In this document: in pieces, positions 1-64,000 of the stretch | Layout: every line of letters starts with the position of its first letter | Position numbering within the stretch: position 1 is the stretch's first letter | The notes under the pieces: generated by a model | Told to the model about the DNA's origin: nothing | Database searches by the model: none | What the model saw: only the letters and a program-made list of their open reading frames with translations | Origin: Salinibacterium sp. SWN167 | GTDB lineage: Bacteria > Actinomycetota > Actinomycetes > Actinomycetales > Microbacteriaceae | Direction: 5' to 3' | Length of the DNA stretch: 64,000 nucleotides | Assembly: GCF_015864665.1 (NCBI RefSeq) | Contig: NZ_JADYWU010000002.1 | Span: 62,001-126,000 of the forward strand | Position numbers and translations under genes: made by a program

Positions 1-640
1 TGGTCTCGATGCCCAGAATGATCGCGACGATGATCAGCAGAATACCGATGGCAATCGTGCCGATGGCATCCCAGGTCGAGTCGCCCGTAATGACGGTGAG
101 ACCGACGCCGAACAGAGCGAGCACGAGACCGAGTTCAGCGGCAACGTCTTCGAGTAGCACTACGGGAAGCTCGGGAGCTTTCGCGTGACGAATAAACGCG
201 ATCCAGCCCTGCTTGCCGCGCACGAGATTCGACTCTTTCACGGCGGTGCGCAGCGAGAAGCCTTCGAGCACGATCGCGATGAGCAGAACGGTAATGGGCA
301 GCCACGCTTGCTCAAGCTTGTGCGGATCTTGCAGCTTATGAATGCCCTCGTAGAGCGAGAACACGCCACCGACCGAGAACAGGATGATCGAAACGACGAA
401 GGCGTACACGTAGCGCTCGCGGCCATAACCGAACGGATGCTCGGCATCCGCGTTCTTCTTGGCTTGCTTGCCACCGAGCAACAGCAGCGCCTGGTTGCTC
501 GTGTCTGCCACGGAGTGCACGCTCTCCGCGAGCATCGAACTGGACCCCGAAATCAGAAACGCAATGAATTTGGTGACAGCGATTCCGCCGTTCGCCACCA
601 TTGCAGCGATGATTGCCTTAGTTCCGCCTGACGCGCTCAT
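1..640 (-). CDS. Cation diffusion facilitator (CDF) transporter, C-terminus cut off by window edge
   Basis: Reading leftward from the ATG at 640 gives an open frame to base 1 with no stop, starting MSASGGTKAIIAAMVANGG. Residues around 35-45 read SSSMLAESVHSVADT, the CDF pattern S-x3-E-x2-H-S-x2-D that supplies metal-binding acid and histidine residues in TM2. A later HPFGYGRERY stretch is also typical of the family. At least four hydrophobic segments are visible in the 213 residues present. The family exports Zn, Fe, Mn or related divalent cations against protons at the plasma membrane; the metal cannot be told here. It is divergent from proC, with only 23 nt between the start codons. Confidence 0.88.
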   Translation of the reverse strand, partial: MSASGGTKAIIAAMVANGGIAVTKFIAFLISGSSSMLAESVHSVADTSNQALLLLGGKQAKKNADAEHPFGYGRERYVYAFVVSIILFSVGGVFSLYEGIHKLQDPHKLEQAWLPITVLLIAIVLEGFSLRTAVKESNLVRGKQGWIAFIRHAKAPELPVVLLEDVAAELGLVLALFGVGLTVITGDSTWDAIGTIAIGILLIIVAIILGIET

Positions 641-647
641 ACGATCG

Positions 648-657
648 ATTCTAGGAT
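648..657. promoter_or_regulatory. Overlapping divergent -10 elements between the CDF gene and proC
   Basis: Plus strand TAGGAT (652-657) ends 7 nt before the proC GTG at 664. Minus strand TAGAAT (653-648) predicts a start at 641, one base from the CDF ATG. The two hexamers overlap by five bases, so both genes are predicted to have leaderless or nearly leaderless mRNAs. Confidence 0.6.
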
Positions 658-663
658 GTTCAC

Positions 664-1491
664 GTGACTACTTCTCTTCCTAGCATTGCAATTGTCGGCG
701 CCGGATCAATGGGAGGTGCCATCCTGTCGGGTTTGCTTGACCCCTCGGTGACTGTAAGCGGGGGAATCCGCGTCACAAATCGCACCGAAGCTAAGGCTGC
801 TGTGGTGCGTTCTGAGGGCGTGGAGTCCTTTGCGCTGGAGAATACTCCTGATGGCAATGCGCGCGCTGTGAAGGGGGCGAAGGTCGTGATGCTGGGGGTA
901 AAGCCCGCCATGATCCCCGACACCCTTACCGCCCTTGCCCCATTCTTAGAACCCGATGCGATCATCATCAGCGTTGCTGCGGGTGTAACAACCGCACGGA
1001 TGGAAGGCATCGTCGACAACGTTGTGTTGCGTGCCATGCCCAACACTCCCGCTATCGTCGGCAAGGCCGTGACGGGACTCAGCGCTGGGTCGCGCGCCAC
1101 CGCGGATGACCTCGCCCTCGGCCGCGCCGTGTTTGAGACGGTCGGCACCGTCGTCGAAACGCCGGAATCGCAGATTGATGCGCTCAGCACCATCTCGGGT
1201 TCCGGCCCGGCCTACGTGTTCTTGATTCTCGAAGAGTTTGCTCGCACCGCCGTCGACATGGGCTTCACGCCCGAGCAGGCACTGACCCTGGTTGCCGGAA
1301 CGTTTGAAGGATCGCTCGCACTGCTGGCGTCATCCGATAGTTCACCGGCGCAACTGCGTAAGCAGGTTACGAGCCCTAAGGGCACGACCGAGCGTGCGGT
1401 TGAACAGCTGCAGGCTGCCGATCTGAAGGCAATTTTTGACAAGGCGACCGCTGCGGCGCTCGCTCGGGCCACGGAGCTCGCTGCCGGCTAA
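664..1491 (+). CDS. proC: Pyrroline-5-carboxylate reductase
   Basis: 275 residues, the usual ProC length. An N-terminal Rossmann motif GAGSMG (residues 12-17) binds NAD(P)H; PNTPA (126-130) and the signature SGSGPAY (178-184) follow, then a C-terminal helical dimerisation domain with TSPKGTTERAV (236-246), where most relatives have SPGGTT. The enzyme reduces pyrroline-5-carboxylate to proline in the cytosol. The start is GTG with no Shine-Dalgarno sequence, in exact register with a -10 hexamer at 652-657, so a leaderless transcript is likely. The gene stands alone and faces the xylose transporter genes convergently. Confidence 0.95.
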   Translation: MTTSLPSIAIVGAGSMGGAILSGLLDPSVTVSGGIRVTNRTEAKAAVVRSEGVESFALENTPDGNARAVKGAKVVMLGVKPAMIPDTLTALAPFLEPDAIIISVAAGVTTARMEGIVDNVVLRAMPNTPAIVGKAVTGLSAGSRATADDLALGRAVFETVGTVVETPESQIDALSTISGSGPAYVFLILEEFARTAVDMGFTPEQALTLVAGTFEGSLALLASSDSSPAQLRKQVTSPKGTTERAVEQLQAADLKAIFDKATAAALARATELAAG

Positions 1492-1549
1492 TCGCTCTTA
1501 CCCGTTCGTGCGGCCCCATTCGTGCCGCCTCGCGCATGCGGCTGCGCGA

Positions 1550-1565
1550 CCGCTTTTAGAAGCGG
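1550..1565. terminator. Small hairpin between convergent proC and xylH-like genes
   Basis: CCGCTT and AAGCGG flank a TTAG loop, overlapping the stop codon of the permease gene. There is no long U-run, so the terminator role is weakly supported. Confidence 0.3.
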
Positions 1566-2803
1566 CCGTGCAGCGCGCGCGAACGACGAGACATCGAGTC
1601 GATGATCACGGCGAGCAGTAGCACCGCTCCCGTGACCATGTAGCGCACCGAGGAGTCGAGGCTCAGCAGCGTGAGGCCGCTCGAGATCGACTGAATGACG
1701 ACAATGCCCAGCAGGGCAGACCAGGCGCTTCCGCGACCGCCGAAGAGGCTTGCACCGCCGATCACGGCTGCTGCGATGGCAGTGAGGTTGGTGTCGCCCC
1801 CGCCGCTGCTCTGGTTGGCGGCGGCCAGTCGTGATGCCGCCAGAATGCCACCGAGCGCTGCAAGTGTCGCACTCACTACGAACACCGAAATGTAGACCCG
1901 ATCAACCCGGATGCCTGCCCGCCGGGCTGCTTCGACGTTGCCGCCGACCGCATAGATGGAGCGCCCCCAGCGCGTGCGCTTGAGCGCAAAGTTGACGGCC
2001 ATCACGAGCACAACGAAGAGCAGGAACATGAGGCCGATGCCGCGGTCGGTGTTGAGGTACCAGGCGCCGAACAGCAGAGCGACGATCATGAGTGCGCCGC
2101 GAAGCAGGATCGCGGTGCGCGACTCGGGCAGCAGGCCAGCGCGGATGCGGCGGTTCGCTAATGACAGATGTGTTCCAACGTAGGCGAGAGTCGCAAGCCC
2201 GGCGAGCACGTACGAGAGCCACGCAGGCAAGAACATGAGCTGGGCGAATTGCACGATCCCTGAGTCGAAGGGGATGTTGATCGAGCCGAGCTTGCCGAGC
2301 ACCCACAGTTGGAGCCCGAGCACGCCGAGCAGGCCCGCGAGGGTGATGACGAAGCTGGGAACGCCGAAGCGGGTCAGCAAGAACCCGTAGAACCATCCGA
2401 AGAGTGCACCAGCGGCGAGCGCGGCAAGAATCGCGAACGGCAGCGGCCAGTTCAGCTGGGTGAACGTGACCGCCAGAATCGCGGCCGCGAGTCCCGAAAG
2501 CGACCCGACCGAGAGGTCGATTTGGGCGAGCAGCAATACGAGCACTACACCGAGCGCGATCGTGCCGAGCGCGGCGGACTGCATCGCGAGGTTCACGAGG
2601 TTGGCGCTCGACAGGAACGTGGGGTTCAGGATCTGGAAGATGGTCCAGATGAGGGCAAGACCCACGACAACGGGAATCGCCCCGAGGTCGCCCCCTCTGA
2701 CGCGTGACCGGAACGCGGCCCAGGATTCTGCGAGTCCTGACGCGGGCGGAAGTTCGACCGCGGGGGTGTTGTTCGTGGGCGGTTGCGTGTCGGAGGTGCT
2801 CAT
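1556..2803 (-). CDS. xylH: Sugar ABC transporter permease, XylH type
   Basis: 415 residues with about ten hydrophobic segments, matching BPD_transp_2 permeases of the ribose/xylose class. The stretch AQIDLSVGS (after about 110 residues) and the C-terminal IGGASLFGGRGS are hallmarks of RbsC/XylH proteins. It forms the membrane channel of a high-affinity pentose importer. The ATG overlaps the stop of the upstream ATPase gene (ATGA), so translation is coupled. The XylF-like binding protein and ROK regulator upstream suggest xylose, but ribose, galactose or another sugar cannot be excluded from sequence alone. Confidence 0.88.
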   Translation of the reverse strand: MSTSDTQPPTNNTPAVELPPASGLAESWAAFRSRVRGGDLGAIPVVVGLALIWTIFQILNPTFLSSANLVNLAMQSAALGTIALGVVLVLLLAQIDLSVGSLSGLAAAILAVTFTQLNWPLPFAILAALAAGALFGWFYGFLLTRFGVPSFVITLAGLLGVLGLQLWVLGKLGSINIPFDSGIVQFAQLMFLPAWLSYVLAGLATLAYVGTHLSLANRRIRAGLLPESRTAILLRGALMIVALLFGAWYLNTDRGIGLMFLLFVVLVMAVNFALKRTRWGRSIYAVGGNVEAARRAGIRVDRVYISVFVVSATLAALGGILAASRLAAANQSSGGGDTNLTAIAAAVIGGASLFGGRGSAWSALLGIVVIQSISSGLTLLSLDSSVRYMVTGAVLLLAVIIDSMSRRSRALHGRF

Positions 2804-3624
2804 GAGCTGAGTCCTTCCTTGATGCGGGTGAAGGTCGCGCCGGTGAGGCCAGCGCGCCGGCTCACCGCGTTATCCGTTGCGCCCGTAATCGCCGCGATGA
2901 TGTCTTCGTACGTCACGTCGACCACCGCAAAGTCACCGTTATTGCGTCCAAGACGCAACACCACAACGCGGTCAGCGACGGCCTGCACGTCAGCCATGTT
3001 GTGGCTCACTAAGACGATGCCGTGACCGCGCTCGCGGAGGTGCTCAATAAGGTTCAGCACCTCAGCAGTTTGAGCGACGCCGAGGGCAGCGGTGGGCTCA
3101 TCCAACACCACAATCGACGGATTACCAATGAGCGAACGCGCAATGGCAACGGTCTGGCGTTGCCCGCCCGAGAGCCCCGCAACGGGAGTGCGCACGGAAG
3201 GAATCTTGGCTGATAGCTGCCGCAAGAGCGCCCAGGTCTGCTGCTCCATCTCGACCTCGTCGAGCGCCCGAGTGCCCAGCTCGCGGCCCAAGAACAGGTT
3301 CGACACCACATCGAGGTTGTCGCATAGCGCCAAATCCTGAAACACCGTCGCGATGCCGAGATCGCGGGCATCCGTCGGGTTCGACAATGACACTTCGTCA
3401 CCGCGATACGAAATAGTGCCCGAGCTGGCCGGATGCACGCCCGCGAGCACCTTCACGAGCGTCGACTTTCCCGCACCGTTGTCGCCGACGATCGCCACAA
3501 CCTCGCCGGGATAAATGTCGAGCGACACATCGCTCAGCGCCTCGATCGCGCCGAACTGCTTGCTGATTCCACGCAGCGAAAGGATCGGCTCATCGTCTGA
3601 GGTGGCCGGAGTGACATCAGTCAT
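2800..3624 (-). CDS. Sugar ABC transporter ATP-binding protein, single-domain XylG-like
   Basis: 274 residues from the ATG at 3624, which has GGAAGAGAG six bases upstream; the in-frame ATG 24 bases earlier has no ribosome site. Walker A GDNGAGKST (47-55), signature LSGGQ (151-155) and Walker B VVLDEP (172-177) are intact. Only one nucleotide-binding domain is present, whereas E. coli XylG and RbsA carry two, so it presumably works as a homodimer, as in FrcA-type importers. It energises uptake by the XylH-like permease, with which it overlaps by four bases. Confidence 0.88.
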   Translation of the reverse strand: MTDVTPATSDDEPILSLRGISKQFGAIEALSDVSLDIYPGEVVAIVGDNGAGKSTLVKVLAGVHPASSGTISYRGDEVSLSNPTDARDLGIATVFQDLALCDNLDVVSNLFLGRELGTRALDEVEMEQQTWALLRQLSAKIPSVRTPVAGLSGGQRQTVAIARSLIGNPSIVVLDEPTAALGVAQTAEVLNLIEHLRERGHGIVLVSHNMADVQAVADRVVVLRLGRNNGDFAVVDVTYEDIIAAITGATDNAVSRRAGLTGATFTRIKEGLSS

Positions 3625-3638
3625 AGTGGCTCTCTTCC

Positions 3639-3692
3639 CTGAGTTCATTGACCGTACTGAGTTCGTTGACCGCTCTGGTGTCGTTGGGCATT
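3639..3692. repeat. Three 18-bp tandem repeats in the binding-protein/ATPase gap
   Basis: Units at 3639-3656, 3657-3674 and 3675-3692. The first two differ at three positions (plus strand CTGAGTTC[A/G]TTGACCG, then two variable bases); the third is degenerate and overlaps the xylF-like stop codon. They fill most of the space between the stop and the ribosome site of the next gene. Confidence 0.75.
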
Positions 3693-4767
3693 ACTGAATC
3701 CCCGCCGCCGCACAGGCTTGGGCGTATTCGGCCGTGCAAATCTGCTCAACGCTATAAAAACCATCAGCGACGACGGTCTCCATGATGTTGTCGATTGTCA
3801 CGATCACGGGAGTCAGCAGCGTTGTCGGAACGCCGTTGGTTTCTTCGCTTTGCCCCACAAGTTGCTTGCCGTCGAGCAGCGCCACCGCGTGCGTCGCCGC
3901 GATCTCAGCTTCTCGCTTCAGATCCTTGTAGACGGTCATGTACTGGTCGCCACTCACGATGCGTTGGATGGCGGTGAGTTCGGCATCCTGACCGGTGACG
4001 GGAGGCAACGGGGTCACCCCGCCAGCCTTGAGCGCAGCGATCGCACCCCCGGCCGTTGCGTCGTTGGCGGCATAGACGCCGATGAGGCTGTCGCCGAACT
4101 GGGTGACTTGGCTTGCCATCCACTCCTGGGCCTTGTCTGGGCTCCAGTCGGGAGTGTCGAATTCGGCGACGACGGTATAGGCGCTGCCATCGATCACGCT
4201 GTGCGCGCCCTTCTTGAACAGGCGCGAATTGTTGTCGGTGGGGGAGCCGTTGATCATCACAATGTTGCCCTCGGAGTAGCCCTCCTCGGCGAGGCGCTCG
4301 ACGAGAGCTTTGCCCTGCAGCGCTCCGACCTTTTCGTTATCGAACGACACCCAGAAGGCCAACTCGGGGCTGCCAATCAGGCGGTCGTACGAAATCACGG
4401 GAACCTTGTAGGACTGGGCCGTCGCCACGATTGTCACCGCAGCCGAAGAATCAACGGGGTCGAGCACGAGCACGCTAATGCCCTGAGCAAAAGCCGACTC
4501 CGCCTGCTGTTGCTGCTTCGCCGGGTCCTGATCGGCATTCGCATAAATCACGTCGCACTCGGGGCACAGCTCAGCAACTTTGGCCTCGAAGAAAGGGCGA
4601 TCGTAAGCCTCGTACCGCGCCGTCTTCGACTCCGGCAGCAGCAGAGCAATCGTGCGCGAACCATCATTCGAAGCGCCGGGCTCCATCAAGGCGCAGCCCC
4701 CCAGAGCGAGCACCGCCACAAGCGCAAGAGCGATCAGTCGCATCATTCGCGCACGGACGGAGGTCAC
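3691..4767 (-). CDS. xylF: Sugar-binding lipoprotein of ABC transporter, XylF-like
   Basis: 358 residues. An N-terminal hydrophobic stretch ends in the lipobox ALGGC, making Cys25 the lipid anchor; the periplasmic-binding-protein fold of family 4 (SBP_4) follows, with NADQDPAKQQQQAESA near the start of the mature domain as in XylF/ChvE proteins. It captures sugar outside the membrane for the XylGH-like pair. The GTG at 4767 is chosen because GGAGGCTTC lies just upstream; it overlaps the ROK regulator stop (GTGA). The ATG at 4746 is an alternative giving a shorter signal peptide. Confidence 0.87.
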   Translation of the reverse strand: MTSVRARMMRLIALALVAVLALGGCALMEPGASNDGSRTIALLLPESKTARYEAYDRPFFEAKVAELCPECDVIYANADQDPAKQQQQAESAFAQGISVLVLDPVDSSAAVTIVATAQSYKVPVISYDRLIGSPELAFWVSFDNEKVGALQGKALVERLAEEGYSEGNIVMINGSPTDNNSRLFKKGAHSVIDGSAYTVVAEFDTPDWSPDKAQEWMASQVTQFGDSLIGVYAANDATAGGAIAALKAGGVTPLPPVTGQDAELTAIQRIVSGDQYMTVYKDLKREAEIAATHAVALLDGKQLVGQSEETNGVPTTLLTPVIVTIDNIMETVVADGFYSVEQICTAEYAQACAAAGIQ

Positions 4768-5972
4768 GAAGCCTCCGCCTCTGCAGGTTCAGCACTCAAC
4801 GTGGCATCAGCACCAATCGTGATCTGATCAATCGCAAAAGCGATCGACCCCAACAGCTCACTGCGCGGCCCCAGTTGGCTCTGCACCAGATCGGCAGCCT
4901 GCCCAGACCCCACGATGACCGAACGCTCCATCGCGTGCCGCATCGGGCCCAATAAGAGTTCGCCCGCCTGCGAGAGCTCGCCGCCCACCGCAATGCGCTC
5001 CGGATCGAAAACGTTACTGAGGTTGCCCGCGGCGATGCCGAGATGCCGTCCGGCGTCGGCAATGGCCCGGATGCACGCGTTATCCCCAGCGATTGCGCGA
5101 ACAACCACATCGTGAAGCTTGAGACCGCGACGGCCAGTGCGCACCGACTCAACGATGGCCTGACCACCGGCGAGAGTTTCGAGGCATCCACGATTGCCGC
5201 AGCGGCAGAGCGCGCCATCTTCGTCGAGAACCATGTGACCGAATTCACCGGCTGTGCCGTGGTGGCCGCGGAACACCGCCCCGTTCAGGATGAGGCCCGC
5301 GCCAATACCGTCGTCGATGCTGACATAGAGAGAGTTGGGCTTGCCCCGCAGTGCGCCCGAACGGTACTCGGCCAGCGCGCCCATGTTGGCGTTGTTGTCG
5401 ACATACACCGGGCTGTTGAGGCGGATGCCGAGAGACTCTGCGACAGGAACGCCGTCCCAGCCGCGCAAGATTCCTGTGCGCGAAATGATGCCGGTTGACT
5501 GATCCATGGGCGCGGGCATCGCGAGGCCAACCGCGAGGATCTCGTCGTGAGTGGCGTCGACCGACTCGAGCATGTCGGTGATGAGTTGGGCGGCCCGGTT
5601 GAGTTCGTTGTCGGCGCGATGGTCTTTCGCGAGCGGCATGTGGTGCTCAGCAACGACGGTGTGCGCAACATCGGAAAGGGCAACGCGCATGTGGCGTTCG
5701 GAGAAGTGAACGCCGGCGACGAGGCCAAGCGCGCGAGCAAGCGTGACCTGATGGGCGCGACGACCACTGCGCGTGCTCATCGTGGTCGCGAGCACCCCGG
5801 CGGTGACGAGCTCTTTAACAATGTTGGAGACCGTCGCGGGCGAAAGACCCGTTACCCCGGCCAATTCGATCTGCGTGAGGCCACCATGGTGCTTCACCGC
5901 GTCGACGATGCGAGCGCGGTTAGCTTCGCGGAGCGAAGTTTGCGACCCCGGGGTCGCCCGTTTTTTGCTCAC
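4764..5972 (-). CDS. ROK-family transcriptional repressor, XylR-like
   Basis: 402 residues. A MarR-like winged helix-turn-helix occupies about residues 31-62 (LTQIELAGVTGLSPATVSN). A ROK sugar-kinase-like domain follows, with the zinc signature H246-x9-C256-x-C258-x4-C263 (CRCGNRGCLE). Such proteins repress pentose genes until a sugar binds. It is the first gene of a four-gene unit with the importer, so it probably autoregulates. The GTG start has no Shine-Dalgarno sequence; TATCTT (5984-5979) lies exactly 7 nt upstream, predicting a leaderless mRNA. Confidence 0.88.
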   Translation of the reverse strand: MSKKRATPGSQTSLREANRARIVDAVKHHGGLTQIELAGVTGLSPATVSNIVKELVTAGVLATTMSTRSGRRAHQVTLARALGLVAGVHFSERHMRVALSDVAHTVVAEHHMPLAKDHRADNELNRAAQLITDMLESVDATHDEILAVGLAMPAPMDQSTGIISRTGILRGWDGVPVAESLGIRLNSPVYVDNNANMGALAEYRSGALRGKPNSLYVSIDDGIGAGLILNGAVFRGHHGTAGEFGHMVLDEDGALCRCGNRGCLETLAGGQAIVESVRTGRRGLKLHDVVVRAIAGDNACIRAIADAGRHLGIAAGNLSNVFDPERIAVGGELSQAGELLLGPMRHAMERSVIVGSGQAADLVQSQLGPRSELLGSIAFAIDQITIGADATLSAEPAEAEAS

Positions 5973-5978
5973 GGAATC

Positions 5979-5984
5979 AAGATA
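5979..5984 (-). promoter_or_regulatory. -10 element of the ROK/xylose operon (leaderless register)
   Basis: TATCTT on the minus strand ends 7 nt before the GTG at 5972, so the predicted first transcribed base is the first base of the start codon. Confidence 0.5.
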
Positions 5985-6022
5985 CAGGTAGCCGGTGCGC
6001 GCGGATCAGTCCACGAACGGGG

Positions 6023-6694
6023 CTACGTTGCGAGTGTCGCGAACTTTTCGATGTCGACGGAGTTGCCGCTGACGATCACGAGGTCGTGGTTCGAGATCAC
6101 CGTCTCGGGGGTTGCGTAGGTAAATTCCTTGCCGGGCGACTTCACTCCGACCACCGTGATGCCGTACTTGCGGCGCACTTGCGACTCACTCAGCGGGAGC
6201 CCGCGGATGGGCTTCGGCGGATACATCTTCACGATGGCGAAGTCATCATCGAACTCGATGAAGTCGATCATCCGGCCCGAAACCAGGTGAGCAACGCGCT
6301 CGCCGGCTTCTGCCTCGGGGTAGATCACGTGGTTGGCGCCGATGCGGTTGAGGATTTTGCCGTGGGAGCGGCTGATCGCTTTCGCCCAGATTTGCGGAAT
6401 CTTGAGGTCAACGAGGTTGGCCGTGATGAGCACGCTGGCTTCGATCGACGAGCCGACAGCCACGACGGCGATCGAGAAGTCTTGCGCGCCGATCTGCTGG
6501 AGAGCGTCGAGGCTGCGAGCGTCCGTCTGCACGGCGTGAGTGACGCGTTCCGACCATTTTTGTACGAGGCTGAGGTCAGCATCGATCGCTAAAACTTCGC
6601 GGTCGAGGCGCTGAAGCTGACCGGCAGTGGCCGCACCGAAGCGACCGAGCCCGATTACTAGCACCGGGGCATTGTGGGCGATCTTGTCAACCAA
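6023..6694 (-). CDS. ktrA: Potassium channel regulatory RCK subunit, KtrA/TrkA type
   Basis: 223 residues from a TTG at 6694. The TTG overlaps the KtrB stop codon and has GAGAGG seven bases upstream; this gives the normal KtrA length of about 220, whereas the longest frame adds 57 implausible residues. GLGRFG (15-20) is the nucleotide-binding Rossmann motif, with Asp-containing VLAIDAD closing it. A TrkA-C domain occupies the last 80 residues. The cytoplasmic octameric ring gates the KtrB channel in response to ATP/ADP; TrkA-C domains in Gram-positives can bind c-di-AMP. Confidence 0.88.
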   Translation of the reverse strand: MVDKIAHNAPVLVIGLGRFGAATAGQLQRLDREVLAIDADLSLVQKWSERVTHAVQTDARSLDALQQIGAQDFSIAVVAVGSSIEASVLITANLVDLKIPQIWAKAISRSHGKILNRIGANHVIYPEAEAGERVAHLVSGRMIDFIEFDDDFAIVKMYPPKPIRGLPLSESQVRRKYGITVVGVKSPGKEFTYATPETVISNHDLVIVSGNSVDIEKFATLAT

Positions 6695-8126
6695 CGATGG
6701 GCCTCTCTTCTGCTCTCGTGAACAATTGACGGCGCTGACTGGCCGCAAGGGCTGCCGCCAGCGTAACCGTTCCCACTCGTCCAGCCCACATTGTGGCGGC
6801 GAGGATGTACTTGCCGCCGTCGGGCAGCGTTTCGGTGAGCCCCGTAGAGAGCCCACACGTGGCAAAGGCCGAAATCACGTCAAAAAGCACCCTGTCGAGG
6901 GGCTCCTTGGTTATCTGCAAGATGGCGATGGTCGATATGGCGACGATCGTTGCGCCCCACAGCGTGACGCTGACGGCGAGGCGAAGTACGTCGGTGGGGA
7001 TACGACGCTCGAAGGCGTGCATGTCGTTGTCACCGCGAGCTTCCGCAAGGGCAGCCAAGAACAGCACAGCGAGAGTCGTGACTTTGATGCCACCCGCGGT
7101 GGAGGCAGAGCCGCCGCCCACAAACATCAGCATGTCGAAGACGAGCAGCGTCGACCCATTCAGCTCATTGATGTCGATGGTGGAGAACCCACCCGAGCGT
7201 GTCATGGTCGATAAGAAAGTGGATGTCAGGGGGCGCGAGATCAGGCTTTGCCCACCGATGGTGTTGGTGTTGTTCCATTCCAGAATGAGCACTGCTAGTG
7301 CCCCGAGGAAGATCAGCAGCACCGTCGTGAAGAGGGTGAGGCGTGCGTGAACCGAGAGGCGGGCGCCGTCTTTGAGGTTGCGGACTACAGCGAAGATCAC
7401 GGGGAAGCCGAGGCTTCCTAGGAACACACCGACGCCAATCGCGCCGAGCATCCAAGGATCTTGAGCGAAGGCTTCCATGCCACTGACCGCCGGCACAAAA
7501 CCGGTGTTTGTGAAGGCCGATGCCGCGAAGTAGAAGCCCTGCCAAATGGCGGGCCACACGTCGAAACCTTCCACAAGCAGGCGCGGGATGATCACGAGCG
7601 AGAGCACGACCTCGATGGCCAGCGCGCTGATGGCTACGGTCGCGAGGAGCCCACCAATTTCGCCAAGACGAATAGCTTGGGATTCAGAAACAGGGCCGAC
7701 GTGGATGCGCGAGGGGTTCGAGTCGCTCGCGGCGATGAGTCGTTGGCGCAGCCCGAGGCGGCGCGACACGACGAGGCCCAGCATGCTGGCCAGAGTGAGC
7801 ACGCCGATTCCGCCGACTTGCAGACCGATGAGGATCGCGGAGTTGCCGAAGGCTGACCAGTGCGTCGACATGTCGACGGTGGTGAGGCCGGTCACGCAGA
7901 TGGCGGAGACGGCGGTGAAGAGTGCATCCACGAGGGGGGTGGCTTGGCCATCCCGAGCCGATATGGGCAACACGAGAATGGTCGTGAGCACCACAACGAG
8001 CGCCGAGAAGATGGCGATAGCGAAGCGCGCGGGAGTCGCAGCGGCGAAACGATCGATCACATCACGGACGCGGGCGAGGATGCTGCGTTCACGCGGGTGC
8101 GCACGCATAGGTGCCCAAGAGCTCAT
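6687..8126 (-). CDS. ktrB: Potassium uptake transmembrane subunit, KtrB/TrkH type
   Basis: 479 residues from the ATG at 8126, which has GGGGAG nine bases upstream; the longer open frame would run into the divergent regulator gene. Four P-loop-like repeats are recognisable, for example AICVTGLTTVD, ASAFTNTGF, RSGGFSTIDIN and FATCGLSTG, each with the conserved filter glycine. The protein is the K+ channel subunit in the membrane and works with the RCK subunit encoded immediately downstream with overlapping codons. Hydrophobic segments run throughout. Confidence 0.9.
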   Translation of the reverse strand: MSSWAPMRAHPRERSILARVRDVIDRFAAATPARFAIAIFSALVVVLTTILVLPISARDGQATPLVDALFTAVSAICVTGLTTVDMSTHWSAFGNSAILIGLQVGGIGVLTLASMLGLVVSRRLGLRQRLIAASDSNPSRIHVGPVSESQAIRLGEIGGLLATVAISALAIEVVLSLVIIPRLLVEGFDVWPAIWQGFYFAASAFTNTGFVPAVSGMEAFAQDPWMLGAIGVGVFLGSLGFPVIFAVVRNLKDGARLSVHARLTLFTTVLLIFLGALAVLILEWNNTNTIGGQSLISRPLTSTFLSTMTRSGGFSTIDINELNGSTLLVFDMLMFVGGGSASTAGGIKVTTLAVLFLAALAEARGDNDMHAFERRIPTDVLRLAVSVTLWGATIVAISTIAILQITKEPLDRVLFDVISAFATCGLSTGLTETLPDGGKYILAATMWAGRVGTVTLAAALAASQRRQLFTRAEERPIVG

Positions 8127-8178
8127 AAATTTATCTCCCCACGCACAGGAGGCCATGGTACTCCTCAGAAACGCCCGG

Positions 8179-8184
8179 TACCCT
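8179..8184 (+). promoter_or_regulatory. -10 element of the winged-helix regulator gene (leaderless register)
   Basis: TACCCT ends 7 nt before the ATG at 8191. No Shine-Dalgarno sequence precedes this ATG. Confidence 0.5.
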
Positions 8185-8190
8185 ATTGCA

Positions 8191-8673
8191 ATGGCCGACA
8201 TCTTTGACGTAGTAGCCGATTCAACGCGGCGTAGCCTTCTGACCGTGCTGCTTGAGCAGTACATCGCCTCTGATTCTCCGAGCGGCGAGCTGAGCGTAAG
8301 TGAGATTGTCGAAAAACTCGATTTGAGTCAGCCGACGGTCTCCAAGCACCTGAAGGTGCTGCGCGATCACGGGTTGGTGTCGGTGCGTGAAGACGGCCAA
8401 CACCGCTATTACCGCCTCGATTCTTCTCCTCTTGAAGAGATTGAAGACTGGCTGATCCCGTTCTTGAGCGCGGACTTCCAAGAAGACTTTGACGAGGAGC
8501 TGCTCGCCTCGACCGGCGCTTTCTCGGCCTGGTCGGGAGCAGATGTCGGAGACAACTTGGGCCGCCAGGTTGCGGATCGCGCCTACCGGGCTCGCACCGC
8601 GCTGCACGACGTCGCGGAGGCTGCAAAGCACCTGCCGAGCAGCGTTCGCTCTCGCATCTTCCGCAAGGATTAA
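8191..8673 (+). CDS. ArsR-type winged-helix transcriptional regulator
   Basis: 160 residues. Residues about 1-90 form an ArsR-type winged helix: ADIFDVVADSTRRSLL, then the recognition helix region LDLSQPTVSKHLKVLRDHGLV and the wing EDGQHRYYRLD. No ArsR-family metal ligand pattern (CxC) is seen. The C-terminal 70 residues are acidic then helical and unassigned. The ATG at 8191 is chosen because upstream sequence encodes KtrB on the other strand and because of the exact -10 spacing. It is divergent from ktrB and may control it, which is inference. Confidence 0.8.
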   Translation: MADIFDVVADSTRRSLLTVLLEQYIASDSPSGELSVSEIVEKLDLSQPTVSKHLKVLRDHGLVSVREDGQHRYYRLDSSPLEEIEDWLIPFLSADFQEDFDEELLASTGAFSAWSGADVGDNLGRQVADRAYRARTALHDVAEAAKHLPSSVRSRIFRKD

Positions 8674-8680
8674 GCGGGAG

Positions 8681-8695
8681 GCGCGCCGGGCGCGC
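8681..8695 (+). terminator. GC-rich hairpin after the winged-helix regulator
   Basis: GCGCGC, loop CGG, GCGCGC begins 8 bases after the stop codon. No U-run follows, so termination is uncertain. Confidence 0.35.
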
Positions 8696-8823
8696 ACCTT
8701 GAGGGGTGGACAGCGAGTCACACCAGCCCCTATTGTTACCGTTTAGCACTTCAGTCACATGCTGGGTGCTTTGTGCAGTCGTTTCGTGCGTTCTGCAGTT
8801 GGTGAAACTAAGGGGCTGGTCCG

Positions 8824-9018
8824 ATGTCACGGGATCTATCTGAGATGCGTTTTCTCACCGTCGCTGAGGTGGCGGACATGATGCGCGTCTCAAACATGAC
8901 CGTGTATCGTCTGGTTCACTCCGGTGAACTCCCGGCTGTTCGTTTTGGCCGTTCATTCCGCATCCCGGAATCGGCTGTAGCGAGCGCCGTTGCACCCCCA
9001 ATCTCTGAGGTTGGATAG
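8824..9018 (+). CDS. Small MerR/BldC-like DNA-binding protein
   Basis: 64 residues, almost entirely a MerR-superfamily helix-turn-helix: FLTVAEVADMMRVSNMTVYR then LVHSGELPAVRFGRSFRIPE, the pattern of BldC and of excisionase-fold proteins. Actinobacterial BldC binds DNA as head-to-tail oligomers on direct repeats and controls development. This gene is not next to a mobile element, so a chromosomal regulator is more likely than an excisionase. The ATG at 8824 follows AAGGGGC; an alternative ATG lies at 8845. The 150 bases upstream hold only the preceding hairpin and presumably its promoter. Confidence 0.8.
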   Translation: MSRDLSEMRFLTVAEVADMMRVSNMTVYRLVHSGELPAVRFGRSFRIPESAVASAVAPPISEVG

Positions 9019-9081
9019 CGGCGAATCGTCGCTGAGGGTTCATTCCCAGTTCATCGAGACTTTTAAACCCGCCCGGTGCGG

Positions 9082-9087
9082 TAAACT
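9082..9087 (+). promoter_or_regulatory. -10 element upstream of the bS22 leader ORF
   Basis: TAAACT predicts a start at 9094, two bases before the leader ATG at 9096. Confidence 0.5.
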
Positions 9088-9095
9088 CTTCCGGT

Positions 9096-9149
9096 ATGTC
9101 TTTCCGCGGTTCTGAATCGGACCGGGTCGGTTCGTTCAGAAATCAGTGA
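9096..9149 (+). CDS. 17-residue leader ORF upstream of bS22
   Basis: ATG at 9096, 17 codons (MSFRGSESDRVGSFRNQ) and TGA at 9147-9149. The stop overlaps the GTGAGG ribosome site of bS22, whose ATG is 7 nt further on. A TTCTGAA/TTCAGAA inverted repeat (9110-9116 and 9135-9141) inside the ORF could fold. Translation is not shown; the fit of promoter, start and stop to the bS22 signals is the argument for a leader peptide. Confidence 0.45.
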   Translation: MSFRGSESDRVGSFRNQ

Positions 9150-9156
9150 GGTTCCT

Positions 9157-9255
9157 ATGGGTTCAGTCATCAAAAAGCGTCGCAAGCGTATGGCAAAGAA
9201 GAAGCACCGCAAGCTGCTTCGTAAGACACGCCACCAGCGTCGCAACAAGAAGTAA
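9157..9255 (+). CDS. Small ribosomal subunit protein bS22 (AURKAIP1/COX24 domain)
   Basis: 32 residues, extremely basic, beginning MGSVIKKRRKRMAKKKHRK. This is nearly identical in pattern to the actinobacterial bS22 protein found in mycobacterial ribosome structures, about 33 residues and bound near the decoding centre of the 30S subunit, and to the C-terminal domain of mitochondrial AURKAIP1. GTGAGG precedes the ATG at a normal distance. The gene is too short for most ORF callers. It is preceded by a 17-codon ORF and followed by strong hairpins. Confidence 0.93.
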   Translation: MGSVIKKRRKRMAKKKHRKLLRKTRHQRRNKK

Positions 9256-9275
9256 CTAGTCCCAATGACTAGGGG

Positions 9276-9337
9276 CCGTCTTCCGAGACGGTCACAACTC
9301 GAACACCCGAACGTTCATCTGAACGATCGGGTGTTCG
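9276..9337. terminator. Tandem hairpins between convergent bS22 and HAD genes
   Basis: First hairpin: CCGTCT-TCCG-AGACGG (9276-9291). Second: an 11-bp perfect stem (9300-9310 with 9327-9337), then after an A/A mismatch a further 6-bp stem CGTTCA/TGAACG around a TC loop. Neither has a U-run, but the location between convergent genes fits a two-way terminator. Confidence 0.7.
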
Positions 9338-9340
9338 GCG

Positions 9341-10105
9341 TTAACGAGCGTTTTTGCGCACAATCTTGGCTTGCTGCTTCACGCGGCGCCGGGCTTCTTT
9401 GAGGCCGGCGCGGCTGAGCGGCAGTACTGGCCAGCCCATTTTTTGGGCATAGTGGGTGAGTTTCACATCCGCGTTCACGGCCACACGATTGCCTACGGCG
9501 CTCAGTAGCGGGATGTCGTTGCTGGAATCGGAGTATGCCCAGCAGTCTGCCAGGTTGGCCCCGAGCCGCCCAGCGAGCTCTGTGGCGACGGCAGCCTTCT
9601 CTGGCCCGTGAAGCACGTGGCCGTCGAGTTCTCCCGTGAGAAAGCCGTCTTCGGCGCGCACGCGGGTTCCGAGCGCGCCCGTAAGGCCGAGTCGCTCGGC
9701 GATCACTTGCGCCACAAACTGGGGCGTTGCGGTGATGAGCCACACTTCGTGGCCCTTCGCGAGGTGCTCTTTGGCCAGATCGACGGTTTCGGGCCACAGG
9801 TTGGGCAGAATGTCTCGCTCGTAGATGGTCTCGGCGAGATCGATGAGCGTCTGCAGGGAATGTCCGCCCACGATCTCAAGCGCCCGTTCCCGCGCGGAGG
9901 TCATGTGCTTGTGGTTTTCTCCCACAGCGACGAACCGAAACTGGTGCCAGGCAAAGCGAGCAATATCTCGCCAGCCCACGATTCCGCGCCGCCAGGCTTC
10001 CTTGCTCAAATAGAAAGCACTCGCACCACGCATGAGCGTGTTGTCCACGTCAAAGAAAGCCACAACGGCGTTCTGGCTGGGCGGGGGCGACGTTACCTCG
10101 TGCAT
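9341..10105 (-). CDS. HAD-IB family phosphatase (SerB-like)
   Basis: 254 residues from the ATG at 10105. HAD motif I is FFDVDNTL (Asp19 nucleophile, Asp21), motif II is in LITATPQF, and motif III is the distal SDSSNDIPLL. The order and the large helical cap after motif I match subfamily IB, which includes phosphoserine phosphatase and a group of actinobacterial hydrolases fused elsewhere to acyltransferases. The substrate is unknown. The C-terminal tail is Lys/Arg rich. The ATG at 10105 is preferred over that at 10111 because a minus-strand -10 (TAGAAT) predicts transcription from about 10106. Confidence 0.82.
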   Translation of the reverse strand: MHEVTSPPPSQNAVVAFFDVDNTLMRGASAFYLSKEAWRRGIVGWRDIARFAWHQFRFVAVGENHKHMTSARERALEIVGGHSLQTLIDLAETIYERDILPNLWPETVDLAKEHLAKGHEVWLITATPQFVAQVIAERLGLTGALGTRVRAEDGFLTGELDGHVLHGPEKAAVATELAGRLGANLADCWAYSDSSNDIPLLSAVGNRVAVNADVKLTHYAQKMGWPVLPLSRAGLKEARRRVKQQAKIVRKNAR

Positions 10106-10111
10106 TCGCAT

Positions 10112-10118
10112 TATTCTA
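10112..10118. promoter_or_regulatory. Bidirectional promoter: overlapping opposed -10 elements
   Basis: TATTCT on the plus strand (10112-10117) puts +1 at the GTG at 10124. TAGAAT on the minus strand (10118-10113) puts +1 at 10106, one base before the ATG at 10105. The predicted start sites are 18 bp apart. Confidence 0.65.
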
Positions 10119-10123
10119 GGGTC

Positions 10124-10387
10124 GTGCCCACGAAACGTCTCACTTTAATTGGCAAACCCGGTTGTCATCTTTGTGACGATGCCCGCGAAACGATCAATCA
10201 GGTCGTCGCGGCACTGGCCTCAACCATCGAGATCGAACTCACTGAGCAGTCGATTCTGGAGGATGAGCAGTTGAACGCGAAGTACTGGGACGAGATTCCT
10301 GTTGTGCTCATCAACGACCGCGTACACACCATTTGGCGTGTCGAACCCGAGCGCCTCAGCGCTGCTCTTCTGGAGGAAACAGAATGA
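10124..10387 (+). CDS. Glutaredoxin-like protein (thioredoxin fold)
   Basis: 87 residues beginning MPTKRLTLIGKPGCHLCDDA. The CHLC active-site pair (residues 14-17) and the cis-Pro region EIPVVLIND identify the DUF836/glutaredoxin-like family. Such proteins are thiol-disulfide oxidoreductases of the cytosol; the partner is unknown. The GTG start has no Shine-Dalgarno sequence and coincides exactly with the predicted transcription start. The stop overlaps the next ATG (ATGA), so the two genes are coupled. Confidence 0.82.
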   Translation: MPTKRLTLIGKPGCHLCDDARETINQVVAALASTIEIELTEQSILEDEQLNAKYWDEIPVVLINDRVHTIWRVEPERLSAALLEETE

Positions 10388-10683
10388 TCCGTCACGTTGT
10401 TATGTGGAAGCTCATCGCCGAAGATCCCGCAGACCAGAAGATCGCAGCGGATGCGATGGCTGCTGCGCTGGAACCTCTCGTCGGCAAGATCGATGGTCTC
10501 GAAGCGCTAACCGTGCGCCCGGATGTGGCAACCGTCGCCGGAAATTGGGACGTCATCCTTGTGTCTGATCACACTTCGGTTGAGGCCCTTGCGGCGTACG
10601 GAACTCATCCGTTGCACGTGGAAGCGGGTGCTGTGGTGAAGGCAAACACTCGTGAACGGGCCTGCGTCGACTTCGAGCTTTAA
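10384..10683 (+). CDS. Dabb-family (stress-responsive alpha/beta barrel) protein
   Basis: 99 residues beginning MIRHVVMWKL, the Dabb domain opening (hydrophobic strand with HVVxWK). The ferredoxin-like fold dimerises to a small barrel. Members include plant stress proteins and bacterial proteins of mostly unknown role. GGAGGAAACAGA precedes the ATG, which overlaps the stop of the glutaredoxin-like gene, so both share the bidirectional promoter. Confidence 0.82.
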   Translation: MIRHVVMWKLIAEDPADQKIAADAMAAALEPLVGKIDGLEALTVRPDVATVAGNWDVILVSDHTSVEALAAYGTHPLHVEAGAVVKANTRERACVDFEL

Positions 10684-10792
10684 GCGGGGGAACGACGCCG
10701 CCTCTTGTCGGCTGCTCATGCGCCCGCATTAGGATGTGGGGCACTTACCGCGCTCTCGCGTGGTCCCGAAACGAGGATCGAAAGAGGAAACT

Positions 10793-10972
10793 ATGAAGTT
10801 TCAAATCGTCAAAGGCAAGAGCGAGACGCAGCCATTCTTCTGGCGCATCGTTGCGAGCAATGGCCAAACTCTCGCGGTGAGCGAGAATTACGTGGCGAAA
10901 GCATCAGCGAAGAGTGCTGTGGAGTCGGTCATCAAGAGCGCCGGTGGAGCCAGCATCGAAGACCTTACGTAA
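10793..10972 (+). CDS. YegP-family (DUF1508) small protein
   Basis: 59 residues: MKFQIVKGKSETQPFFWRIV followed by ASNGQTLAVSENY and a helix. This is one DUF1508/YegP module, where E. coli YegP has two. The fold is a small alpha-beta unit and its molecular role is not established. AAAGAGG precedes the ATG at a good distance. It stands alone between Dabb and a minus-strand helical protein gene. Confidence 0.8.
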   Translation: MKFQIVKGKSETQPFFWRIVASNGQTLAVSENYVAKASAKSAVESVIKSAGGASIEDLT

Positions 10973-11025
10973 CACAGGCGTTCAGTGATCGCGGGGGATC
11001 CTCGCGAGCACGACTGTGTGGCCTG

Positions 11026-11316
11026 CTACTTACTAACTTCGATCGGGCCCGTCATGTGGTTCTTGATCGAGTCGCGTTCAGCGGCCAGTGATGCCAGCGT
11101 TCCGCTGTCGAGGCCTGGCTGCAGCATGTCATCGAAGGGATTGCCCATTCCACTCTTGGAGTGCACTGCTTCGGCGTAGGCCGTTGCTGCTGCCGCTACC
11201 TTTGCGCTCGCGCGTTGAGCCTTCTTGAGCGAGACAGCACTGCTGCCCACAACCTCAGCATGCTTATTCAGTGCCTTCTTCAGGTCTTTGAGTGCCGAAT
11301 CAATTTTCTTTGACAT
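11026..11316 (-). CDS. Hypothetical helical protein
   Basis: 96 residues, not recognised. Residues 1-55 are Lys/Ala rich (MSKKIDSALKDLKKALNKHA), predicted by eye to be a long amphipathic helix, with no membrane segment, signal peptide or cysteine. AGGATGACCTC precedes the ATG. The overall look resembles small secreted WXG-like or cytosolic coiled-coil proteins, but the WXG motif is absent. Confidence 0.6.
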   Translation of the reverse strand: MSKKIDSALKDLKKALNKHAEVVGSSAVSLKKAQRASAKVAAAATAYAEAVHSKSGMGNPFDDMLQPGLDSGTLASLAAERDSIKNHMTGPIEVSK

Positions 11317-11401
11317 GAGGTCATCCTGTCCTAATTGGCTATGCGCTGGCTATGGGTTCGGTGTGTCGAACTGTGAGGCCCTCGCGAGCCCCACAGGGCG
11401 G

Positions 11402-12730
11402 CTACGGAGTGAGGCGGGTTGGTCCGCGGAACAGATACGTCGCTTCGCGCAGGTTGGGCAGACCGAGGAGCAACATCAGCACGCGCCCGAGGCCCATGCC
11501 GAATCCACCGTGCGGCGGTACGCCGTAGCGGAAGAAGTCGAGGTAGAAATCGAGCTCGGCCGGGTCCATGCCCTTGTCGCGAATCTGTGCTTCCAGCACG
11601 TCAACGCGGTGCTCGCGCTGGGCGCCAGTGGAGATCTCGACGCCGTTGAACACGAGGTCGTAGCTGTTCGTGAGGCCCGCATCATCCGCGTGACGCATGT
11701 GATAAAACGGGCGGATGCTGGCGGCGTAGTCGGTCAAGAACACGAAATCATGGTCGTACGTTTCTTTCACGTAGGCGGCGATCTGGCGCTCGCCCTCCGG
11801 GTCCATGTCGGCGTCGGCGCGCGGCACCGTGTAGCCGCGGTCGCTGACGATCTGCTTAGCCTCGGCAAGCGGGATGCGGGGGAAGGGGCGAGTCGGCACC
11901 GTCATTTCGATGCCGAACAGCTTCTCGATCTCTTCGCCGTGCTTGTCTTTGACAGCCTGGAAGCCGGCAACCATGAGCTCTTCGTGCAGGTTCATGACGT
12001 CTTCGTGGCTGGAGATCCAGCTGATCTCGCTGTCGACCATCGTGAACTCGGTGGCGTGACGCGACGTGAAGCTGGGGTCGGCACGGAAGCTGGGGGCGAT
12101 CTCGAAGATCTTGCCGAAGCCAGCGGACTGCGCCATCTGCTTGAAGAACTGGGGGCTCTGCGCCAAGTAAGCCTTGGTGTCGAAGTAGTCGACCTCAAAC
12201 AGTTCAGCCTTCGACTCGCTGGCGCTGGCCATGAGCTTGGGGGTGTGAACCTCGATGAAGTCGTTCTCGACCCAGTAGGTGCGCCAGGCGTGCTCGAGCG
12301 TGGTCTGGATGCGGAAGATCAGGTTGTTGCGCGGCACGCGAAGGTCGAGGAAGCGCCAGTCCATGCGCTTGTCGACGCTGGTGTCTTCAGCGATCGGGGT
12401 TTCAGCGATTGCCTCGCCAGCAAGTTCGATGCCGTCGAGCTTGATCTCAACGCCGCCGAGCTTCACGCGCTCGTCGTGCTTCAACTCACCGGTTGCGGTG
12501 AGGAAGGTGCCCTGAGCGAGGCCCGAAATGATCTCGGCGAGGGGATCCTCTGCCGCGGTGCCGTCGTCGTTGAACGAGCGGGGGTGAACAAGCTGCACCG
12601 CACCCGACTCATCGCGCAGCACGACAAACTGCACCTTCTTTTGATCTCGAACAGTGTCGACCCACCCCGAAACGGAGGTTGCTCCATCGCTTGCGGCGGC
12701 CAGGTTCTTAGTGAGGGTGCGTGTAGTCAC
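11402..12730 (-). CDS. aspS: Aspartyl-tRNA synthetase, archaeal/eukaryotic type
   Basis: 442 residues from GTG 12730, much shorter than the roughly 590-residue bacterial AspRS because the bacterial GAD insertion is absent. Residues 1-100 are the OB-fold anticodon-binding domain (GWVDTVRDQKKVQFVVLRDE). Class II motif 2 is FRADPSFTSRHATEF and motif 3 is GMGLGRVLMLLLGLPNLREA. It charges tRNA-Asp; many enzymes of this group also charge tRNA-Asn for GatCAB amidation, which sequence alone does not settle. TAAACT (12743-12738) predicts transcription one base before the GTG. Confidence 0.92.
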   Translation of the reverse strand: MTTRTLTKNLAAASDGATSVSGWVDTVRDQKKVQFVVLRDESGAVQLVHPRSFNDDGTAAEDPLAEIISGLAQGTFLTATGELKHDERVKLGGVEIKLDGIELAGEAIAETPIAEDTSVDKRMDWRFLDLRVPRNNLIFRIQTTLEHAWRTYWVENDFIEVHTPKLMASASESKAELFEVDYFDTKAYLAQSPQFFKQMAQSAGFGKIFEIAPSFRADPSFTSRHATEFTMVDSEISWISSHEDVMNLHEELMVAGFQAVKDKHGEEIEKLFGIEMTVPTRPFPRIPLAEAKQIVSDRGYTVPRADADMDPEGERQIAAYVKETYDHDFVFLTDYAASIRPFYHMRHADDAGLTNSYDLVFNGVEISTGAQREHRVDVLEAQIRDKGMDPAELDFYLDFFRYGVPPHGGFGMGLGRVLMLLLGLPNLREATYLFRGPTRLTP

Positions 12731-12737
12731 AGCGCCG

Positions 12738-12743
12738 AGTTTA
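12738..12743 (-). promoter_or_regulatory. -10 element of aspS
   Basis: TAAACT on the minus strand predicts +1 at 12731, next to the GTG at 12730. Confidence 0.45.
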
Positions 12744-12784
12744 CAAGGGATCACGCAAGAGAAAGTGCGGCAGGGCAGCAGACG

Positions 12785-12790
12785 TAGACT
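12785..12790 (+). promoter_or_regulatory. -10 element of the cytochrome c maturation operon
   Basis: TAGACT predicts +1 at 12797, one base before the GTG at 12798. Confidence 0.45.
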
Positions 12791-12797
12791 GAATACC

Positions 12798-13433
12798 GTG
12801 CCAGCAGACCTCATCCATCTCGTTCGCCATGGTGAAGTGCACAATCCCGACCGCATTCTCTATGGCCGTCTCCCCGGGTATCACCTCAGTGAACTCGGTC
12901 ATAAAATGGCGGATGTCGCCGCCGCAAGCTTCGCGAAGCGGCCCCTCACAGCGCTCTATGCGAGCCCCCTGCAGCGCGCTCAAGAGTCAGCGCGACCCTG
13001 GTCGGAACGCTACGGCCTCCCCATCACGACCGAAGAGCGCATCATCGAACCCCACAACTGGTTTGAGGGCGGTCGCTTGCAGTTTCCGAAAGTTCTCACG
13101 CAGCCACGCGCGTGGCCGCACCTGATCAACCCGCTCAAGCCCAGTTGGGGTGAGGCATACGTGAGCATCGAAGCGCGCATGCTTGCCGCTATTGATGAGG
13201 CGTGGGCCGCTGCCGAGGGCGGCGAAGTCGTCATGGTCAGCCACCAGCTGCCGATCGTGATGGTCGCGCGTTCCGCCAAGAAGATGCGGCTCGCCCACGA
13301 CCCCCGCCACCGTCGCTGCACGCTGTCGAGCATCACGACTCTCGCTCGCGAGGGAGACCATTTCGTCGAGGTTGACTATCAGGAACCTGCGGGAGACTTG
13401 CTCGCAGCATCCATCGATCTAGGAGCAGTGTGA
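12798..13433 (+). CDS. Histidine phosphatase (phosphoglycerate mutase-like) family protein
   Basis: 211 residues. DLIHLVRHGEVHNPDRILYG carries the catalytic RHG near residue 9, and VVMVSHQLPIVM carries the second catalytic histidine. The substrate is unknown; members in this operon position in actinobacteria precede the cytochrome c maturation genes. The GTG start has a -10 hexamer one base short of perfect leaderless spacing. The stop overlaps the next start codon by four bases. Confidence 0.87.
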   Translation: MPADLIHLVRHGEVHNPDRILYGRLPGYHLSELGHKMADVAAASFAKRPLTALYASPLQRAQESARPWSERYGLPITTEERIIEPHNWFEGGRLQFPKVLTQPRAWPHLINPLKPSWGEAYVSIEARMLAAIDEAWAAAEGGEVVMVSHQLPIVMVARSAKKMRLAHDPRHRRCTLSSITTLAREGDHFVEVDYQEPAGDLLAASIDLGAV

Positions 13434-14020
13434 ACCGCCGTCTTATCGCCGCTGTTGTGGCGAGTCTCGCCCTGTTTACTGTGTCGTGCTCCGGCACCAC
13501 CGAAAGTCTCGCGCAGCAGTACGAGAACGGATCAGAAGAGGGCTATATCTCCGGCGACGGTTCGACGGTCGAGATTCCAGCCGACAGTCGCGACGAACCC
13601 GTCACTTACGAGGCAACTCTCGACACCGGCGAGACCGTGTCGAGCGATGACTTCGCCGGTTCCGTTTATGTCGTGAACTTTTGGTACTCGAGTTGCCCGC
13701 CGTGCCGCCTCGAAGCGCCCGACCTCGCCGCGCTGAGCGAGCAGTACACCGAGGTTCCCTTCTTGGGCGTTAACGTATCCGACACTGCCGAAACGTCGCT
13801 CACCTTCGCTGACGAGTTCGGCATCCCGTACGCCTCCGTCGTGGATGCCACGACAGCGGGCGTGCAGCTGGCGTTCGCCGGTTCCGTGCCACCGAACGCG
13901 GTGCCCACCACTCTCGTGGTCGACCGTGAAGGGCGCGTTGCCGCACGCATCAGCGGTCTGGTGCGCGACCCCAGCATCCTCGCAGCGATGATGGACTCCG
14001 TCATCGCTGAGGAACAGTAG
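13430..14020 (+). CDS. TlpA/ResA-family lipoprotein thiol-disulfide oxidoreductase
   Basis: 196 residues. A short signal ends at lipobox FTVSC (Cys20). A thioredoxin fold follows with active site CPPC (89-92) in NFWYSSCPPCRLEAP and a cis-Pro in PPNAVPTTLVVD. ResA-type proteins keep apocytochrome c haem-binding cysteines reduced outside the membrane, receiving electrons from CcdA, encoded immediately downstream with overlapping codons. The GTG start overlaps the preceding stop. Confidence 0.9.
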   Translation: MNRRLIAAVVASLALFTVSCSGTTESLAQQYENGSEEGYISGDGSTVEIPADSRDEPVTYEATLDTGETVSSDDFAGSVYVVNFWYSSCPPCRLEAPDLAALSEQYTEVPFLGVNVSDTAETSLTFADEFGIPYASVVDATTAGVQLAFAGSVPPNAVPTTLVVDREGRVAARISGLVRDPSILAAMMDSVIAEEQ

Positions 14021-14763
14021 TGTCGAGTCCGGTCGGGGAGCTCATTCTCGGCGGCAACCTCCTTCTCGCGATTCCGATTGCGCTCCTTGCAGGCCTAGTC
14101 TCGTTTGCCTCACCCTGTGTTCTGCCTCTCGTGCCTGGCTACCTTGGTTACATCGGCGGGTTCACGAGCGCAGAGGAGAAGGGCAGCACGAAGCGCCTTG
14201 TTCTCGGCGTGAGCCTCTTCATCCTGGGTTTCACCGTGGTCTTCGTGGCCTTCACGGTACTGTTTGGCACCGCCGGTCTTCTGCTGCGGCCCTGGCTTGA
14301 TCTGATCACCCGCATCGCCGGGGCGCTCGTGATCGTGATGGGTGTCGTGTTCATTGGGCAGGTCACCTTCGCGCAGCGCACGATCAAGCCGAAGTTCAAG
14401 GTCGCAACCGGCCTCGCTGGTGCACCGCTGCTTGGCGTCGTTTTCGCCCTCGGCTGGACCCCGTGCGTTGGTCCCACCCTCATCGCCGTCGGAAGCATGG
14501 TCTTGGATGGCGGAGACCCCGGCCGGGCCGCTATCGTCGGCATCGCCTACAGTCTCGGTCTCGGCATCCCGTTCCTGCTGGTGGCTCTTGGATTGAACTG
14601 GGCGACCGGTTCGGTGGCGTGGATGCGCCGCCACATCCGTCTTATTAATCTGATCGGCGGAGCACTGCTCGTGTTGATCGGTCTACTCATGGTCACCGGT
14701 GTGTGGCGTGCAATCGTGACAAGTTTGGGGGCGGTAATCGGTGGCTTCGACACACTCCTCTGA
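14020..14763 (+). CDS. ccdA: Cytochrome c biogenesis protein CcdA (DsbD-like)
   Basis: 247 residues with six predicted membrane helices. The paired redox cysteines are Cys33 in SPCVLPLVPGYLGY and Cys149 in GWTPCVGP, both in canonical context. It carries reducing equivalents from cytosolic thioredoxin to ResA across the membrane. The GTG start overlaps the tlpA stop (TAGTG), and the 3' end overlaps resB by 23 bases. Confidence 0.93.
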   Translation: MSSPVGELILGGNLLLAIPIALLAGLVSFASPCVLPLVPGYLGYIGGFTSAEEKGSTKRLVLGVSLFILGFTVVFVAFTVLFGTAGLLLRPWLDLITRIAGALVIVMGVVFIGQVTFAQRTIKPKFKVATGLAGAPLLGVVFALGWTPCVGPTLIAVGSMVLDGGDPGRAAIVGIAYSLGLGIPFLLVALGLNWATGSVAWMRRHIRLINLIGGALLVLIGLLMVTGVWRAIVTSLGAVIGGFDTLL

Positions 14764-16393
14764 TTCAGAAGCTGGCGATTCGGTAACGGGCGGGGATGCC
14801 ACGCGTCCCAGCGACCACATGGACGCGCCAACGCCTGCGCCGGAAAGCAAGATCACGCAGCCGAAGCTCGGGCTTGCGGGCTACGGTCGCTTTTTCTGGC
14901 GCCAGCTCACGAGCATGCGCACGGCGTTGTTCCTGCTGCTTCTCTTGGCCGTTGCGGCAATCCCGGGCTCTCTCGTGCCGCAAATCACGTCGGACCCTAA
15001 CGGCGTTATTGCCTATCGCAACAACTATCCAGACACCGCAGCGATTCTCGACTTCTTTCAAGTCTTCAACACCTACTCCTCGGTGTGGTTCTCGTCGATC
15101 TACCTCCTGCTCTTCATCTCCCTCATCGGCTGTGTGCTGCCGCGCACCAAACATCACTTCGATGCGCTTCGTGCTCGCCCACCCAAGACTCCAGCGCGTC
15201 TCTCGCGGTTGCAGGGTTTCACCACCCGCACGACAGAGGCGGATGTCACAACGACGATCGATTCAGCACGTGGCCTGCTGCGCTCGCAGCGGTACCGCAC
15301 CGAGCTGTATGGCGATTCGGTCAGCGCTGAACGCGGCTACCTGCGCGAAACGGGAAACCTCGTCTTTCACGCCGCTCTCGTCGGCGTTCTCGTGACAGTG
15401 GGGATCGGCGGCGGCTTCGGCTACACCGGGCAGCGCGTAGTCGTAGAGGGCTATGCATTCAGTAACTCGCTCGCCAGCTATGACTCGTTCAACCCGGGCC
15501 GGTTCTTCAGCGATGACGCTCTCGACCCGTACACCGTCGCGCTTGACTCTTTCGAGCCGGTCTACGAAATCGAGAACCAACAGGCGATCGGTCAAGCGAT
15601 TGACTTCACCGCCAACGTCACGACCACGGTGCGCGGCGACGAGCCTCAGCAGTCTCAAATCAAGGTCAATGAGCCTCTCAGCCTGAGCGGCACCAACCTG
15701 TATTTGCTCGGCAACGGCTATGCCCCGGTTATCACCGTGCGCGATGCGGACGACAAAGTCATCTGGTCGCAACCAACGCCGTGCCTGCCGTTCGACGCCA
15801 ACCTCGGCAGCACCTGCATCATTAAAGTGCCCGACGGACTCGATCAGCAGATCGGGATGCTCGGCTTCCTGTATCCGACCGCCGGAACCCTCAGCTCCGG
15901 AGCACTAGCTTCCGTGTATCCCGACCTGGTGTCACCCGTGCTCACGTTGGAGGTGTACGAGGGCGACCTCGGTCTCGACAACGGGCAGGGCACCAACGCC
16001 TATTCGCTCAACACTGACTCTCTCGAGCAAATCGCGGGCCGGAGTTCCGACGCTGAAACCTTGCGCCTCACTCCCGGCGACCGGCTCGAACTGCCCAACG
16101 GTTTGGGCAGTGTCGAGTTGACGAGCATCCCGCGCTTCGTCTCCCTCGATGTGCACCATGATCCGTCGCAACTGCCGGTGCTGTTGTTCGCCATGCTGCT
16201 CTTTGGCGGCCTCATTACGAGCCTCTTCGTGCCCCGTCGCCGCATGTGGGTGGCCGCCACGACTGACGCCGCTGGCGTGACAACAGTTGAGTATGCCGCG
16301 CTGGCTCGTGGCGACGACCCTAACCTCGAAGCGGCAGTCGCCGACTTTGCCGATAAGCATTCCCAGCAACTGAGAGTTAGGGTGGAATCGTGA
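14741..16393 (+). CDS. resB: Cytochrome c biogenesis protein ResB
   Basis: 550 residues. A 45-residue polar N-terminus precedes helices beginning FFWRQLTSMRTALFLLLLLA, the ResB opening; the periplasmic half includes FNPGRFFSDDALDPY and IKVNEPLSLSGTNLY, then a last helix near residue 480. ResB and CcsB form the System II haem delivery and ligation complex. The GTG at 14741 lies inside ccdA. No ATG is near; the next strong methionine would cost about 25 residues. The stop overlaps ccsB (GTGA). Confidence 0.9.
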   Translation: MASTHSSDSEAGDSVTGGDATRPSDHMDAPTPAPESKITQPKLGLAGYGRFFWRQLTSMRTALFLLLLLAVAAIPGSLVPQITSDPNGVIAYRNNYPDTAAILDFFQVFNTYSSVWFSSIYLLLFISLIGCVLPRTKHHFDALRARPPKTPARLSRLQGFTTRTTEADVTTTIDSARGLLRSQRYRTELYGDSVSAERGYLRETGNLVFHAALVGVLVTVGIGGGFGYTGQRVVVEGYAFSNSLASYDSFNPGRFFSDDALDPYTVALDSFEPVYEIENQQAIGQAIDFTANVTTTVRGDEPQQSQIKVNEPLSLSGTNLYLLGNGYAPVITVRDADDKVIWSQPTPCLPFDANLGSTCIIKVPDGLDQQIGMLGFLYPTAGTLSSGALASVYPDLVSPVLTLEVYEGDLGLDNGQGTNAYSLNTDSLEQIAGRSSDAETLRLTPGDRLELPNGLGSVELTSIPRFVSLDVHHDPSQLPVLLFAMLLFGGLITSLFVPRRRMWVAATTDAAGVTTVEYAALARGDDPNLEAAVADFADKHSQQLRVRVES

Positions 16394-17391
16394 CTGAGAC
16401 CCTCGTGTCGTATTCGCTGATTGCGGTTTATTCAGCGATGGCGATCTATACCTTTGCGTTCATAATGTTCGCCGTCGATTTGGCACGCCGCTCGGCGGAG
16501 TCGAGCGATGCTTCCGCAGCGAGTGCAACCGGGTTGGCTGCGGCATCCGCCCAGCAGGCATCTGTCATGCAAGCGGCAAGTTCTGGCGGTACGGCAACGC
16601 TAACCGCGAGCCCCGCTTCGACGGGTGATGCCGCTATTGTTCACTCGCCCAAGTCGTTGCGAATCGCCATGGCGCTGACCGTAATCGCGTGGGTGCTGCA
16701 CGTGAGTGCCGTCATTTTCCGCGGGGTTGCCGCGGGCCGCGTTCCGTGGGCGAATATGTTTGAGTTCACGCTCACCGCAACAGCCCTGATCGTCGGCGTT
16801 TTCTTGCTGGTGCAGTTCTGGCAAGACCTGCGCTTCCTCGGCTCATTTATTACCGGGTTCGCATTGCTCGCGCTCGGCGTCGGCACCTCAAGCTTCTATG
16901 TGGATGTTGTGCCCCTGCCGCCAGCGCTGCAGTCGGCCTGGTTGGTTATTCACGTCTTCGTCGCAAGCCTCAGCACCGGGTTCTTTGCCCTCGCCGCCGG
17001 ACTTTCGGTGGTGCAGCTCATGCAGTCGCGTCGCGAAGCGGGCAAGGCGCTCAAGTTGCGCTTCCTTGACACTCTGCCTGCGGCCGACCGCCTCGAGACT
17101 CTCGCCTACCGCCTGACCGTGGTCGGCTTTGTGATGTGGACCTTCACTCTCATCGCTGGCGCTGTTTGGGCCGAGCGGGCCTGGGGTCGTTACTGGGGCT
17201 GGGACACCAAAGAGGTCTGGACCTTCATCATTTGGACCATCTATGCCGGTTACATTCACGCCCGGGCAACCCGCGGCTGGCGCGGATCGCGGTCAGCATG
17301 GCTTGCGATCGTGGGCTTTGCAGCCGTTATCTTCAACTTCACCGTCGTGAACCTCTTCTTCAAAGGACTTCACGCCTACTCCGGCCTGTAA
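16390..17391 (+). CDS. ccsB: Cytochrome c biogenesis protein CcsB (CcsA/ResC)
   Basis: 333 residues. After one N-terminal helix comes a low-complexity Ala/Ser linker (about 35-75), then the core with the haem-handling WWD motif WGRYWGWDTKEVW at about 265-277 and flanking histidines. It exports and attaches haem to apocytochromes together with ResB. It is the last gene of the five-gene operon; a terminator hairpin follows 48 bases later. Confidence 0.92.
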   Translation: MTETLVSYSLIAVYSAMAIYTFAFIMFAVDLARRSAESSDASAASATGLAAASAQQASVMQAASSGGTATLTASPASTGDAAIVHSPKSLRIAMALTVIAWVLHVSAVIFRGVAAGRVPWANMFEFTLTATALIVGVFLLVQFWQDLRFLGSFITGFALLALGVGTSSFYVDVVPLPPALQSAWLVIHVFVASLSTGFFALAAGLSVVQLMQSRREAGKALKLRFLDTLPAADRLETLAYRLTVVGFVMWTFTLIAGAVWAERAWGRYWGWDTKEVWTFIIWTIYAGYIHARATRGWRGSRSAWLAIVGFAAVIFNFTVVNLFFKGLHAYSGL

Positions 17392-17434
17392 ACGACTGCT
17401 GCGGGCGGCGCCGATCGCGGCGCGCCCGTGGCGA

Positions 17435-17475
17435 AGAAAAACGCTGGGGCCGCACCGAGCTGCACCCCAGCGTTT
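17435..17475. terminator. Bidirectional intrinsic terminator
   Basis: An 11-bp perfect stem AAACGCTGGGG (17439-17449) pairs with 17465-17475. On the minus strand the stem is followed by TTTTCTT, so it serves the lipoprotein gene best; on the plus strand only a short U-run is present for ccsB. Confidence 0.8.
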
Positions 17476-17513
17476 GATTGGGGAGAGCCCCTTCGGGCTC
17501 ACGGTAGTAGTGA

Positions 17514-18128
17514 CTAGCCGGCGGGCGTGAGTTGCATCGGCACGGTGGGGTTTCCCTCTCCCGTGGAGAAGTGGATGATCGGGCCATCGTCACCGCATTC
17601 ATACGGTGCTGAGTTGATCGGGGCATCCGCCAAGAAGCTGTTTGTGAGATCAGCGCCATCCATGGTGACCCCCGAGACCGTCACGCTGACGGCGATGTCG
17701 CTCACCTCTTGTGAAGTCGTAATCACGGTGTCAGTGGCGGTGTAATCGCCGCTGATGCCGCCAGTGATGGCTCCCGTGCCCTCAGTGCCGGCAACCTGCA
17801 AGAGGATCTCGAAGTCGGGAGTGTAGGTGTAGGTCGCGTCGGTGAAAGCGAGCCCGGTTCCACCCTCGACTGAGATGTCGAGTCCGTCGTTAGAGCCACT
17901 GACAGCGGAGTAGAAGCCCTGCATCTGATCCTCGGCGATGTACCAGTCTCCGATGAGGCACTCGGGGCCGGTGGCAGCGTCCTCTTCGACTTCCTCGGGG
18001 GCTGCGGCATCCGTCTCCACCGTGGGAGTGCTTGGTTCGTCGGCCGGCGCCGAGCACCCGGTGAGTACGGCGAGGCTGAGCAGACTCACGGCGGCGATGG
18101 CACCTAGACGGCGCGATTCAAGACTCAT
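17514..18128 (-). CDS. Hypothetical secreted lipoprotein
   Basis: 204 residues from ATG 18128, preceded by GAGGAG. Signal peptide with lipobox VLTGC (Cys25), then an acidic, Pro/Thr-rich linker, then a beta-rich domain starting CLIGDWYIAEDQMQGFYSA. The start of this domain (x-GxW-x) resembles lipocalin-like or META-type outer domains, but no family is assigned. Two cysteines remain in the mature domain (CLIGDW and YECGDDGP) and could form a disulfide. It is likely anchored to the outer face of the membrane. Confidence 0.75.
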   Translation of the reverse strand: MSLESRRLGAIAAVSLLSLAVLTGCSAPADEPSTPTVETDAAAPEEVEEDAATGPECLIGDWYIAEDQMQGFYSAVSGSNDGLDISVEGGTGLAFTDATYTYTPDFEILLQVAGTEGTGAITGGISGDYTATDTVITTSQEVSDIAVSVTVSGVTMDGADLTNSFLADAPINSAPYECGDDGPIIHFSTGEGNPTVPMQLTPAG

Positions 18129-18193
18129 GTGTACTCCTCGGAAGTGATTGCCCTCGGAGACAACCAGTTCGTCCACCCTACTGAGCGGCCGCG

Positions 18194-19186
18194 TTACTGT
18201 GCTGAGTAGTTTTTACCTAGTTCGTGACAGCGGACGAGGCGATCTCGCCACCACTGCGTACGTTCGGGATTAGCGGCCCAGCGAGTGAGCAGCGCCTCGT
18301 CGGCCTCGATGCGGCGCACTTCGAGGTGCCCGTCGCGAGCGCGCAGGGGAGCAGCGGTAACGTCGGCGGCGAGCAAGGATGCCGTGGCGAGTCCGCAGTC
18401 ATAGTCGAGGGGATCGATGGCGGCAGCCAAGTGCGCGCCCATCGCGAGCCCCACCGAGGTCTCGAGGGCGCTGGAGACCACAACGGGCAGCCCGGCATCC
18501 TTCACGATCTCCAGAGCGCGAGAGACGCCACCCAGAGGCTGTGCCTTGATGACGAGGAGGTCGGCGGCGCCCGCGCGGGCGACCGCGAGCGGGTCGGCGG
18601 CTTTGCGCACACTCTCGTCAGCCGCGACGGGGATGCCCATATAGGCAATGCGCGTGTGCAGCTCACCGAGTTCTTCCACTGTCGCGCACGGCTGCTCGAC
18701 ATACTCAAGGTCGAATCCGGCAAGGGCATGCACAGCACGCTCGGCCTCATCGACCGTCCACGCGCCATTCGCATCAATGCGGATGCGGCCAGTCGGCCCC
18801 ATGACGCGGCGCACTTCGGCGACGCGGGCAATGTCATCCTCGAGGGTCTGATCGGGCTCGGCAACCTTCACCTTGGCGGTGCGGCAGCCATGGAAACGTT
18901 CGAGAACCGCTTCGACCAGCTCGGCGGGAACAGCGGGCACGGTGGCGTTAACCCAAATACGATCGCGCACGAGGGGTGGCATCTCGTTGTAGGCATAATC
19001 GATCGCGGCCAAGAGCCACGGGGTTGCTTCGACATCGTCGTACTCGACGAATGGTGAGAACTCGCTCCACCCCTGCGGGCCGCGAAACAGGAGTGCTTCG
19101 CGTTGATCGATGCCGCGAAAACGGGAGGTCAGGGGCAGGGACACCACGTGAGCGGTGTCGAGAATGTCGTTCGCTGAAGGGAACAT
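18194..19186 (-). CDS. menC: o-Succinylbenzoate synthase
   Basis: 330 residues from ATG 19186. Enolase-superfamily pattern: catalytic KxK as K105-V-K107, first metal ligand in RIRIDANGAW (Asp138), then EYVEQP, ADESV and a second Lys in LLVIKAQPLGG. It dehydrates SHCHC to o-succinylbenzoate in menaquinone synthesis. This is the first of eight menaquinone genes within 11 kb. CAGACT lies in leaderless register but with C at the first position, so promoter assignment is weaker than for its neighbours. Confidence 0.92.
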   Translation of the reverse strand: MFPSANDILDTAHVVSLPLTSRFRGIDQREALLFRGPQGWSEFSPFVEYDDVEATPWLLAAIDYAYNEMPPLVRDRIWVNATVPAVPAELVEAVLERFHGCRTAKVKVAEPDQTLEDDIARVAEVRRVMGPTGRIRIDANGAWTVDEAERAVHALAGFDLEYVEQPCATVEELGELHTRIAYMGIPVAADESVRKAADPLAVARAGAADLLVIKAQPLGGVSRALEIVKDAGLPVVVSSALETSVGLAMGAHLAAAIDPLDYDCGLATASLLAADVTAAPLRARDGHLEVRRIEADEALLTRWAANPERTQWWRDRLVRCHELGKNYSAQ

Positions 19187-19216
19187 GTTCCCAGTCTGAC
19201 AAGTTCCACTGTCAGT

Positions 19217-19222
19217 TAGGGT
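19217..19222 (+). promoter_or_regulatory. -10 element of the small membrane protein gene (leaderless register)
   Basis: TAGGGT ends 7 nt before the GTG at 19229. Just upstream, CTGACA (19196-19201) and TGTCAG (19210-19215) form an inverted repeat with an 8-base spacer, possibly an operator. Confidence 0.5.
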
Positions 19223-19228
19223 AATTGC

Positions 19229-19654
19229 GTGACTAATCCGGGGGATATCGAGCGCATTGCGACCAAAGTGGTGCCCTATTACGTCGTAGGTGTTGTCGAC
19301 GACGAAGAAACTGAGCTGCCCGCCGACGGCGAGCACGAGCCAACCCCCGACGCCGAAGAGGTGCCAGTCGCGCGGAGATCACGCCCGCGGTGGCTGGGCT
19401 TTGTTGCCGCAGCACTCGGCGTCGCCACTCTCGTCTTGTTCATCATCGCGATGATCGTCTCTGCTGGCGGGGACTACCCGAACGGCACTGCTCTGGCGTA
19501 TGCCGCGATCGTGGTGTCAATCTCGGCCGCCATTACCGCCATGCTGTGTCTCATTTTCGGCCTGCAGCGCCGCTGGGCAGCATTTGGGCTTGCCGTCGCC
19601 GTTCTCTCGAACCCACTCATCGTGTTGTACGTGTTCCGCTTCTTTGGCAGCTAA
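19229..19654 (+). CDS. Small membrane protein with two or three helices
   Basis: 141 residues. The first 50 residues are polar and acidic; hydrophobic segments lie at about 53-75, 85-105 and 113-137. No catalytic motif is visible. The layout (polar N-terminus, paired helices) resembles DUF4190-like actinobacterial proteins. Divergent from menC and upstream of menB, but with its own leaderless promoter. A perfect 16-nt palindrome (19658-19673) and a GCCGAAC/GTTCGGC hairpin (19678-19698) follow and may terminate the transcript. Confidence 0.65.
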   Translation: MTNPGDIERIATKVVPYYVVGVVDDEETELPADGEHEPTPDAEEVPVARRSRPRWLGFVAAALGVATLVLFIIAMIVSAGGDYPNGTALAYAAIVVSISAAITAMLCLIFGLQRRWAAFGLAVAVLSNPLIVLYVFRFFGS

Positions 19655-19724
19655 AGGGTTCGTCGCGACGAACGAAAGCCGAACATCCCCGGTTCGGCAT
19701 CAGCCTGCTCTGCACCCCGATGGT

Positions 19725-19730
19725 TAGGGT
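19725..19730 (+). promoter_or_regulatory. -10 element of menB (leaderless register)
   Basis: TAGGGT ends 7 nt before the ATG at 19737, the same hexamer and spacing as for the gene at 19229. Confidence 0.55.
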
Positions 19731-19736
19731 GGAGCC

Positions 19737-20708
19737 ATGGCGCCTGTTTCTGAAATTTTCGACGAGAAGTTGTGGCGATCGGTCGCCGGGTTCGATGACC
19801 TCACCGACATCACGTACCACCACGATGCGAGCGGAACGATTGCGCGCATCGCCTTCGATCGTCCCGAAGTGCGCAACGCCTTCCGGCCACACACCGTCGA
19901 CGAGTTGTATCAAACACTGGATGACGTGCGCCAGAATCCTCGCATCGGCGTCGTGCTGCTCACGGGCAACGGCCCGAGCGAGAAAGATGGCGGCTGGGCG
20001 TTCTGCTCTGGCGGCGATCAGCGCATCCGTGGCCGTGCTGGTTATGAGTACGAAGGCCAAGAGGGCGCAACGAATCCGACCGCTGCCGCCGGGCTCTCCG
20101 CGGCTGAGGCCGAGGCCGATGCTGCCGCCGCTGCGGGAAAGCGCCGCGCCGCCGCCGGACGCCTGCACATTCTTGAAGTCCAGCGCCTCATCCGCTTCAT
20201 GCCCAAGGTCGTTATCGCGGTCGTTCCCGGCTGGGCTGCCGGGGGAGGGCACTCGCTGCACGTGGTCTGTGACCTCACGATTGCTAGCGCCGAGCATGCC
20301 CGCTTCAAACAGACGGATGTCGACGTCGGCTCCTTCGACGCCGGTTACGGCAGTGCCTACTTCGCTCGCCAAGTAGGCCAAAAGTTTGCCCGTGAAGTGT
20401 TCTTCCTGGCCCGCGAGTACGACGCGCAACGCGCCCTCGACGCGGGAGCGATCAACGCTGCCGTGCCCCACGCCGAGCTCGAAGCCACCGCCTACGAGTG
20501 GGCGCAAACCATCATGACGAAATCGCCGACCGCTATTCGCATGGTCAAGTTTGCCCTCAACGCGGTTGACGACGGCCTTGTTGGTCAGCAAGTTTTTGCG
20601 GGCGAAGCGACGCGCCTCGCCTACGGCACCGACGAAGCTGTCGAAGGCCGCGATTCGTTCCTGCAGAAGCGCGAACCCGACTGGTCGCCCTTCCCCTGGC
20701 AGTACTAA
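19737..20708 (+). CDS. menB: 1,4-Dihydroxy-2-naphthoyl-CoA synthase
   Basis: 323 residues, longer than the 270-290 usual in other phyla because of an Ala/Glu-rich insertion after residue 110 (SAAEAEADAAAAAGK), as in other Actinobacteria. Crotonase-fold motifs: FDRPEVRNAFRP, oxyanion-hole region FCSGGDQRIRG, and VVPGWAAGGGHSLH. The enzyme closes the naphthoquinone ring by Dieckmann condensation of o-succinylbenzoyl-CoA. The transcript is predicted to be leaderless. The last two sense codons and the stop form the first unit of a 17-bp tandem repeat. Confidence 0.95.
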   Translation: MAPVSEIFDEKLWRSVAGFDDLTDITYHHDASGTIARIAFDRPEVRNAFRPHTVDELYQTLDDVRQNPRIGVVLLTGNGPSEKDGGWAFCSGGDQRIRGRAGYEYEGQEGATNPTAAAGLSAAEAEADAAAAAGKRRAAAGRLHILEVQRLIRFMPKVVIAVVPGWAAGGGHSLHVVCDLTIASAEHARFKQTDVDVGSFDAGYGSAYFARQVGQKFAREVFFLAREYDAQRALDAGAINAAVPHAELEATAYEWAQTIMTKSPTAIRMVKFALNAVDDGLVGQQVFAGEATRLAYGTDEAVEGRDSFLQKREPDWSPFPWQY

Positions 20709-20767
20709 CGCCTAGGCAGCTCTAACGCCCAGACAGCCCTAACGCTCCCGCAGTTCTAACCCAGAGA
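20700..20767. repeat. Four 17-bp tandem repeats between menB and menE
   Basis: Units at 20700-20716, 20717-20733, 20734-20750 and 20751-20767 share CAGNNCTAAC (first unit CAGTACTAAC). The first unit holds the menB stop. Because 17 is not a multiple of 3, the TAA triplets fall in all three plus-strand frames. Confidence 0.85.
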
Positions 20768-20776
20768 GGTTTACCC

Positions 20777-21907
20777 GTGACCGCTGACACCACTTCGACC
20801 CGAGAACTCTGGTCTATCGACGCCCGCGATCCCCGCAAAGTCTGGGCGGCGCTGAAGCCGGCACTCGACGGAACGGGAGCCGCGATTCTGCCGCACCCGG
20901 CCTCCCCCTCTGGCCTGCCAGAAACCGTGCCCGCGAACGTCGCGGTGATCGTAGAAACGAGCGGATCGACCGGCCGACCCAAGCGCGTGATGCTGAGTGC
21001 TGACGCCCTGAAGGCGAGTGCTGCGGCATCCGATGAGCTGCTGGGTGGCCAGGGGCAGTGGCTTCTCGCCGTGCCCGCGCACTACATTGCCGGTATCAAT
21101 GTGCTGGCTCGCTCCTATTTTGCGGGCACCGAGCCGATCATGATGTCGACGCGTGACTTCACCGCGACCACCTTCGTGGAGGCGGCAGCTCAGCTCACGG
21201 GGGAACGGCGTTTCGTGTCACTCGTGCCCGTGCAATTGGCGCGTCTTCTCGAATCGGAAGAGTCCATTGCGGCGCTTTCCACCTTCCAGCAGATTCTGGT
21301 CGGCGGCCAGTCGATCCCCGTAGCGTTGTTGGCGGCAGCCCGCGCTCGCGGTCTCGCCGTCTCGACCACGTATGGGTCGAGCGAAACCAGTGGCGGCGCT
21401 GTCTGGGACGGCATACCGCTGCCCACCGCGCAGGTGCGCCTCGTTGATGACCGCATCGAAATCGCTGGACCCATGCTCGCCGAGGGCTACCTTGACGACC
21501 TGCGGCGCAGTGCATTCTCCTTCCGCGTGCAGGATGGCGTGCGGTGGTACCGCACCGACGATGTCGGCGAGCTCGTCGACGGCGTGCTGCGCGTGCGCGG
21601 ACGAGCCGACGACATGATCATTTCCGGTGGAGTGAAGGTCTCCATTGCCGAGGTGGAGACCGCTGTGCGCACGCTACCCGGCCAAGACTCAGCCGTTGTC
21701 GTTGCCGCTCCCCACCCCGAGTGGGGTGAAGCCCCCGTGGTGATCACGACGCGGGCGATCGCTCTCGATGTGGTGCGCCAAGCGGTGGCAACTCAGTTGG
21801 CTTCGGCTGCTGCCGCACCTGCGCGCGTGATGCTGATCGATGAGATTCCTCTGCTTTCGACAGGAAAACCCGATCGACTCGCCTTAGCCACAGTCGTGCT
21901 TAAGTAG
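20777..21907 (+). CDS. menE: o-Succinylbenzoate-CoA ligase
   Basis: 376 residues, a compact acyl-adenylate-forming enzyme. The P-loop is IVETSGSTGRPKRV, adenylate-binding motif STTYGSSETSGG, then YRTDDVGELVDGVLRVRGRADD and the C-terminal lysine in STGKPDRLAL. It makes o-succinylbenzoyl-CoA, the MenB substrate, so the pair is functionally linked. The GTG start has AGAGAGG upstream, immediately after the tandem repeats, so it probably shares the menB transcript. Confidence 0.92.
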   Translation: MTADTTSTRELWSIDARDPRKVWAALKPALDGTGAAILPHPASPSGLPETVPANVAVIVETSGSTGRPKRVMLSADALKASAAASDELLGGQGQWLLAVPAHYIAGINVLARSYFAGTEPIMMSTRDFTATTFVEAAAQLTGERRFVSLVPVQLARLLESEESIAALSTFQQILVGGQSIPVALLAAARARGLAVSTTYGSSETSGGAVWDGIPLPTAQVRLVDDRIEIAGPMLAEGYLDDLRRSAFSFRVQDGVRWYRTDDVGELVDGVLRVRGRADDMIISGGVKVSIAEVETAVRTLPGQDSAVVVAAPHPEWGEAPVVITTRAIALDVVRQAVATQLASAAAAPARVMLIDEIPLLSTGKPDRLALATVVLK

Positions 21908-21910
21908 AAT
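21905..21910 (+). promoter_or_regulatory. -10 element of menA (leaderless register)
   Basis: TAGAAT ends 7 nt before the GTG at 21917 and overlaps the menE stop codon region. Confidence 0.55.
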
Positions 21911-21916
21911 CCCTCC

Positions 21917-22915
21917 GTGGCCTCTCCTAAAAAGCAACGCATTGACCCCGCAACCGTTTCGACCGCTGCGGCGAAGAAAAAGAGCGGACGTCCCGGTGGG
22001 CGACCGCCCAAGGCGCCCAAGATTGCGAAAGCCACCGCGCGCGACTGGATCAGTGGCGCCCGCATCCAAACCCTGCCGTTAGCTTTTGCGCCTGTCGCGC
22101 TCGGCACAGCGGCGGCCTACGTGCTTCCGCACGACGTTGATGGGGCCGGCTGGCACTGGGTCCGCGCGCTGCTCTGCCTCGTCGTTGCGGTCTCGCTGCA
22201 AATTGGCGTGAACTTTGCCAACGACTACTCCGACGGAGTGCGGGGAACGGATGACCACCGCGTCGGCCCTCGTCGCCTCACCGCTTCGGGTGCCGCTCGC
22301 CCGCGCACCGTCATCACTGTTGCCTTTGCCTGGTTCGGTCTCGCCGCCATCGCCGGACTCGTCATCGTCGTGCGAACCGGACACTGGTGGATGCTTGCCG
22401 TCGGCGCCGCGGCCATCATCGCCGCCTACTTCTACACGGGAGGCAAGCGCCCCTACGGCTACCTCGGCCTCGGTGAAGTGTTCGTCTTCATCTTCTTCGG
22501 CCTCGTCGCCACCGCCGGCACCACGTTCGTGCTCGCCGGCACCGTAAACCTCGAGTCGTGGCTGGCAGCCGTTGCTGTCGGGTTATTTGCTGTTGCAACT
22601 CTCATGGTCAACAACATCCGTGATATCGCCCAAGACAAGATCGCCGGAAAGCGCACCTTGGCCGTGCGGATGGGCAATCTACCATCGCGTATTTTCTACG
22701 TCGTCGCGATGCTCGTGCCGTTCGTCATCCTGGGCGTCTACTCGTTGCTGTACTTCAACGCCTATCTCGTGAACTTCGTCTTGCTCGTGGCACTGCCCGC
22801 CTGCGTGATTGTGCTCACCGCAAAAACGCCAGCCGAACTGATCTTGGCGTTGCGCCTCACCGGGCTCACCGCGCTGCTGTTCGGCCTAGGGCTCGCGGCA
22901 GCAATCGCGTTCTAA
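21917..22915 (+). CDS. menA: 1,4-Dihydroxy-2-naphthoate polyprenyltransferase
   Basis: 332 residues. A 45-residue basic N-terminal extension (Lys/Pro rich) precedes the UbiA-fold core. The first Asp-rich prenyl-diphosphate motif is NFANDYSDGVRGTDD, the second NNIRDIAQDKIAGKRTL. About eight membrane helices. It joins the polyprenyl tail to dihydroxynaphthoate, giving demethylmenaquinol precursor, the substrate of MenG. Start GTG follows menE by nine bases, with its own leaderless promoter. The basic tail is unusual and could be a wrong start, but no ribosome site supports a later one. Confidence 0.93.
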   Translation: MASPKKQRIDPATVSTAAAKKKSGRPGGRPPKAPKIAKATARDWISGARIQTLPLAFAPVALGTAAAYVLPHDVDGAGWHWVRALLCLVVAVSLQIGVNFANDYSDGVRGTDDHRVGPRRLTASGAARPRTVITVAFAWFGLAAIAGLVIVVRTGHWWMLAVGAAAIIAAYFYTGGKRPYGYLGLGEVFVFIFFGLVATAGTTFVLAGTVNLESWLAAVAVGLFAVATLMVNNIRDIAQDKIAGKRTLAVRMGNLPSRIFYVVAMLVPFVILGVYSLLYFNAYLVNFVLLVALPACVIVLTAKTPAELILALRLTGLTALLFGLGLAAAIAF

Positions 22916-22921
22916 TCGTTG

Positions 22922-23272
22922 TTACTGGGCGTCGTTACGAGGCGCAGGTGTAGTGCTCTGATCGGCGGATGACGCGCTAGTTTCCGCTTCTGCGTCAGCA
23001 CCGGCATCCGCTTGCTCCTCGGCAGCATCGTGGTCGACAGCGGCATCCTCGGCGTCACGGTCAGGATCGTGGCTGGGGCGCCCGCGACGCGAAGCAAGGT
23101 CGAGCGCCACCGCATCCCGAAGCTTCGAGAAAAACACGTACGAAATGGCAAATCCCAGAATTGCGGCGATGAGGGCGGCGATCCACGGCTCAACGTTCGC
23201 GATCATCAGCACGGTGAAGGCTGCGGCGAAGACTCCGACGCGGAGAAGGGAGTAGGAGATCCAAGGTTTCAC
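22922..23272 (-). CDS. DUF4229 membrane protein
   Basis: 116 residues. KPWISYSLLRVGVFAAAFTV opens the DUF4229 pattern: two membrane helices (about 5-25 and 28-48), then FFSKLRDAVALDLASRRGR and a long acidic Asp/Ala tail. Function unknown; often found beside menaquinone genes in actinobacteria. Convergent with menA (6-base gap) and divergent from the PLDc_N gene. Start GTG at 23272 coincides with +1 from TAGACT (23284-23279). Confidence 0.8.
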   Translation of the reverse strand: MKPWISYSLLRVGVFAAAFTVLMIANVEPWIAALIAAILGFAISYVFFSKLRDAVALDLASRRGRPSHDPDRDAEDAAVDHDAAEEQADAGADAEAETSASSADQSTTPAPRNDAQ

Positions 23273-23278
23273 GGCAAC

Positions 23279-23284
23279 AGTCTA
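23279..23284 (-). promoter_or_regulatory. -10 element of the DUF4229 gene (leaderless register)
   Basis: TAGACT on the minus strand ends 7 nt before the GTG at 23272. Confidence 0.55.
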
Positions 23285-23314
23285 GGCTCGCAACCCGCGT
23301 GCAGACTGCGAGCG

Positions 23315-23320
23315 TAGAAT
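23315..23320 (+). promoter_or_regulatory. -10 element of the PLDc_N gene (leaderless register)
   Basis: TAGAAT ends 7 nt before the ATG at 23327. Confidence 0.55.
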
Positions 23321-23326
23321 GGTCGC

Positions 23327-23659
23327 ATGCCTCGCCTATTGGTAGTCCTCGCTTTCGCGCTCGTTGCGGTAGACGTGTTCTCCATTGTGGATGTGATCCT
23401 TACCGAACGCAGCCGGGTTCGCGCGATGCCGAAGGTGTTGTGGATCATTGTGATTCTGCTGCTACCGGTCATCGGTGTTGTGCTCTGGTTCATGCTCGGC
23501 AAGGCACGTAGTGCCAGTTCTGGCCACACACGCAGCGTTGCCCCCGACGATGACCCTGACTTCTTGCGCAAGATGCGCCGTCAGGAAGAACAAGATGAGC
23601 GCATTCGCCGCCTCGAACAGGAACTAGCAGATCTCGACGATGACGATAAGACCAACTAA
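23327..23659 (+). CDS. PLDc_N-domain membrane protein
   Basis: 110 residues. Two helices: LLVVLAFALVAVDVFSIVDV and VLWIIVILLLPVIGVVLWFM, with the connecting TERSRVRAMPK and final GxxLWFMLGK typical of the phospholipase D N-terminal membrane module also seen at the start of cardiolipin synthases. The catalytic domain is absent; instead a charged coiled-coil tail follows (RRQEEQDERIRRLEQEL). Its 3' end overlaps menD by 20 bases, so the two are co-transcribed. Confidence 0.82.
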   Translation: MPRLLVVLAFALVAVDVFSIVDVILTERSRVRAMPKVLWIIVILLLPVIGVVLWFMLGKARSASSGHTRSVAPDDDPDFLRKMRRQEEQDERIRRLEQELADLDDDDKTN

Positions 23660-25355
23660 CTCTCCAGCCACCAACTACTCGGTAGCCCTTCTCGAAGAGT
23701 TTGTTCGTCTCGGCGTTCGAGATGTTGTGCTGAGCCCCGGCTCGCGCTCGCAGGCTCTCGCGTTGGCGGCTGCCGAATTCGAGAAGCAGGGACTGCTGCG
23801 GTTGCGCGTGCGCATCGATGAGCGCGTTGGCGCCTTCCTCGCGCTGGGCCTTGCCGTCGAAACAGGTTCGCCCGTGCTGGTTATCACCACCTCGGGCACT
23901 GCCGTCGCCAACCTGCACCCTGCGGTTCTTGAAGCGCACCACTCGGCCGTTCCGCTGATCATTATTAGCGCTGATCGCCCTGACTCGTTGCGCGGTATTG
24001 GCTCTAACCAGACCACCCAGCAGCCCGGTATTTTCGGCACCGCTGTGCACAAGACGTGGGACGTTGAGGCGCCGACCGGTGCTGCTGGCGAAATGGATGC
24101 CGCAGCGCAACTCGCTCGCGATGCGATCGCCGCGGTCGATGGCCCCGTGCACCTCAATCTCTCGTTTGACGATCCGCTGTCGGCCCCGTTCGTGTGGGAG
24201 CCCACTGCAGCAGACGTGGCCCCCGAGCCGGCAGGCACTCGCGAACCCGTCTTCCCTGACCTTTTTAGTGACCTCGACCCCGTCGTGGAGAACACCACTC
24301 ACCAGTCGCCGGGTGCGCCTACGACTCTCGCTATCTCACCGTCGCCCGCCACCGTCGTTATCGCGGGCACCGGCGCTGGTCCCCGTGCTGAGCAAGTGGC
24401 CCGCGAACTCGGTGCACCGCTCATCGCGGAGGTCGCGAGTGGGGCCCACTTCGGGCCCAACTTGGTGGTCGCCTACCGCGAGCTGCTGAACGCCGCCAAC
24501 TTCGGCGACCGAGTCGCACGGGTGATCGTGTTTGGGCATCCGACTCTCAGCCGAGAGATTCCCGCGCTCATTCAGCGTCGTGGGGTGCAAACCATTGTGG
24601 TGCGGCATCCTTCGGCCGACGACTACAACCCTGGCCGTTGCGTTCGCCTCTTCGTTGACGAGGTTTCGGTCTCGGGCGAAGCCACCGATCGCGCGTGGTT
24701 GGGTCGCTGGGTGATGTCGAGCCGTCAGTTGCTCGAAACCGAGAGCATCGCTCCTGATATCGAGGCGGATGCCGGAACCCACGCCAAGTCAGAACTCGCC
24801 ATCGTGCGCACCCCCGTTGACCGGCGGATGCTCGCCGAAGCCGTTTGGCGCGCCACCTGGCCGCACGACCGTCTGGTCCTTGGCGCGTCACGGTTGATCC
24901 GCGAGGTCGACCGTGTGGTGCCGGGCAAGAAGATTTCGGTGCACTCCAATCGTGGCCTCGCCGGTATTGACGGCACGATCTCGACCGCTCTCGGAATCGC
25001 GCTCGCGAGCCAAGCCGAAGTCGGCAATGAGGGCGTCACTCGGGTGCTCCTTGGCGATCTGGCGATCTTCCATGACGTGGGCGCGCTGATGTTTGGCGTC
25101 GGCGAACCCCGACCGCGCATCCAAGTCATTGTCGGCAACGACAACGGCGGCACCATCTTCGACGGCCTCGAGGTGGCGAGCCAGGCTGGCGACAGCTTCG
25201 ACCGGGTGTTGCTCACGCAACAGAATGCCTCCATCGAGGCGCTCGCTGTCGCGTACGGCTGGCGGTATGTTTCTGCGGCAACGCGAGGAGAACTCGATCA
25301 GGCATTGTCTGCTCACCCCGAGCCGACCATCATCGAGGTTCCGCTCGGGCGCTAA
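23640..25355 (+). CDS. menD: SEPHCHC synthase (MenD)
   Basis: 571 residues, thiamine-diphosphate enzyme. N-terminal half: LSPGSRSQALALAA and the catalytic Glu region RIDERVGAFLALGLA; TSGTAVANLHPAV follows. C-terminal half: LGDLAIFHDVGAL and GNDNGGTIFDGLE, the Mg/ThDP-binding GD-x(n)-N pattern. It condenses isochorismate with 2-oxoglutarate. The ATG lies within the preceding gene and has no close alternative; conserved sequence begins about 12 residues later. Confidence 0.94.
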   Translation: MTIRPTNSPATNYSVALLEEFVRLGVRDVVLSPGSRSQALALAAAEFEKQGLLRLRVRIDERVGAFLALGLAVETGSPVLVITTSGTAVANLHPAVLEAHHSAVPLIIISADRPDSLRGIGSNQTTQQPGIFGTAVHKTWDVEAPTGAAGEMDAAAQLARDAIAAVDGPVHLNLSFDDPLSAPFVWEPTAADVAPEPAGTREPVFPDLFSDLDPVVENTTHQSPGAPTTLAISPSPATVVIAGTGAGPRAEQVARELGAPLIAEVASGAHFGPNLVVAYRELLNAANFGDRVARVIVFGHPTLSREIPALIQRRGVQTIVVRHPSADDYNPGRCVRLFVDEVSVSGEATDRAWLGRWVMSSRQLLETESIAPDIEADAGTHAKSELAIVRTPVDRRMLAEAVWRATWPHDRLVLGASRLIREVDRVVPGKKISVHSNRGLAGIDGTISTALGIALASQAEVGNEGVTRVLLGDLAIFHDVGALMFGVGEPRPRIQVIVGNDNGGTIFDGLEVASQAGDSFDRVLLTQQNASIEALAVAYGWRYVSAATRGELDQALSAHPEPTIIEVPLGR

Positions 25356-25414
25356 CGCCCGAGGTCCTGTCTGCAGTCGAGCACGGTTTCGGTGGTGAAT
25401 AGAAGCGTGCCGAG

Positions 25415-25420
25415 TAGCCT
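25415..25420 (+). promoter_or_regulatory. -10 element of the PPK2 gene (leaderless register)
   Basis: TAGCCT ends 7 nt before the ATG at 25427. Confidence 0.55.
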
Positions 25421-25426
25421 TGGGGC

Positions 25427-26251
25427 ATGAGCACACTCACGCCTGTCACCGCCGATTTCGAGCTTGCCAGCATCGATCCGTCCTCCACTCCTGAGTTTGA
25501 TGGCAGCAAAAAGGATGCCGAAAAAGCTCTCGAGAAGAACGGCGAACGTCTCGCTGCGCTTCAAGAGCGGCTCTTCGCCGAGAGCAAGTTCGGCGGCGAG
25601 CGCCGCGTTTTGCTCGTGTTGCAAGCGATGGATACCGCGGGCAAGGGCGGCATCCTGCGTCACGTGATCGGTGGGGTTGATCCGCAGGGCGTGCAGATTC
25701 ATGCTTTCAAAGCGCCGACCGATGAGGAGAAGTCACACGACTTCTTGTGGCGCATTCGCAAGGAGCTTCCTGAGGCCGGGTTCATCGGTGTCTTTGACCG
25801 TTCGCACTATGAGGACGTGTTGATCCACCGCGTGCGTGGCTTCTCGACGCCCGAGACGGTCGAGGAGCGCTACGGCATCATTCAGGAGTTCGAGAAAGAA
25901 TTGATCGCGCAGGGCACGACGATCATCAAGGTCATGTTGCACATCGGCGCCGACGAGCAGAAGGACCGCCTGCAGGAGCGCCTCGATCGCCCCGAGAAGC
26001 ACTGGAAGTACAACCCGGGAGACGTGGACGAGCGACTGCTGTGGGATGACTATCAGGAGGCTTACGAGATCGCGTTGCGCCGTACGACGACCGAGAACGC
26101 TCCCTGGTACGTGATTCCGGCGAACCACAAGTGGTACGCGCGCTGGGCTGTTCAGCAGCTTTTGCTTGAGGCGTTGGAGAGCCTTGACCTGCAGTGGCCG
26201 AGCGCCGACTACGACGTTGAGGCGGAGAAAGTGCGACTCGCGAATAGCTAG
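25427..26251 (+). CDS. ppk2: Polyphosphate kinase 2 family protein
   Basis: 274 residues. Walker A is LQAMDTAGKGG, Walker B FDRSHYEDVLIHRV, and the lid region contains RFEKELIAQGTT-like sequence FEKELIAQGTTIIKVML. The single-domain family transfers phosphate between polyphosphate and nucleoside mono- or diphosphates. The QERLFAESKFG segment and this length match the group annotated as polyphosphate:AMP/ADP phosphotransferases; substrate preference is not decided. Predicted leaderless transcript. Confidence 0.9.
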   Translation: MSTLTPVTADFELASIDPSSTPEFDGSKKDAEKALEKNGERLAALQERLFAESKFGGERRVLLVLQAMDTAGKGGILRHVIGGVDPQGVQIHAFKAPTDEEKSHDFLWRIRKELPEAGFIGVFDRSHYEDVLIHRVRGFSTPETVEERYGIIQEFEKELIAQGTTIIKVMLHIGADEQKDRLQERLDRPEKHWKYNPGDVDERLLWDDYQEAYEIALRRTTTENAPWYVIPANHKWYARWAVQQLLLEALESLDLQWPSADYDVEAEKVRLANS

Positions 26252-26301
26252 TCGGCAGGCGTGAGGCTGGCGGTTCGTGAACAGGAAATGAATCTGCTCG
26301 C

Positions 26302-26346
26302 GAACACTCGAAAATACATAGACGTTCATCTATGCTTTGAGTGTTC
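26302..26346. promoter_or_regulatory. Nested inverted repeats upstream of arsC2
   Basis: Inner arms CATAGA (26317-26322) and TCTATG (26329-26334) around CGTTCA; outer arms GAACACTC (26302-26309) and GAGTGTTC (26339-26346). The inner palindrome looks like an ArsR/SmtB operator; the whole could also fold as a terminator for ppk2. Confidence 0.55.
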
Positions 26347-26363
26347 AATCGAAACGAGGAATC

Positions 26364-27008
26364 ATGCGCACCCCACCTTCTGGTCAAATGCCGCTTACTG
26401 ACCCCAACGACGTTCTTCGCCGCGGCGCTGAACGTCTTGCGGTGCAGTACGGCGGCCTCGTGAGTGAGGAAACCATCGAGCGAGTTCTCTTCGAGTCTTA
26501 CGCTGCGCTCGCGCGCACCGCGAAAGTCTCGACGCACCTCGCGAGCCTCTCCTACCGCTTTGCGCACGACCGTCTCGCTGCTCTCGCTCAGGCTAAGGGC
26601 GTGATTCCGAAGACGGTGCCCGAGGTGCTCTTTGTCTGTGTGCAGAACTCCGGGCGCTCGCAGATGGCCGCAGCGTGGCTGCGCGAGCTCGGCAAGGGGC
26701 GCGTTCATGTGCGCTCCGCCGGATCAGAGCCGGGCGCGAGCATCCTGTCTCTTGTCGTGGACGCCATGGCAGAAGAGGGCATCGCCCTTACCGACGATTT
26801 TCCCAAACCACTCACCGACGATGTCGTGCGTGCTGCGGATGCCGTGATCACGATGGGCTGCGGCGACGCCTGCCCGATTTACCCGGGCAAGCGCTACCTC
26901 GATTGGCAGCTCACTGACCCTGCCGACCTCGACCTCGACGGAGTTCGACGGGTGCGCGATGAGATCCGCGCGCGTGTGGAAGAACTGCTGCGCGAGATCG
27001 CGCCGTAG
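26364..27008 (+). CDS. Arsenate reductase ArsC2-like, with N-terminal helical domain
   Basis: 214 residues from ATG 26364, preceded by ACGAGGA. Residues 1-80 form an all-helical module (three-helix bundle type). Residues 86-214 are a low-molecular-weight phosphatase fold with P-loop C92-VQNSG-R98, then TMGCGDACPIYPGK and the general acid Asp185 in LTDPADLD. TMGCGDACP marks mycothiol/mycoredoxin-dependent arsenate reductases of actinobacteria. No arsenite pump or ArsR gene is adjacent, so the regulator of its palindromic upstream site would act in trans. Confidence 0.85.
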   Translation: MRTPPSGQMPLTDPNDVLRRGAERLAVQYGGLVSEETIERVLFESYAALARTAKVSTHLASLSYRFAHDRLAALAQAKGVIPKTVPEVLFVCVQNSGRSQMAAAWLRELGKGRVHVRSAGSEPGASILSLVVDAMAEEGIALTDDFPKPLTDDVVRAADAVITMGCGDACPIYPGKRYLDWQLTDPADLDLDGVRRVRDEIRARVEELLREIAP

Positions 27009-27040
27009 CTTTCGGCAGCGGCAGCGGGTTGTCCGCGTCG

Positions 27041-28294
27041 CTACCCGAAGGCTTCGACGATGGGGCGGAACTTCAGTTCAGTCTCCGCAAGCTCTTTCTT
27101 GGCGTCAGAGCCCGCCACGATTCCCGCTCCGGCGTAGGCCGTGATGCGCCTGTCAGTCACTTGGGCACAGCGCAACGCAACAGCCCATTCGCCGTTGCCG
27201 TGGGCATCCACCCAGCCAACCGGGCCGGCGTAGCGCCCGCGATCGAAGCCTTCGAGTTGATCGATGATGCGGATGGCGTCGGGTGTTGGGGTGCCTGCGA
27301 CGGCCGCGGTCGGATGCAGAATCTCGATCAGGTCGAGCGCGCTCGCGTGCTCCCGGAGCCGGCCATCGATGTCAGTCGCAAGGTGCCACAGGTTGGGCAG
27401 CTGAAGTGTGAAGGGCGCGGATGCCGCATGCAGTTCGCTGCTGAGCGGTGCGAGCGCATCCATAACGCTGGCAAGAGCGAGCGCATGTTCTTTCTGATCT
27501 TTGGGGGAGTTCATGAGGCTTCCGGCGGCTCGCCCGTCGGAGATGCGGTCCCCGCCGCGCGCGGCACTGCCAGCGAGCACGCGCGCACTGACGGCACCGT
27601 TCTGCACTCGCACGAGGGTTTCGGGGCTGGAGCCGATGAGGCCGTCGACGGCAAACGTGAAGGTATCGGGGTAGCGTGCGGCAAGGGCGCTGAGGGGGAT
27701 TCGCAGATCGGCGTTCTCGGGCAGCTCAGCATGCTGGTCTCGCGCAATGACGATCTTCGCTGCCGCGCCGTGGGAGATTTCGCGCAGTGCCGCTTTGACG
27801 GTCTTGGTGAAGCCTTTTGCGCTCATCTCACCGGGGGTGAAAACGATGTGCACGGGGTCCCCGGCGGCCGCTCGAGGATCAGAGGGCAGACCATCGGAGG
27901 TCACGGGCAGGCCGCTGGCTTCTCCGGCGGTAATGGTGGTGACCCACTGGATGCCGTCGCGGCTCCCGACAACAATGCGGGGAATGATCAGCACACTCAC
28001 GGCATCCGAAGAATCGGCGAATGCGAAGCTGCCGAGGGCGATCAGGCCGGTGCCAGCGCGCTTCACGCTGTCGTGAATGATTGCGGTGCGCGAGAGTTCG
28101 TTCCAGGCGGCCGCGGCGTCGGTGAATCGGGTGGCACCTCGGAACTCGAGTCGCAGCAATTCGCCAATGCCGACAAGGCCTTCGCCGTCGCGAATGAAGC
28201 CGAGAGGATGCTGCGGGGTGATCCAGTCGAGTAGTCGATCGACGGATGCGGTTGGGCGCGTAACACTGCTCAGGACGGCATGGGTGCTAGCCAT
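27041..28294 (-). CDS. menF: Isochorismate synthase
   Basis: 417 residues, chorismate-binding enzyme fold. Late motifs include HPTAAVAGTPTPDAIRIIDQ, PVGWVDAHGNGEWAVALR and a final ITAYAGAGIVAGSDAKKE. The HPTAAVxG motif supplies the metal and chorismate site. It feeds MenD. GGAGAAGG precedes the ATG, so this menaquinone gene is leadered, unlike its neighbours. Divergent from menG. Confidence 0.92.
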   Translation of the reverse strand: MASTHAVLSSVTRPTASVDRLLDWITPQHPLGFIRDGEGLVGIGELLRLEFRGATRFTDAAAAWNELSRTAIIHDSVKRAGTGLIALGSFAFADSSDAVSVLIIPRIVVGSRDGIQWVTTITAGEASGLPVTSDGLPSDPRAAAGDPVHIVFTPGEMSAKGFTKTVKAALREISHGAAAKIVIARDQHAELPENADLRIPLSALAARYPDTFTFAVDGLIGSSPETLVRVQNGAVSARVLAGSAARGGDRISDGRAAGSLMNSPKDQKEHALALASVMDALAPLSSELHAASAPFTLQLPNLWHLATDIDGRLREHASALDLIEILHPTAAVAGTPTPDAIRIIDQLEGFDRGRYAGPVGWVDAHGNGEWAVALRCAQVTDRRITAYAGAGIVAGSDAKKELAETELKFRPIVEAFG

Positions 28295-28409
28295 GGCACC
28301 TTCTCCGATTCTGCCCGTGACCGGACGGCTTTTGCCCCAACAATGTCTCCCAAGTATCAGAGTACCTGTCAGTTGCGGGCAGGAAAGTGAGCATCCGCTC
28401 TGAGCGCCC

Positions 28410-28415
28410 TAGACT
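28410..28415 (+). promoter_or_regulatory. -10 element of menG (leaderless register)
   Basis: TAGACT ends 7 nt before the GTG at 28422. Confidence 0.55.
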
Positions 28416-28421
28416 AGAGGC

Positions 28422-29231
28422 GTGGGTAAGGCTGACATGAACAAGCGACCGGAAGACGTAGCCGGAATGTTCGATGGTGTCGCAAAACACTACGATCGCA
28501 CCAATAACGTCCTTTCCGCCGGAAATGCGCTGCTGTGGCGCGCTGCTACGGTGCGTGCGGTTGCCCCAGAAGCGGGCGAACGCATCCTCGATATTGCGGC
28601 TGGCACGGGCACAAGCTCGGCAGCTTTGCACCGCAATGGTGCTCGCGTTGTTGGTCTCGATTTCTCGACCGGCATGGTCGAGCAGGCGCGCAAGCGTCAC
28701 AAGAAGATCGAGTTCATTCAGGGCGACGCTCAGCAGTTGCCGTTTGGCGACAATGAGTTTGACGCCGTCACGATCAGCTTCGGTCTGCGCAACATTAACG
28801 ATCCGCGCGCAGCGCTCTCGGAGATGTACCGCGTTCTCAAGCCTGGTGGCCGTCTGGTGATCACCGAATTCTCTAAGCCTCCCGTCGCGATCGTTCGTGC
28901 CGGTTACTTCACCTACTTGAACCGCGTCATGCCGATCATTGCTGATCGCTCAAGCTCGAACCCTGAGGCCTACACCTACCTCGCCGAGTCGATTCGCGAG
29001 TGGCCCGACCAGGGCGAACTCAGCCAGTGGATTCGAGCTGCCGGATTCACTCGCGTTGCGTACCGCAATCTCACCGCAGGCATCGTTGCCATGCACCGTG
29101 GCCAGAAGCCTGTTGATGAAACAGTGCTGGCCTCCGTCGCTAAGCGCAAGGGCAATGCCACTCGTCCGATCAAGACGATCACTATGCCCAAGACGCCCAA
29201 GACCTCTTCTGATAGCACACCGAAGCCGTAG
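28422..29231 (+). CDS. menG: Demethylmenaquinone methyltransferase
   Basis: 269 residues, UbiE/COQ5 family. SAM motif I is ILDIAAGTGTSS; the UbiE signatures YDRTNNVLSAGNALLWR near residue 22 and FGLRNINDPRAALSEMYRVL after it are intact. It methylates demethylmenaquinol in the final step. The last 30 residues are a Lys/Thr/Pro-rich tail after the usual family end, of unknown use. It is followed closely by the polyprenyl diphosphate synthase gene, likely one transcript. Confidence 0.93.
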   Translation: MGKADMNKRPEDVAGMFDGVAKHYDRTNNVLSAGNALLWRAATVRAVAPEAGERILDIAAGTGTSSAALHRNGARVVGLDFSTGMVEQARKRHKKIEFIQGDAQQLPFGDNEFDAVTISFGLRNINDPRAALSEMYRVLKPGGRLVITEFSKPPVAIVRAGYFTYLNRVMPIIADRSSSNPEAYTYLAESIREWPDQGELSQWIRAAGFTRVAYRNLTAGIVAMHRGQKPVDETVLASVAKRKGNATRPIKTITMPKTPKTSSDSTPKP

Positions 29232-29257
29232 CGCTTCGCAAAAGAAACCGGTTGATA

Positions 29258-30334
29258 GTGAACCCGAGTGTTCCGTCTGCTCGCCGCAGCAACACCCTGA
29301 GCTCCTCTCTGGGCTTGGGCGAGAAGCTCTTTGCCTCGAGCGATGAGCGTCGTTTCGCTGCCGCGATCGAGGAAGGTCTCAATCAGGTAGAGGTCGGCTT
29401 GCTCGATCAGATGGCCTTTGCCGACGAAGTTGCGGATGCCACGAGCCGCTACTTGCTCGAAGCTGGCGGCAAGCGCGTGCGCCCGGTGCTGGCACTGCTC
29501 ACTGCTCAGCTGGGTGACGGCAATAACGCTGACGTCGTCACGGCGGCTCAGGCTGTAGAGATCACTCACCTCGCGTCGCTTTACCACGACGATGTCATGG
29601 ACGAAGCGCAGTTGCGCCGCGGTGTTCCGAGCGCTCAGAGTGTGTGGGGCAATTCCGTGGCGATCCTCACGGGCGATCTGTTGTTTGCCCGGGCCAGCAA
29701 GCTTGTAGCGGGTCTCGGCGAAGAGGCGCTTCTCTTGCAGGCGAACACGTTTGAGCGGTTGTGTCTCGGGCAGTTGCACGAAACTCTCGGCCCGAAGCCG
29801 GGCGAGAATCCCGTTGAGCACTACTTGCAGGTATTGGCTGACAAGACGGGCTCGCTTATTGCGACCGCTGCCGAGGTTGGCGTGATGTTCTCGAATGCCC
29901 CGGCGGAATACACGAAGCCGGTTCGCGAGTTCGGCGAAAAGGTGGGCATCGCGTTCCAGCTCATCGATGACGTGATTGATCTGTCTGATGAGACTGGCAA
30001 GACGGGCAAGCAGGCAGGAACCGATCTGCGCAGTGGCGTTGCCACGCTGCCGTTGCTGTACTTGCGCGAGCTCGCCGTCACCAACAGCGATGCTGCCGAG
30101 TTGTTGACCCGCATTGAGCGCGACGTGAATGCCAACTTCTATGGTGAAGGCGACGAAGAGGCTCTCGATGCCGCAGTGACCGAGCTCCGCGAGCATCCCG
30201 TCACGAAGAAGACTCTCGACGAAGCCCGTCGTTGGGGTCGCGAAGCTGTTGACGCGCTTGCGCCGCTTCCCGATGGTCCCGTCAAGAAGGCACTCACGCG
30301 CTTCGCCGAAAACGTCGTCGAACGCTCGAACTAA
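29258..30334 (+). CDS. Polyprenyl (heptaprenyl-type) diphosphate synthase
   Basis: 358 residues. First Asp-rich motif is LYHDDVMDEAQLRRG, second is QLIDDVIDLSDETG, both DDxxD, with GGKRVRP before the first. The residues just upstream of DDxxD are small/aromatic (ASLYH), consistent with a long chain product for menaquinone side chains; chain length is not predictable here. Start chosen as GTG 29258; TTG 29252 in the same frame is possible and neither has a strong ribosome site. Follows menG by 26 bases. Confidence 0.88.
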   Translation: MNPSVPSARRSNTLSSSLGLGEKLFASSDERRFAAAIEEGLNQVEVGLLDQMAFADEVADATSRYLLEAGGKRVRPVLALLTAQLGDGNNADVVTAAQAVEITHLASLYHDDVMDEAQLRRGVPSAQSVWGNSVAILTGDLLFARASKLVAGLGEEALLLQANTFERLCLGQLHETLGPKPGENPVEHYLQVLADKTGSLIATAAEVGVMFSNAPAEYTKPVREFGEKVGIAFQLIDDVIDLSDETGKTGKQAGTDLRSGVATLPLLYLRELAVTNSDAAELLTRIERDVNANFYGEGDEEALDAAVTELREHPVTKKTLDEARRWGREAVDALAPLPDGPVKKALTRFAENVVERSN

Positions 30335-30390
30335 CTACTCCCCACTCGCCCGCGCCCCGGGCGCCCCGAGATGAACGGAAACGACAACTG

Positions 30391-31749
30391 ATGAGCAAAC
30401 TGCGACTCGCCATTGTTGGTGCAGGACCTGCCGGAATCTATGCCGCCGACATCCTGCTGAAGGCAGAGCGACAGTTCGAAGTGTCGATTGACCTCTTTGA
30501 GCAACTGCCGGCACCGTACGGTCTTGTTCGCTATGGCGTTGCGCCCGATCATCCGCGTATCAAGGGCATCGTGAATGCGCTGCGCGACGTGCTCGACACG
30601 GGCAACATCCGCCTCTTCGGCAACGTCACGTATGGCCGCGACATCACGCTCGACGACCTCAAGAAGCACTACAACGCGGTGATTTTCTCGACCGGTGCTG
30701 TGCGGGATGCCCCGCTGCCGATTCCCGGAATCGAGCTGCCAGGCAGCCACGGCGCCGCCGACTTCGTCAGCTGGTACGACGGTCACCCTGACGTGCCGCG
30801 CGAGTGGACCCTCGATGCGAAAGAGACCGCCGTCATCGGCAATGGAAACGTCGCGCTCGACGTCGCCAGAATGCTCGCTAAGCACGCGGATGACCTGCTG
30901 CCGACAGAGATCCCCGCCAACGTCTACGAGGGCCTCACAGCGAGCCCTGTGACTGACGTGCACGTCTTCGGTCGCCGTGGACCGATGCAGGTGAAGTTCA
31001 CCCCGCTCGAACTGCGGGAACTCGGCGAACTCAACGACGTCGACCTCGTCGTCTACGAAGAAGATTTTGACTATGACGCTGCCTCCAAAGCGGCCATCGA
31101 ATCCAATAAGCAGATCATGGTGCTCGACCGCATCTTCACGAAGTGGCGCGGCGAAGAAAAGGGCACGGCGTCACGTCGCCTGCACTTGCACTTCTACGCT
31201 GGCCCCGTTGAGGTGCTCGGCACCGATCGCGTTGAAGGCTTCCGGTACGAACGTACGAAGCCCGATGGTGAAGGCGGAGTTGTCGGCACCGGCGAGTTCC
31301 GTGAGGTTGCGGTGCAAAGCCTGTATCGCGCTGTCGGCTACTTCGGGTCGCCGCTTGACGGCATCCCGTTCGATGACCGCCGAGGCGTGATCCCCAACCG
31401 CGAGGGTCAAGTCATCGACGACAACGACGAACAGGTCAATGGTGTGTACGCGACCGGCTGGATCAAGCGCGGGCCCGTCGGTCTCATCGGTCACACCAAG
31501 TCAGACGCGATGGAAACCATCAGCCACGTCATGAATGACCAAGCCAACTGGTGGGCTCCCGAGCATCCCGACGAGCAGTCCGTCATCGACCTGCTGAAGA
31601 GCCGGGGCATTGACTACACCAACCTGGCCGGCTGGCAGTCACTGGATGCCCACGAGATCGCTCTGGGCGAGTCTGAAGGCCGCGCGCGCATCAAGCTGGT
31701 TGATCGCGACGAAATGATTGCGGCATCCAAGAAAGCCGACGCCAGCTAA
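30391..31749 (+). CDS. fprA: Ferredoxin/flavodoxin-NADP+ reductase, FprA (adrenodoxin reductase) type
   Basis: 452 residues. FAD-binding GAGPAG (10-15) and NADP-binding VIGNGNVALDVAR (about 149) are clear; PYGLVRYGVAPDHPRIKGI and VYATGWIKRGPVGLIGHTK are diagnostic for the adrenodoxin-reductase branch. It passes electrons between NADPH and small iron-sulfur proteins. GGAAACGACAACTG lies before the ATG. Placement after the menaquinone genes fits a redox neighbourhood but no direct pathway link is implied. Confidence 0.92.
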   Translation: MSKLRLAIVGAGPAGIYAADILLKAERQFEVSIDLFEQLPAPYGLVRYGVAPDHPRIKGIVNALRDVLDTGNIRLFGNVTYGRDITLDDLKKHYNAVIFSTGAVRDAPLPIPGIELPGSHGAADFVSWYDGHPDVPREWTLDAKETAVIGNGNVALDVARMLAKHADDLLPTEIPANVYEGLTASPVTDVHVFGRRGPMQVKFTPLELRELGELNDVDLVVYEEDFDYDAASKAAIESNKQIMVLDRIFTKWRGEEKGTASRRLHLHFYAGPVEVLGTDRVEGFRYERTKPDGEGGVVGTGEFREVAVQSLYRAVGYFGSPLDGIPFDDRRGVIPNREGQVIDDNDEQVNGVYATGWIKRGPVGLIGHTKSDAMETISHVMNDQANWWAPEHPDEQSVIDLLKSRGIDYTNLAGWQSLDAHEIALGESEGRARIKLVDRDEMIAASKKADAS

Positions 31750-31812
31750 CAGCAAGCTTCGTGCTGCTCGTTGCGGGTTGCAAGCGACGGGCGGTTAGCT
31801 GCAGATGCTGAG

Positions 31813-33288
31813 CTACTGAACCGCTGCGGTGAGCCGCGCGATATTGTCGAGCACTTTGGAACGTCGGGGCCGCTGCATCCACTCATCGAGAGTGAGTTCG
31901 CGGCTGACGGCTCGGTACTCGGATTCGAGTTCGCGCATGTCGGCGATGAACTCGGCGCCGTGCACCATCACCGAAATCTCAAGGTTGAGGCTGAACGAAC
32001 GCATATCCATGTTGCTCGAACCGATGACCGCGATCTCGTCGTCAATCGTGAAGTGCTTCGCGTGCAGCACGGTCGGTGTGGGGAACAACCAAATCTTCAC
32101 GCCGGCCCGCAGCAGGGTTTCGTAGTAGCTGCGCTGGGCGTGATACACCATCGCCTGGTCGCCGACCTCTGAGACGAAGAGTTGCACGTCGAGGCCGCTC
32201 TGGGCTGCCGTTGTGATGGCATAGAGCATCGAGTCATCCGGCACAAAATAGGGGCTCGTGATGATCACGCGTTCTTGGGCGGCATAGAGAAGCGAGTTGA
32301 ACAGCCGCAGATTGTTTTCGCCCTCGAACCCGGGGCCGCTCGGAACAACTTGGGCATCGAGAACGGCGTCGGGAGCAGTGGGCTGCGCGAGTGCCCCCTC
32401 GCGCACGAGAAGCTCATCGGTTTCGCTGTACCAGTCGGTGATGAAAAGGGCGTTGATTCCCGCCACGATGGGCCCCTCAAAGCGCACCATGAGGTCTTTC
32501 CACTTCAGCCCTCGCTTGAGGTTGGAGCTCTTGTTATACGAGGCATCCACCATATTTTGTGACCCCGTGTAGGCGACCAAGCCGTCGATGATCAGTAACT
32601 TGCGGTGGTTGCGAAGGTCGGGGCGCTGGAACTTCCACTTGAGCGGTTGAAAGGGCAACATGACTTGCCATTCGACGCCAATTTTCTTGAGATGCCGAAT
32701 GGTTGTGAAATAGCCGGGGGCACGCAGAGACGCAAGGTGATCAAGAAGCACGCGCACGCGAACGCCGCGCTCGACCGCGTGCTCGAGGGCGTCGAAGAAC
32801 GGTGTCGTTGTGGCGTCGAGGCTCAGAATGTAAAACTCGACATGAACATAGTTTTGGGCGGTGCCAACCTCGGCGGTCATGGCATCCAGCGACTCTTGGT
32901 ACTCCGAGTACAGTTTCGCGGAGTTGCCGCCCACGAGCGGCATCGCGCCGAGCGTGCGGTTGAGCTCAACAACTGGTTTGAGCCAGACCGGCCACGGTTG
33001 CTCCGCGCTCACCTGGTCCATCCCCTCAGTGGTGTCGAGGATGAAGTTGTTGATCTCGCTCTGCTTGTCGCGGCGGCCCTTCGGCAACTTTCTGCTGCCC
33101 AGAATCAGGAAAAGCAGGATGCCGACATACGGAATGAAGAAAATGGCCAGCAACCACGCCATGGCGGTCTGCGGTCGCCGGTTACGCGGCACGTAGATAA
33201 GAGCGAGCACGCGAATTACAAAGTCGAGCAGCACCAAAAACGCGGCAAGCACTGCCGTAAAGCTGAAGTCAATGCCGCTCAGGTCCAT
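31813..33288 (-). CDS. cls: Cardiolipin synthase (phospholipase D type)
   Basis: 491 residues. Two N-terminal helices with the PLDc_N pattern (PRNRRPQTAMAWLLAIFFIPY), then two catalytic HKD motifs: HRKLLIIDGLVAYTGSQN and HAKHFTIDDEIAVIGSSN. It condenses two phosphatidylglycerols, or PG with CDP-DAG, at the membrane. The start ATG coincides with the +1 expected from TAGACT (33300-33295). It is a single gene, ending near the stop of fprA on the other strand. Confidence 0.92.
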   Translation of the reverse strand: MDLSGIDFSFTAVLAAFLVLLDFVIRVLALIYVPRNRRPQTAMAWLLAIFFIPYVGILLFLILGSRKLPKGRRDKQSEINNFILDTTEGMDQVSAEQPWPVWLKPVVELNRTLGAMPLVGGNSAKLYSEYQESLDAMTAEVGTAQNYVHVEFYILSLDATTTPFFDALEHAVERGVRVRVLLDHLASLRAPGYFTTIRHLKKIGVEWQVMLPFQPLKWKFQRPDLRNHRKLLIIDGLVAYTGSQNMVDASYNKSSNLKRGLKWKDLMVRFEGPIVAGINALFITDWYSETDELLVREGALAQPTAPDAVLDAQVVPSGPGFEGENNLRLFNSLLYAAQERVIITSPYFVPDDSMLYAITTAAQSGLDVQLFVSEVGDQAMVYHAQRSYYETLLRAGVKIWLFPTPTVLHAKHFTIDDEIAVIGSSNMDMRSFSLNLEISVMVHGAEFIADMRELESEYRAVSRELTLDEWMQRPRRSKVLDNIARLTAAVQ

Positions 33289-33294
33289 GGGCGA

Positions 33295-33300
33295 AGTCTA
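33295..33300 (-). promoter_or_regulatory. -10 element of cls (leaderless register)
   Basis: TAGACT on the minus strand ends 7 nt before the ATG at 33288. Confidence 0.55.
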
Positions 33301-33347
33301 CCGAGTTCTCGCTACTCGCCCGCTGCAGGGCTGCTCTGACGAGAGGG

Positions 33348-34547
33348 CTACCAGCGCGGGGGAGGGCCCTGCCAAGCGGGGGTCTCATCGGGCTTCACGA
33401 ACGATCGAGCGACCACGACATCCGTGGACGAATGGGCGACGATCGACATCGCAATTGTGAGCGCCACGATGTGGAAAATCAGGTCGCCAGCGGGGATGTC
33501 GGCCGAGACCACGACGAGCACGTACACGACCGATGCGAATCCCTTGGGCCCGAACCACATCGCCGCAACCTGTTCGCGCATCGACAAGCCGGAGCCGAGG
33601 AACGAGAAGTACAGCGCGATCGGGCGAGCAGCGATGAGTGCGAGCACGGCGAAGAGCCAGCCCGTCCACGCGATTTCGCCCAAGAACTTGAACGACAAGA
33701 GGGCGCCGAACACCATGAGCGCGAGTAGCTTGAGCAACTCGGAAATGATCTCGCCGAACTCCTCGAAGGCTTCGCGTTCCTTCTGACCGATTGTTGCCAC
33801 CATCACGCCAGCAGCAAACGCCGCCAGGAAGAGGTTGGCGTTGGTGTAGCTCGCCAATGCGAACACGAGCAACCCGATAGCGATCGGCACAATCGGCTCA
33901 AAGACGCCGGCAGCGGCAAAGAGGCGGGTGTGGAGCGCCTTGATGACGATCCACGGCACAGCGACGCCGATGGCGGTGCCCGCGAGAAGCTCTATTCCTA
34001 GCTCGCCCAAGTGCAACTCATCCGAGCCCGAACTGACGGCCAAGAACACGACAACGAAAGGCAACGCCAATCCGTCGTTGACGCCCGACTCCACATTGAG
34101 CAGCTGACGCAACCGCTCCGGCACCTGTTTGTTGCCGACGAGAGCCGCCGCGAACACCGGGTCAGTGGGAGCCAGGATGGCGCCGATCAGTAACGCTTCA
34201 GGCCAATCCAGCCCGAGCATGAAATGCGCCAACACCGCGGTGATAGCGAGAGTGAGAGGCAATCCCCACCCGAGAGCGCGACCGGGAAGACGCCACGCCT
34301 TGCGCAGGTCGGCCCAGCCCATCTTCATGCCATCCGTGAAGAGCACCACAAAGAGGGCGATCTCGGCAATCGTCGAGACCTCAGTCGACGACGAATCGAG
34401 ATCGAGGATGCCCGTGGTCTCCGAGCCGATCGCAAAGCCGACAGCCAAGAACAGCACAGCCGCCGACAACACTGTTCGCCCCGCGAGCGCAGAGAACAGC
34501 ACCGCGACTAGCAGGGTCGCAGCAAAGATCAGCAGGAAGACATCCAT
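33348..34547 (-). CDS. Cation:proton antiporter, CPA1/NhaP type
   Basis: 399 residues with about twelve membrane helices. LIGAILAPTDPVFAAALVGN holds the TDP motif of CPA1/CPA2 exchangers and LNVESGVNDGLALPFV the following ESxxND, the paired acidic ion-binding site. It exchanges Na+ or K+ for H+. No RCK or TrkA-C regulatory domain is attached. The ATG comes 12 bases after the YajQ stop with no ribosome site, so coupling to the upstream gene is likely. Confidence 0.87.
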   Translation of the reverse strand: MDVFLLIFAATLLVAVLFSALAGRTVLSAAVLFLAVGFAIGSETTGILDLDSSSTEVSTIAEIALFVVLFTDGMKMGWADLRKAWRLPGRALGWGLPLTLAITAVLAHFMLGLDWPEALLIGAILAPTDPVFAAALVGNKQVPERLRQLLNVESGVNDGLALPFVVVFLAVSSGSDELHLGELGIELLAGTAIGVAVPWIVIKALHTRLFAAAGVFEPIVPIAIGLLVFALASYTNANLFLAAFAAGVMVATIGQKEREAFEEFGEIISELLKLLALMVFGALLSFKFLGEIAWTGWLFAVLALIAARPIALYFSFLGSGLSMREQVAAMWFGPKGFASVVYVLVVVSADIPAGDLIFHIVALTIAMSIVAHSSTDVVVARSFVKPDETPAWQGPPPRW

Positions 34548-34559
34548 GCCGGGGGAGTC

Positions 34560-35048
34560 TTAGCGGAAGTTCACAAACTGGAGAGCGACTTCGATGTCTT
34601 TGCCCTTCAGCAGTGCCATCGTGGCCTGAAGGTCATCGCGGCTCTTTGACTGCACGCGCAGCTCATCGCCCTGAATCTGCGACTTCACGCTCTTGGGGGC
34701 CTCGTCGCGGATGATCTTGGAGATCTTCTTGGCATCCTCAGACGAGATGCCGTTCTTCAGACTGATCTCGATGCGGTACTCCTTGCCGCTGGGGAACGGC
34801 TCGCCCGCGTCGAGGCTGCGCAGTGAAATGCCGCGCTTGATGAACTTGGCCTCGAGCACCTCGAGAACCGCCTTCACGCGCTCTTCAGCGCTTGCCTTGA
34901 GGAGCAGGCTCTCGCCGGTCCACTCCACCGAAGCTCCTACGCCCTTGAAGTCGTAGCGCTGAGCAAGCTCCTTTTGCGCCTGGTTGACGGCGTTTTCCGC
35001 CTCCATTTGGTCAACTTTGCTCACAATGTCAAACGAAGAATCAGCCAT
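34560..35048 (-). CDS. YajQ family nucleotide-binding protein
   Basis: 162 residues, the normal length. [20 protein letters not shown] opens the DUF520 fold of two ferredoxin-like domains; RYDFKG and [13 protein letters not shown] (final residues) are characteristic. Some homologues bind c-di-GMP and partner with transcription factors. The start ATG coincides with +1 from TAACAT (35060-35055). First gene of a pair with the antiporter. Confidence 0.9.
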
Positions 35049-35054
35049 GCGCCC

Positions 35055-35060
35055 ATGTTA
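35055..35060 (-). promoter_or_regulatory. -10 element of the yajQ-like gene (leaderless register)
   Basis: TAACAT on the minus strand ends 7 nt before the ATG at 35048. Confidence 0.45.
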
Positions 35061-35129
35061 CCCGGGCTCACCCCTGAACTCCCACAGGGCAGTTTTCGGG
35101 AAGTGGTCACGTGAGCCCCAGATTCCTTG

Positions 35130-35135
35130 TATTCT
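35130..35135 (+). promoter_or_regulatory. Candidate -10 element of tRNA-Tyr
   Basis: TATTCT preceded by TTG lies about 48 bases before the mature tRNA, in a suitable place for a tRNA promoter. The -35 is not clear. Confidence 0.35.
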
Positions 35136-35182
35136 GGTTCAGCGCGTTCGGTCAGATGAATACATGTGGCCGGAGGCGTCTT

Positions 35183-35267
35183 GGCGAGTTACCCAAGTGG
35201 CCAAAGGGATCTGACTGTAAATCAGACTGCTTCGCATTCGGGGGTTCGAATCCCTCACTCGCCACCA
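35183..35267 (+). tRNA. tRNA-Tyr (anticodon GTA), CCA encoded
   Basis: 85 bases including CCA. Acceptor GGCGAGT pairs with ACTCGCC, anticodon loop CTGTAAA gives GTA, T-arm GGGGGTTCGAATCCCTC is intact, and a long variable arm is present as expected for a class II tRNA. Confidence 0.97.
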
Positions 35268-35273
35268 CTTATC

Positions 35274-35308
35274 CGAAAGGCCCCGTGCGCACAGCATGGG
35301 GCCTTTCG
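35274..35308 (+). terminator. Intrinsic hairpin after tRNA-Tyr
   Basis: An 11-bp perfect stem CGAAAGGCCCC (35274-35284) pairs with 35298-35308. It ends 15 bases before the ion-channel start. Confidence 0.75.
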
Positions 35309-35322
35309 TGAATAATGGGCGC

Positions 35323-36456
35323 GTGAATCTATCTACTCCACCCGAGAGTCCATCGTTTCGTCGCCGGCTGGCTCAGTTTGTTGACTCAGCCCTCGTTCAG
35401 AATTTCGTTCTCGCGGTCATCGTGATCAACGCCGTCATTATTGCCCTGATGACGGCAGCGGAACAGGGAACAGCGACCTACGACGTCTTGCACGCTCTCG
35501 ACTCGATTGCTCTCGTAATCTTCGTCATTGAGTTGGTTCTCAAGCTTGTTTCCTACGGACCGAAGCGGTTCTTCACCGACGGCTGGTCTGTCTTCGATTT
35601 CATTGTTGTGGGCATTGCCCTTGTGCCCAGTGCTGGACCACTTTCGGTTCTTCGTGCGCTCCGGGTGCTGCGTATTTTGCGAGTTATCAAGTTCATGCCG
35701 CAGGTGCGGATGGTCGTTGAAGCCCTCATCCGTTCATTTCCGGGCATCGGCGCCATCGCCCTGCTGATGTCTCTTGTCTTCTTTGTAGCCTCAGTGATGT
35801 CGACGGAACTCTTCGGCGATCAGTTCCCGGAGTGGTTCGGCAGCATTGGAAAGTCGACGTATTCGCTATTCCAAATCATGACCCTCGAAAGCTGGTCGAT
35901 GGGGATCGTGCGCCCGATCATGGAAGTGATGCCGTTGGCGTGGCTGTTCTTCGTGCCGTTCATCCTGATCGCCGCGTTCATCACCCTGAACTTGTTTATT
36001 GCCGTCATCGTCGACACGATGTCATCGCTGCGTGTTGAGCGCGAAGAGGCAGATCACGCCGAGCAAGAGCGTCTCGCTCCCTCCGTTCAGTTAGATCTGA
36101 GCGACGACGAGCAATCGCTGCTCTCGCTCGGGCTCAGTCGACTACTCGCGCCAGCAGCTGCCCAACCAGACCTGCTGCGGATGTGGGGCGTTGACACTGC
36201 CGAAGCATTGCACGAGGACATCCAACGCCTTCAGATCGCCCTCGCCGCTGGGGGCGAGCACTCCCCAGCAGATTGGGCTCGCATCGTGTTCGCGGCAGAC
36301 TTAGCGTTGATGCGGAGTCAACCCGGCGGTGCGACTAGCGACGAGCTGGCTTCAAGCGACGCGAAAGCCCTAGCGATCTCACGCTCCCTTCGGGCGCGAC
36401 TCGACGCGCATGAGGGAATGTCCGCCGGCGCATCCGTCGTCACCGTTGAAGCGTGA
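35323..36456 (+). CDS. Voltage-gated ion channel, NaChBac-like
   Basis: 377 residues from GTG 35323. Six transmembrane segments; the S4 sensor has arginines every third residue, R111, R114, R117, R120 with K123. The pore loop reads TLESWS (187-192), the selectivity filter of prokaryotic Na+ channels. S6 is ITLNLFIAVIVDTMSS, followed by an acidic coiled-coil neck and an extra C-terminal domain of about 110 residues. The GTG is preferred over the in-frame ATG at 35296, which lies inside the tRNA terminator. AATAAT sits in leaderless register but lacks the first T. Confidence 0.9.
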   Translation: MNLSTPPESPSFRRRLAQFVDSALVQNFVLAVIVINAVIIALMTAAEQGTATYDVLHALDSIALVIFVIELVLKLVSYGPKRFFTDGWSVFDFIVVGIALVPSAGPLSVLRALRVLRILRVIKFMPQVRMVVEALIRSFPGIGAIALLMSLVFFVASVMSTELFGDQFPEWFGSIGKSTYSLFQIMTLESWSMGIVRPIMEVMPLAWLFFVPFILIAAFITLNLFIAVIVDTMSSLRVEREEADHAEQERLAPSVQLDLSDDEQSLLSLGLSRLLAPAAAQPDLLRMWGVDTAEALHEDIQRLQIALAAGGEHSPADWARIVFAADLALMRSQPGGATSDELASSDAKALAISRSLRARLDAHEGMSAGASVVTVEA

Positions 36457-36476
36457 TCGCTTGGGCTGGGAACGCG

Positions 36477-37394
36477 TCAGGCTGAGAGCTCGTACGCCCT
36501 GATGTAATCGAGGCGGTATTCCTGCGGCTGCCTGATGCCATCGGAGATGTCGCCTCCGAAGCTGCCGCCGACCGCCAGGTTGACGAGGAGGAAGAAGGGT
36601 TGATCGAAGACCCAGGGGTTCGGTGCCACATCCGCCGGCACAGCCTCGTGGTACACGGTGCCATCGACTTCCCACACGATTCGCCCGGGGGACCACTCCA
36701 CCGCGACCTCGTGCCACTCGTCGGCAACCGGGGTGCCGAGGTCGTAGACGCCACCGAAAGACTCTTCGCCGGAATAACCGGGACCGTGAAGCGTTCCGAA
36801 AATCTGGGTCGGTGAATTTCCCACGAACTCCATGACGTCGATCTCGCCCGACTGCGGCCAATCGACATCGGAGAGGTCTTCGCCGAGCATCCAGAACGCC
36901 GGCCACACGCCGCCCGCTCCAGGAACCTGGATGCGCGCCTCTACTCGCCCGAACTCCACGGTCACCTTGTCAGCCGTGATGAGACGAGCCGAGGTGAAAG
37001 AGCACGGTCCGTACCAGCACGTCTGATCTGACGAGAGGGGATCGAGAGCCCGAGCGGTGAGGACGAGATTGCCCGCTCCATCAAGCGCGGCGTTCTCTGC
37101 GCCCTCCGTGTAGAACTGCAACTCCTCGTTGCCCCAGCCGTCGCCTCCGACTTCGTTGCTCCAGTTGTCGGGGTTGGGCGGCGAGCCCTCCGGTCCATCG
37201 AACTCGTCACTCCACACGAGGGATCGATCCGGCGGCAGGGGGCTGGGTGGCGAGGGCACGAGGCCATCAGACTCGTCACTTGTTACGGGGGAACGGCCCG
37301 CAGAATCACCCGTCTGGGAAACCAGCAGCACACTCACGAGCAATGCGACGGCGAGCAGTGTGAAGGCGAGAAGGATGACTCGTTTGCGGTTCAT
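36477..37394 (-). CDS. Glycoside hydrolase family 16 (beta-1,3-glucanase-like)
   Basis: 305 residues from ATG 37394 (AAGGTGCAGG upstream). An N-terminal helix (about 6-25) acts as signal or anchor, then a Pro/Ser linker, then the GH16 jelly roll with the catalytic GEIDVME motif (Glu184, Asp186, Glu189). WPAFWML before it and NLAVGGSFGG near the end are typical of laminarinases. It probably cleaves beta-1,3 or mixed-linkage glucans, such as algal laminarin, outside the cell. Confidence 0.9.
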   Translation of the reverse strand: MNRKRVILLAFTLLAVALLVSVLLVSQTGDSAGRSPVTSDESDGLVPSPPSPLPPDRSLVWSDEFDGPEGSPPNPDNWSNEVGGDGWGNEELQFYTEGAENAALDGAGNLVLTARALDPLSSDQTCWYGPCSFTSARLITADKVTVEFGRVEARIQVPGAGGVWPAFWMLGEDLSDVDWPQSGEIDVMEFVGNSPTQIFGTLHGPGYSGEESFGGVYDLGTPVADEWHEVAVEWSPGRIVWEVDGTVYHEAVPADVAPNPWVFDQPFFLLVNLAVGGSFGGDISDGIRQPQEYRLDYIRAYELSA

Positions 37395-37537
37395 CCTGCA
37401 CCTTGGTCTCCCCACCGAATCGACCTCGGACGGAATGTCATGTTACAGGCGCAGGCGGGACCTGCACCACGATTCGCTGCTCGCATCGGCCTCGCCGAAA
37501 AGGCTCTGCTCCGGAGCTTGCTTCCCCTGCCGCACCC

Positions 37538-37543
37538 TAGGCT
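37538..37543 (+). promoter_or_regulatory. -10 element of the inositol monophosphatase gene (leaderless register)
   Basis: TAGGCT ends 7 nt before the ATG at 37550. Confidence 0.55.
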
Positions 37544-37549
37544 TGAGTA

Positions 37550-38350
37550 ATGCCTCACGACGAACTTCTTGACCTTGCTCGTTCTGTTGCGACCCAGGCT
37601 GCAGAGCTTGCCGCGCGACGCCGCATCGAAGGTGTTGCCATTGCCGATCGCAAAACGTCGTCAGTGGATGTCGTGACCTACGCCGACCGGGAGAGCGAAG
37701 AACTCATCCGCAGCCTGATTGCTGCTGCGCGGCCCAACGACGGATTCCTGGGCGAAGAGGGCGAAGCCAACACGGGCACGAGTGGACTGACCTGGGTCGT
37801 CGATCCCATCGACGGCACCGTGAACTACCTCTACGGCATCCCGCACTATGCCATCAGTGTCGCCGTTGTTGAAGGCGAACCTGACCCCACGACTTGGCGG
37901 GCGCTCGCCGGAGCCGTCGTGAATCTTGGAGCCCAGGAGACCTACACCGCCACTGCTGGAGGAGGTTCGCACCTCAATGCAAATCCCCTGCGCGTGGCCG
38001 AATCGGTAGACCTCTCGCAGGCGCTAGTGGCAACAGGATTCTCCTATTTGCAGGAGTTGCGGGTGAAACAGGGGCGAGTGGTTGCCGGCCTGCTTCCACA
38101 AATTCGGGACATTCGCAGAATGGGCACCGCATCCCTCGACCTCTGCATGGTGGCCTCGGGACGCGTGAACGCGTACTACGAAGAAAGCCTGAACCCGTGG
38201 GATCATGCGGCTGGTGCGTTGATTGCTCGGGAGGCTGGGGCCACAGTGAAAGGCCGCGGAGATCAGGCAGAGGGAAAGGACTTCATCCTTGCTGCGGAAC
38301 CAGCTGTTGCCCAGAAACTTGAGGCAGCATTGATGCAGCTGGACGCGTGA
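37550..38350 (+). CDS. Inositol monophosphatase family protein
   Basis: 266 residues. Metal-binding motifs GEEGEA, WVVDPIDGTVNYLYG and NPWDHAAGALIAREAGA are the three IMPase signatures. It dephosphorylates myo-inositol phosphate or related sugar phosphates; in actinobacteria this feeds phosphatidylinositol and mycothiol synthesis. Predicted leaderless transcript. The stop codon overlaps the first copy of a 13-bp direct repeat. Confidence 0.9.
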   Translation: MPHDELLDLARSVATQAAELAARRRIEGVAIADRKTSSVDVVTYADRESEELIRSLIAAARPNDGFLGEEGEANTGTSGLTWVVDPIDGTVNYLYGIPHYAISVAVVEGEPDPTTWRALAGAVVNLGAQETYTATAGGGSHLNANPLRVAESVDLSQALVATGFSYLQELRVKQGRVVAGLLPQIRDIRRMGTASLDLCMVASGRVNAYYEESLNPWDHAAGALIAREAGATVKGRGDQAEGKDFILAAEPAVAQKLEAALMQLDA

Positions 38351-38389
38351 ACTAGACCACTTTGAAAAGGTGTGGCAACTAGACCACTT
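38350..38389. promoter_or_regulatory. Two dre-like operator sites (13-bp direct repeat)
   Basis: AACTAGACCACTT occurs at 38350-38362 and 38377-38389, 27 bp apart. With its left flank the first copy reads GTGAACTAGACCAC, matching 12 of 14 positions of the palindromic core of the Streptomyces DasR element (GTGGTCTAGACCAC). The second copy matches the right half mainly. A GntR-type regulator site is likely. Confidence 0.5.
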
Positions 38390-38486
38390 GCGCGCTAGCC
38401 TTTATGAATCTGTTACCTGCGTGCAACCCGTACGCGCGTGGGTTCATGCCCGAATTATGCATTCACACCTAGCAGGTGAATCGCGT

Positions 38487-38539
38487 GGAGGAGAAGAATG
38501 TCACTGACGAGCGCCTGCGCCGCAGCGACTTTCTCCTCC
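38487..38539 (+). promoter_or_regulatory. Hairpin sequestering the Shine-Dalgarno sequence of the M23 leader ORF
   Basis: GGAGGAGAA (38487-38495) is perfectly complementary to TTCTCCTCC (38531-38539), inside the leader ORF. Pairing would hide the ribosome site. Confidence 0.5.
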
Positions 38540-38563
38540 CGCCCCACAGGTCTGGCCCTATGA
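38498..38563 (+). CDS. 21-residue leader ORF overlapping the M23 peptidase start
   Basis: ATG at 38498 follows GGAGGAGAAGA, the best ribosome site in the area. The frame (starts MSLTSACAAATF) ends at TGA 38561-38563, which overlaps the ATG at 38560 of the M23 gene (ATGA). This suggests translational coupling. The alternative is that M23 starts at GTG 38476 or 38485 and this frame is not used. Confidence 0.45.
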   Translation: MSLTSACAAATFSSRPTGLAL

Positions 38564-40188
38564 GCCACGATCACCTGTTCCCACAGCAACCGGGAACCAC
38601 CGGCAACGTTCCGCTCACACGCAAGCAGCTGCGTGAGCTCGAACGTGTGGCCCAACTGGAGGCAAAGCAGAAGCGCGGTTCGAAGCAGCGCGGCACCAAG
38701 CAGTCCGCTGCGACTCAGTCGGTGGAGGCGCCGACTGTTCCCGTGCTCGCTGATCTGTTTACGCCCCACTCGGCAGAGGAGCCTGCAAGCGACCACGTCG
38801 CGGTAGTCGAGCCCGCGCCACCGATCGAGCAGGTAGCAGCCGTCGACGTGATCCGCGTCGTTGAAGCGGCTCGCGTTGAAGAAGCGGCTCGCGTTGAAGA
38901 ATCGGCTCAGGTCGCGGACGTGGCCCTGGTGGCAGAAGCCGCCCCCGTTGTCATAGCAACTCCGGTAGCTGAAGCGACTCCTGTGGTCGAAGCGTCGTTG
39001 CCGAGCAGGCGCTCATTGCGTGCCCAACAGGCACACGCAGCCCCCGCAATTCCTGCGGCACCCGCCACAATGCCAACGTCTGCGCTCGGCACCACTGCAC
39101 CGGCAGCGGGGGCACCAACGGTTTCCGAACGACTCTTTACGGCTCCCATCGCGACGGTGCCAGCATCCGCGGCCGCCGCCGCGTCTGATTCTGTTTCTCA
39201 GGAGGCGTCGGCCGACGAGCCGCTCAGCATCTTCGGCATCACCCCTGATCCCGCTGTCGTTACCCAAGCGGTTTCGGTTTCCCCGGCTGCACATGTCGCA
39301 GACGAGCGTCCGCGCACAAAGTCGGGCAAAGCGGCCAAGAGTGCTCGTGCGCTCAAGCCGGCGAAAGCAGCGAAGGCTGCCACGGCGCCAGCCTCGCGCG
39401 CACCCCGTGGCTCCGCCGTAAAGTCGAAGCGTGTCTGGGTGTCGAGCGCAGCATTCGCGCCCAGTGGAACACCCCGCCGCCGCACGAAAGCCGCGGCATC
39501 CAAAGCCCTGTCGCTCGTCGCCATGCTCTTTGCCGGTGCGATCCTCGTGGGGGTCTCAGTGCCCTCAAATGTGTTCGTCAATGAGAACTCGGTGGCCATA
39601 GCCGCGATCGCCCCTGAGGGGGATCTTGCCGACGTCGGTTCGGCCCGCACCGCCCAATCTCTTGCTGTCTCTGACGATGTGAGCGGCGAGGTCACCGCCC
39701 ACGATGACCTCAAAGTAGTTTCGTCCGCTGAAGTGCTCGCGTTGAAGTACGCCGGTGCGGACTACGAATACATCGCGACCACTGGTGCAGTGCGGTGGCC
39801 GTTCCCGTACGAGGTGCCGATCACAGACGGTTTCGGGTACCGCGCGAGTGGATTCCACAAGGGAACAGACTTTGCGGCCGCATCCGGTACGCCCATCTAC
39901 GCAATCGCCGACGGCACTGTCGATCTCATCCAGGCCGACTGGTCGGGCTACGGCTACCATGCGGTAATCAGCCACGTGATCAATGGTCAGCAGGTTGAAA
40001 GCCTCTACGCCCACATGATCACCGACTCCAGCCCCCTCGTGGTTGGGCAACAGATTAGCGCCGGCGATTTCATCGGACTTGTCGGCGAAACTGGCATTGC
40101 CTATGGCGCACATCTGCACTTCGAAGTACACCTCGATGGTGTTCCCGTTGACCCATATGCGTGGCTCACAGTGAATGCTGTCGACTAA
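38560..40188 (+). CDS. M23 family peptidoglycan endopeptidase with long N-terminal linker
   Basis: 542 residues from ATG 38560. The first 45 residues (LTRKQLRELERVAQLEAKQK) are charged; a Val/Ala/Glu-rich low-complexity part follows with repeated VEEAAR units, encoded by an 18-bp tandem repeat near 38864-38911. One membrane helix (SLVAMLFAGAILVGVSVPSN) near residue 350 anchors it, and the extracellular C-terminus is an M23 LytM domain with HKGTDFAAASGTP and HLHFEV, supplying the zinc ligands. It probably trims cell-wall cross-links. A GTG start at 38476 would add 28 residues. Confidence 0.85.
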   Translation: MSHDHLFPQQPGTTGNVPLTRKQLRELERVAQLEAKQKRGSKQRGTKQSAATQSVEAPTVPVLADLFTPHSAEEPASDHVAVVEPAPPIEQVAAVDVIRVVEAARVEEAARVEESAQVADVALVAEAAPVVIATPVAEATPVVEASLPSRRSLRAQQAHAAPAIPAAPATMPTSALGTTAPAAGAPTVSERLFTAPIATVPASAAAAASDSVSQEASADEPLSIFGITPDPAVVTQAVSVSPAAHVADERPRTKSGKAAKSARALKPAKAAKAATAPASRAPRGSAVKSKRVWVSSAAFAPSGTPRRRTKAAASKALSLVAMLFAGAILVGVSVPSNVFVNENSVAIAAIAPEGDLADVGSARTAQSLAVSDDVSGEVTAHDDLKVVSSAEVLALKYAGADYEYIATTGAVRWPFPYEVPITDGFGYRASGFHKGTDFAAASGTPIYAIADGTVDLIQADWSGYGYHAVISHVINGQQVESLYAHMITDSSPLVVGQQISAGDFIGLVGETGIAYGAHLHFEVHLDGVPVDPYAWLTVNAVD

Positions 40189-40245
40189 TATTCTTGAAGG
40201 GTCGATTTTGGCCCGAAAGCGTACTGAGAGGCCCTAAACGGGTGC

Positions 40246-40259
40246 TAGTCTCTTACGGT
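40246..40259 (+). promoter_or_regulatory. Candidate -10 elements of the tRNA-Thr/tRNA-Met unit
   Basis: TAGTCT (40246-40251) and TACGGT (40254-40259) both lie 29-42 bases before tRNA-Thr. Which is used cannot be decided. Confidence 0.3.
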
Positions 40260-40287
40260 GCCAATTGCGCGTTCAGCGCTTTTGTGT

Positions 40288-40359
<72 letters not shown>

Positions 40360-40384
40360 CGCTTATCCAGTAATTGGATGATGC

Positions 40385-40458
40385 GGCTGAGTAGCTCAGT
40401 TGGTGAGAGCGCACGACTCATAATCGTGAGGTCGCGGGTTCGAATCCCGCCTCAGCTA
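40385..40458 (+). tRNA. tRNA-Met (anticodon CAT, elongator type)
   Basis: Acceptor GGCTGAG pairs with CTCAGCT (first pair G-U). Loop CTCATAA gives CAT, T-arm GCGGGTTCGAATCCCGC. The first base pair and arm sequences match elongator, not initiator, tRNA-Met. The 3' half from 40417 is also the left attachment site of the integrated element; the tRNA remains complete. Confidence 0.95.
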
Positions 40459-40462
40459 CAAC
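40417..40462 (+). repeat. attL core: 3' half of tRNA-Met
   Basis: 46 bases identical to 44336-44381; with one mismatch the identity extends five bases further left (40412). It runs from the anticodon loop through the 3' end plus four bases. Confidence 0.93.
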
Positions 40463-41460
40463 TAAAGATGCCCGAGAATCCGCAGATTTGCCGCGTTCTC
40501 ACCCCCTCGAAATGTGACCTCACGATTCGAGGGGTTCATCTTCTCTCGCACTGCTAGTGCTGCATCCGTTGACGACGAGCGCGTATAAAGCTCGGTAGTC
40601 GTGATGGACGCGTGACCAGCTACGCGCTGGATGTTCTGGGGCGAGTTTCCCGCCCGCGCGAGCCGCGTCAGGAACGTGTGCCTGAGGTCATGGAACCGAA
40701 GCTCGCGCCCGTCAGAGAAGGTCGCGATCTGTTCGCGAATCTGTGGCCACTTCACGGCCCGTGAAAGGTTTCCACTATCGAACGGTCCGCCGCGCACGCC
40801 CGTGAAAACATGGTCGAATCCGGCTTCCTGTGCCTGCTCGAGCCACGGCAGCAGTTCATTGAGGATTGGCACGCTTCGGATGTGCCCGCTCTTTGTGGGG
40901 CGAATCTCGAGCTTGCCGCTGCCGTTGGGGGAGTACGTCCGGCGAACCGTAATGAGGCCTTGTTCGGCGTCAATGTCCTCCCAGCGCAGCCCAACAAGTT
41001 CCCCTAGGCGCAGGCCGGTGAAGGCAAGCCCGGCGAGCGAGCGTTGCCCGAACGGGTGGAAGTCTGCGAGCGTGAGCATTCGTGCGACCTGAACGTCGCT
41101 CAGTGCGCGGCTCACGGGGTCGGCATCGTGAGCCTTGCCGCGTGATGCACGGAGCGACTTGCAGGGGTTCGCGAGAATGAGGCCTTCCATCACGGCGAGG
41201 CCCAGTAGACGGGAGAGCAGTGCGAGCGCGTCCTGTTTTGTGGAGGCGCTGCCACTCCACGAGGCGCGAGCGCGAGAGATGGTGAGCGGCGTCAGTCTGT
41301 CGAGCGCCAATCCGCCAAGGGACGGTTCAACGCGCAGTCGCCAAGCACGGGAGTACGCCGCGACAGCGTTAGAGACAAGTTCCTCTGCCACGACGGAGTG
41401 AAACTCGTCGTAGAAGTCGGTAAGCGTCACCGGGGTGCGCTTGTTGGCGGGAAGTCTCAT
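40462..41460 (-). CDS. int: Tyrosine recombinase (integrase)
   Basis: 332 residues. An N-terminal SAM-like DNA-binding domain (about 10-105) precedes the catalytic domain with R151 (FTGLRLGELVGLRW), K190, H257 and R260 (FHDLRHTFLTRL), H283 (GHASITTTELY) and nucleophile Y292. It recombines attP with the tRNA-Met attB. The TAG stop begins in the last base of attL, so the core abuts the coding region. TAGTCT (41472-41467) lies in exact leaderless register with the start ATG and is embedded in inverted repeats. Confidence 0.93.
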   Translation of the reverse strand: MRLPANKRTPVTLTDFYDEFHSVVAEELVSNAVAAYSRAWRLRVEPSLGGLALDRLTPLTISRARASWSGSASTKQDALALLSRLLGLAVMEGLILANPCKSLRASRGKAHDADPVSRALSDVQVARMLTLADFHPFGQRSLAGLAFTGLRLGELVGLRWEDIDAEQGLITVRRTYSPNGSGKLEIRPTKSGHIRSVPILNELLPWLEQAQEAGFDHVFTGVRGGPFDSGNLSRAVKWPQIREQIATFSDGRELRFHDLRHTFLTRLARAGNSPQNIQRVAGHASITTTELYTRSSSTDAALAVREKMNPSNREVTFRGGENAANLRILGHL

Positions 41461-41493
41461 AGTGTGAGACTACGACACTAGGCGCGGCTAGTG
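41460..41493. promoter_or_regulatory. Integrase promoter/operator with inverted repeats
   Basis: TAGTGT (41460-41465) pairs with ACACTA (41475-41480), and CACTAG (41476-41481) with CTAGTG (41488-41493). The -10 hexamer TAGTCT (minus strand 41472-41467) sits inside the first repeat, so a bound repressor would block the integrase promoter. Confidence 0.6.
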
Positions 41494-41506
41494 CAACATT
41501 GTGGGA

Positions 41507-41899
41507 CTAGCTTTTATTCTGACGTTCTCCCATGCCCTTGAGAAACGCCTCCACGTCTACTTCGATGCCGGGGAATTCGTAGACGTCGGGATGCTCTCCA
41601 AACGCAGCACGGAACTGCGAGATGCGCCGGTAGACGCTTGACCTGCTCATGCCGAGGTTCTCCTGCATGCCCTCAAAGCCGCCGACGAGTCGCCAGAGAA
41701 TCCAGAAGCCGAAGAGATCGAACATGGTCGAGTTGATGTAGCCACGCATGAGCGTCTTGATGCCGGGAAATGCGGCAAGAAGAGGTTTGTTCACCGTCTG
41801 ATTCGCTGAATGGTAGGAGTCCCAAGCCGTCTCGAGGGCGCTCCTTGCTCGGCCTTCACCTTCGGGTGATGGCATGCGATCAGCTCTGAAATCAGCCAC
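41507..41899 (-). CDS. HTH-domain protein of the integrative element
   Basis: 130 residues. The middle holds a probable helix-turn-helix, GGFEGMQENLGMSRSSVYRR, followed by ISQFRAAFGEHPDVYEFPG. The N-terminal 45 residues are Ser/Arg rich, and no known domain family is recognised. GTG start with GGAGA 11 bases upstream. It lies directly upstream of int on the same strand and next to the operator repeats, so it is the natural candidate for the element's repressor or directionality factor. The 72-bp divergent gap to the TIR gene shares AGACTACG with the int operator. Confidence 0.7.
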   Translation of the reverse strand: MADFRADRMPSPEGEGRARSALETAWDSYHSANQTVNKPLLAAFPGIKTLMRGYINSTMFDLFGFWILWRLVGGFEGMQENLGMSRSSVYRRISQFRAAFGEHPDVYEFPGIEVDVEAFLKGMGERQNKS

Positions 41900-41971
41900 T
41901 TCGTATCGTCTCCTAGTTTCGTATTCCGCGACTACAAGACTACGGCCAACGACCGTCAGGGGCTATCTCTA

Positions 41972-42904
41972 ATGGTTCTCCCGAAATCTTCTATACAAGA
42001 TCAAGACGCAAGCGATTCTGGAGATAACCTCTCACGTATGAAGATTTTCGTCAGTTGGTCAAAACCTCTTAGCCAATCAATCGCAGAGTCCTTCGGTGCT
42101 TGGGTGCCGAAAGTGATACAAGAGTGCCGTGACCCGTACGTATCGAGTGACACAGACAAGGGTGAGGCGTGGTTTCAAACCATCACCACGCAGTTGAGGG
42201 AATCGAAAGTCGGCATAGTCTTCATCACGCCACAAAATGTGAGGGAAGAGTGGATACACCTCGAGTCGGGAGCAATTTATGCCGCGTTGGACAAGCGGCT
42301 TTGTCCAATCCTCGTAGGTCTGAAGAAGACTGATTATGACGGGCCGCTCAGAAACATTCAGATGACCGAACTCGACGACAAGCCCGACATGCTGAAGCTG
42401 ATGAAGACGCTTAACAAGAACTGCGACACACCTCTTGACGACGCCGTACTTGAAGACTCTTTCGATAGGTGGTGGCCAGACCTCGAGACAGCCGTGGCGC
42501 AAGCATTCGCCGATAACCCAGAGACAGCACCTGTTTCCACGCGTAGTGAAGCCGAAAAAATCGACGAGATTCTCTTGATGGTGAGGAATCTGAATGTGCG
42601 GGTTTCCGGCGCGGGGGAATCAGCTCCAGATGGCGACTCGAAACGCGATGCGAAGTCCATCAGCAACGACCGACGACTCCGAGAAGAGCGAGACGAACAG
42701 GACATGGCAGAGTTCATAGCTACCCAACGCGGAAAATTTGTCTTAGAAAACGGTGAAGTCATAGGAAGGGTGGTCAGGGTACGAAAACGGGGGGATGATT
42801 TTAGGGTTCAAGTGCGATCCTTGCGGAACAGTGATTCAGAGGACTCTCCCGCGTCGTGGGTGGCGAGTGCCTCAGAACTTGAGCTCTCGGAAGTACCCTT
42901 CTAG
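41972..42904 (+). CDS. TIR-domain protein, possible NAD-cleaving defence effector
   Basis: 310 residues. Residues 23-130 form a bacterial TIR domain: MKIFVSWSKP, PYVSSDTDKGEAW, GIVFITPQN and WIHLESGAIY, where Glu98 is at the position of the catalytic glutamate of TIR NADases. Residues 180-245 are a charged linker; 250-310 look like a small beta-rich domain (GKFVLENGEVIGRVVRV). No membrane segment. Codon usage looks more AT-rich than the chromosome. The start at 41972 follows AGGGG; the alternative ATG 42038 begins right at the TIR domain. The partner or trigger is unknown. Confidence 0.8.
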   Translation: MVLPKSSIQDQDASDSGDNLSRMKIFVSWSKPLSQSIAESFGAWVPKVIQECRDPYVSSDTDKGEAWFQTITTQLRESKVGIVFITPQNVREEWIHLESGAIYAALDKRLCPILVGLKKTDYDGPLRNIQMTELDDKPDMLKLMKTLNKNCDTPLDDAVLEDSFDRWWPDLETAVAQAFADNPETAPVSTRSEAEKIDEILLMVRNLNVRVSGAGESAPDGDSKRDAKSISNDRRLREERDEQDMAEFIATQRGKFVLENGEVIGRVVRVRKRGDDFRVQVRSLRNSDSEDSPASWVASASELELSEVPF

Positions 42905-43088
42905 CTGCCGCCCTACGCGCTTCGCGCTACGGTTGCCCTTGGATTCGCGGTTGGCTCCCCAGCGTGGCCGGGTTGATGGCCCGGCGTGCAGGCAGGTGGC
43001 CGTGCGGGGCCGTGCGTTCGCCCCTCCGGGGCTGCCACGCACGACACCCGCCCAGCCCGCCACCTTCATGGCCGGCTACATCCACCAG
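42905..43088. other. GC-rich non-coding stretch, candidate replication origin
   Basis: Between the TIR stop and the CxxC protein stop. It holds a GCCGGG/CCCGGC hairpin (42967-42985), a CGCGC/GCGCG hairpin near 42917-42928 and several GC-rich repeats. A 65-codon minus-strand frame crosses it but has no ribosome site. The place, downstream of rep, fits a rolling-circle double-strand origin; the nick site is not identified. Confidence 0.35.
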
Positions 43089-43214
43089 TCAGACGCAGTA
43101 AGCGCACAACTCGCGTCCAAACGCATCACGCCCGCGATCAATCGTGGGGTTGCCGCACTCGTCGCAAGCTAGAAGTCCCATAAGGGCACACATCTCACAA
43201 TTTGGCTTTGCCAT
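43089..43214 (-). CDS. 41-residue three-CxxC protein (zinc-ribbon-like)
   Basis: Starts MAKPNCEMCALMG at ATG 43214 with GGAGG eight bases upstream, an excellent ribosome site. It has three CxxC pairs, CEMC (6-9), CDEC (17-20) and CAYC (37-40), so it should bind one or two zinc ions. It begins 21 bases after the rep stop, so it is co-transcribed. Similar tiny cysteine proteins accompany actinobacterial plasmid rep genes; no function is assigned. Confidence 0.7.
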   Translation of the reverse strand: MAKPNCEMCALMGLLACDECGNPTIDRGRDAFGRELCAYCV

Positions 43215-43235
43215 AGTCATCACCTCCCTTCCCGC

Positions 43236-44309
43236 TCACGGAACCGCCGCCGCGCACGGGGCAAGTTCTCGCCGGACACGCAGCGAGCGGCCCTCGACGG
43301 CCTCGACCTTCTCCGCTGGATGCGCCGCAGCTGCCGATGCTTCGACGTTCGCTAGAAACCACTCGAGCCGCAGCCGACGCTGCACCGTGCGAGTCAGGCC
43401 AGTGAACGACCAGCCGGGGCGGCGCTTTGTGCGGCGGGACGCGCTCACCACTTGAGAGCGCGCGCCGTAACGTTCGTGCACGCGCCCACGGCAGAACTCA
43501 GGTTCGCAGTCGGGCGCGCAGCGCATGGCCCGTGCTGCATGCTCGAGCGCGAGCAAATGCGACCAGACACGAGGGTGGACGGTTTCGCCCTGGTGGACGA
43601 CATCCTTCATGACATAGTTCAGCGCTTTGGAGAGATACCAGATCGTTTTCGCGCCGTCACCGTCAGCCCGGAACGCGTCACACTTCGCTTGTGCGCCCCA
43701 CTCAACTCGCGCGCCGTCGATCTTGGAGAAAGCGACAGCGGAGCGCGCAGCGTCACGGAGTACGGCAGCGTCGGGAGCTTCAGAGCGTTCGATGCGCACC
43801 AGTACGTGAACGTGCAGCACGCCCCGGTCTTGCCACTCCCGCACGATGAAGTACTCCACCGAGTCCCAGCGATCCCGCAGCCGCCGCCGCGTGCGATCCC
43901 ACAGCAGGCCCGCGTCACGGTTCCAAGCAGCCTGCCCCGCGTAGTCATAACTCGACGGGCGAAGCGGCACACCGCGCAAGCCCGCATCCTGCACCAAGTG
44001 CTGCACGCCACAACCGCACACCGGCGCGGCTTTCGTCTCGCTACGCGGTACGCGGTGAACGGCACCGAAAGAAGGAGCGGTCAGGGTCAACAGGTAGAAG
44101 CGGTAGTTCTGTACTGGCCCGTCGAAAACGCCGGAACGAGCGATGGATGCCCAGTCGCCCCGGTACAGTTCCGCGCACGAGCCGCAGCTGCTCTTGATGC
44201 GAGAACCGCAGCGCACCCAGATGCCCGTGGAGGTCTTGATGGGGCGCACGCAGCCGCGCGCGATAACCTCAGCTGCGCCGGTTTCGGTGGTGGAAGTGTC
44301 TGCTCGCAT
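43236..44309 (-). CDS. rep: Rolling-circle replication initiator, RepSA-like HUH protein
   Basis: 357 residues. Cysteines 34, 42 and 45 (VRCGSRIKSSCGSC) form the N-terminal metal-binding signature of actinobacterial plasmid initiators. YLLTLTAPSFG (motif 1), the metal-binding HUH pair VLHVHV (His166, His168) and the tyrosine motif WYLSKALNYVMKD (Tyr225, Tyr232) follow in order. It nicks the element's origin to start rolling-circle replication. The start ATG is only 26 bases from attR, with no ribosome site seen; in the excised circle int would lie directly upstream. Confidence 0.88.
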   Translation of the reverse strand: MRADTSTTETGAAEVIARGCVRPIKTSTGIWVRCGSRIKSSCGSCAELYRGDWASIARSGVFDGPVQNYRFYLLTLTAPSFGAVHRVPRSETKAAPVCGCGVQHLVQDAGLRGVPLRPSSYDYAGQAAWNRDAGLLWDRTRRRLRDRWDSVEYFIVREWQDRGVLHVHVLVRIERSEAPDAAVLRDAARSAVAFSKIDGARVEWGAQAKCDAFRADGDGAKTIWYLSKALNYVMKDVVHQGETVHPRVWSHLLALEHAARAMRCAPDCEPEFCRGRVHERYGARSQVVSASRRTKRRPGWSFTGLTRTVQRRLRLEWFLANVEASAAAAHPAEKVEAVEGRSLRVRRELAPCAAAVP

Positions 44310-44335
44310 AACGAGCGGCTACAACGGATACACGT

Positions 44336-44381
44336 CTCATAATCGTGAGGTCGCGGGTTCGAATCCCGCCTCAGCTACAAC
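44336..44381 (+). repeat. attR core: copy of the tRNA-Met 3' half
   Basis: 46 bases identical to 40417-40462. It lacks the tRNA 5' half, so it is not a functional gene. Confidence 0.93.
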
Positions 44382-44386
44382 CGAGG

Positions 44387-44408
44387 CCCCCGGAATTCCG
44401 GGGGTTTT
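44387..44408 (+). terminator. Intrinsic terminator, originally of the tRNA-Met unit
   Basis: CCCCCGGAATTCCGGGGG (44387-44404) is a perfect palindrome followed by TTTT. It lies six bases past attR, so before integration it would have terminated the tRNA transcript. Confidence 0.85.
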
Positions 44409-44434
44409 GCAGTTAAGCGGTGGTGGAGAAATCT

Positions 44435-44452
44435 CCCCCGTTAGCTCATCGG
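44435..44452 (+). other. tRNA 5'-arm-like fragment
   Basis: CCCCCGTTAGCTCATCGG resembles the first 18 bases of tRNA-Thr at 40288 but no matching anticodon or T arm follows. The rest of 44409-44635 shows nothing recognisable apart from the GNAT ribosome site. Confidence 0.3.
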
Positions 44453-44635
44453 CGAAGGAGTACGAATACGATTCTTCGTGATGTTTGCCATTACTCCCTG
44501 TAATTGCGAACAGGGCAGCACAATGGCGTTTTGCAGGTTATCGCGCAAACCGGTGCTGTTAGGTTAAACGTCAGTACACAATTCAATCGGACGCGTGGTC
44601 TCGCGACCGCGAAACGTCAACCGAGGTCGATGACT

Positions 44636-45205
44636 ATGTTCGGCATCACACGTCCACGACTGATGCGTGGAGCTTCACTTCCTGTTCCGGTGGAAGCCCC
44701 GATCATCCACACAGAACGGCTCACGCTGCGCCCCTTCTCGATGGCCGACAGCGGCCGCTGGTTCGAGATCCAATCTGACCCTCAAGTGCGGGCATTCACC
44801 TCGTGGCCGGAGCGGAATCGTGAAGAATCCCGCCGCCACCTCAAGAACCGAACACACCATGTGCTGCTGAAGCAGGCAGACGACTTTCTGGCGCTGGCCG
44901 TCGAACACGATGGCATCCTGATCGGTGATGTTTCCCTGCACCTCAGGTCTGTCGAAACAGTCACTCGCTCGGCTGAAATTAGTTGGATTCTGCACCCAGA
45001 CTCCCAGGGGCATGGTTACGCGTTTGAGGCCGCCCGAGCGATGCTGGAGCTGGCATTTACGCGCCTCGAAGCCCGAGTGATTTTCGCGCTCGTGCACCCC
45101 ACAAACACCGCGTCAATGGCTCTGGCGCAGAAGCTCGGGTTCACGCCATTCGATGGCAGCGATGGCGAAATAATCTTCGTCTCTACAGGCCTGCTGGCTC
45201 AATAA
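44636..45205 (+). CDS. GNAT-family N-acetyltransferase (RimJ/RimL type)
   Basis: 189 residues from ATG 44636, which has GAGGT at the best distance; earlier in-frame starts lack one. PIIHTERLTLRPFSMADSGR is the Acetyltransf_3 opening, SWILHPDSQGHGYAFEAARA carries the acetyl-CoA loop (QGxGxA variant) and NTASMALAQKLGF is the final motif. The substrate could be a ribosomal protein N-terminus or a small molecule. It is about half identical by eye to the protein at 45764. Confidence 0.85.
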   Translation: MFGITRPRLMRGASLPVPVEAPIIHTERLTLRPFSMADSGRWFEIQSDPQVRAFTSWPERNREESRRHLKNRTHHVLLKQADDFLALAVEHDGILIGDVSLHLRSVETVTRSAEISWILHPDSQGHGYAFEAARAMLELAFTRLEARVIFALVHPTNTASMALAQKLGFTPFDGSDGEIIFVSTGLLAQ

Positions 45206-45243
45206 CGCACGGCGGCAATGACGCTGCGGGCAGCGTGATCGCC

Positions 45244-45249
45244 TACTCT
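45244..45249 (+). promoter_or_regulatory. -10 element of the LysR-HTH gene
   Basis: TACTCT predicts +1 at 45256, one base before the ATG at 45257. Confidence 0.4.
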
Positions 45250-45256
45250 GAGGGTA

Positions 45257-45604
45257 ATGGATCCTTCCCTGCTCAGACAGTTCGTCGCCGCTGGGCGACT
45301 CCTCCACTTTGCCCACGCGGCTCGAGAATGTGGTGTGCCACGCTCGAGCCTGATTGCGGCCGTTAGATCTCTGGAAGCACAGCTCGGTTATGAGCTGTTT
45401 GATAACACCGCGAGTACGACCCAACTCACGCCGAAAGGCGAAGCGTATCTTCTTGACGCCGAGAGGCAATTAGAGAAGTCCGCGAAATCAGCGGCACAGT
45501 CCGTCGCAAAACCCGGTGGCAAAGCGAAGGCATCCAAGGGCAGAGGTCGGGCACCCGCAGCCAAGGGCAAGTCGACGCCTGGCCGCCGACGCCAAGCGCG
45601 GTAG
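45257..45604 (+). CDS. LysR-type HTH domain with basic tail, no effector domain
   Basis: 115 residues. Residues 1-70 are a normal LysR winged helix (LLRQFVAAGRLLHFAHAARE then LEAQLGYELFDN and LTPKGEAYLLDAERQL). In place of the 200-residue sensing domain is a 40-residue Lys/Ala/Gly/Arg tail ending GKSTPGRRRQAR. This looks like a histone-H1-like or AT-hook-like tail, so it may be a nucleoid-associated protein rather than a ligand-controlled activator. The stop is clean and no remnant of a longer gene is seen. Confidence 0.75.
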   Translation: MDPSLLRQFVAAGRLLHFAHAARECGVPRSSLIAAVRSLEAQLGYELFDNTASTTQLTPKGEAYLLDAERQLEKSAKSAAQSVAKPGGKAKASKGRGRAPAAKGKSTPGRRRQAR

Positions 45605-45763
45605 TCACCCGCGCTCTGTGCTCGACGCTGAAGCGCATCCGGCGTAATTTACCTCCTGCTTACAGGAGCGGAACCCCGCGACCGAATAGTGTCAGCCGTT
45701 GTGTCAGACTGCTGCGAACACCATGATTGGCACGCTCGACGGATACATCGGTTCGGTAGGTTC

Positions 45764-46327
45764 ATGCCCAGAAGTGATGCTCGGCCCACGCTCGGATCGC
45801 CTCTGCGCGTGCCGATCATCCATACCGATCGCTTGCTGCTGCGACCGCATCGGTTGGCAGACGCCGAACGGTGGCACGAAATCCAATCGAGCCCGCACGT
45901 GCGCCAGTACACGACGTGGCCGCAGCGTACCGTGCGATCGTCCTTGCGGCAGCTGAAATTGAGAACACGGCAAACGCAGATGCGCCGCGTGGATGACGTG
46001 CTGGCGTTGGCCATTGAACACGACGGCGAGCTGGTGGGCGAGATCACCCTGCAGCTGCGGTCGCTCACAGCCGCTGCGCGGTGTCTCGAGGTGAGCTGGA
46101 TTGTTCATCCCGCGTATCAGGGCCAAGGAATCGCGTACGAAGCGATGCGTCCCCTTCTCGCCTATATGAGAACCACGATTGAGGCCTTACTGCTCGTGGC
46201 GGTCGTGCACCCCGCCAATGCTGCTTCGGTTGCGCTCGCTCACAAACTGCACCTTCACCCTTTGCCGGGCACTGCGGATCGCACGGTGTTTGTCGGCAGA
46301 AATGGGCCGCTCGCCGCGCTGCCGTAA
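45764..46327 (+). CDS. GNAT-family N-acetyltransferase (second paralogue)
   Basis: 187 residues from ATG 45764. PIIHTDRLLLRPHRLADAER and SWIVHPAYQGQGIAYEAMRP match the GNAT motifs and the neighbour at 44636 line by line, indicating an old tandem duplication with the LysR-HTH gene in between. The earlier frame start at 45689 adds 25 atypical residues. The ribosome site is weak (GGTAGG). The 159 bases before it hold a CTCCTG/CAGGAG hairpin (45653-45668). Confidence 0.82.
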   Translation: MPRSDARPTLGSPLRVPIIHTDRLLLRPHRLADAERWHEIQSSPHVRQYTTWPQRTVRSSLRQLKLRTRQTQMRRVDDVLALAIEHDGELVGEITLQLRSLTAAARCLEVSWIVHPAYQGQGIAYEAMRPLLAYMRTTIEALLLVAVVHPANAASVALAHKLHLHPLPGTADRTVFVGRNGPLAALP

Positions 46328-46411
46328 GGGGAAGAGAACGACCGCGCTAGAGGACTCGTTCGCTGGGGTGGCCGGTGCTAACGTGGCAGCCACCGTCGAA
46401 GGGAATATCCC

Positions 46412-47215
46412 GTGTCAAAGAAGACCTATTCATCGGAACAACAAGTCGACCGACTACGCGTCTACAACGTTGTGGCGGGCAGCCTGCACCTGCTGCAGGC
46501 CATCGGCTTTGCGATTGTTCTCACAATGCTCAGCACTCAAGTGTTGTTCGCCGTTACGGCCGACTACTTGGCTGGCCCTCCTGGAGCGCCCATTCCGCCC
46601 GAGCGGGTGACCGTTTTTGAGGTCAATATCGGCGTCGGCGTTGTGGCCTTTCTCGCGCTGAGCGCGTTCTTCCACTTTTTGGTTTCGAGCCCGTGGTTCT
46701 TCGGGCGCTACAAGACGGGTCTGTTGGAGAGTCGCAACTACTTCCGCTGGACGGAGTACTCGCTCAGCTCCTCGATCATGATCTGGCTCATTCTCGCGAT
46801 CAACGGCGTCACCGATATCGCCGCCCTCTTCGCGGTCTTCGCTGTGAACGCCGCGATGATTCTGTTCGGCGCCTTGCAAGAGAAATACGAGAAGCCAGGC
46901 TCCGGCGGGATGCTGCCCTTTATTTTCGGATCAATGGTCGGCGTCGTGCCGTGGATTCTCATCCTCATCTACTTCTTGCGACCGGGCAGTGCGAACGAAG
47001 TAGCGGCCCCCAGCTTTGTCGTCGGCATCGTGATTTCGCTCTTCGTGTTCTTCAACACGTTCGCGCTCAACCAGTGGCTGCAATACAAGCAAGTGGGAAA
47101 GTGGAAGAGCTACCTGCAAGGGGAGCGCACCTACATCACGCTCAGCTTGGTCGCGAAGACCGCGCTCGCGTGGCAGGTGTTCTCGGGTGCGATCATCCCG
47201 GCGCTCACGAGTTGA
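46412..47215 (+). CDS. Heliorhodopsin
   Basis: 267 residues with seven membrane helices. ESRNYFRWTEYSLSSSIMIW in TM3 holds the retinal counterion Glu115, and SLVAKTALAWQVF in TM7 holds the Schiff-base Lys249; both are signatures of the heliorhodopsin family first described from an actinobacterial fosmid. The family binds retinal with inverted topology and a slow photocycle, and shows no pumping. The GTG start has AAGGG upstream. No retinal synthesis gene lies in this window. It is a single gene with a strong terminator. Confidence 0.93.
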   Translation: MSKKTYSSEQQVDRLRVYNVVAGSLHLLQAIGFAIVLTMLSTQVLFAVTADYLAGPPGAPIPPERVTVFEVNIGVGVVAFLALSAFFHFLVSSPWFFGRYKTGLLESRNYFRWTEYSLSSSIMIWLILAINGVTDIAALFAVFAVNAAMILFGALQEKYEKPGSGGMLPFIFGSMVGVVPWILILIYFLRPGSANEVAAPSFVVGIVISLFVFFNTFALNQWLQYKQVGKWKSYLQGERTYITLSLVAKTALAWQVFSGAIIPALTS

Positions 47216-47236
47216 TGAACGCAACTTAGGCAAGAG

Positions 47237-47275
47237 AAATGCCCCGCAGCTGATGCTGTGGGGCATTTCTTTTTC
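47237..47275 (+). terminator. Intrinsic terminator of heliorhodopsin
   Basis: A 14-bp stem (47237-47250 with 47255-47268, one G-U pair) with TGAT loop, followed by CTTTTTC. Confidence 0.9.
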
Positions 47276-47325
47276 ACACTAGGTGCGGCCGGTGCGTGCC
47301 GTTCGGGTCGGCAGTCGCGAAACGG

Positions 47326-48330
47326 TTAGAGGCGAACGATCGCCTTGCCGGTGTTTGCACCGTTCATCATGCCGTTGAAGGCGTCGAGCGCGTTGTCGAT
47401 GCCATCGGTGATGGTTTCGTCGTAGGCGATCTTGCCTTCGGAGAGCCATCCCTGCATTGCCGCACCGAACTCGGGGGCGAGGTGGAAGTAGCTGCCCATG
47501 GTGAAGCCCTTGATGGTCAAGCCACGGGTCACTATGTTGGCGCTGTTCTTGATGCCCTCATCCTTGCCGTTGATCAAGGACATGACGCCGCAGACTGCCA
47601 CGCGGCCGCCATCCTTGAACGCGCCGAGGGCTGCCGAGAGGTGCTCGCCACCCACGTTGTCGAAGTAGACGTCGATGCCGTCGGGGGCCGCAGCATCCAG
47701 CTGGCCAGCAATGTCACCATTCTTATAGTTGAAGGCGGCGTCGTAGCCGTACTTGCTCGTGAGCAGTGCAACCTTCTCGTCGGTGCCAGCGGAACCGACG
47801 ACGCGCGCTGCGCCGAGGAGGCGGGCGATCTGGCCAACCATGGTGCCGACCCCACCTGCTGCGCCAGAAACGAAGACGGTGTCGCCTTCCTTGATGTGCG
47901 CGATCTGGGTGAGTCCGGTCCAGGCGGTGATTCCGGTGATGCCGAGAACGCTGAGGAACAGCGAAGGCGAGATGCCGGGAACGTTGGGGAGCGCCGTGAA
48001 CTGGCCAGCAGGAGCCTGCGCGATGTCGCGCCATCCGAGCTGGTGCTGAACAAGAGTGCCAACAGGCAGTGATGCGTCGTTCGACTCGATAACTTCACCA
48101 ACGGCTGCGCCGCCCATTGTCTCGCCGAGGTTGAAGGGAGCAACGTACGAGCGGCCCTCGTTCATGCGACCACGCATGTAGGGGTCGACAGAGAGGAAGG
48201 TGTTGCGTACGCGAACGTCGCCGTCAGCGAGCTCGGGGAGCTCGATGTGAACCTTCACTACGTTGTCGGTGGTCGGAACGCCGGTGGGGCGTGAGGCTAG
48301 CTGCCATTGGGTGCTTGTAACAGTTGTCAT
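47326..48330 (-). CDS. NADP-dependent oxidoreductase, MDR family (CurA/leukotriene-reductase type)
   Basis: 334 residues. No catalytic zinc ligands. Substrate domain opening with VRNTFLSVDPYMRGRMNEG, as in prostaglandin/alkenal reductases, and nucleotide motif VFVSGAAGGVGTMVGQIARL. It probably reduces alpha,beta-unsaturated carbonyl compounds with NADPH. AAGGAGATTTTC precedes the ATG. Lies downstream of the DJ-1-like gene on the same strand, consistent with a detoxification operon under the TetR regulator. Confidence 0.9.
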   Translation of the reverse strand: MTTVTSTQWQLASRPTGVPTTDNVVKVHIELPELADGDVRVRNTFLSVDPYMRGRMNEGRSYVAPFNLGETMGGAAVGEVIESNDASLPVGTLVQHQLGWRDIAQAPAGQFTALPNVPGISPSLFLSVLGITGITAWTGLTQIAHIKEGDTVFVSGAAGGVGTMVGQIARLLGAARVVGSAGTDEKVALLTSKYGYDAAFNYKNGDIAGQLDAAAPDGIDVYFDNVGGEHLSAALGAFKDGGRVAVCGVMSLINGKDEGIKNSANIVTRGLTIKGFTMGSYFHLAPEFGAAMQGWLSEGKIAYDETITDGIDNALDAFNGMMNGANTGKAIVRL

Positions 48331-48381
48331 GAAAATCTCCTTGAAATTGATGAAGTGTGAAAAGTGGGAAGTGTGTGCTGG

Positions 48382-49086
48382 TTATGACTTGTCGGCGACG
48401 ATGCGCTCAGCAACGGCGACGGATGATGCGGGGTTCTGACCGGTGTACAGCGCGCCATCAACGACGACGTACGGGGCGAAAGGTTCTGCTGCCTTCGAGT
48501 AGTCGGCACCCAGCTCAACGAGGCGGGTTTCGACGAGCCACTTGACCTTGTCGGCGAGACCGCCAAGCTCTTCTTCAGTGTTCGCGAAGCCGGTCATCTT
48601 GCGACCCTTGAGGGCCCATTCGCCGGTTGCCTTGTCGTTCGCGGCGAGCAGTGCTGCGGGGGCGTGGCAGAGCACACCGAGTGTCGTGTTCGATTTCACG
48701 GCTTCAACAATGAGCTGGCCGGAGTTGTCGTCGACGGCGAGGTCTTCCATGGGGCCGTGGCCTCCGGGGTAGAAGATCACGTCATAGTCGCTGGCGTTGA
48801 CGGCATCCAAGCGGAGCGGATGCTGCAGCACCGGCTGGAGTTCCGCGATGCGGGCCTCAAAGTCAGCGAGGCGTTCGGCGGAACCGACGCCACCTTCGCT
48901 GAGGCTGATCGCATCAAAAGTGGGGGCCACTCCTGCGGGGCTGGCGACCTGAACCTTCCAGCCGGCTTCGGTGAAGATGCGGTACGGCTCAAGGAACTCT
49001 TCTGCCCAGACTCCAGTGGGGTGCTGCGTTTCGTCAGCGAGCGTCAGGTAGGACGCTGCCGAGAGGACCATCAATACGTTTGTCAT
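48382..49086 (-). CDS. DJ-1/PfpI family protein, class I glutamine amidotransferase-like
   Basis: 234 residues from ATG 49086 (AGGAGTCAGC upstream). IFYPGGHGPMEDLAVD supplies the conserved Glu-side residues and GVLCHAPAALLAA the nucleophilic cysteine. The length and the EFLEPYRIFTEAGW start match Hsp31/glyoxalase III-like members, which handle methylglyoxal and glycated proteins. It is divergent from the TetR gene, with operators in between. Confidence 0.88.
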   Translation of the reverse strand: MTNVLMVLSAASYLTLADETQHPTGVWAEEFLEPYRIFTEAGWKVQVASPAGVAPTFDAISLSEGGVGSAERLADFEARIAELQPVLQHPLRLDAVNASDYDVIFYPGGHGPMEDLAVDDNSGQLIVEAVKSNTTLGVLCHAPAALLAANDKATGEWALKGRKMTGFANTEEELGGLADKVKWLVETRLVELGADYSKAAEPFAPYVVVDGALYTGQNPASSVAVAERIVADKS

Positions 49087-49102
49087 GCTGACTCCTAACA
49101 AA

Positions 49103-49197
49103 ACCATGGTGCTCGTTTCCGAGCCCGTTGGTTCTTATCAAACCAATTGGTTCGACAGTACGTTGGCGTGTAGGCTAAGTCAAACCAACCGGTTCGA
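49103..49197. promoter_or_regulatory. TetR operator cluster
   Basis: Two 18-bp sites, 49138-49155 and 49180-49197, read TCAAACCAA-[T/C][T/C]-GGTTCGA with a palindromic AACCAATTGGTT core in the first; centres are 42 bp apart, four helical turns. ACCATGGT at 49103-49110 is a weaker third site near the DJ-1 start. Confidence 0.75.
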
Positions 49198-49211
49198 TTA
49201 GGAGGTGTTTG

Positions 49212-49817
49212 GTGGTTTCGACAGAAATGCCGCGTGATCAACTCCGCGGCCGCGAAACAAAACAGCGCGTAATTGAGGCTGCAGCAGCCGAATTTGCGGA
49301 GTACGGCGTCGCTGGCGCCCGTATCAATCGCATCGCAGAAACAGCGAAGGCGAGCAAGGAACGTATTTACGCCTGGTTTGGCGACAAAGACGCTCTCTTC
49401 GATCACGTCATGCAGACCGGGCTCGACCGTCTCGCTCATGCCGTGCCGATCGATGCTGATCTCGTGGAATATACCGTGCGACTGCACAACTACTTCGTCA
49501 ACGACCAGAGCGCGCAACGCGTCACCATGTGGGCCTGGCTGCACGATGCCGAAACGCTCGGATCATTCTCTGAAGGGCGCGTCGAGGGCTACAAACACAA
49601 GCTCGAAGTGATTGCCGACGCCCAGCAACGAGGGATCGTCGATTCCTCGTGGAAGCCCGAAGAGCTGCTCGCTCTGCTGCTGGCCGTTGCCAGCAACTGG
49701 GAGCGCGCTCCGGCCGAACTGCGCTCCATCGGATGCCCCGAGTTCGCAGGCAGCGAGAAAGCGCGCTGCGACTCCGTGCGCGAAGCCGCCCGCCGGCTTG
49801 TAGAGCCCCACTCTTAG
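49212..49817 (+). CDS. TetR-family transcriptional repressor
   Basis: 201 residues from GTG 49212, six bases after AGGAGG. The N-terminal HTH reads RGRETKQRVIEAAAAEFAEYG and INRIAETAKASKERIYAWFGDKDALF. The ligand domain ends with ELRSIGCPEFAGSEKARCDS. Divergent from the DJ-1/MDR genes and downstream of the palindromic operators, one of which overlaps its own leader, so it should repress both directions until a reactive ligand binds. Two cysteines in the ligand domain could sense electrophiles, which is speculative. Confidence 0.9.
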   Translation: MVSTEMPRDQLRGRETKQRVIEAAAAEFAEYGVAGARINRIAETAKASKERIYAWFGDKDALFDHVMQTGLDRLAHAVPIDADLVEYTVRLHNYFVNDQSAQRVTMWAWLHDAETLGSFSEGRVEGYKHKLEVIADAQQRGIVDSSWKPEELLALLLAVASNWERAPAELRSIGCPEFAGSEKARCDSVREAARRLVEPHS

Positions 49818-49944
49818 TAGCCCGGCGACGGCATCCGTGGGGTGTCCGGGTTCGTTCGGGATCGTCGAAATCGCACGGGTGCAGTGCTCGCAGGGGATGT
49901 ACTGGACGCTGACGACTAGACCCGTGAGTACCGAAAGGGGCGGC

Positions 49945-50664
49945 ATGACCATACACACCAGCGACGATAAACGAGCTATTTCCGCCATACTCAGCGAGGC
50001 GATGATTCAGGCGGATAGCCAGCTCATTACCGCTTCATGCGTTGCTCCCGACCTAGTCGCTATCATCCAACGCACCGATGTCACTCGCCTCAAGGGAATC
50101 GGCAAACTAGAGTTCGCTGCCGTCACCTCTGAGCTGCGCCGAGCGCTCACCGCCTATAACGAGGACCACCATAAGATCGCGCTCGAGGTAGCTGAGAAAG
50201 CGCGACACCTGAAGAACCACGATCGTGGTCGGATGCTCGCCCAGAGCCTGCTTGTGGCCCTTGCGGTGGGCGGATTCTTCGTCGTTCCGTTCGCGATGGT
50301 CTTCTCGCTCGTCATTCTGGTCGGAACGTTCGCCATGCGATCGGTGTGGATCGCTCGCCTCGGGGAACGCGCCGAAATGCTATCCCACGCCTTCGAAGGT
50401 CCCGAGGCAGAGCTGCGGGAGAAGCTAGGCACGACCCCCGCGCAGGCGCGACAGACGATGTGGGCGAGTGCGACAGGCCTCTGCGCGCGCGCCGACGCTC
50501 TCTATCTCGAGTCGCTCGAACCAGCGCAGCGAGCGTCAGAACTCGCGACGCGCCATCAGGACGCGCAGCGCTGGGCCGATCGTCGGTTTGCGCGGCAGTT
50601 CGGGAGCGAGCAATCGCATGACGAACGGTCGGCGACCTCTCCGGGGCTCAGCGTCGCGTGTTGA
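49945..50664 (+). CDS. Hypothetical protein with two membrane helices
   Basis: 239 residues from ATG 49945 (AAAGGGGCGGC upstream). Residues 1-95 are helical and polar; a hydrophobic hairpin lies at about 100-130 (ALAVGGFFVVPFAMVFSLVI); the rest is helical and rich in Arg and Ala (EAELREKLGTTPAQARQTMW). Not recognised. Its 3' end overlaps the convergent HTH-membrane gene by 17 bases. Confidence 0.65.
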   Translation: MTIHTSDDKRAISAILSEAMIQADSQLITASCVAPDLVAIIQRTDVTRLKGIGKLEFAAVTSELRRALTAYNEDHHKIALEVAEKARHLKNHDRGRMLAQSLLVALAVGGFFVVPFAMVFSLVILVGTFAMRSVWIARLGERAEMLSHAFEGPEAELREKLGTTPAQARQTMWASATGLCARADALYLESLEPAQRASELATRHQDAQRWADRRFARQFGSEQSHDERSATSPGLSVAC

Positions 50665-51655
50665 GCGGCGGGCCGTTGCCGCGGCTGATTTCGGACAGGC
50701 CAAGCCTGCCGAGCAGGTGAATGATGGCGAGAGCCGTGTAACCGGTGATGAGCTTGTCGGCGAGTGAGATCGAGATGTTGACGGTAAAGACCGATGCCCA
50801 CAGGCCGTCACCAATCGCCCGCAGTGTCGCAATAAAGTCGTCACCCGCGTGGCCTGCGACTCCGCCAAAGACGAGCACAGTGATTGGCACCGCAGTGATG
50901 GTGCAAGCGAGGGCGACCAGCACATTCAGCAGCAAGAACCGCAAGCGCGACTTGTCCATGCGCCACAACCGAACACCATACCCCCACACGAGTGCTCCGA
51001 CGACGTTAACGATGGCGTAGGCCAGAGTTTGCGGCACTGTTGCGAAGACGCCGATGACGTTGGTTGAGAGTCCTACGAGGGCACCCTGCCAAGGGCCAAG
51101 AGCGATCGCGACGACTGCGGTGCCGATCATGTCGAGAAAGATTGGTAGTTCAAACTTTGCGACAACGCTTCCGCCGAAGAGGTTCAAGCCGACAGCCGCC
51201 ACCATGAGGACGACGACGAAGGCGAGGCGTGAATCGGGATTCTGGGCGGGGGGAAGGGGAGCATGAGGGGCTGCCGCTTTCGCCGTCGAACGAACCTCCA
51301 GACATCGTGATCGCCAGGCTTCGGCTTCTGCCTCATCGTGGCCTAGCGCTACGACGATTTCGGCGACAAGGCCCGCATTGATGCGGCTTCGTCCGGTGCG
51401 GAAGATGTCGAAGACCGTCGAACGGGCAACCCGCGCAGCGGCAGGGCTAACGCCGTTTTCCTCACGGCGATGAGCGATGCGCGATGCGAGCTCGGAGTAC
51501 GACACTTCCCCGGCAGCGATCCGCAGTCGTTGCAGATCATCCGCTATCTGATCGAGAGAGTCGGCAGGCAAAGACGAGTGATCTCTCCCAGTGCTCACGT
51601 CTGCCCCCAGACTCTCGACGCCTGCAATAGGCCCATTCGATTCTGATTGTGCCAC
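50648..51655 (-). CDS. XRE-type HTH fused to an ECF S-component-like membrane domain
   Basis: 335 residues. Residues about 30-115 form a Cro/C1-type helix-turn-helix region (ELASRIAHRREENGVS, then STVFDIFRTGRSRINAGLV). Residues 140-325 carry five or six membrane helices with FLDMIGTAVVAIALGPWQGA and LSTNVIGVF, the pattern of ECF-transporter substrate-binding (S) components. The fusion suggests a membrane-bound DNA-binding regulator or a transporter subunit whose binding controls transcription. No ECF ATPase or T component is nearby. Confidence 0.75.
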   Translation of the reverse strand: MAQSESNGPIAGVESLGADVSTGRDHSSLPADSLDQIADDLQRLRIAAGEVSYSELASRIAHRREENGVSPAAARVARSTVFDIFRTGRSRINAGLVAEIVVALGHDEAEAEAWRSRCLEVRSTAKAAAPHAPLPPAQNPDSRLAFVVVLMVAAVGLNLFGGSVVAKFELPIFLDMIGTAVVAIALGPWQGALVGLSTNVIGVFATVPQTLAYAIVNVVGALVWGYGVRLWRMDKSRLRFLLLNVLVALACTITAVPITVLVFGGVAGHAGDDFIATLRAIGDGLWASVFTVNISISLADKLITGYTALAIIHLLGRLGLSEISRGNGPPLNTRR

Positions 51656-51699
51656 AGCGAAACGAGAGAACAGCCCGAGGTAACCCGAACTGGGTGGGG

Positions 51700-52716
51700 C
51701 TACTCGGGCGGACGACTCGTGCTCGACCGCACGATGAGCTCGTAGTCGATCGGTGAGTTTTCGGGGATCTCGGGATGCTTGCCGGGCACGAGTAGGTTCA
51801 TCAGGATCTCGACGGCATGCTCGCCCTGAGCCTGCGGGGACTGCGACACCGTGGTGAGCCCGAAGAACTCGGAGAGTTCGTGGCCGTCGATTCCCATGAT
51901 GGAAATATCGCGCGGCACCACGAGGCCGAGGTCTCGGGCGGCCAAGATGCAGCCGATGGCCATCTCATCTGACGAAGCGAAGATCGCTGTCGGGCGTAGT
52001 AGCGGGTTGCCGAGCAGCTGCTTGGCTGCGTGATAGCCGCCCTGAACGGTGAAGTCGGCGGTGGCAAAGAACTCGGGTCGTGGCTCGATTCCCGCTTCGC
52101 GCAGAGCAGCTTCGTAGCCGTGGCGCCGATTCGTAGGGATATGAAATTCGAGATCGTAGTCTTCAGAGCCACCGATGTGAGCAATCTTGGTGTGGCCGAG
52201 CGCCAACAGGTGGCCGGTGGCGAGGCTCGACACGGCGTCGTCATCCAAGGTCAGAGTGCGCACTCCGTCGATCGGCCCACCGACTCCGACCGCTGGGCGA
52301 TCGAGGGCGTGAAGCCGCTCCACCTCAGTGGGGGAAAGCTTGAGGGAAACAGTGATGATGCCGTCGATGCGCTTGCGTTGCAAGAAGACGTCGAAGACCT
52401 TCTCGCGTTCAGCGACGCTGCCCGAAAGGTTGTAGAGAGTGACGTCATAGCCGTGGCGCATCAACGCTTGCTGGGCGCCTTCCACCACAGAAGTGAAGAA
52501 CCAGCGGGTCAAATACGGCACCATGAGGCCGACATTTTTGGTGCGGCCCGATGCCAAACTCGACGCGCTCGACGAGACGACATAGTCGAGAGCGGCCGCA
52601 GCCTCCGTCACTTTGAGACGCGCAGCCGCCGATACGGGGCCGTTGCCGCTGAGCGCCCGAGACACGGTCGCGGTGGACACACCAGCGCGCTGAGCAACAT
52701 CTTCGATGCTAGCCAT
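51700..52716 (-). CDS. LacI-family transcriptional repressor of the maltodextrin genes
   Basis: 338 residues from ATG 52716 (GGAGGGCAGCTG upstream). HTH and hinge: SIEDVAQRAGVSTATVSRAL and VSAAARLKVTEAAAALDYV. The periplasmic-binding-like sensor domain follows, with final segment typical of MalR/CcpA-like proteins. It lies downstream of the alpha-glucosidase gene on the same strand. Palindromes AAGCGCTT in the divergent promoter region of the operon are the expected LacI-type operators. Confidence 0.9.
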   Translation of the reverse strand: MASIEDVAQRAGVSTATVSRALSGNGPVSAAARLKVTEAAAALDYVVSSSASSLASGRTKNVGLMVPYLTRWFFTSVVEGAQQALMRHGYDVTLYNLSGSVAEREKVFDVFLQRKRIDGIITVSLKLSPTEVERLHALDRPAVGVGGPIDGVRTLTLDDDAVSSLATGHLLALGHTKIAHIGGSEDYDLEFHIPTNRRHGYEAALREAGIEPRPEFFATADFTVQGGYHAAKQLLGNPLLRPTAIFASSDEMAIGCILAARDLGLVVPRDISIMGIDGHELSEFFGLTTVSQSPQAQGEHAVEILMNLLVPGKHPEIPENSPIDYELIVRSSTSRPPE

Positions 52717-52827
52717 CAGCTGCCCTCCGTTGGATTCTGACGAGAATGGATGCCGCCCTACAGCGGTCGCGCCGCTGCTGATTCTATCGACCGGCATCCA
52801 TTCGCGAGAATTCGGAGCCGCGTTGGT

Positions 52828-54498
52828 CTATGCCCTCAGCCACACCGTGGTGTCTGCCGGCAGCTGATCGTTGCTGAGAGGGCCGCTCGCGAGCAGCACT
52901 TCGCCGGCCGGGAGAGCCACGGCGGCGTCCCCGGTGTTGGCAAAGACACGTACGTCGCCGGTGCGGAAACCGAGCACCGTTTCGGCGCCGGTGTCGAGCC
53001 ATTCGAGTTCGTTGGTGGCCAACTCGTGAGCGCGGCGCAGGGCGAGAGCGTTGCGGTACAGCGAGAGTGTCGAGGTGCTGTCGTCGCGTTGGGCGTCGCG
53101 GGCGAGAGTTGCCCATTCTGCGGGTTGCGGCAACCACGAGGCATCCGTGGGGCCGAAGCCGTAGGAGGGCGAGTTTGCTTCCCAGGGGATCGGAACGCGG
53201 CAGCCGTCGCGACCGTAGCGCTCGCCATTGGTGCGGAACCAGGTCGGGTCTTGGCGGGCCTCATCGGGGAGGTCGATTACTTCGGGCAGGCCGAGTTCTT
53301 CGCCCTGATAGAGGTAGGCGCTGCCCGGCAGGGCGAGCATGAGGGCGGTCGCGGCGCGGGCACGACGAAGCCCAAGCTCCGGAATCGGGAGGCCGGCTGA
53401 CTTCGGGCCGATGCCGTGACCCTGTGGGTTGTCGGCAGTCAGCGCGAGACGTGACGCGTGACGAACAACATCGTGGTTAGAGAGCACCCACGTGCTGGGT
53501 GCTCCGACAGCAGAAAACGCGCTGATCGAGGCATCGATCACGGAGCGCAGCGGGCCAGCAGCCCACGGTGTCTCGAGGTAAGGAAAATTGAAGGCCTGGT
53601 GCATCTCATCCGGACGCACCCACTTGGCCATGTCGGTGAGCGGATCGACCCACGCTTCGGCCGCCAGAATGCGCTCGCCGTCGTAGCTGTTCAGAATCTC
53701 GCGCCACTCGCGGTAAATCTCGTGCACGCCGTCTTGGGCCCAGAACGGTGCGCGGGATGCGGCAAGCTCGGCGTCGGTCGTGCCGGCTCCGCCCATGCTG
53801 CCGCCGGCGACCGGGGGAGTCCAGTCGGGCAGGCCGTCGGCTTTGATCATGCCGTGGGCGACATCCACACGGAAGCCGTCAACGTCGCGGTCGAGCCAGA
53901 AGCGAAGGATGTCGGCGAACTGGTCGCGCACCCAGCGGTTCTCCCAGTTGAAATCGGGTTGGGTGGTGTCGAAGAGGTGCAGGTACCACTGACCGAGCGT
54001 GCCATCGGGGTTCGTTGTGCGGGTCCAGGCGTCGCCGCCGAACACCGACTGCCAGTTGTTGGGTGGCAGCTCACCGTTCTCGCCGAGACCGTCGCGGAAC
54101 ATGTAGCGATCGCGCTCGGGGCTGCCGGGCTCCGCGGCAAGTGCGGCCTGGAACCACCGGTGGTCGCTTGAGGAGTGATTGGGCACGAGGTCGACGATGA
54201 CCCGCAGTCCCAGCTCGTGGGCGCGACTCGTCATCGAGTCGAAGTCATCGAGCGTGCCGAAGAGGGGATCCACGTCGCAGTAGTCAGCAACGTCGTAGCC
54301 GGCATCGCGCTGCGGTGACGTGTAAAACGGCGAAAGCCACACGGCGTCGACGCCGAGCTCAGCTAACGCAGGAAGTCGGTCGCGGATGCCGAGCAGATCG
54401 CCCATTCCATCGCCGTTTGCGTCGGCAAATGACCGCGGATAGATCTGGTAAATAACGGCGGAGCGCCACCATTCGGTGTCCTGAAGCACGGAAGTCAT
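52828..54498 (-). CDS. Alpha-glucosidase, glycoside hydrolase family 13
   Basis: 556 residues from ATG 54498. The GH13 order is complete: DLVPNHSS (106-), nucleophile Asp212 in DGFRVDVAH, acid/base Glu281 in ILAAEAW, and Asp343 in SNHDVVRH. QIYPRSFADANGDGMGDLLG and PQRDAGYDV mark the oligo-1,6/alpha-glucosidase group (AglA/MalZ-like). It hydrolyses imported maltodextrins in the cytosol. TAGTGT (54511-54506) predicts transcription one base before the ATG, and a LacI-type palindrome overlaps its -35 region. Confidence 0.93.
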   Translation of the reverse strand: MTSVLQDTEWWRSAVIYQIYPRSFADANGDGMGDLLGIRDRLPALAELGVDAVWLSPFYTSPQRDAGYDVADYCDVDPLFGTLDDFDSMTSRAHELGLRVIVDLVPNHSSSDHRWFQAALAAEPGSPERDRYMFRDGLGENGELPPNNWQSVFGGDAWTRTTNPDGTLGQWYLHLFDTTQPDFNWENRWVRDQFADILRFWLDRDVDGFRVDVAHGMIKADGLPDWTPPVAGGSMGGAGTTDAELAASRAPFWAQDGVHEIYREWREILNSYDGERILAAEAWVDPLTDMAKWVRPDEMHQAFNFPYLETPWAAGPLRSVIDASISAFSAVGAPSTWVLSNHDVVRHASRLALTADNPQGHGIGPKSAGLPIPELGLRRARAATALMLALPGSAYLYQGEELGLPEVIDLPDEARQDPTWFRTNGERYGRDGCRVPIPWEANSPSYGFGPTDASWLPQPAEWATLARDAQRDDSTSTLSLYRNALALRRAHELATNELEWLDTGAETVLGFRTGDVRVFANTGDAAVALPAGEVLLASGPLSNDQLPADTTVWLRA

Positions 54499-54505
54499 AG
54501 CCGCC

Positions 54506-54511
54506 ACACTA
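54506..54511 (-). promoter_or_regulatory. -10 element of the alpha-glucosidase gene
   Basis: TAGTGT on the minus strand predicts +1 at 54499, next to the ATG at 54498. Confidence 0.45.
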
Positions 54512-54532
54512 TCGCCATTGGCCCCAAAAGCT

Positions 54533-54540
54533 AAGCGCTT
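54533..54540. promoter_or_regulatory. LacI-type operator O1
   Basis: AAGCGCTT palindrome, followed by CCA; at the -35 position of the alpha-glucosidase promoter. Same core as at 54631. Confidence 0.65.
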
Positions 54541-54626
54541 CCACATTGTTCGTCTCATTTCTCTCGCTATAAATGCTGAAAATTTTGGAACAGGCTGTTG
54601 CCGAACCCGACCCATAGGAGGTATAC

Positions 54627-54680
54627 ATGGAAGCGCTTGCAGTTTGCAATGCTTTCACTGACGAAAGGCAGCACCAATGA
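54627..54680 (+). CDS. 17-residue leader ORF overlapping malE
   Basis: AGGAGGT (54616-54622) is a perfect ribosome site for ATG 54627. The frame MEALAVCNAFTDERQHQ ends at TGA 54678-54680, overlapping the malE ATG at 54677 (ATGA). Translation of the leader would couple to malE. The LacI-type operator O2 lies in codons 2-4. Confidence 0.5.
   Translation: MEALAVCNAFTDERQHQ
54631..54638. promoter_or_regulatory. LacI-type operator O2
   Basis: AAGCGCTT palindrome preceded by GG, mirror image of O1; 98 bp from it centre to centre. It lies just downstream of where malE transcription would start. Confidence 0.65.
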
Positions 54681-55909
54681 GGGTGAACAACAAAGGACTG
54701 TGGGCCGTAGGCGCACTCACAGTTACTGCATCGCTAGTACTGACCGGATGCACAGCAGCATCCGACACAGCAGATAACAGCGCCGGAACCGGCGAAGCAC
54801 TCACCGTGTGGGTCGACGCCGATCGCGCAGCCGTGCTCAAAGACGCCGCAGCAGACTTCACTGCCGAGACCGGTGTCGAGGTCAAGCTTGTACAAAAAGA
54901 ATTCGGTGACATTCGCGACCAGTTCATCGCCCAAGTGCCCACCGGGAAGGGTCCCGACGTTGTCATCGGCGCCCACGACTGGCTCGGAACCTTCGTGACC
55001 AACGGTGTCGTTGCTCCCGTCGAACTCGGAGACAAGGCGGATGCCTTCCAAGACGTCGGAATCACCGCCATGAGCTACGAAGGCCAGGTCTACGGCGTTC
55101 CTTACTCGATCGAAAACATCGCTCTCGTGCGCAACACGGCCCTCGCGCCCAGCACCCCCGCGACTTTCGACGAGATGGTCACCATGGGCGAAGCTGCCGG
55201 AACCGAATACCCGTTCTTGGTGGGGCTCGACCCTGAAGCGGCCGACCCGTACCACCTGTACCCCTTCCAGACCTCGTTCGGTGCGCCCGTCTTCGGCACC
55301 GCCGCTGACGGAAGCTACGACGCCGACGCCCTCGAAATCGGCAACGCGGGTGGCGACAAGTTCGCGGCCTGGCTCGGTGAACAGGGCGCTGCAGGCGTAC
55401 TCAACACCAACATCACTGGCGACCTCGCCAAGGAAAAGTTCATCGCCGGAGAATCGCCCTTCTACCTGACCGGACCGTGGAACGTGCCCGCCGCCGTCGA
55501 AGCAGGCATCGACGTGGCGATCGACCCGATCCCCTCTGCCGGTGGCGAAACCGCACAACCATTCGTGGGAGTGCAGGGCTTCTTCGTCAGTTCTAAGAGC
55601 GAGAATGCGCTCGCCGCCAACGAATTCATCGTGAACTACATGGGCAGCGAAGAAGTGCAAACCGCACTGTTCGAAGTGGGCGGACGCGCACCAGCGCTCA
55701 CGGCATCCTTCGAAGCAGCAAGCGCCGACCCGATCGTTGCCGGATTCGGTGCCGTCGGTGAGAACGCAGTGCCCATGCCCTCGATCCCCGCAATGGGAGC
55801 TGTCTGGGAGTTCTGGGGTGTCACCGAAGCCGCCATCATCAACGGTGGCGACGCAACGTCGCTCTGGCAGAAGATGTCAGGCGACATCGAAACCGCTATC
55901 GCCGGATAG
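54677..55909 (+). CDS. malE: Maltodextrin ABC transporter substrate-binding lipoprotein
   Basis: 410 residues. Signal peptide with lipobox VLTGC (Cys25). The mature part follows the MalE pattern: LTVWVDADRAAVLKDAAADF, GPDVVIGAHDWLG, and YLTGPWNVPAAVEAG. It binds maltose or maltodextrins outside the membrane. The ATG is preceded by GAAAGGCAGC and overlaps the leader ORF stop. Two strong hairpins separate it from malF, which could favour extra binding protein over permease. Confidence 0.92.
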   Translation: MRVNNKGLWAVGALTVTASLVLTGCTAASDTADNSAGTGEALTVWVDADRAAVLKDAAADFTAETGVEVKLVQKEFGDIRDQFIAQVPTGKGPDVVIGAHDWLGTFVTNGVVAPVELGDKADAFQDVGITAMSYEGQVYGVPYSIENIALVRNTALAPSTPATFDEMVTMGEAAGTEYPFLVGLDPEAADPYHLYPFQTSFGAPVFGTAADGSYDADALEIGNAGGDKFAAWLGEQGAAGVLNTNITGDLAKEKFIAGESPFYLTGPWNVPAAVEAGIDVAIDPIPSAGGETAQPFVGVQGFFVSSKSENALAANEFIVNYMGSEEVQTALFEVGGRAPALTASFEAASADPIVAGFGAVGENAVPMPSIPAMGAVWEFWGVTEAAIINGGDATSLWQKMSGDIETAIAG

Positions 55910-55915
55910 CTCACG

Positions 55916-55996
55916 GTGGCCGCCCGTCTGCACGCGGGCGGCCACTTCCTTGCAGCACCACCGAGCCGGGACTGCCTTCTCAGAACGCAGTCCCGG
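55916..55996 (+). promoter_or_regulatory. Two intercistronic hairpins between malE and malF
   Basis: First: an 11-bp perfect stem GTGGCCGCCCG (55916-55926) with 55935-55945. Second: CCGGGACTGC (55966-55975) with 55987-55996, extended outward by three pairs including one G-U. No U-run, so they look like transcript-stabilising or attenuating elements. Confidence 0.7.
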
Positions 55997-56041
55997 TTCG
56001 CACCGCTCGACTGACCTGCACGCCTTCAATGGAGAATCCCC

Positions 56042-57655
56042 GTGACGACACCCCCCGAGACTGATCCCGGCCCGATCCGGCAGTCTGCCCGCGCGAAACG
56101 TGCGACCAGAATTGCGGATGCCGCCTCCGGTGGCTGGAAACTTGTCGCGGTCAAGATCCTGGGTCTCGGTGTCGTCGACGCGATCGCGATCTACGCGCTG
56201 TTTGTGCTCGTGCGCAGCGAATCGTGGCTCGTGGCTGGACTCGTCGTTGCGGTCACGCTGCTCGTCAACTGGATCTACTTCTCCCGCGGCAAGCTGCCCG
56301 CCAAGTACCTCGCGCCGGGCCTGATCTTTCTCGCGATCTTCCAAATTTTTGTGCTGCTGTACTCGGGCTACATCGCGTTCACGAACTATGGCACCGGCCA
56401 CAATTCCACGAAAGCGGATGCGGTCAATTCGCTACTGCTGTCATCGCAGAACCGCGTCGCCGATTCGCCAAACTACCGTCTGACGGTGCTCGAGCAACTC
56501 GGCGAAATCTCCTTCCTCGTCACCGAACCCGATGGCAGTGTAAGCATCGGTGGCAACGAGCGTCCGCTCGAAGAGGTGCAGAACGCCCAGCTTGAGGGAG
56601 GCGTCGCGGTTGGCCTCGACGGGTATACGAGTCTTGGCTTCCAAGACATCCTCGGCAAGCAGACCGAGATCGCCGCCATCAGCGTCCCACTGACCGACGA
56701 TCCCAACGACGGCATGCTGCGCACCCCCGATGGGTCGAGCGCCTTCCTCTACACCTCGTCGCTTGAGTACGACGAAGCCGCGGGCACGATGCGCGATACG
56801 AACTCCGGCACCGTGTACTCCGATATCGGCACCGGTGCCTTCACCTCGGATGCCGGCCAAGAGCTGCTGCCGGGATGGAAAATTGAGGTCGGGCTCGACA
56901 ACTTCGTTCGAGCGTTCACTGAGGACTCCATCCGTGGTCCGCTGATTAGCGTGACCGTGTGGACCTTCGCGTTCGCGTTCCTTTCGGTCTTCACGACCTT
57001 CGCACTCGGACTGTTCTTGGCGATTGTGTTCAATGACAAGCGGATGAAGAGTCGCAAGTATTACCGGATCATCATGATCTTGCCGTACGCGTTCCCTGGC
57101 TTCTTGTCGGCACTGGTGTGGGCCGGAATGATGAACCAAGAGTTCGGCTTCATCAATGTGGTGCTGCTGGGCGGAGCCGAAGTGCCGTGGCTCACGAACG
57201 AGTGGCTGGCCAAAGGCTCAATACTTTTCGTGAATCTCTGGCTCGGGTTTCCGTACATGTTCCTGGTGACGACGGGGGCGCTGCAGGCCATCCCTGAAGA
57301 GCTCACCGAAGCTGCGACAGTGGATGGCGCGAAGCCGTGGGCCATCTTTAGATTCGTGAAGCTGCCCCTGTTGTTGGTGTCGGTTGCACCGCTGTTGATC
57401 TCGTCGTTTGCGTTCAACTTCAACAACTTCAACCTCATCTACATGCTCACCAATGGTGGGCCGCGCGACGTATCCGCGGGGGTGAATGTGGGCGCGACGG
57501 ACATCCTAATTTCGATGGTCTACAAGGTCGCCTTCGTGGGAGCCAACCGCGATTACGGCCTCGCGAGCGCGTTCGCGATCATCATCTTCATTCTGGTGGC
57601 GGGTATCGCCATCATCAGTTTCCGTCGCACGAAATCGCTTGAGGAGTTGAACTGA
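56042..57655 (+). CDS. malF: Maltodextrin ABC transporter permease MalF
   Basis: 537 residues. Three N-terminal helices, a large extracytoplasmic domain at about 125-285 as in E. coli MalF, then the permease core. The EAA loop EAATVDGAKPWAIFRFVKLPLL contacts the ATPase (MsmX/MalK, not encoded here, so presumably shared elsewhere). GTG start with TGGAGA upstream. One base before malG. Confidence 0.93.
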   Translation: MTTPPETDPGPIRQSARAKRATRIADAASGGWKLVAVKILGLGVVDAIAIYALFVLVRSESWLVAGLVVAVTLLVNWIYFSRGKLPAKYLAPGLIFLAIFQIFVLLYSGYIAFTNYGTGHNSTKADAVNSLLLSSQNRVADSPNYRLTVLEQLGEISFLVTEPDGSVSIGGNERPLEEVQNAQLEGGVAVGLDGYTSLGFQDILGKQTEIAAISVPLTDDPNDGMLRTPDGSSAFLYTSSLEYDEAAGTMRDTNSGTVYSDIGTGAFTSDAGQELLPGWKIEVGLDNFVRAFTEDSIRGPLISVTVWTFAFAFLSVFTTFALGLFLAIVFNDKRMKSRKYYRIIMILPYAFPGFLSALVWAGMMNQEFGFINVVLLGGAEVPWLTNEWLAKGSILFVNLWLGFPYMFLVTTGALQAIPEELTEAATVDGAKPWAIFRFVKLPLLLVSVAPLLISSFAFNFNNFNLIYMLTNGGPRDVSAGVNVGATDILISMVYKVAFVGANRDYGLASAFAIIIFILVAGIAIISFRRTKSLEELN

Positions 57656-57656
57656 G

Positions 57657-58583
57657 ATGACTGCAACAACTCAGAAGCAGAACCCGGATGCCGCGATGCG
57701 CTCGGACGTTGCCGTCGGGCACCCGAAGCGGACTTTCAAGCGCTATTTCCGCGAAACCGGCTGGCGTCACCTCGTCGGGATCGCCATGTCGATCTTCGCC
57801 GCGTTCCCGCTGCTCTACGTGTTTAGTGCGTCGCTGAACCCCGGCGGCACCCTCGTGACCGCCAACTCGCTCTTCTCGAACTTCAGCTTTGAAAGCTACG
57901 TCGATCTCTTCAATCGACCGCAGCAGCCGTACGCTGCGTGGTTTGGCAACACTCTACTGATCGGCGGTATCTCGTCGCTCGGTACCGTCTTCCTCGGCGC
58001 CCTCGCGGCATATGCCTTTTCGCGTATGAGGTTCATCGGTCGCCGGGTGGGGCTGCTCACGCTGCTGCTCGTGCAGATGTTTCCGCAGTTGCTCGCTGTC
58101 GTCGCCATCTTCTTGTTGCTCTCGGGAATCTCCGAAATCTTCCCGGCGATCGGGCTCAACAGCCAGATCGGGCTCATCATGGTCTACCTCGGTGGCGCGC
58201 TCGGAGTGAATACCTACCTGATGTACGGGTTCTTCAACACGGTTCCGTCATCCATCGATGAAGCGGCGAAGATCGATGGTGCGGGTCATGCACGTATCTT
58301 CTTCACGATCATCCTGCGCCTCGTTGCCCCGATCTTGGCTGTCGTTGGCCTGCTGTCGTTCGTGGGCACGACGAGCGAGTTCGTGATCGCGAGCATCGTG
58401 CTCATCGACCCCGACAAGCAGACCCTCGCGGTGGGTCTCTACCAATTCGTCTCTCAAGAGTTCTCGCGCAACTGGAGCATCTTCGCGGCCGGCGCTGTGC
58501 TCGCCGCCATCCCCGTGATGACTCTGTTCTTGTTCCTGCAGAAATACATCGTCGGCGGGCTGACCGCAGGAAGCGTGAAGTAA
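57657..58583 (+). CDS. malG: Maltodextrin ABC transporter permease MalG
   Basis: 308 residues, six membrane helices. EAA loop EAAKIDGAGHARIFFTIILR. A 40-residue polar N-terminus precedes TM1. Forms the channel with MalF. The TAA stop overlaps the next ATG (TAATG), so the downstream GH13 enzyme is coupled. Confidence 0.93.
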   Translation: MTATTQKQNPDAAMRSDVAVGHPKRTFKRYFRETGWRHLVGIAMSIFAAFPLLYVFSASLNPGGTLVTANSLFSNFSFESYVDLFNRPQQPYAAWFGNTLLIGGISSLGTVFLGALAAYAFSRMRFIGRRVGLLTLLLVQMFPQLLAVVAIFLLLSGISEIFPAIGLNSQIGLIMVYLGGALGVNTYLMYGFFNTVPSSIDEAAKIDGAGHARIFFTIILRLVAPILAVVGLLSFVGTTSEFVIASIVLIDPDKQTLAVGLYQFVSQEFSRNWSIFAAGAVLAAIPVMTLFLFLQKYIVGGLTAGSVK

Positions 58584-60607
58584 TGGATGCCCTTCTCCCG
58601 CACCACGATGGCTCGGCGTTGCACGTCTCCACGCAGACGCCCGCACTCGGCGACTCCGTCACTCTGCGCCTTCGGGTGCCGGTCGGCTACGGCCCGCTGA
58701 AGGCGGTGCGGGTGCGCGAGAATCCCGACCACGAACCACGCTGGACGGATGCTCGCCTCACCGGAACCGCGGCCGGCTGGGACTGGTGGCAGGCCGACAT
58801 CGTGGTCGAAAACCCGCGGCATGGCTACCGCTGGTTGCTTGTGCACGAGGCGGCTGATCACACTGAGTCGAAGCCACGCCACAGCGCGTCGAGTGTTGCC
58901 GTTTCTGCGCACGGCAACGCCGGCCGCATCGAGTGGCTCAACCAGAGCGGTCTTCACCCGATAGAGACGCTCGACTCCGAAGACTTTGCGCTGCTCGCGA
59001 CCCCGGCCGCCCCCGAGTGGTTGGCGGAGACGGTGATGTACCAGGTGTTTCCCGATCGCTTTGCCCGGTCATCCGCCGCCGACGCTCACGCCAAGCCTGA
59101 GTGGGCGATTGCCGCGCGCTGGGACGAGCCGGTTGACCCGGTGCTGCCCGGCCGCTCGAAGCAGTTCTATGGGGGAGACCTCGATGGCATCACCGAACAC
59201 CTCGATCACCTGACCGCGCTCGGTGTGACAATGCTGTATCTCACGCCGATCTTTCCGGCCCGTTCGAACCATCGCTACGACGCGTCGAGTTTCGTGGATG
59301 TCGATGAGCTGCTGGGCGGGCGCGAAGCGCTGATCCGTCTGGTGGACAAGGCCCACGCTCGCGGCCTCAAAGTCATCGGAGACCTGACGACGAATCACTC
59401 CGGCGATGCGCACGAGTGGTTCCAAGCCGCGCTCGGAAAACCCGATGCGCCCGAGGGCGACTTCTACTACTTCACCAACGATGAGCACACCGAGTACGTG
59501 GGCTGGCTGGGCACGCCGAGCCTGCCGAAGTTCAACTGGAACTCGACCGAGCTGCGTCGGCGCTTCATCGAGGGCGACGATTCGGTGGTCGCGCACTGGT
59601 TGAAAGAGCCCTACAACTTCGACGGTTGGCGCGTGGATGTCGCGAACATGACCGGGCGCATGGGCGCGGAGGATCTCAACGAGGAGGTGCGGCAGATCAT
59701 CCGTCGCACCATGGAAGACGTGAACCCGGACACGGTGCTGTTGGCGGAGTCGACGAACGATGCCGCGAGCGATCTGCAGGGTGATGCGTGGCACGGGGCG
59801 ATGACGTACCCGTCGTTCACGAGGCCGGTGTGGGGCTGGCTTACCGAACCCGGTGACACCTCGCACGTCACCGCGGATGGCTCGATCGATCCGGAGGCGT
59901 GGTTCTTTGGGCAGCCCATTGGCGGCATTCCGAACTACAGCGCACGCGACTTTGCGGAGATGACGGTGCGGTTCACGGCCAGCGTTCCGTGGCGCATCCG
60001 GCTCGGCAACATGAATGCGCTCGACACTCACGACACCGCGCGGTTCCGCACGCACGCGCCCGCCGAGAACGTGCCGCTCGCTCTCGCACTCTCGGTAACG
60101 CTGCCGGGAGTGCCCGTCGTCTTCGCGGGCGACGAGTTCGGTCTCAGCGGCGACGATGGCGAAATGTCGCGCACGCCGATCCCGTGGGGAACCGAAACCG
60201 ACGCTGCCGTTGCGCCGACGCTGGAGGTCTATCGCCAGCTGATCGCGCTGCGGCGCGAGCTGCCCACGCTCTCGCACGGCGGCCTGCGCTGGCTGCACGT
60301 TGCCGATGACGCGCTCGTCTTCGTACGCGAGGATGCCGCCGCCACCGTTCTGGTGGTTGTTGCGCGCTCGCCGCTGACCGTGACGCTGCCGGCCAACGCG
60401 TTCGGTGTCGAGCTAGCAGCGACGGACGGCTCTGCGAACGCGACTGCGTCCGACCATGCTTCACGCGGGGCGGATGTTGCGAGCCCGGCGTTCCTCTCCG
60501 GCAACGCGACTCTGGCATCCGCCGCCGCCGGGCTCACGCTCTCGGCGGCCGGTCGCACCTGCGCTATCTGGACTCTGCCCGGGGTCGCGCACCCCGCTGC
60601 GCGCTGA
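58583..60607 (+). CDS. Cytosolic GH13 maltodextrin hydrolase (neopullulanase/maltogenic amylase type)
   Basis: 674 residues. An N-terminal beta-sandwich (about 1-120) precedes the barrel. QVFPDRFA at 154-161 is the GH13 neopullulanase-group hallmark; DLTTNHSG (267-) , nucleophile Asp352 in GWRVDVAN, Glu389 in LLAES and a final Asp in LDTHDTAR complete the site. No signal peptide, so it acts on imported oligosaccharides. The last 150 residues contain the C-terminal beta domain with Ala/Ser-rich segments. Last gene of the mal operon. Confidence 0.9.
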   Translation: MDALLPHHDGSALHVSTQTPALGDSVTLRLRVPVGYGPLKAVRVRENPDHEPRWTDARLTGTAAGWDWWQADIVVENPRHGYRWLLVHEAADHTESKPRHSASSVAVSAHGNAGRIEWLNQSGLHPIETLDSEDFALLATPAAPEWLAETVMYQVFPDRFARSSAADAHAKPEWAIAARWDEPVDPVLPGRSKQFYGGDLDGITEHLDHLTALGVTMLYLTPIFPARSNHRYDASSFVDVDELLGGREALIRLVDKAHARGLKVIGDLTTNHSGDAHEWFQAALGKPDAPEGDFYYFTNDEHTEYVGWLGTPSLPKFNWNSTELRRRFIEGDDSVVAHWLKEPYNFDGWRVDVANMTGRMGAEDLNEEVRQIIRRTMEDVNPDTVLLAESTNDAASDLQGDAWHGAMTYPSFTRPVWGWLTEPGDTSHVTADGSIDPEAWFFGQPIGGIPNYSARDFAEMTVRFTASVPWRIRLGNMNALDTHDTARFRTHAPAENVPLALALSVTLPGVPVVFAGDEFGLSGDDGEMSRTPIPWGTETDAAVAPTLEVYRQLIALRRELPTLSHGGLRWLHVADDALVFVREDAAATVLVVVARSPLTVTLPANAFGVELAATDGSANATASDHASRGADVASPAFLSGNATLASAAAGLTLSAAGRTCAIWTLPGVAHPAAR

Positions 60608-60631
60608 GGTGCGCAAGCACAGGCGTTGGGG

Positions 60632-61663
60632 CTAAGGCGCCGTAACGTCGATCAGTACTTTGCCGACGGCTCCGCTCTCGACGAGAGCGTGAGCATCCGC
60701 GGTCTGCTCCAGCGAAAAGCGGTGTAGCGGCAAGCCGGTCTCTTCGCCGATGCCGAGCGCACCATCCGCGAGAGCGATGTTGATGGTGTCGCCCGCGGCA
60801 CGAATGGCATCGATGCCGACGGTGTAGAGCAACACGAATTGGTAGCGCACGTTGAGGGCAAAGTGGCGGCGCACATCAAGAGTTACGTGGTCTCCGCCGT
60901 TGTTGGCATAGACAGAGATCGAACCACGATTGCGGATGACCGCGAGATCAAGCTCTGCATTCTGGGCGGGCGCGACTTCAACAATCTGGTCGACGCCTTC
61001 GGGAGCAATCGTGCGAATCTGCTCAACGATGTCGGCGTCGGTATACGTGAGAACGTGGTGAGCGCCAGCGACGGTAGCGAGGGCCGCTTTCGCCGGTCCG
61101 CTCACGGTCGTGATGACGGTCGCGCCGGCCCAGCGAGCAAGCTGAATCGCGGCATGGCCGACGGCACCGGCTCCACCAGCAATGAGTACGGCCTTGCCGC
61201 TGAGAGCGGTCGGATGGAGTTCGTCGGGTCCGTCTTCGGCCACGGTCAGCGCGCGGTAGGCGGTGATCGCGGGAACCCCCATGCTGGCGCCCTGGTCAAA
61301 GCTCGCGCTCGCGGGCAGCGCGAAAACACGTTCGGCGGGCAGCACGGCCTGCTCTTGGCTCGAGCCGCTGTTCGAGCGCTGGTACGCCGCAAGGGCGAGC
61401 CACACGCGGTCGCCGACGCTGACATGCTGCACGTCAGAGCCGATCGCTTCAACGATGCCGGCACCGTCCTGGCCGGGTACAACCTCATCAAAAGGCAAGG
61501 CCTGACCGGATGCCGCACCGCGGCGTGACTTCCAGTCGGTCGGGTTCACCCCGCTCACGACAACGCGCACGCGCACTTCGCCGGGCCCGGGTTCAAGCAC
61601 GGGCCGCTCAACCACCTGCAGTACGGAGGGGGCGCCGGTCTCGCGGTAAACAATTGCTTTCAT
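60632..61663 (-). CDS. Quinone oxidoreductase (zeta-crystallin-like)
   Basis: 343 residues, zinc-free MDR enzyme. GVNPTDWKSRRG and VVPGQDGAGIVEAIG in the substrate domain, VLIAGGAGAVGHAAIQLARW as nucleotide motif. It reduces quinones with NADPH. GGAG six bases before the ATG. It is downstream of the GntR-kbl genes on the same strand but separated by 65 bases, so it may have its own promoter. Confidence 0.9.
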   Translation of the reverse strand: MKAIVYRETGAPSVLQVVERPVLEPGPGEVRVRVVVSGVNPTDWKSRRGAASGQALPFDEVVPGQDGAGIVEAIGSDVQHVSVGDRVWLALAAYQRSNSGSSQEQAVLPAERVFALPASASFDQGASMGVPAITAYRALTVAEDGPDELHPTALSGKAVLIAGGAGAVGHAAIQLARWAGATVITTVSGPAKAALATVAGAHHVLTYTDADIVEQIRTIAPEGVDQIVEVAPAQNAELDLAVIRNRGSISVYANNGGDHVTLDVRRHFALNVRYQFVLLYTVGIDAIRAAGDTINIALADGALGIGEETGLPLHRFSLEQTADAHALVESGAVGKVLIDVTAP

Positions 61664-61728
61664 ACCAACTCCAACGTTGTCGTGAGGGGGAACAATTCCC
61701 GGCCGCCAGCAGTGGCGGCACTAAAAAT

Positions 61729-62505
61729 CTAGTGCCCGGGGATCGCACTCCACGGTGCCCGCATGGTGCGCACGAAGGAGTACATCACGAGGGTGGGGTG
61801 GTGGTGTTCGAGGGCGTAGAAGATGCGTTCGCCGCTGAGGGTGACTCCGATGGTCTCCCACATTTTGGCTTCGGTGCCCTTCTCAAGTTGCAGCAGGTCG
61901 GCGTACTTGTCGTCGAGCAGAGCAACTCCGGCGGTCACGATCTCCCACGCAATTCCTTCGCCCCAGAGCTTCTTGGCCGACTCGTAAACCGGGTCGGTGG
62001 GGTCGATCGCGTCGTGTTCTCCGGCGGGCAGCGGGATCGTGTATTCGGCGACCATGGCGGCCTGATCGTCGGCGTACCAGCGCAGCACGATCTTCACCGC
62101 ACGGTTGGTGCTGAGCGGTGACAGGAGGGGAGCAAGATCGGCGGGCAGCTCGATTGTTTCGGCCGTCAAGATTTCGACCGAGGGCGTGTAGCCCATGCGC
62201 GCGAGCACCTCGCCATAGGAGACGCTCGCCTCAAAGCGTGCGCTCAAGCGCAGAGCAACCGGGTCGACGACGGTGGCGGCTCCCTGACTGCGAATCACAA
62301 TCCCCTGGCGCTCCAACTGCGCAAGCGCCACCCGAACCTGCGGGCGACTGCAGTCCAACCACTCGGCAAGCTTCAGCTCGCCGGGCAACAAAAAGTTGGA
62401 GTCGCGAGCAGCCTCACGCACATGGCGAAGCACGCCACTGAGAATTCGCTCGTCCTCGGTGAGCGATCCAGTAACGATGCGGCCTTCGGGGACCGTAATT
62501 TCCAT
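61729..62505 (-). CDS. GntR-family regulator with UTRA-like domain
   Basis: 258 residues. The winged helix is atypical at its start but clear at LPGELKLAEWLDCSRPQVRV followed by ALAQLERQGIVI. The C-terminal UTRA-like ligand domain has VLRWYADDQAAMVAEYTIPL. HutC/DasR-type. Starts eight bases after kbl, so it belongs to the tdh-kbl unit and may regulate threonine degradation. Confidence 0.82.
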   Translation of the reverse strand: MEITVPEGRIVTGSLTEDERILSGVLRHVREAARDSNFLLPGELKLAEWLDCSRPQVRVALAQLERQGIVIRSQGAATVVDPVALRLSARFEASVSYGEVLARMGYTPSVEILTAETIELPADLAPLLSPLSTNRAVKIVLRWYADDQAAMVAEYTIPLPAGEHDAIDPTDPVYESAKKLWGEGIAWEIVTAGVALLDDKYADLLQLEKGTEAKMWETIGVTLSGERIFYALEHHHPTLVMYSFVRTMRAPWSAIPGH

Positions 62506-62513
62506 GTGCGCTC

Positions 62514-63695
62514 CTATGCGGCGATCGACTCTCGGGCGGCCACAAAAGCCTCAACGCAGCGGCTGATGTCCTCGCTTGAGTGTCCAGCCGACAACTGTAC
62601 GCGAATACGAGCTTTGCCCAACGGCACGACCGGGAACGAGAAGGCGATCACGTAGACGCCGAGCGCGAGCAGGGCATCCGCCATCGCTACTGCTTCGTGC
62701 TCGTCGCTGAACATGACCGGAATGATCGGATGCTCGCCCGGCAGTAGCGTGAACCCGGCCTCGGCCATTCCGGCGCGGAACTGTTCGGCGTTCGCCGTGA
62801 GCTTGGCCCGGCTCTCGGCCCCTTCGGCCACGAGGTTGAGCGCTTCGATCGAGCCGGCAACTACCGAGGGTGCAACGGCGTTCGAAAACAGGTACGGGCG
62901 AGCGCGCTGGCGCAGCAACTCCACGATCTCGGAGTGGGCACTGATGTAGCCCCCGGATGCTCCGCCCAGGGCCTTGCCGAGCGTGCCCGAGATGATGTCG
63001 ACGCGGTCGGAGACGCCACAGTGCTCGGGCGTTCCGGCTCCGGTCTCGCCGACGAAGCCGACAGCGTGCGAGTCATCGACCATGACCATCGCGTCGTACT
63101 GCTCGGCGAGGTCACAGATCGCTTCGAGCGGGGCGAGGTAGCCGTCCATCGAGAAGACACCGTCGGTGACGATGAGGCGGCGGCGAGCATCCTTCGCGGC
63201 AATCAACTGGGCTTCGAGGTCGGCCATGTCGCGGTTCTTGTAGCGGTAGCGCGCAGCCTTCGAGAGGCGGATGCCGTCAATGATCGAGGCATGGTTCAGC
63301 TCATCCGAAATCACGGCATCCTCGGCGCCCAGCAGCACCTCAAAGATGCCGCCGTTCGCGTCGTAGCACGAGGGGAACAGGATGGTCGCCTCCATGCTCA
63401 GCAGCGCCGAAAGCCGGTTTTCGAGCTCAACGTGCTGGGTCTGGGTGCCGCAGATGAAGCGCACGCTCGCCATGCCGAAGCCCCACTCGTCGAGGGCGTT
63501 CTTGGCGGCGGCGACGAGGCGCGGGTGGTTGGCCAAGCCGAGGTAGTTGTTGGCGCAGAAGTTGAGCACGGGCTTGCCGCCCGCTTCCACGTGGGCCGAT
63601 TGCGCGGTCTCGAGCTGGCGCTCGGTCTTGTAGAGACCGGCCGAGCGGATCTCATCGAGGGTCGTGGTGAGTTGGTCGCGAACTGTTCCGTACAT
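62514..63695 (-). CDS. kbl: 2-Amino-3-ketobutyrate coenzyme A ligase (glycine C-acetyltransferase)
   Basis: 393 residues, alpha-oxoamine synthase family. [15 protein letters not shown] and PLP lysine K241 in [27 protein letters not shown] contains the PLP-ring Asp/His. It converts 2-amino-3-ketobutyrate and CoA to glycine and acetyl-CoA. CAGGAG precedes the ATG. The partner Tdh is encoded just upstream, making the two-step threonine degradation pathway. Confidence 0.95.
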
Positions 63696-63753
63696 GCGGT
63701 GCTCCTGAAAGTTGTGGGGTGGCGGGCCGGGATGGCTTCAGCGGCGTGGTCGA

Positions 63754-64000
63754 CTACGACCAGTCGATGATGACCTTGCCGCTCTTGCCGCGGCGGGCGG
63801 TCGCGAAGGCTTCTTCCCACTGTTCGGCGGGGAAGCGGTCGGTGACAACGGCAGAGACATCCAAACCGGTGTGCACCATGGCGTTCATGGCGTACCAGGT
63901 CTCGAACATTTCGCGGCCGTAGATGCCCTTGATGGTGATCATGTGGGTCACGACGGTGGCCCAGTCGATGCCAATGGGCTCGGCGGGCAGGCCGAGCATC
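63754..64000 (-). CDS. tdh: L-threonine 3-dehydrogenase, C-terminal part (cut by window edge)
   Basis: The last 81 residues of a medium-chain dehydrogenase are visible: GIYGREMFETWYAMNAMVHT and the ending GKSGKVIIDWS. These match the C-terminus of Tdh, which oxidises threonine to 2-amino-3-ketobutyrate, the Kbl substrate. The rest lies outside the window. It is the first of the three-gene tdh-kbl-gntR unit. Confidence 0.85.
   Translation of the reverse strand, partial: MLGLPAEPIGIDWATVVTHMITIKGIYGREMFETWYAMNAMVHTGLDVSAVVTDRFPAEQWEEAFATARRGKSGKVIIDWS

Follow-up and report, generated by a model that had tools for sequence, protein, structure and literature searches.

Architecture and insertion of the element

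The window analysed here, a 64,000-nucleotide stretch of Salinibacterium sp. SWN167 DNA, carries a 3.9-kb element in which genes for an integrase, a small HTH-like protein, a TIR protein and a RepSA-like Rep lie between att repeats. Its integration target is a tRNA-Met (CAT) gene identified by ARAGORN (40385..40459, plus strand), the 3′ part of which falls within attL (40412..40462). The attR repeat (44331..44381) matches attL as a direct repeat at 50 of 51 positions, and since the sole mismatch is at 40416, the exact core begins at 40417 and measures 46 bp, as the original prediction had it. In a genome of the same genus (G197), the left and right flanks join with a single att copy. The element is therefore a real insertion, and its boundaries and empty site are established.

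The stop codon of the tyrosine integrase gene (40462..41460, minus strand; Phage_integrase, 1.3e-25) touches attL, and the catalytic R, HxLRH and Y residues were identified by eye in its translation. The rolling-circle initiator (43236..44309, minus strand; RepSA PF20199, 8.9e-34) starts about 22 bp inside attR. Its HUH histidines, H166 and H168, and the tyrosines Y225 and Y232 are invariant across 12 aligned rows, and rolling-circle replication of the element is predicted. The integrase and the HUH Rep had both been called before and are borne out, the latter being more precisely a RepSA/pSAM2-like protein. Downstream of rep we found a conserved 41-aa zinc-ribbon ORF missing from that account (43089..43214 with the stop codon, minus strand), in which C6, C9, C17, C20 and C37 are invariant in 7 rows.

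Upstream of the integrase gene, in the position of an xis or regulator gene, is the small HTH-like protein (41507..41899, minus strand), which gave sub-threshold HTH matches alone and has relatives in 6 other genomes of the 398 in the family set. Modelled with no alignment, its fold came out poorly (pLDDT 52) and was left out of the argument. One match to this protein lies on an Acidipropionibacterium plasmid. The element had also been described as AT-richer than the chromosome, which holds for the TIR gene (52.0% GC) and the HTH gene (56.7%), but hardly for the element as a whole, whose 60.3% is close to the 61.8% of the window (Int, 62.5%; Rep, 66.2%). The DNA of the element, compared with plasmids, gave no match, and a promoter scan, a method uninformative for actinobacteria, found 0 against 1.1 expected.

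Predicted fold and active site of the TIR protein

The TIR reading frame is open on the plus strand from 41972 (41972-42904, 310 aa). Residues 1-22 overlap a 26-bp box common to sister elements with other cargo, and most relatives begin at a Met-Lys-x-Phe motif. The likely start is therefore Met23, and the protein is probably 288 aa long (42038..42904). The TIR gene of the original prediction is thus real, but its length of 310 residues is probably not; a meaningful N-terminal extension was rejected on the same ground, the first 22 residues being a read-through of the box. The protein matches TIR_2 (7.3e-7, above the cutoff) and the PADLOC model TIR-TM (2.7e-49).

Structure prediction had been proposed as a check on the TIR assignment, and the AlphaFold model supports a TIR fold, with the TIR-domain blocks mostly at pLDDT >90. 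The best Foldseek matches in the PDB are defence TIRs, SPARTA TIR-APAZ followed by SpbK (9phb, TM by target 0.68), with AbTir, BtTir and PdTIR among the further matches. A phmmer search against PDB chains gave no match up to E 1, so the likeness to SpbK is one of fold only.

The predicted catalytic glutamate of helix alphaC, Glu98 (codon 42263..42265, plus strand), is the same residue in all 17 sequences compared and throughout a 63-row alignment, whose profile places the WxxxE motif on that of AbTir (E 0.0016); the earlier call of a glutamate at the NADase position therefore stands. The residues Y188, E192 and G194 reported for SpbK (PMC12847820, PMC11984713) fit the spacing of W94, E98 and G100. 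Like the window TIR, SpbK of ICEBs1 is one TIR protein carried by an integrative element, but it has an N-terminal sensor, a C-terminal TIR domain and YonE as its trigger, whereas the TIR domain here is N-terminal. The window TIR is predicted to cleave NAD+.

A variable C-terminal region with an SSB-like tip

The C-terminal region was modelled as helices and a small beta domain, with blocks at pLDDT of about 52-71, followed by a disordered, SSB-like tip, SEVPF (42887..42901, plus strand). The beta-rich domain claimed for this region corresponds, at modest confidence, to the small beta domain, but that description had neither the helices nor the tip. The hypervariability of the region suggests that it may be the sensor. 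The window TIR has this tip in common with 14 of its 76 relatives on genome contigs (14/80 before removal of near-duplicates). Elsewhere it occurs in 1 of 65 viral relatives (1/80 before the same removal) and in 1 of 2,291 background ORFs, that one being itself an SSB. Given the single case among the 65 virus-borne relatives, the tip was rejected as a family-wide feature. It offers a testable hypothesis for infection sensing by some lone TIRs.

Relatives of the TIR protein

Besides its own genome, the TIR has matches in 10 of 398 family genomes, one of which (G033) covers residues 212-297 only and was judged spurious. The closest relative, a Microbacterium oxydans copy, lies in a defence island beside Abi_C, Vsr and C5-methylase genes; others are found in phages or prophages, on a 4.7-kb plasmid, or beside type III-B cas genes. 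Such rarity would suit a passenger or decaying gene without present function, as would the AT-richness of the gene, which marks it as probably a recent arrival. However, the 288-aa frame is intact, the motif residues are invariant and the M. oxydans copy is 59% identical, tip included, and we regard this explanation as highly improbable.

The TIR of AC1, a P2-like phage, is 37.8% identical over the domain (E 6e-27). The three-gene AC1 locus is reported to give E. coli C protection from lambda and LF82_P8 (Rousset 2022, PMC9122126). The two proteins share a homologous N-terminal TIR domain and a place as mobile-element cargo, but the AC1 TIR has two membrane-protein partners in that account, whereas no partner was recognised for the window TIR, which also differs in its C-terminal region. 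Because the tested AC1 TIR was cloned with both membrane proteins, the TIR alone might be insufficient for protection.

An alternative is that the TIR is a signal maker, Thoeris-like or AC1-like, whose cyclic ADP-ribose activates a host-encoded effector with no NAD+ depletion by itself. For the AC1 locus, its authors suggested a messenger that targets the associated membrane proteins (PMC9122126), and SpbK is described as yielding both ADPR and N1-cADPR (PMC12847820, PMC11984713). Yet PADLOC recognised no partner within the 3.9-kb element, with no ThsA among the other four ORFs and a sole match, at E 0.06, to another model. The AC1 partners had no match in positions 39001-46000 of the window, and were unmatched in 175 of the 178 sequences searched, some of them short contigs; the 3 that matched are all AC1 or AC1-like. 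TIRs without AC1 partners are thus the rule, and the notion that such partners are general to this TIR family was rejected. Moreover, an element that hops between hosts cannot rely on a chromosomal effector. We therefore consider a signal maker unlikely and favour a TIR that acts by itself as an NADase. The PADLOC model TIR-TM may derive from AC1-type TIR proteins; membrane anchoring was rejected despite its name, a hydrophobic stretch being found in 0 of 142 TIRs at the threshold of our script.

A family of Tra-less elements with an exchangeable slot

The 26-bp box (41980..42005; the minus strand reads CTTGATCTTGTATAGAAGATTTCGGG) is a putative double-strand origin. Of 383 family genomes, 14 contain it, always once, against 0 for a reversed-pattern control, and each of the 14 boxes has a Rep match at most 5.2 kb away. 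It is probably the rolling-circle nick site of Rep. The idea of a shared cargo promoter was dropped, since the box starts CTTGATC, is single-copy, adjoins genes on both strands and goes together with Rep.

The element belongs to a family, apparently not described before, of Tra-less, pSAM2-type elements that are 3-9 kb in size and sit in tRNA-Met or tRNA-Phe. They share the single-copy box and differ in cargo. Like pSAM2-type AICEs (PMC3218068), it has a tyrosine integrase, an att site in a tRNA gene, a RepSA replication gene and the order att-rep-...-int-att. The FtsK-like Tra of AICEs is absent from the family, whose cargo is exchangeable; here FtsK had no match among the five scanned ORFs, and 3.9 kb leaves no other plausible long gene. 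We therefore call the element AICE-derived, not an AICE. In addition, pSAM2 is reported to have a rep-xis-int operon, whereas rep lies just inside att and away from int in the present family; in 14 of 15 elements the distance from the att edge to the rep start is 16-38 bp.

At an E-value line of 1e-5, chosen after the results were seen for cargo and control alike, 7 of 14 elements carry cargo with a PADLOC match, against none of the 10 flanking controls. Control ORFs were picked with a GC3 filter, which replaced an initial, antisense-looking set before the PADLOC control was run. Among the remaining elements, 5 of 14 have cargo unmatched at this line, one (L079) has a weak PADLOC match only and is Mrr by Pfam, and one (L071) has no clear cargo; the slot is thus not one for defence genes alone. 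Sister elements hold different genes in this slot, many of them for defence, so that the element looks like an immunity shuttle.

A similar arrangement is known from the staphylococcal DSO-gene-SSO cassettes (qacC, PMC5037232), where variable cargo also sits beside a rolling-circle origin on the last-replicated side; the present family differs in being chromosomally integrated, with often defence-type cargo and no recognised single-strand origin. P4-like satellites and P2 hotspots are likewise small and mobile and exchange their defence genes (PMC9122126), but the element here has no recognised phage functions. Searches of viral contigs with Rep, both as one query and as the 12-row alignment, gave no relatives, nor did phage records at E 1e-5. 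The label of satellite is thus unsupported, no link to a helper phage having been found, nor any sign of packaging or transfer. Excision, transfer and present-day mobility are predicted.

The position of the TIR gene next to the putative origin bears on another explanation, in which the TIR guards the element, killing or excluding any cell that a competing AICE or plasmid enters or from which the element is lost (addiction). Some relatives on small plasmids would fit this, and the SSB-like tip could link the TIR to single-stranded DNA intermediates. On the other hand, no antitoxin-like partner was recognised, some of the phage-borne relatives lie at extra-gene positions, where phage exclusion is a usual role, and sister elements manage without a TIR. 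We find such a guard distinctly improbable.

Proposed function

Our preferred reading, with a probability of about 0.68, is that the element is a Tra-less, pSAM2-type mini-AICE in tRNA-Met with room for one exchangeable cassette, which here encodes a TIR NADase that aborts phage infection as a single protein. Until a trigger made by the phage or linked to replication causes TIR domains to cluster, the helices and variable tail of the C-terminal region would keep the TIR domain inactive. Assembled head to tail, so that Glu98 forms part of a composite active site, the TIR domains would hydrolyse NAD+, and the infected cell may stop growing ahead of phage release. The fold, the AC1 kinship, the relative in a defence island and the cargo of the sister elements support the original suggestion that a lone TIR serves for defence and is borne by a minimal mobile element.

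A broader proposal, which we regard as rather doubtful, is that Tra-less rolling-circle elements form a defence-gene shuttle whose cargo beside the origin is swapped during rolling-circle replication. In such a scheme, rep would be silent while integrated and turned on only once excision joins it behind hth-int, and the SSB-tail mimic of the TIR would couple its activation to the replication machinery hijacked by phages. In enterobacteria, P2-like hotspots and phage satellites serve to exchange immunity genes on small mobile elements (PMC9122126), and the present family would be a rolling-circle counterpart in actinobacteria. Candidate new defence genes in the slot include DUF3467, DUF6941 with RHH, a sub-threshold match to DUF6188, and small membrane proteins.

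Insertion at tRNA-Met

In the window, the 3' end of tRNA-Met(CAT) holds a 3.9-kb insertion bounded by att repeats at 40412-40462 (attL) and 44331-44381 (attR), which are identical at 50 of 51 positions and contain the exact 46-bp core named in the original prediction. Between them lie genes for an integrase (Int), a small HTH-like protein, the TIR protein, a 41-aa zinc-ribbon ORF and a RepSA-like rolling-circle initiator (Rep). In a genome of the same genus (G197), the left flank (window 39500-40462) corresponds to locus bases 75-1040 and the right flank (44331-45300) to bases 990-1960, so that the site is empty there, with one att copy. The tRNA-Thr/tRNA-Met site was present in 21/21 same-genus genomes searched, and a nearby second att copy was found in G000, G316 and G372, as well as in G781 and G782 at lower identity. 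Just beyond attR, a GC-rich palindrome with a short T run (44384-44410), seen by eye and not listed by the scan tool, is perhaps the native tRNA terminator, and might also shield rep from outside transcription. Further right, two adjacent ORFs (44504-46327) resemble each other, both acetyltransferase-like by eye.

The TIR protein

The TIR fold and the glutamate at the NADase position, both proposed originally from the sequence, are borne out. The protein matches Pfam TIR_2 above its cutoff (7.3e-7), PADLOC TIR-TM over residues 23-202 (2.7e-49) and phrog_13899, of unknown function, over residues 23-283 (2.2e-51). A phmmer search against PDB chains gave no hit at E values of up to 1. An AlphaFold2 model built from a 63-row alignment has a mean pLDDT of 81.3. 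The ten-residue blocks of the TIR domain score 87-98, with two exceptions at 78-80; beyond it come helices at 56-88 and a C-terminal beta region at 52-71, and the final eight residues score below 50. With this model, Foldseek returned 30 PDB chains at E <= 1e-3, all TIR-containing proteins or complexes by title (8fex is titled merely as a short-Argonaute system), including SPARTA TIR-APAZ, plant NLR TIRs, TIR-STING, AbTir, BtTir, PdTIR and the SpbK filament 9phb_A (TM by target 0.68). Glu98, numbered from the 310-aa ORF, is invariant in 17/17 sequences and throughout the alignment of 63 rows, in which the trimmed protein numbers it E76. The family profile aligns it with AbTir (E 0.0016), at the residue that we take to be the AbTir catalytic Glu. 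In SpbK, Y188 and E192 are described in the active site and G194 at an interface (PMC12847820), the same spacing as W94, E98 and G100 here. The window TIR adds a new member to a kind of defence protein that was already known.

Its closest relative, from Microbacterium oxydans BEL4b, is 59% identical counted from Met23, the likely start, and is followed downstream by Abi_C, Vsr and C5-methylase genes. TIR matches occur in 11/398 genomes of the family, the window's own included and one judged spurious, and in 20/394 genomes across the class, several of them weak. One copy (G186) lies near ORFs that by eye resemble prim-pol and terminase genes, and another, in a different genus (L023 from G166, 8330-9418), is separated by 85 bp from a tRNA-Met gene. 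More widely, relatives were found in 450/503 GTDB contigs (80 kept) and 11/72,556 plasmids, among them a 4.7-kb mobilizable Serratia plasmid and a cyanobacterial plasmid where the gene adjoins type III-B cas genes. The 14-kb Acidithiobacillus plasmid pGT2 (L015, 6043-10068) has three TIR-annotated genes within about 4 kb. In IMG/VR, 116/119 candidate stretches encoded a relative (80 kept); a single-sequence query gave none in 24 candidates (0/24). Phage records yielded 5/50,697: lambdoid mEp390 (two), where the gene sits between Q and the holins, P2-like AC1 (two) and one unannotated record. Protection of E. coli C from lambda and LF82_P8 is reported both for an AC1 lysogen and for the three cloned AC1 genes (PMC9122126), and the AC1 TIR is described with membrane-protein partners (PMC9122126, Rousset 2022). 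In a search of 178 sequences, which included short contigs, these partners matched AC1 and two AC1-like loci only.

An SSB-like C-terminal tip

The window TIR ends in SEVPF, as does that of M. oxydans, although the tail before it is much less similar. In SSBs, tips of this kind dock SSB-binding proteins. Of the two host SSBs, one ends in DETPF and the other in AVTPF. After removal of near-duplicates, we scored the pattern [DE].?[ILVAMP]PF at the C-terminus. It was present in 14/76 TIR relatives from genome contigs (tips include DDDIPF, NEDIPF, DDDDMPF and DEEVPF), a rate that may not hold family-wide because the 80 genome TIRs were those most similar to the query. It was found in 1/65 relatives from viral contigs. 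Of 2,291 further ORFs in the loci retrieved, 1 had it, and this ORF is itself an SSB. Fisher p-values for the genome-contig TIRs, 5e-21 against background ORFs and 9e-4 against virus-borne members, are optimistic owing to shared ancestry. Two plasmid-borne relatives (L015 and L018) also carry such a tip, EDEDDLPF in L015. Full-text searching gave no paper that combined all the terms used for TIR and SSB.

Element family and probable replication origin

Rep relatives occur in 28/398 genomes of the family; 20 Rep regions were fetched, and one further element (L294, from G781) was added later. The recurring layout is tRNA (Met or Phe), Int, HTH or another gene, cargo, zinc-ribbon ORF, Rep and att. 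Its parts are not universal: HTH is present in 8/14 elements, and L068 has no detected Int. Among 15 elements with a Rep ORF, the gap from the attR end to the Rep start inside it is 16-38 bp in 14 (61 bp in the degenerate L084). These distances use the most upstream start that each ORF allows and may somewhat understate the real gap; across 12 aligned Reps, conservation sets in within the first 25 or so codons. The integrated element leaves little room for a usual rep promoter. The Int stop lies -10 to +6 bp from the attL end in 11/12 elements with an Int ORF (+53 in L078). Excision to a circle would line up hth, int, att and rep in the same orientation, from which we infer an excision gate on rep; an outside or unusual promoter is also conceivable. 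The catalytic residues of Int and Rep are kept by eye, those of Rep also in the alignment. Since no Tra gene was found in the element, no element-like plasmid, and no Rep relative in viral contigs or phage records, transfer would depend on a helper or on a route not yet known. In L072 (from G315), hth and int pieces at 7329-8049 lie just beyond the far att (8422), an arrangement suggestive of tandem integration by two elements followed by decay of one.

A 26-bp box, first noticed between hth and cargo in 6/8 aligned elements, reads CTTGATCTTGTATAGAAGATTTCGGG on the minus strand of the window (41980-42005). At up to 2 mismatches, 383 genomes of the family gave 14 matches, one each in 14 genomes, and the reversed pattern none. 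All 14 genomes have a Rep match, within 5.2 kb of the box in every case; the remaining 14 Rep-matching genomes lack the box and have Reps that do not exceed 45% identity or are short fragments. CTTGATC is present in 14/14 boxes, partly by construction of the search pattern, and also in L294. The nick region of pC194 is given as CTTG/ATAATA on the complementary strand (PMC5037232), and pSAM2 has been grouped with the pC194 family on account of its nick site, though the motifs of its Rep resemble those of phiX174 as well (PMC3218068). On this likeness and assignment, the box is probably a double-strand origin. The main cargo lies between box and rep in 12/14 elements (window, L069, L070, L072-L079 and L294), the exceptions being L068, with RhuM on the other side, and L071, with no clear cargo. 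A nick at the putative site would make the cargo the last part replicated, and it is out of this position that qacC is proposed to move between plasmids (PMC5037232).

What sets this element apart as a new variant is its family, the probable origin common to that family, and the SSB-like tip. Among the literature matches listed, with subscription papers mostly outside, no title concerned Tra-less RepSA elements with defence cargo. One nuclease family is reported near AICEs (pSAM2-type elements) and defence genes (PMC11706625), and the defective AICEs described in PMC9513070 retain traB, the opposite of the present Tra-less elements.

Cargo of sister elements

Among 14 elements (window, L068-L079 and L294), 7 had a PADLOC match at E <= 1e-5: the window TIR, RhuM-Fic PDC-S23 (L068), AIPR/AbiU (L069), a DzbB-like protein (L072, 1.5e-7), an OLD/AriA-like ATPase (L076), HEC-01A+B (L077) and a type II methylase (L078), the last together with a Cfr10I/Bse634I nuclease identified by Pfam. 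L079 carries an Mrr nuclease by Pfam, with a weaker PADLOC match (9.6e-5). No match at 1e-5 was found in L070, L073, L074, L075 or L294, and the 104-aa ORF of L071 lay outside the scanned set. Ten flanking chromosomal proteins, taken as a control, gave 0 matches at this threshold (best 0.0014). Against a simple defence-cargo account stand L070, L073 and L075, with cargo genes whose role is not known, and the Rep-bearing element L087, in which an S15 hydrolase is found; the genome of L087 is a draft (89% completeness, 8% contamination).

Two att-flanked stretches, L086 and L295, carry RhuM and HipA, respectively, without a whole Rep. RhuM-Fic occurs at the same tRNA-Met site in two more same-genus genomes, accompanied in L068 (G372) by a 97% identical Rep and in L086 (G316) by a Rep remnant only, within a 1.3-kb att-flanked stretch at whose far repeat ARAGORN called a second tRNA-Met. 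In L295 (G782, 1506-4963), imperfect att copies flank HipA at the tRNA-Met site, and neither Int nor Rep is recognisable there.
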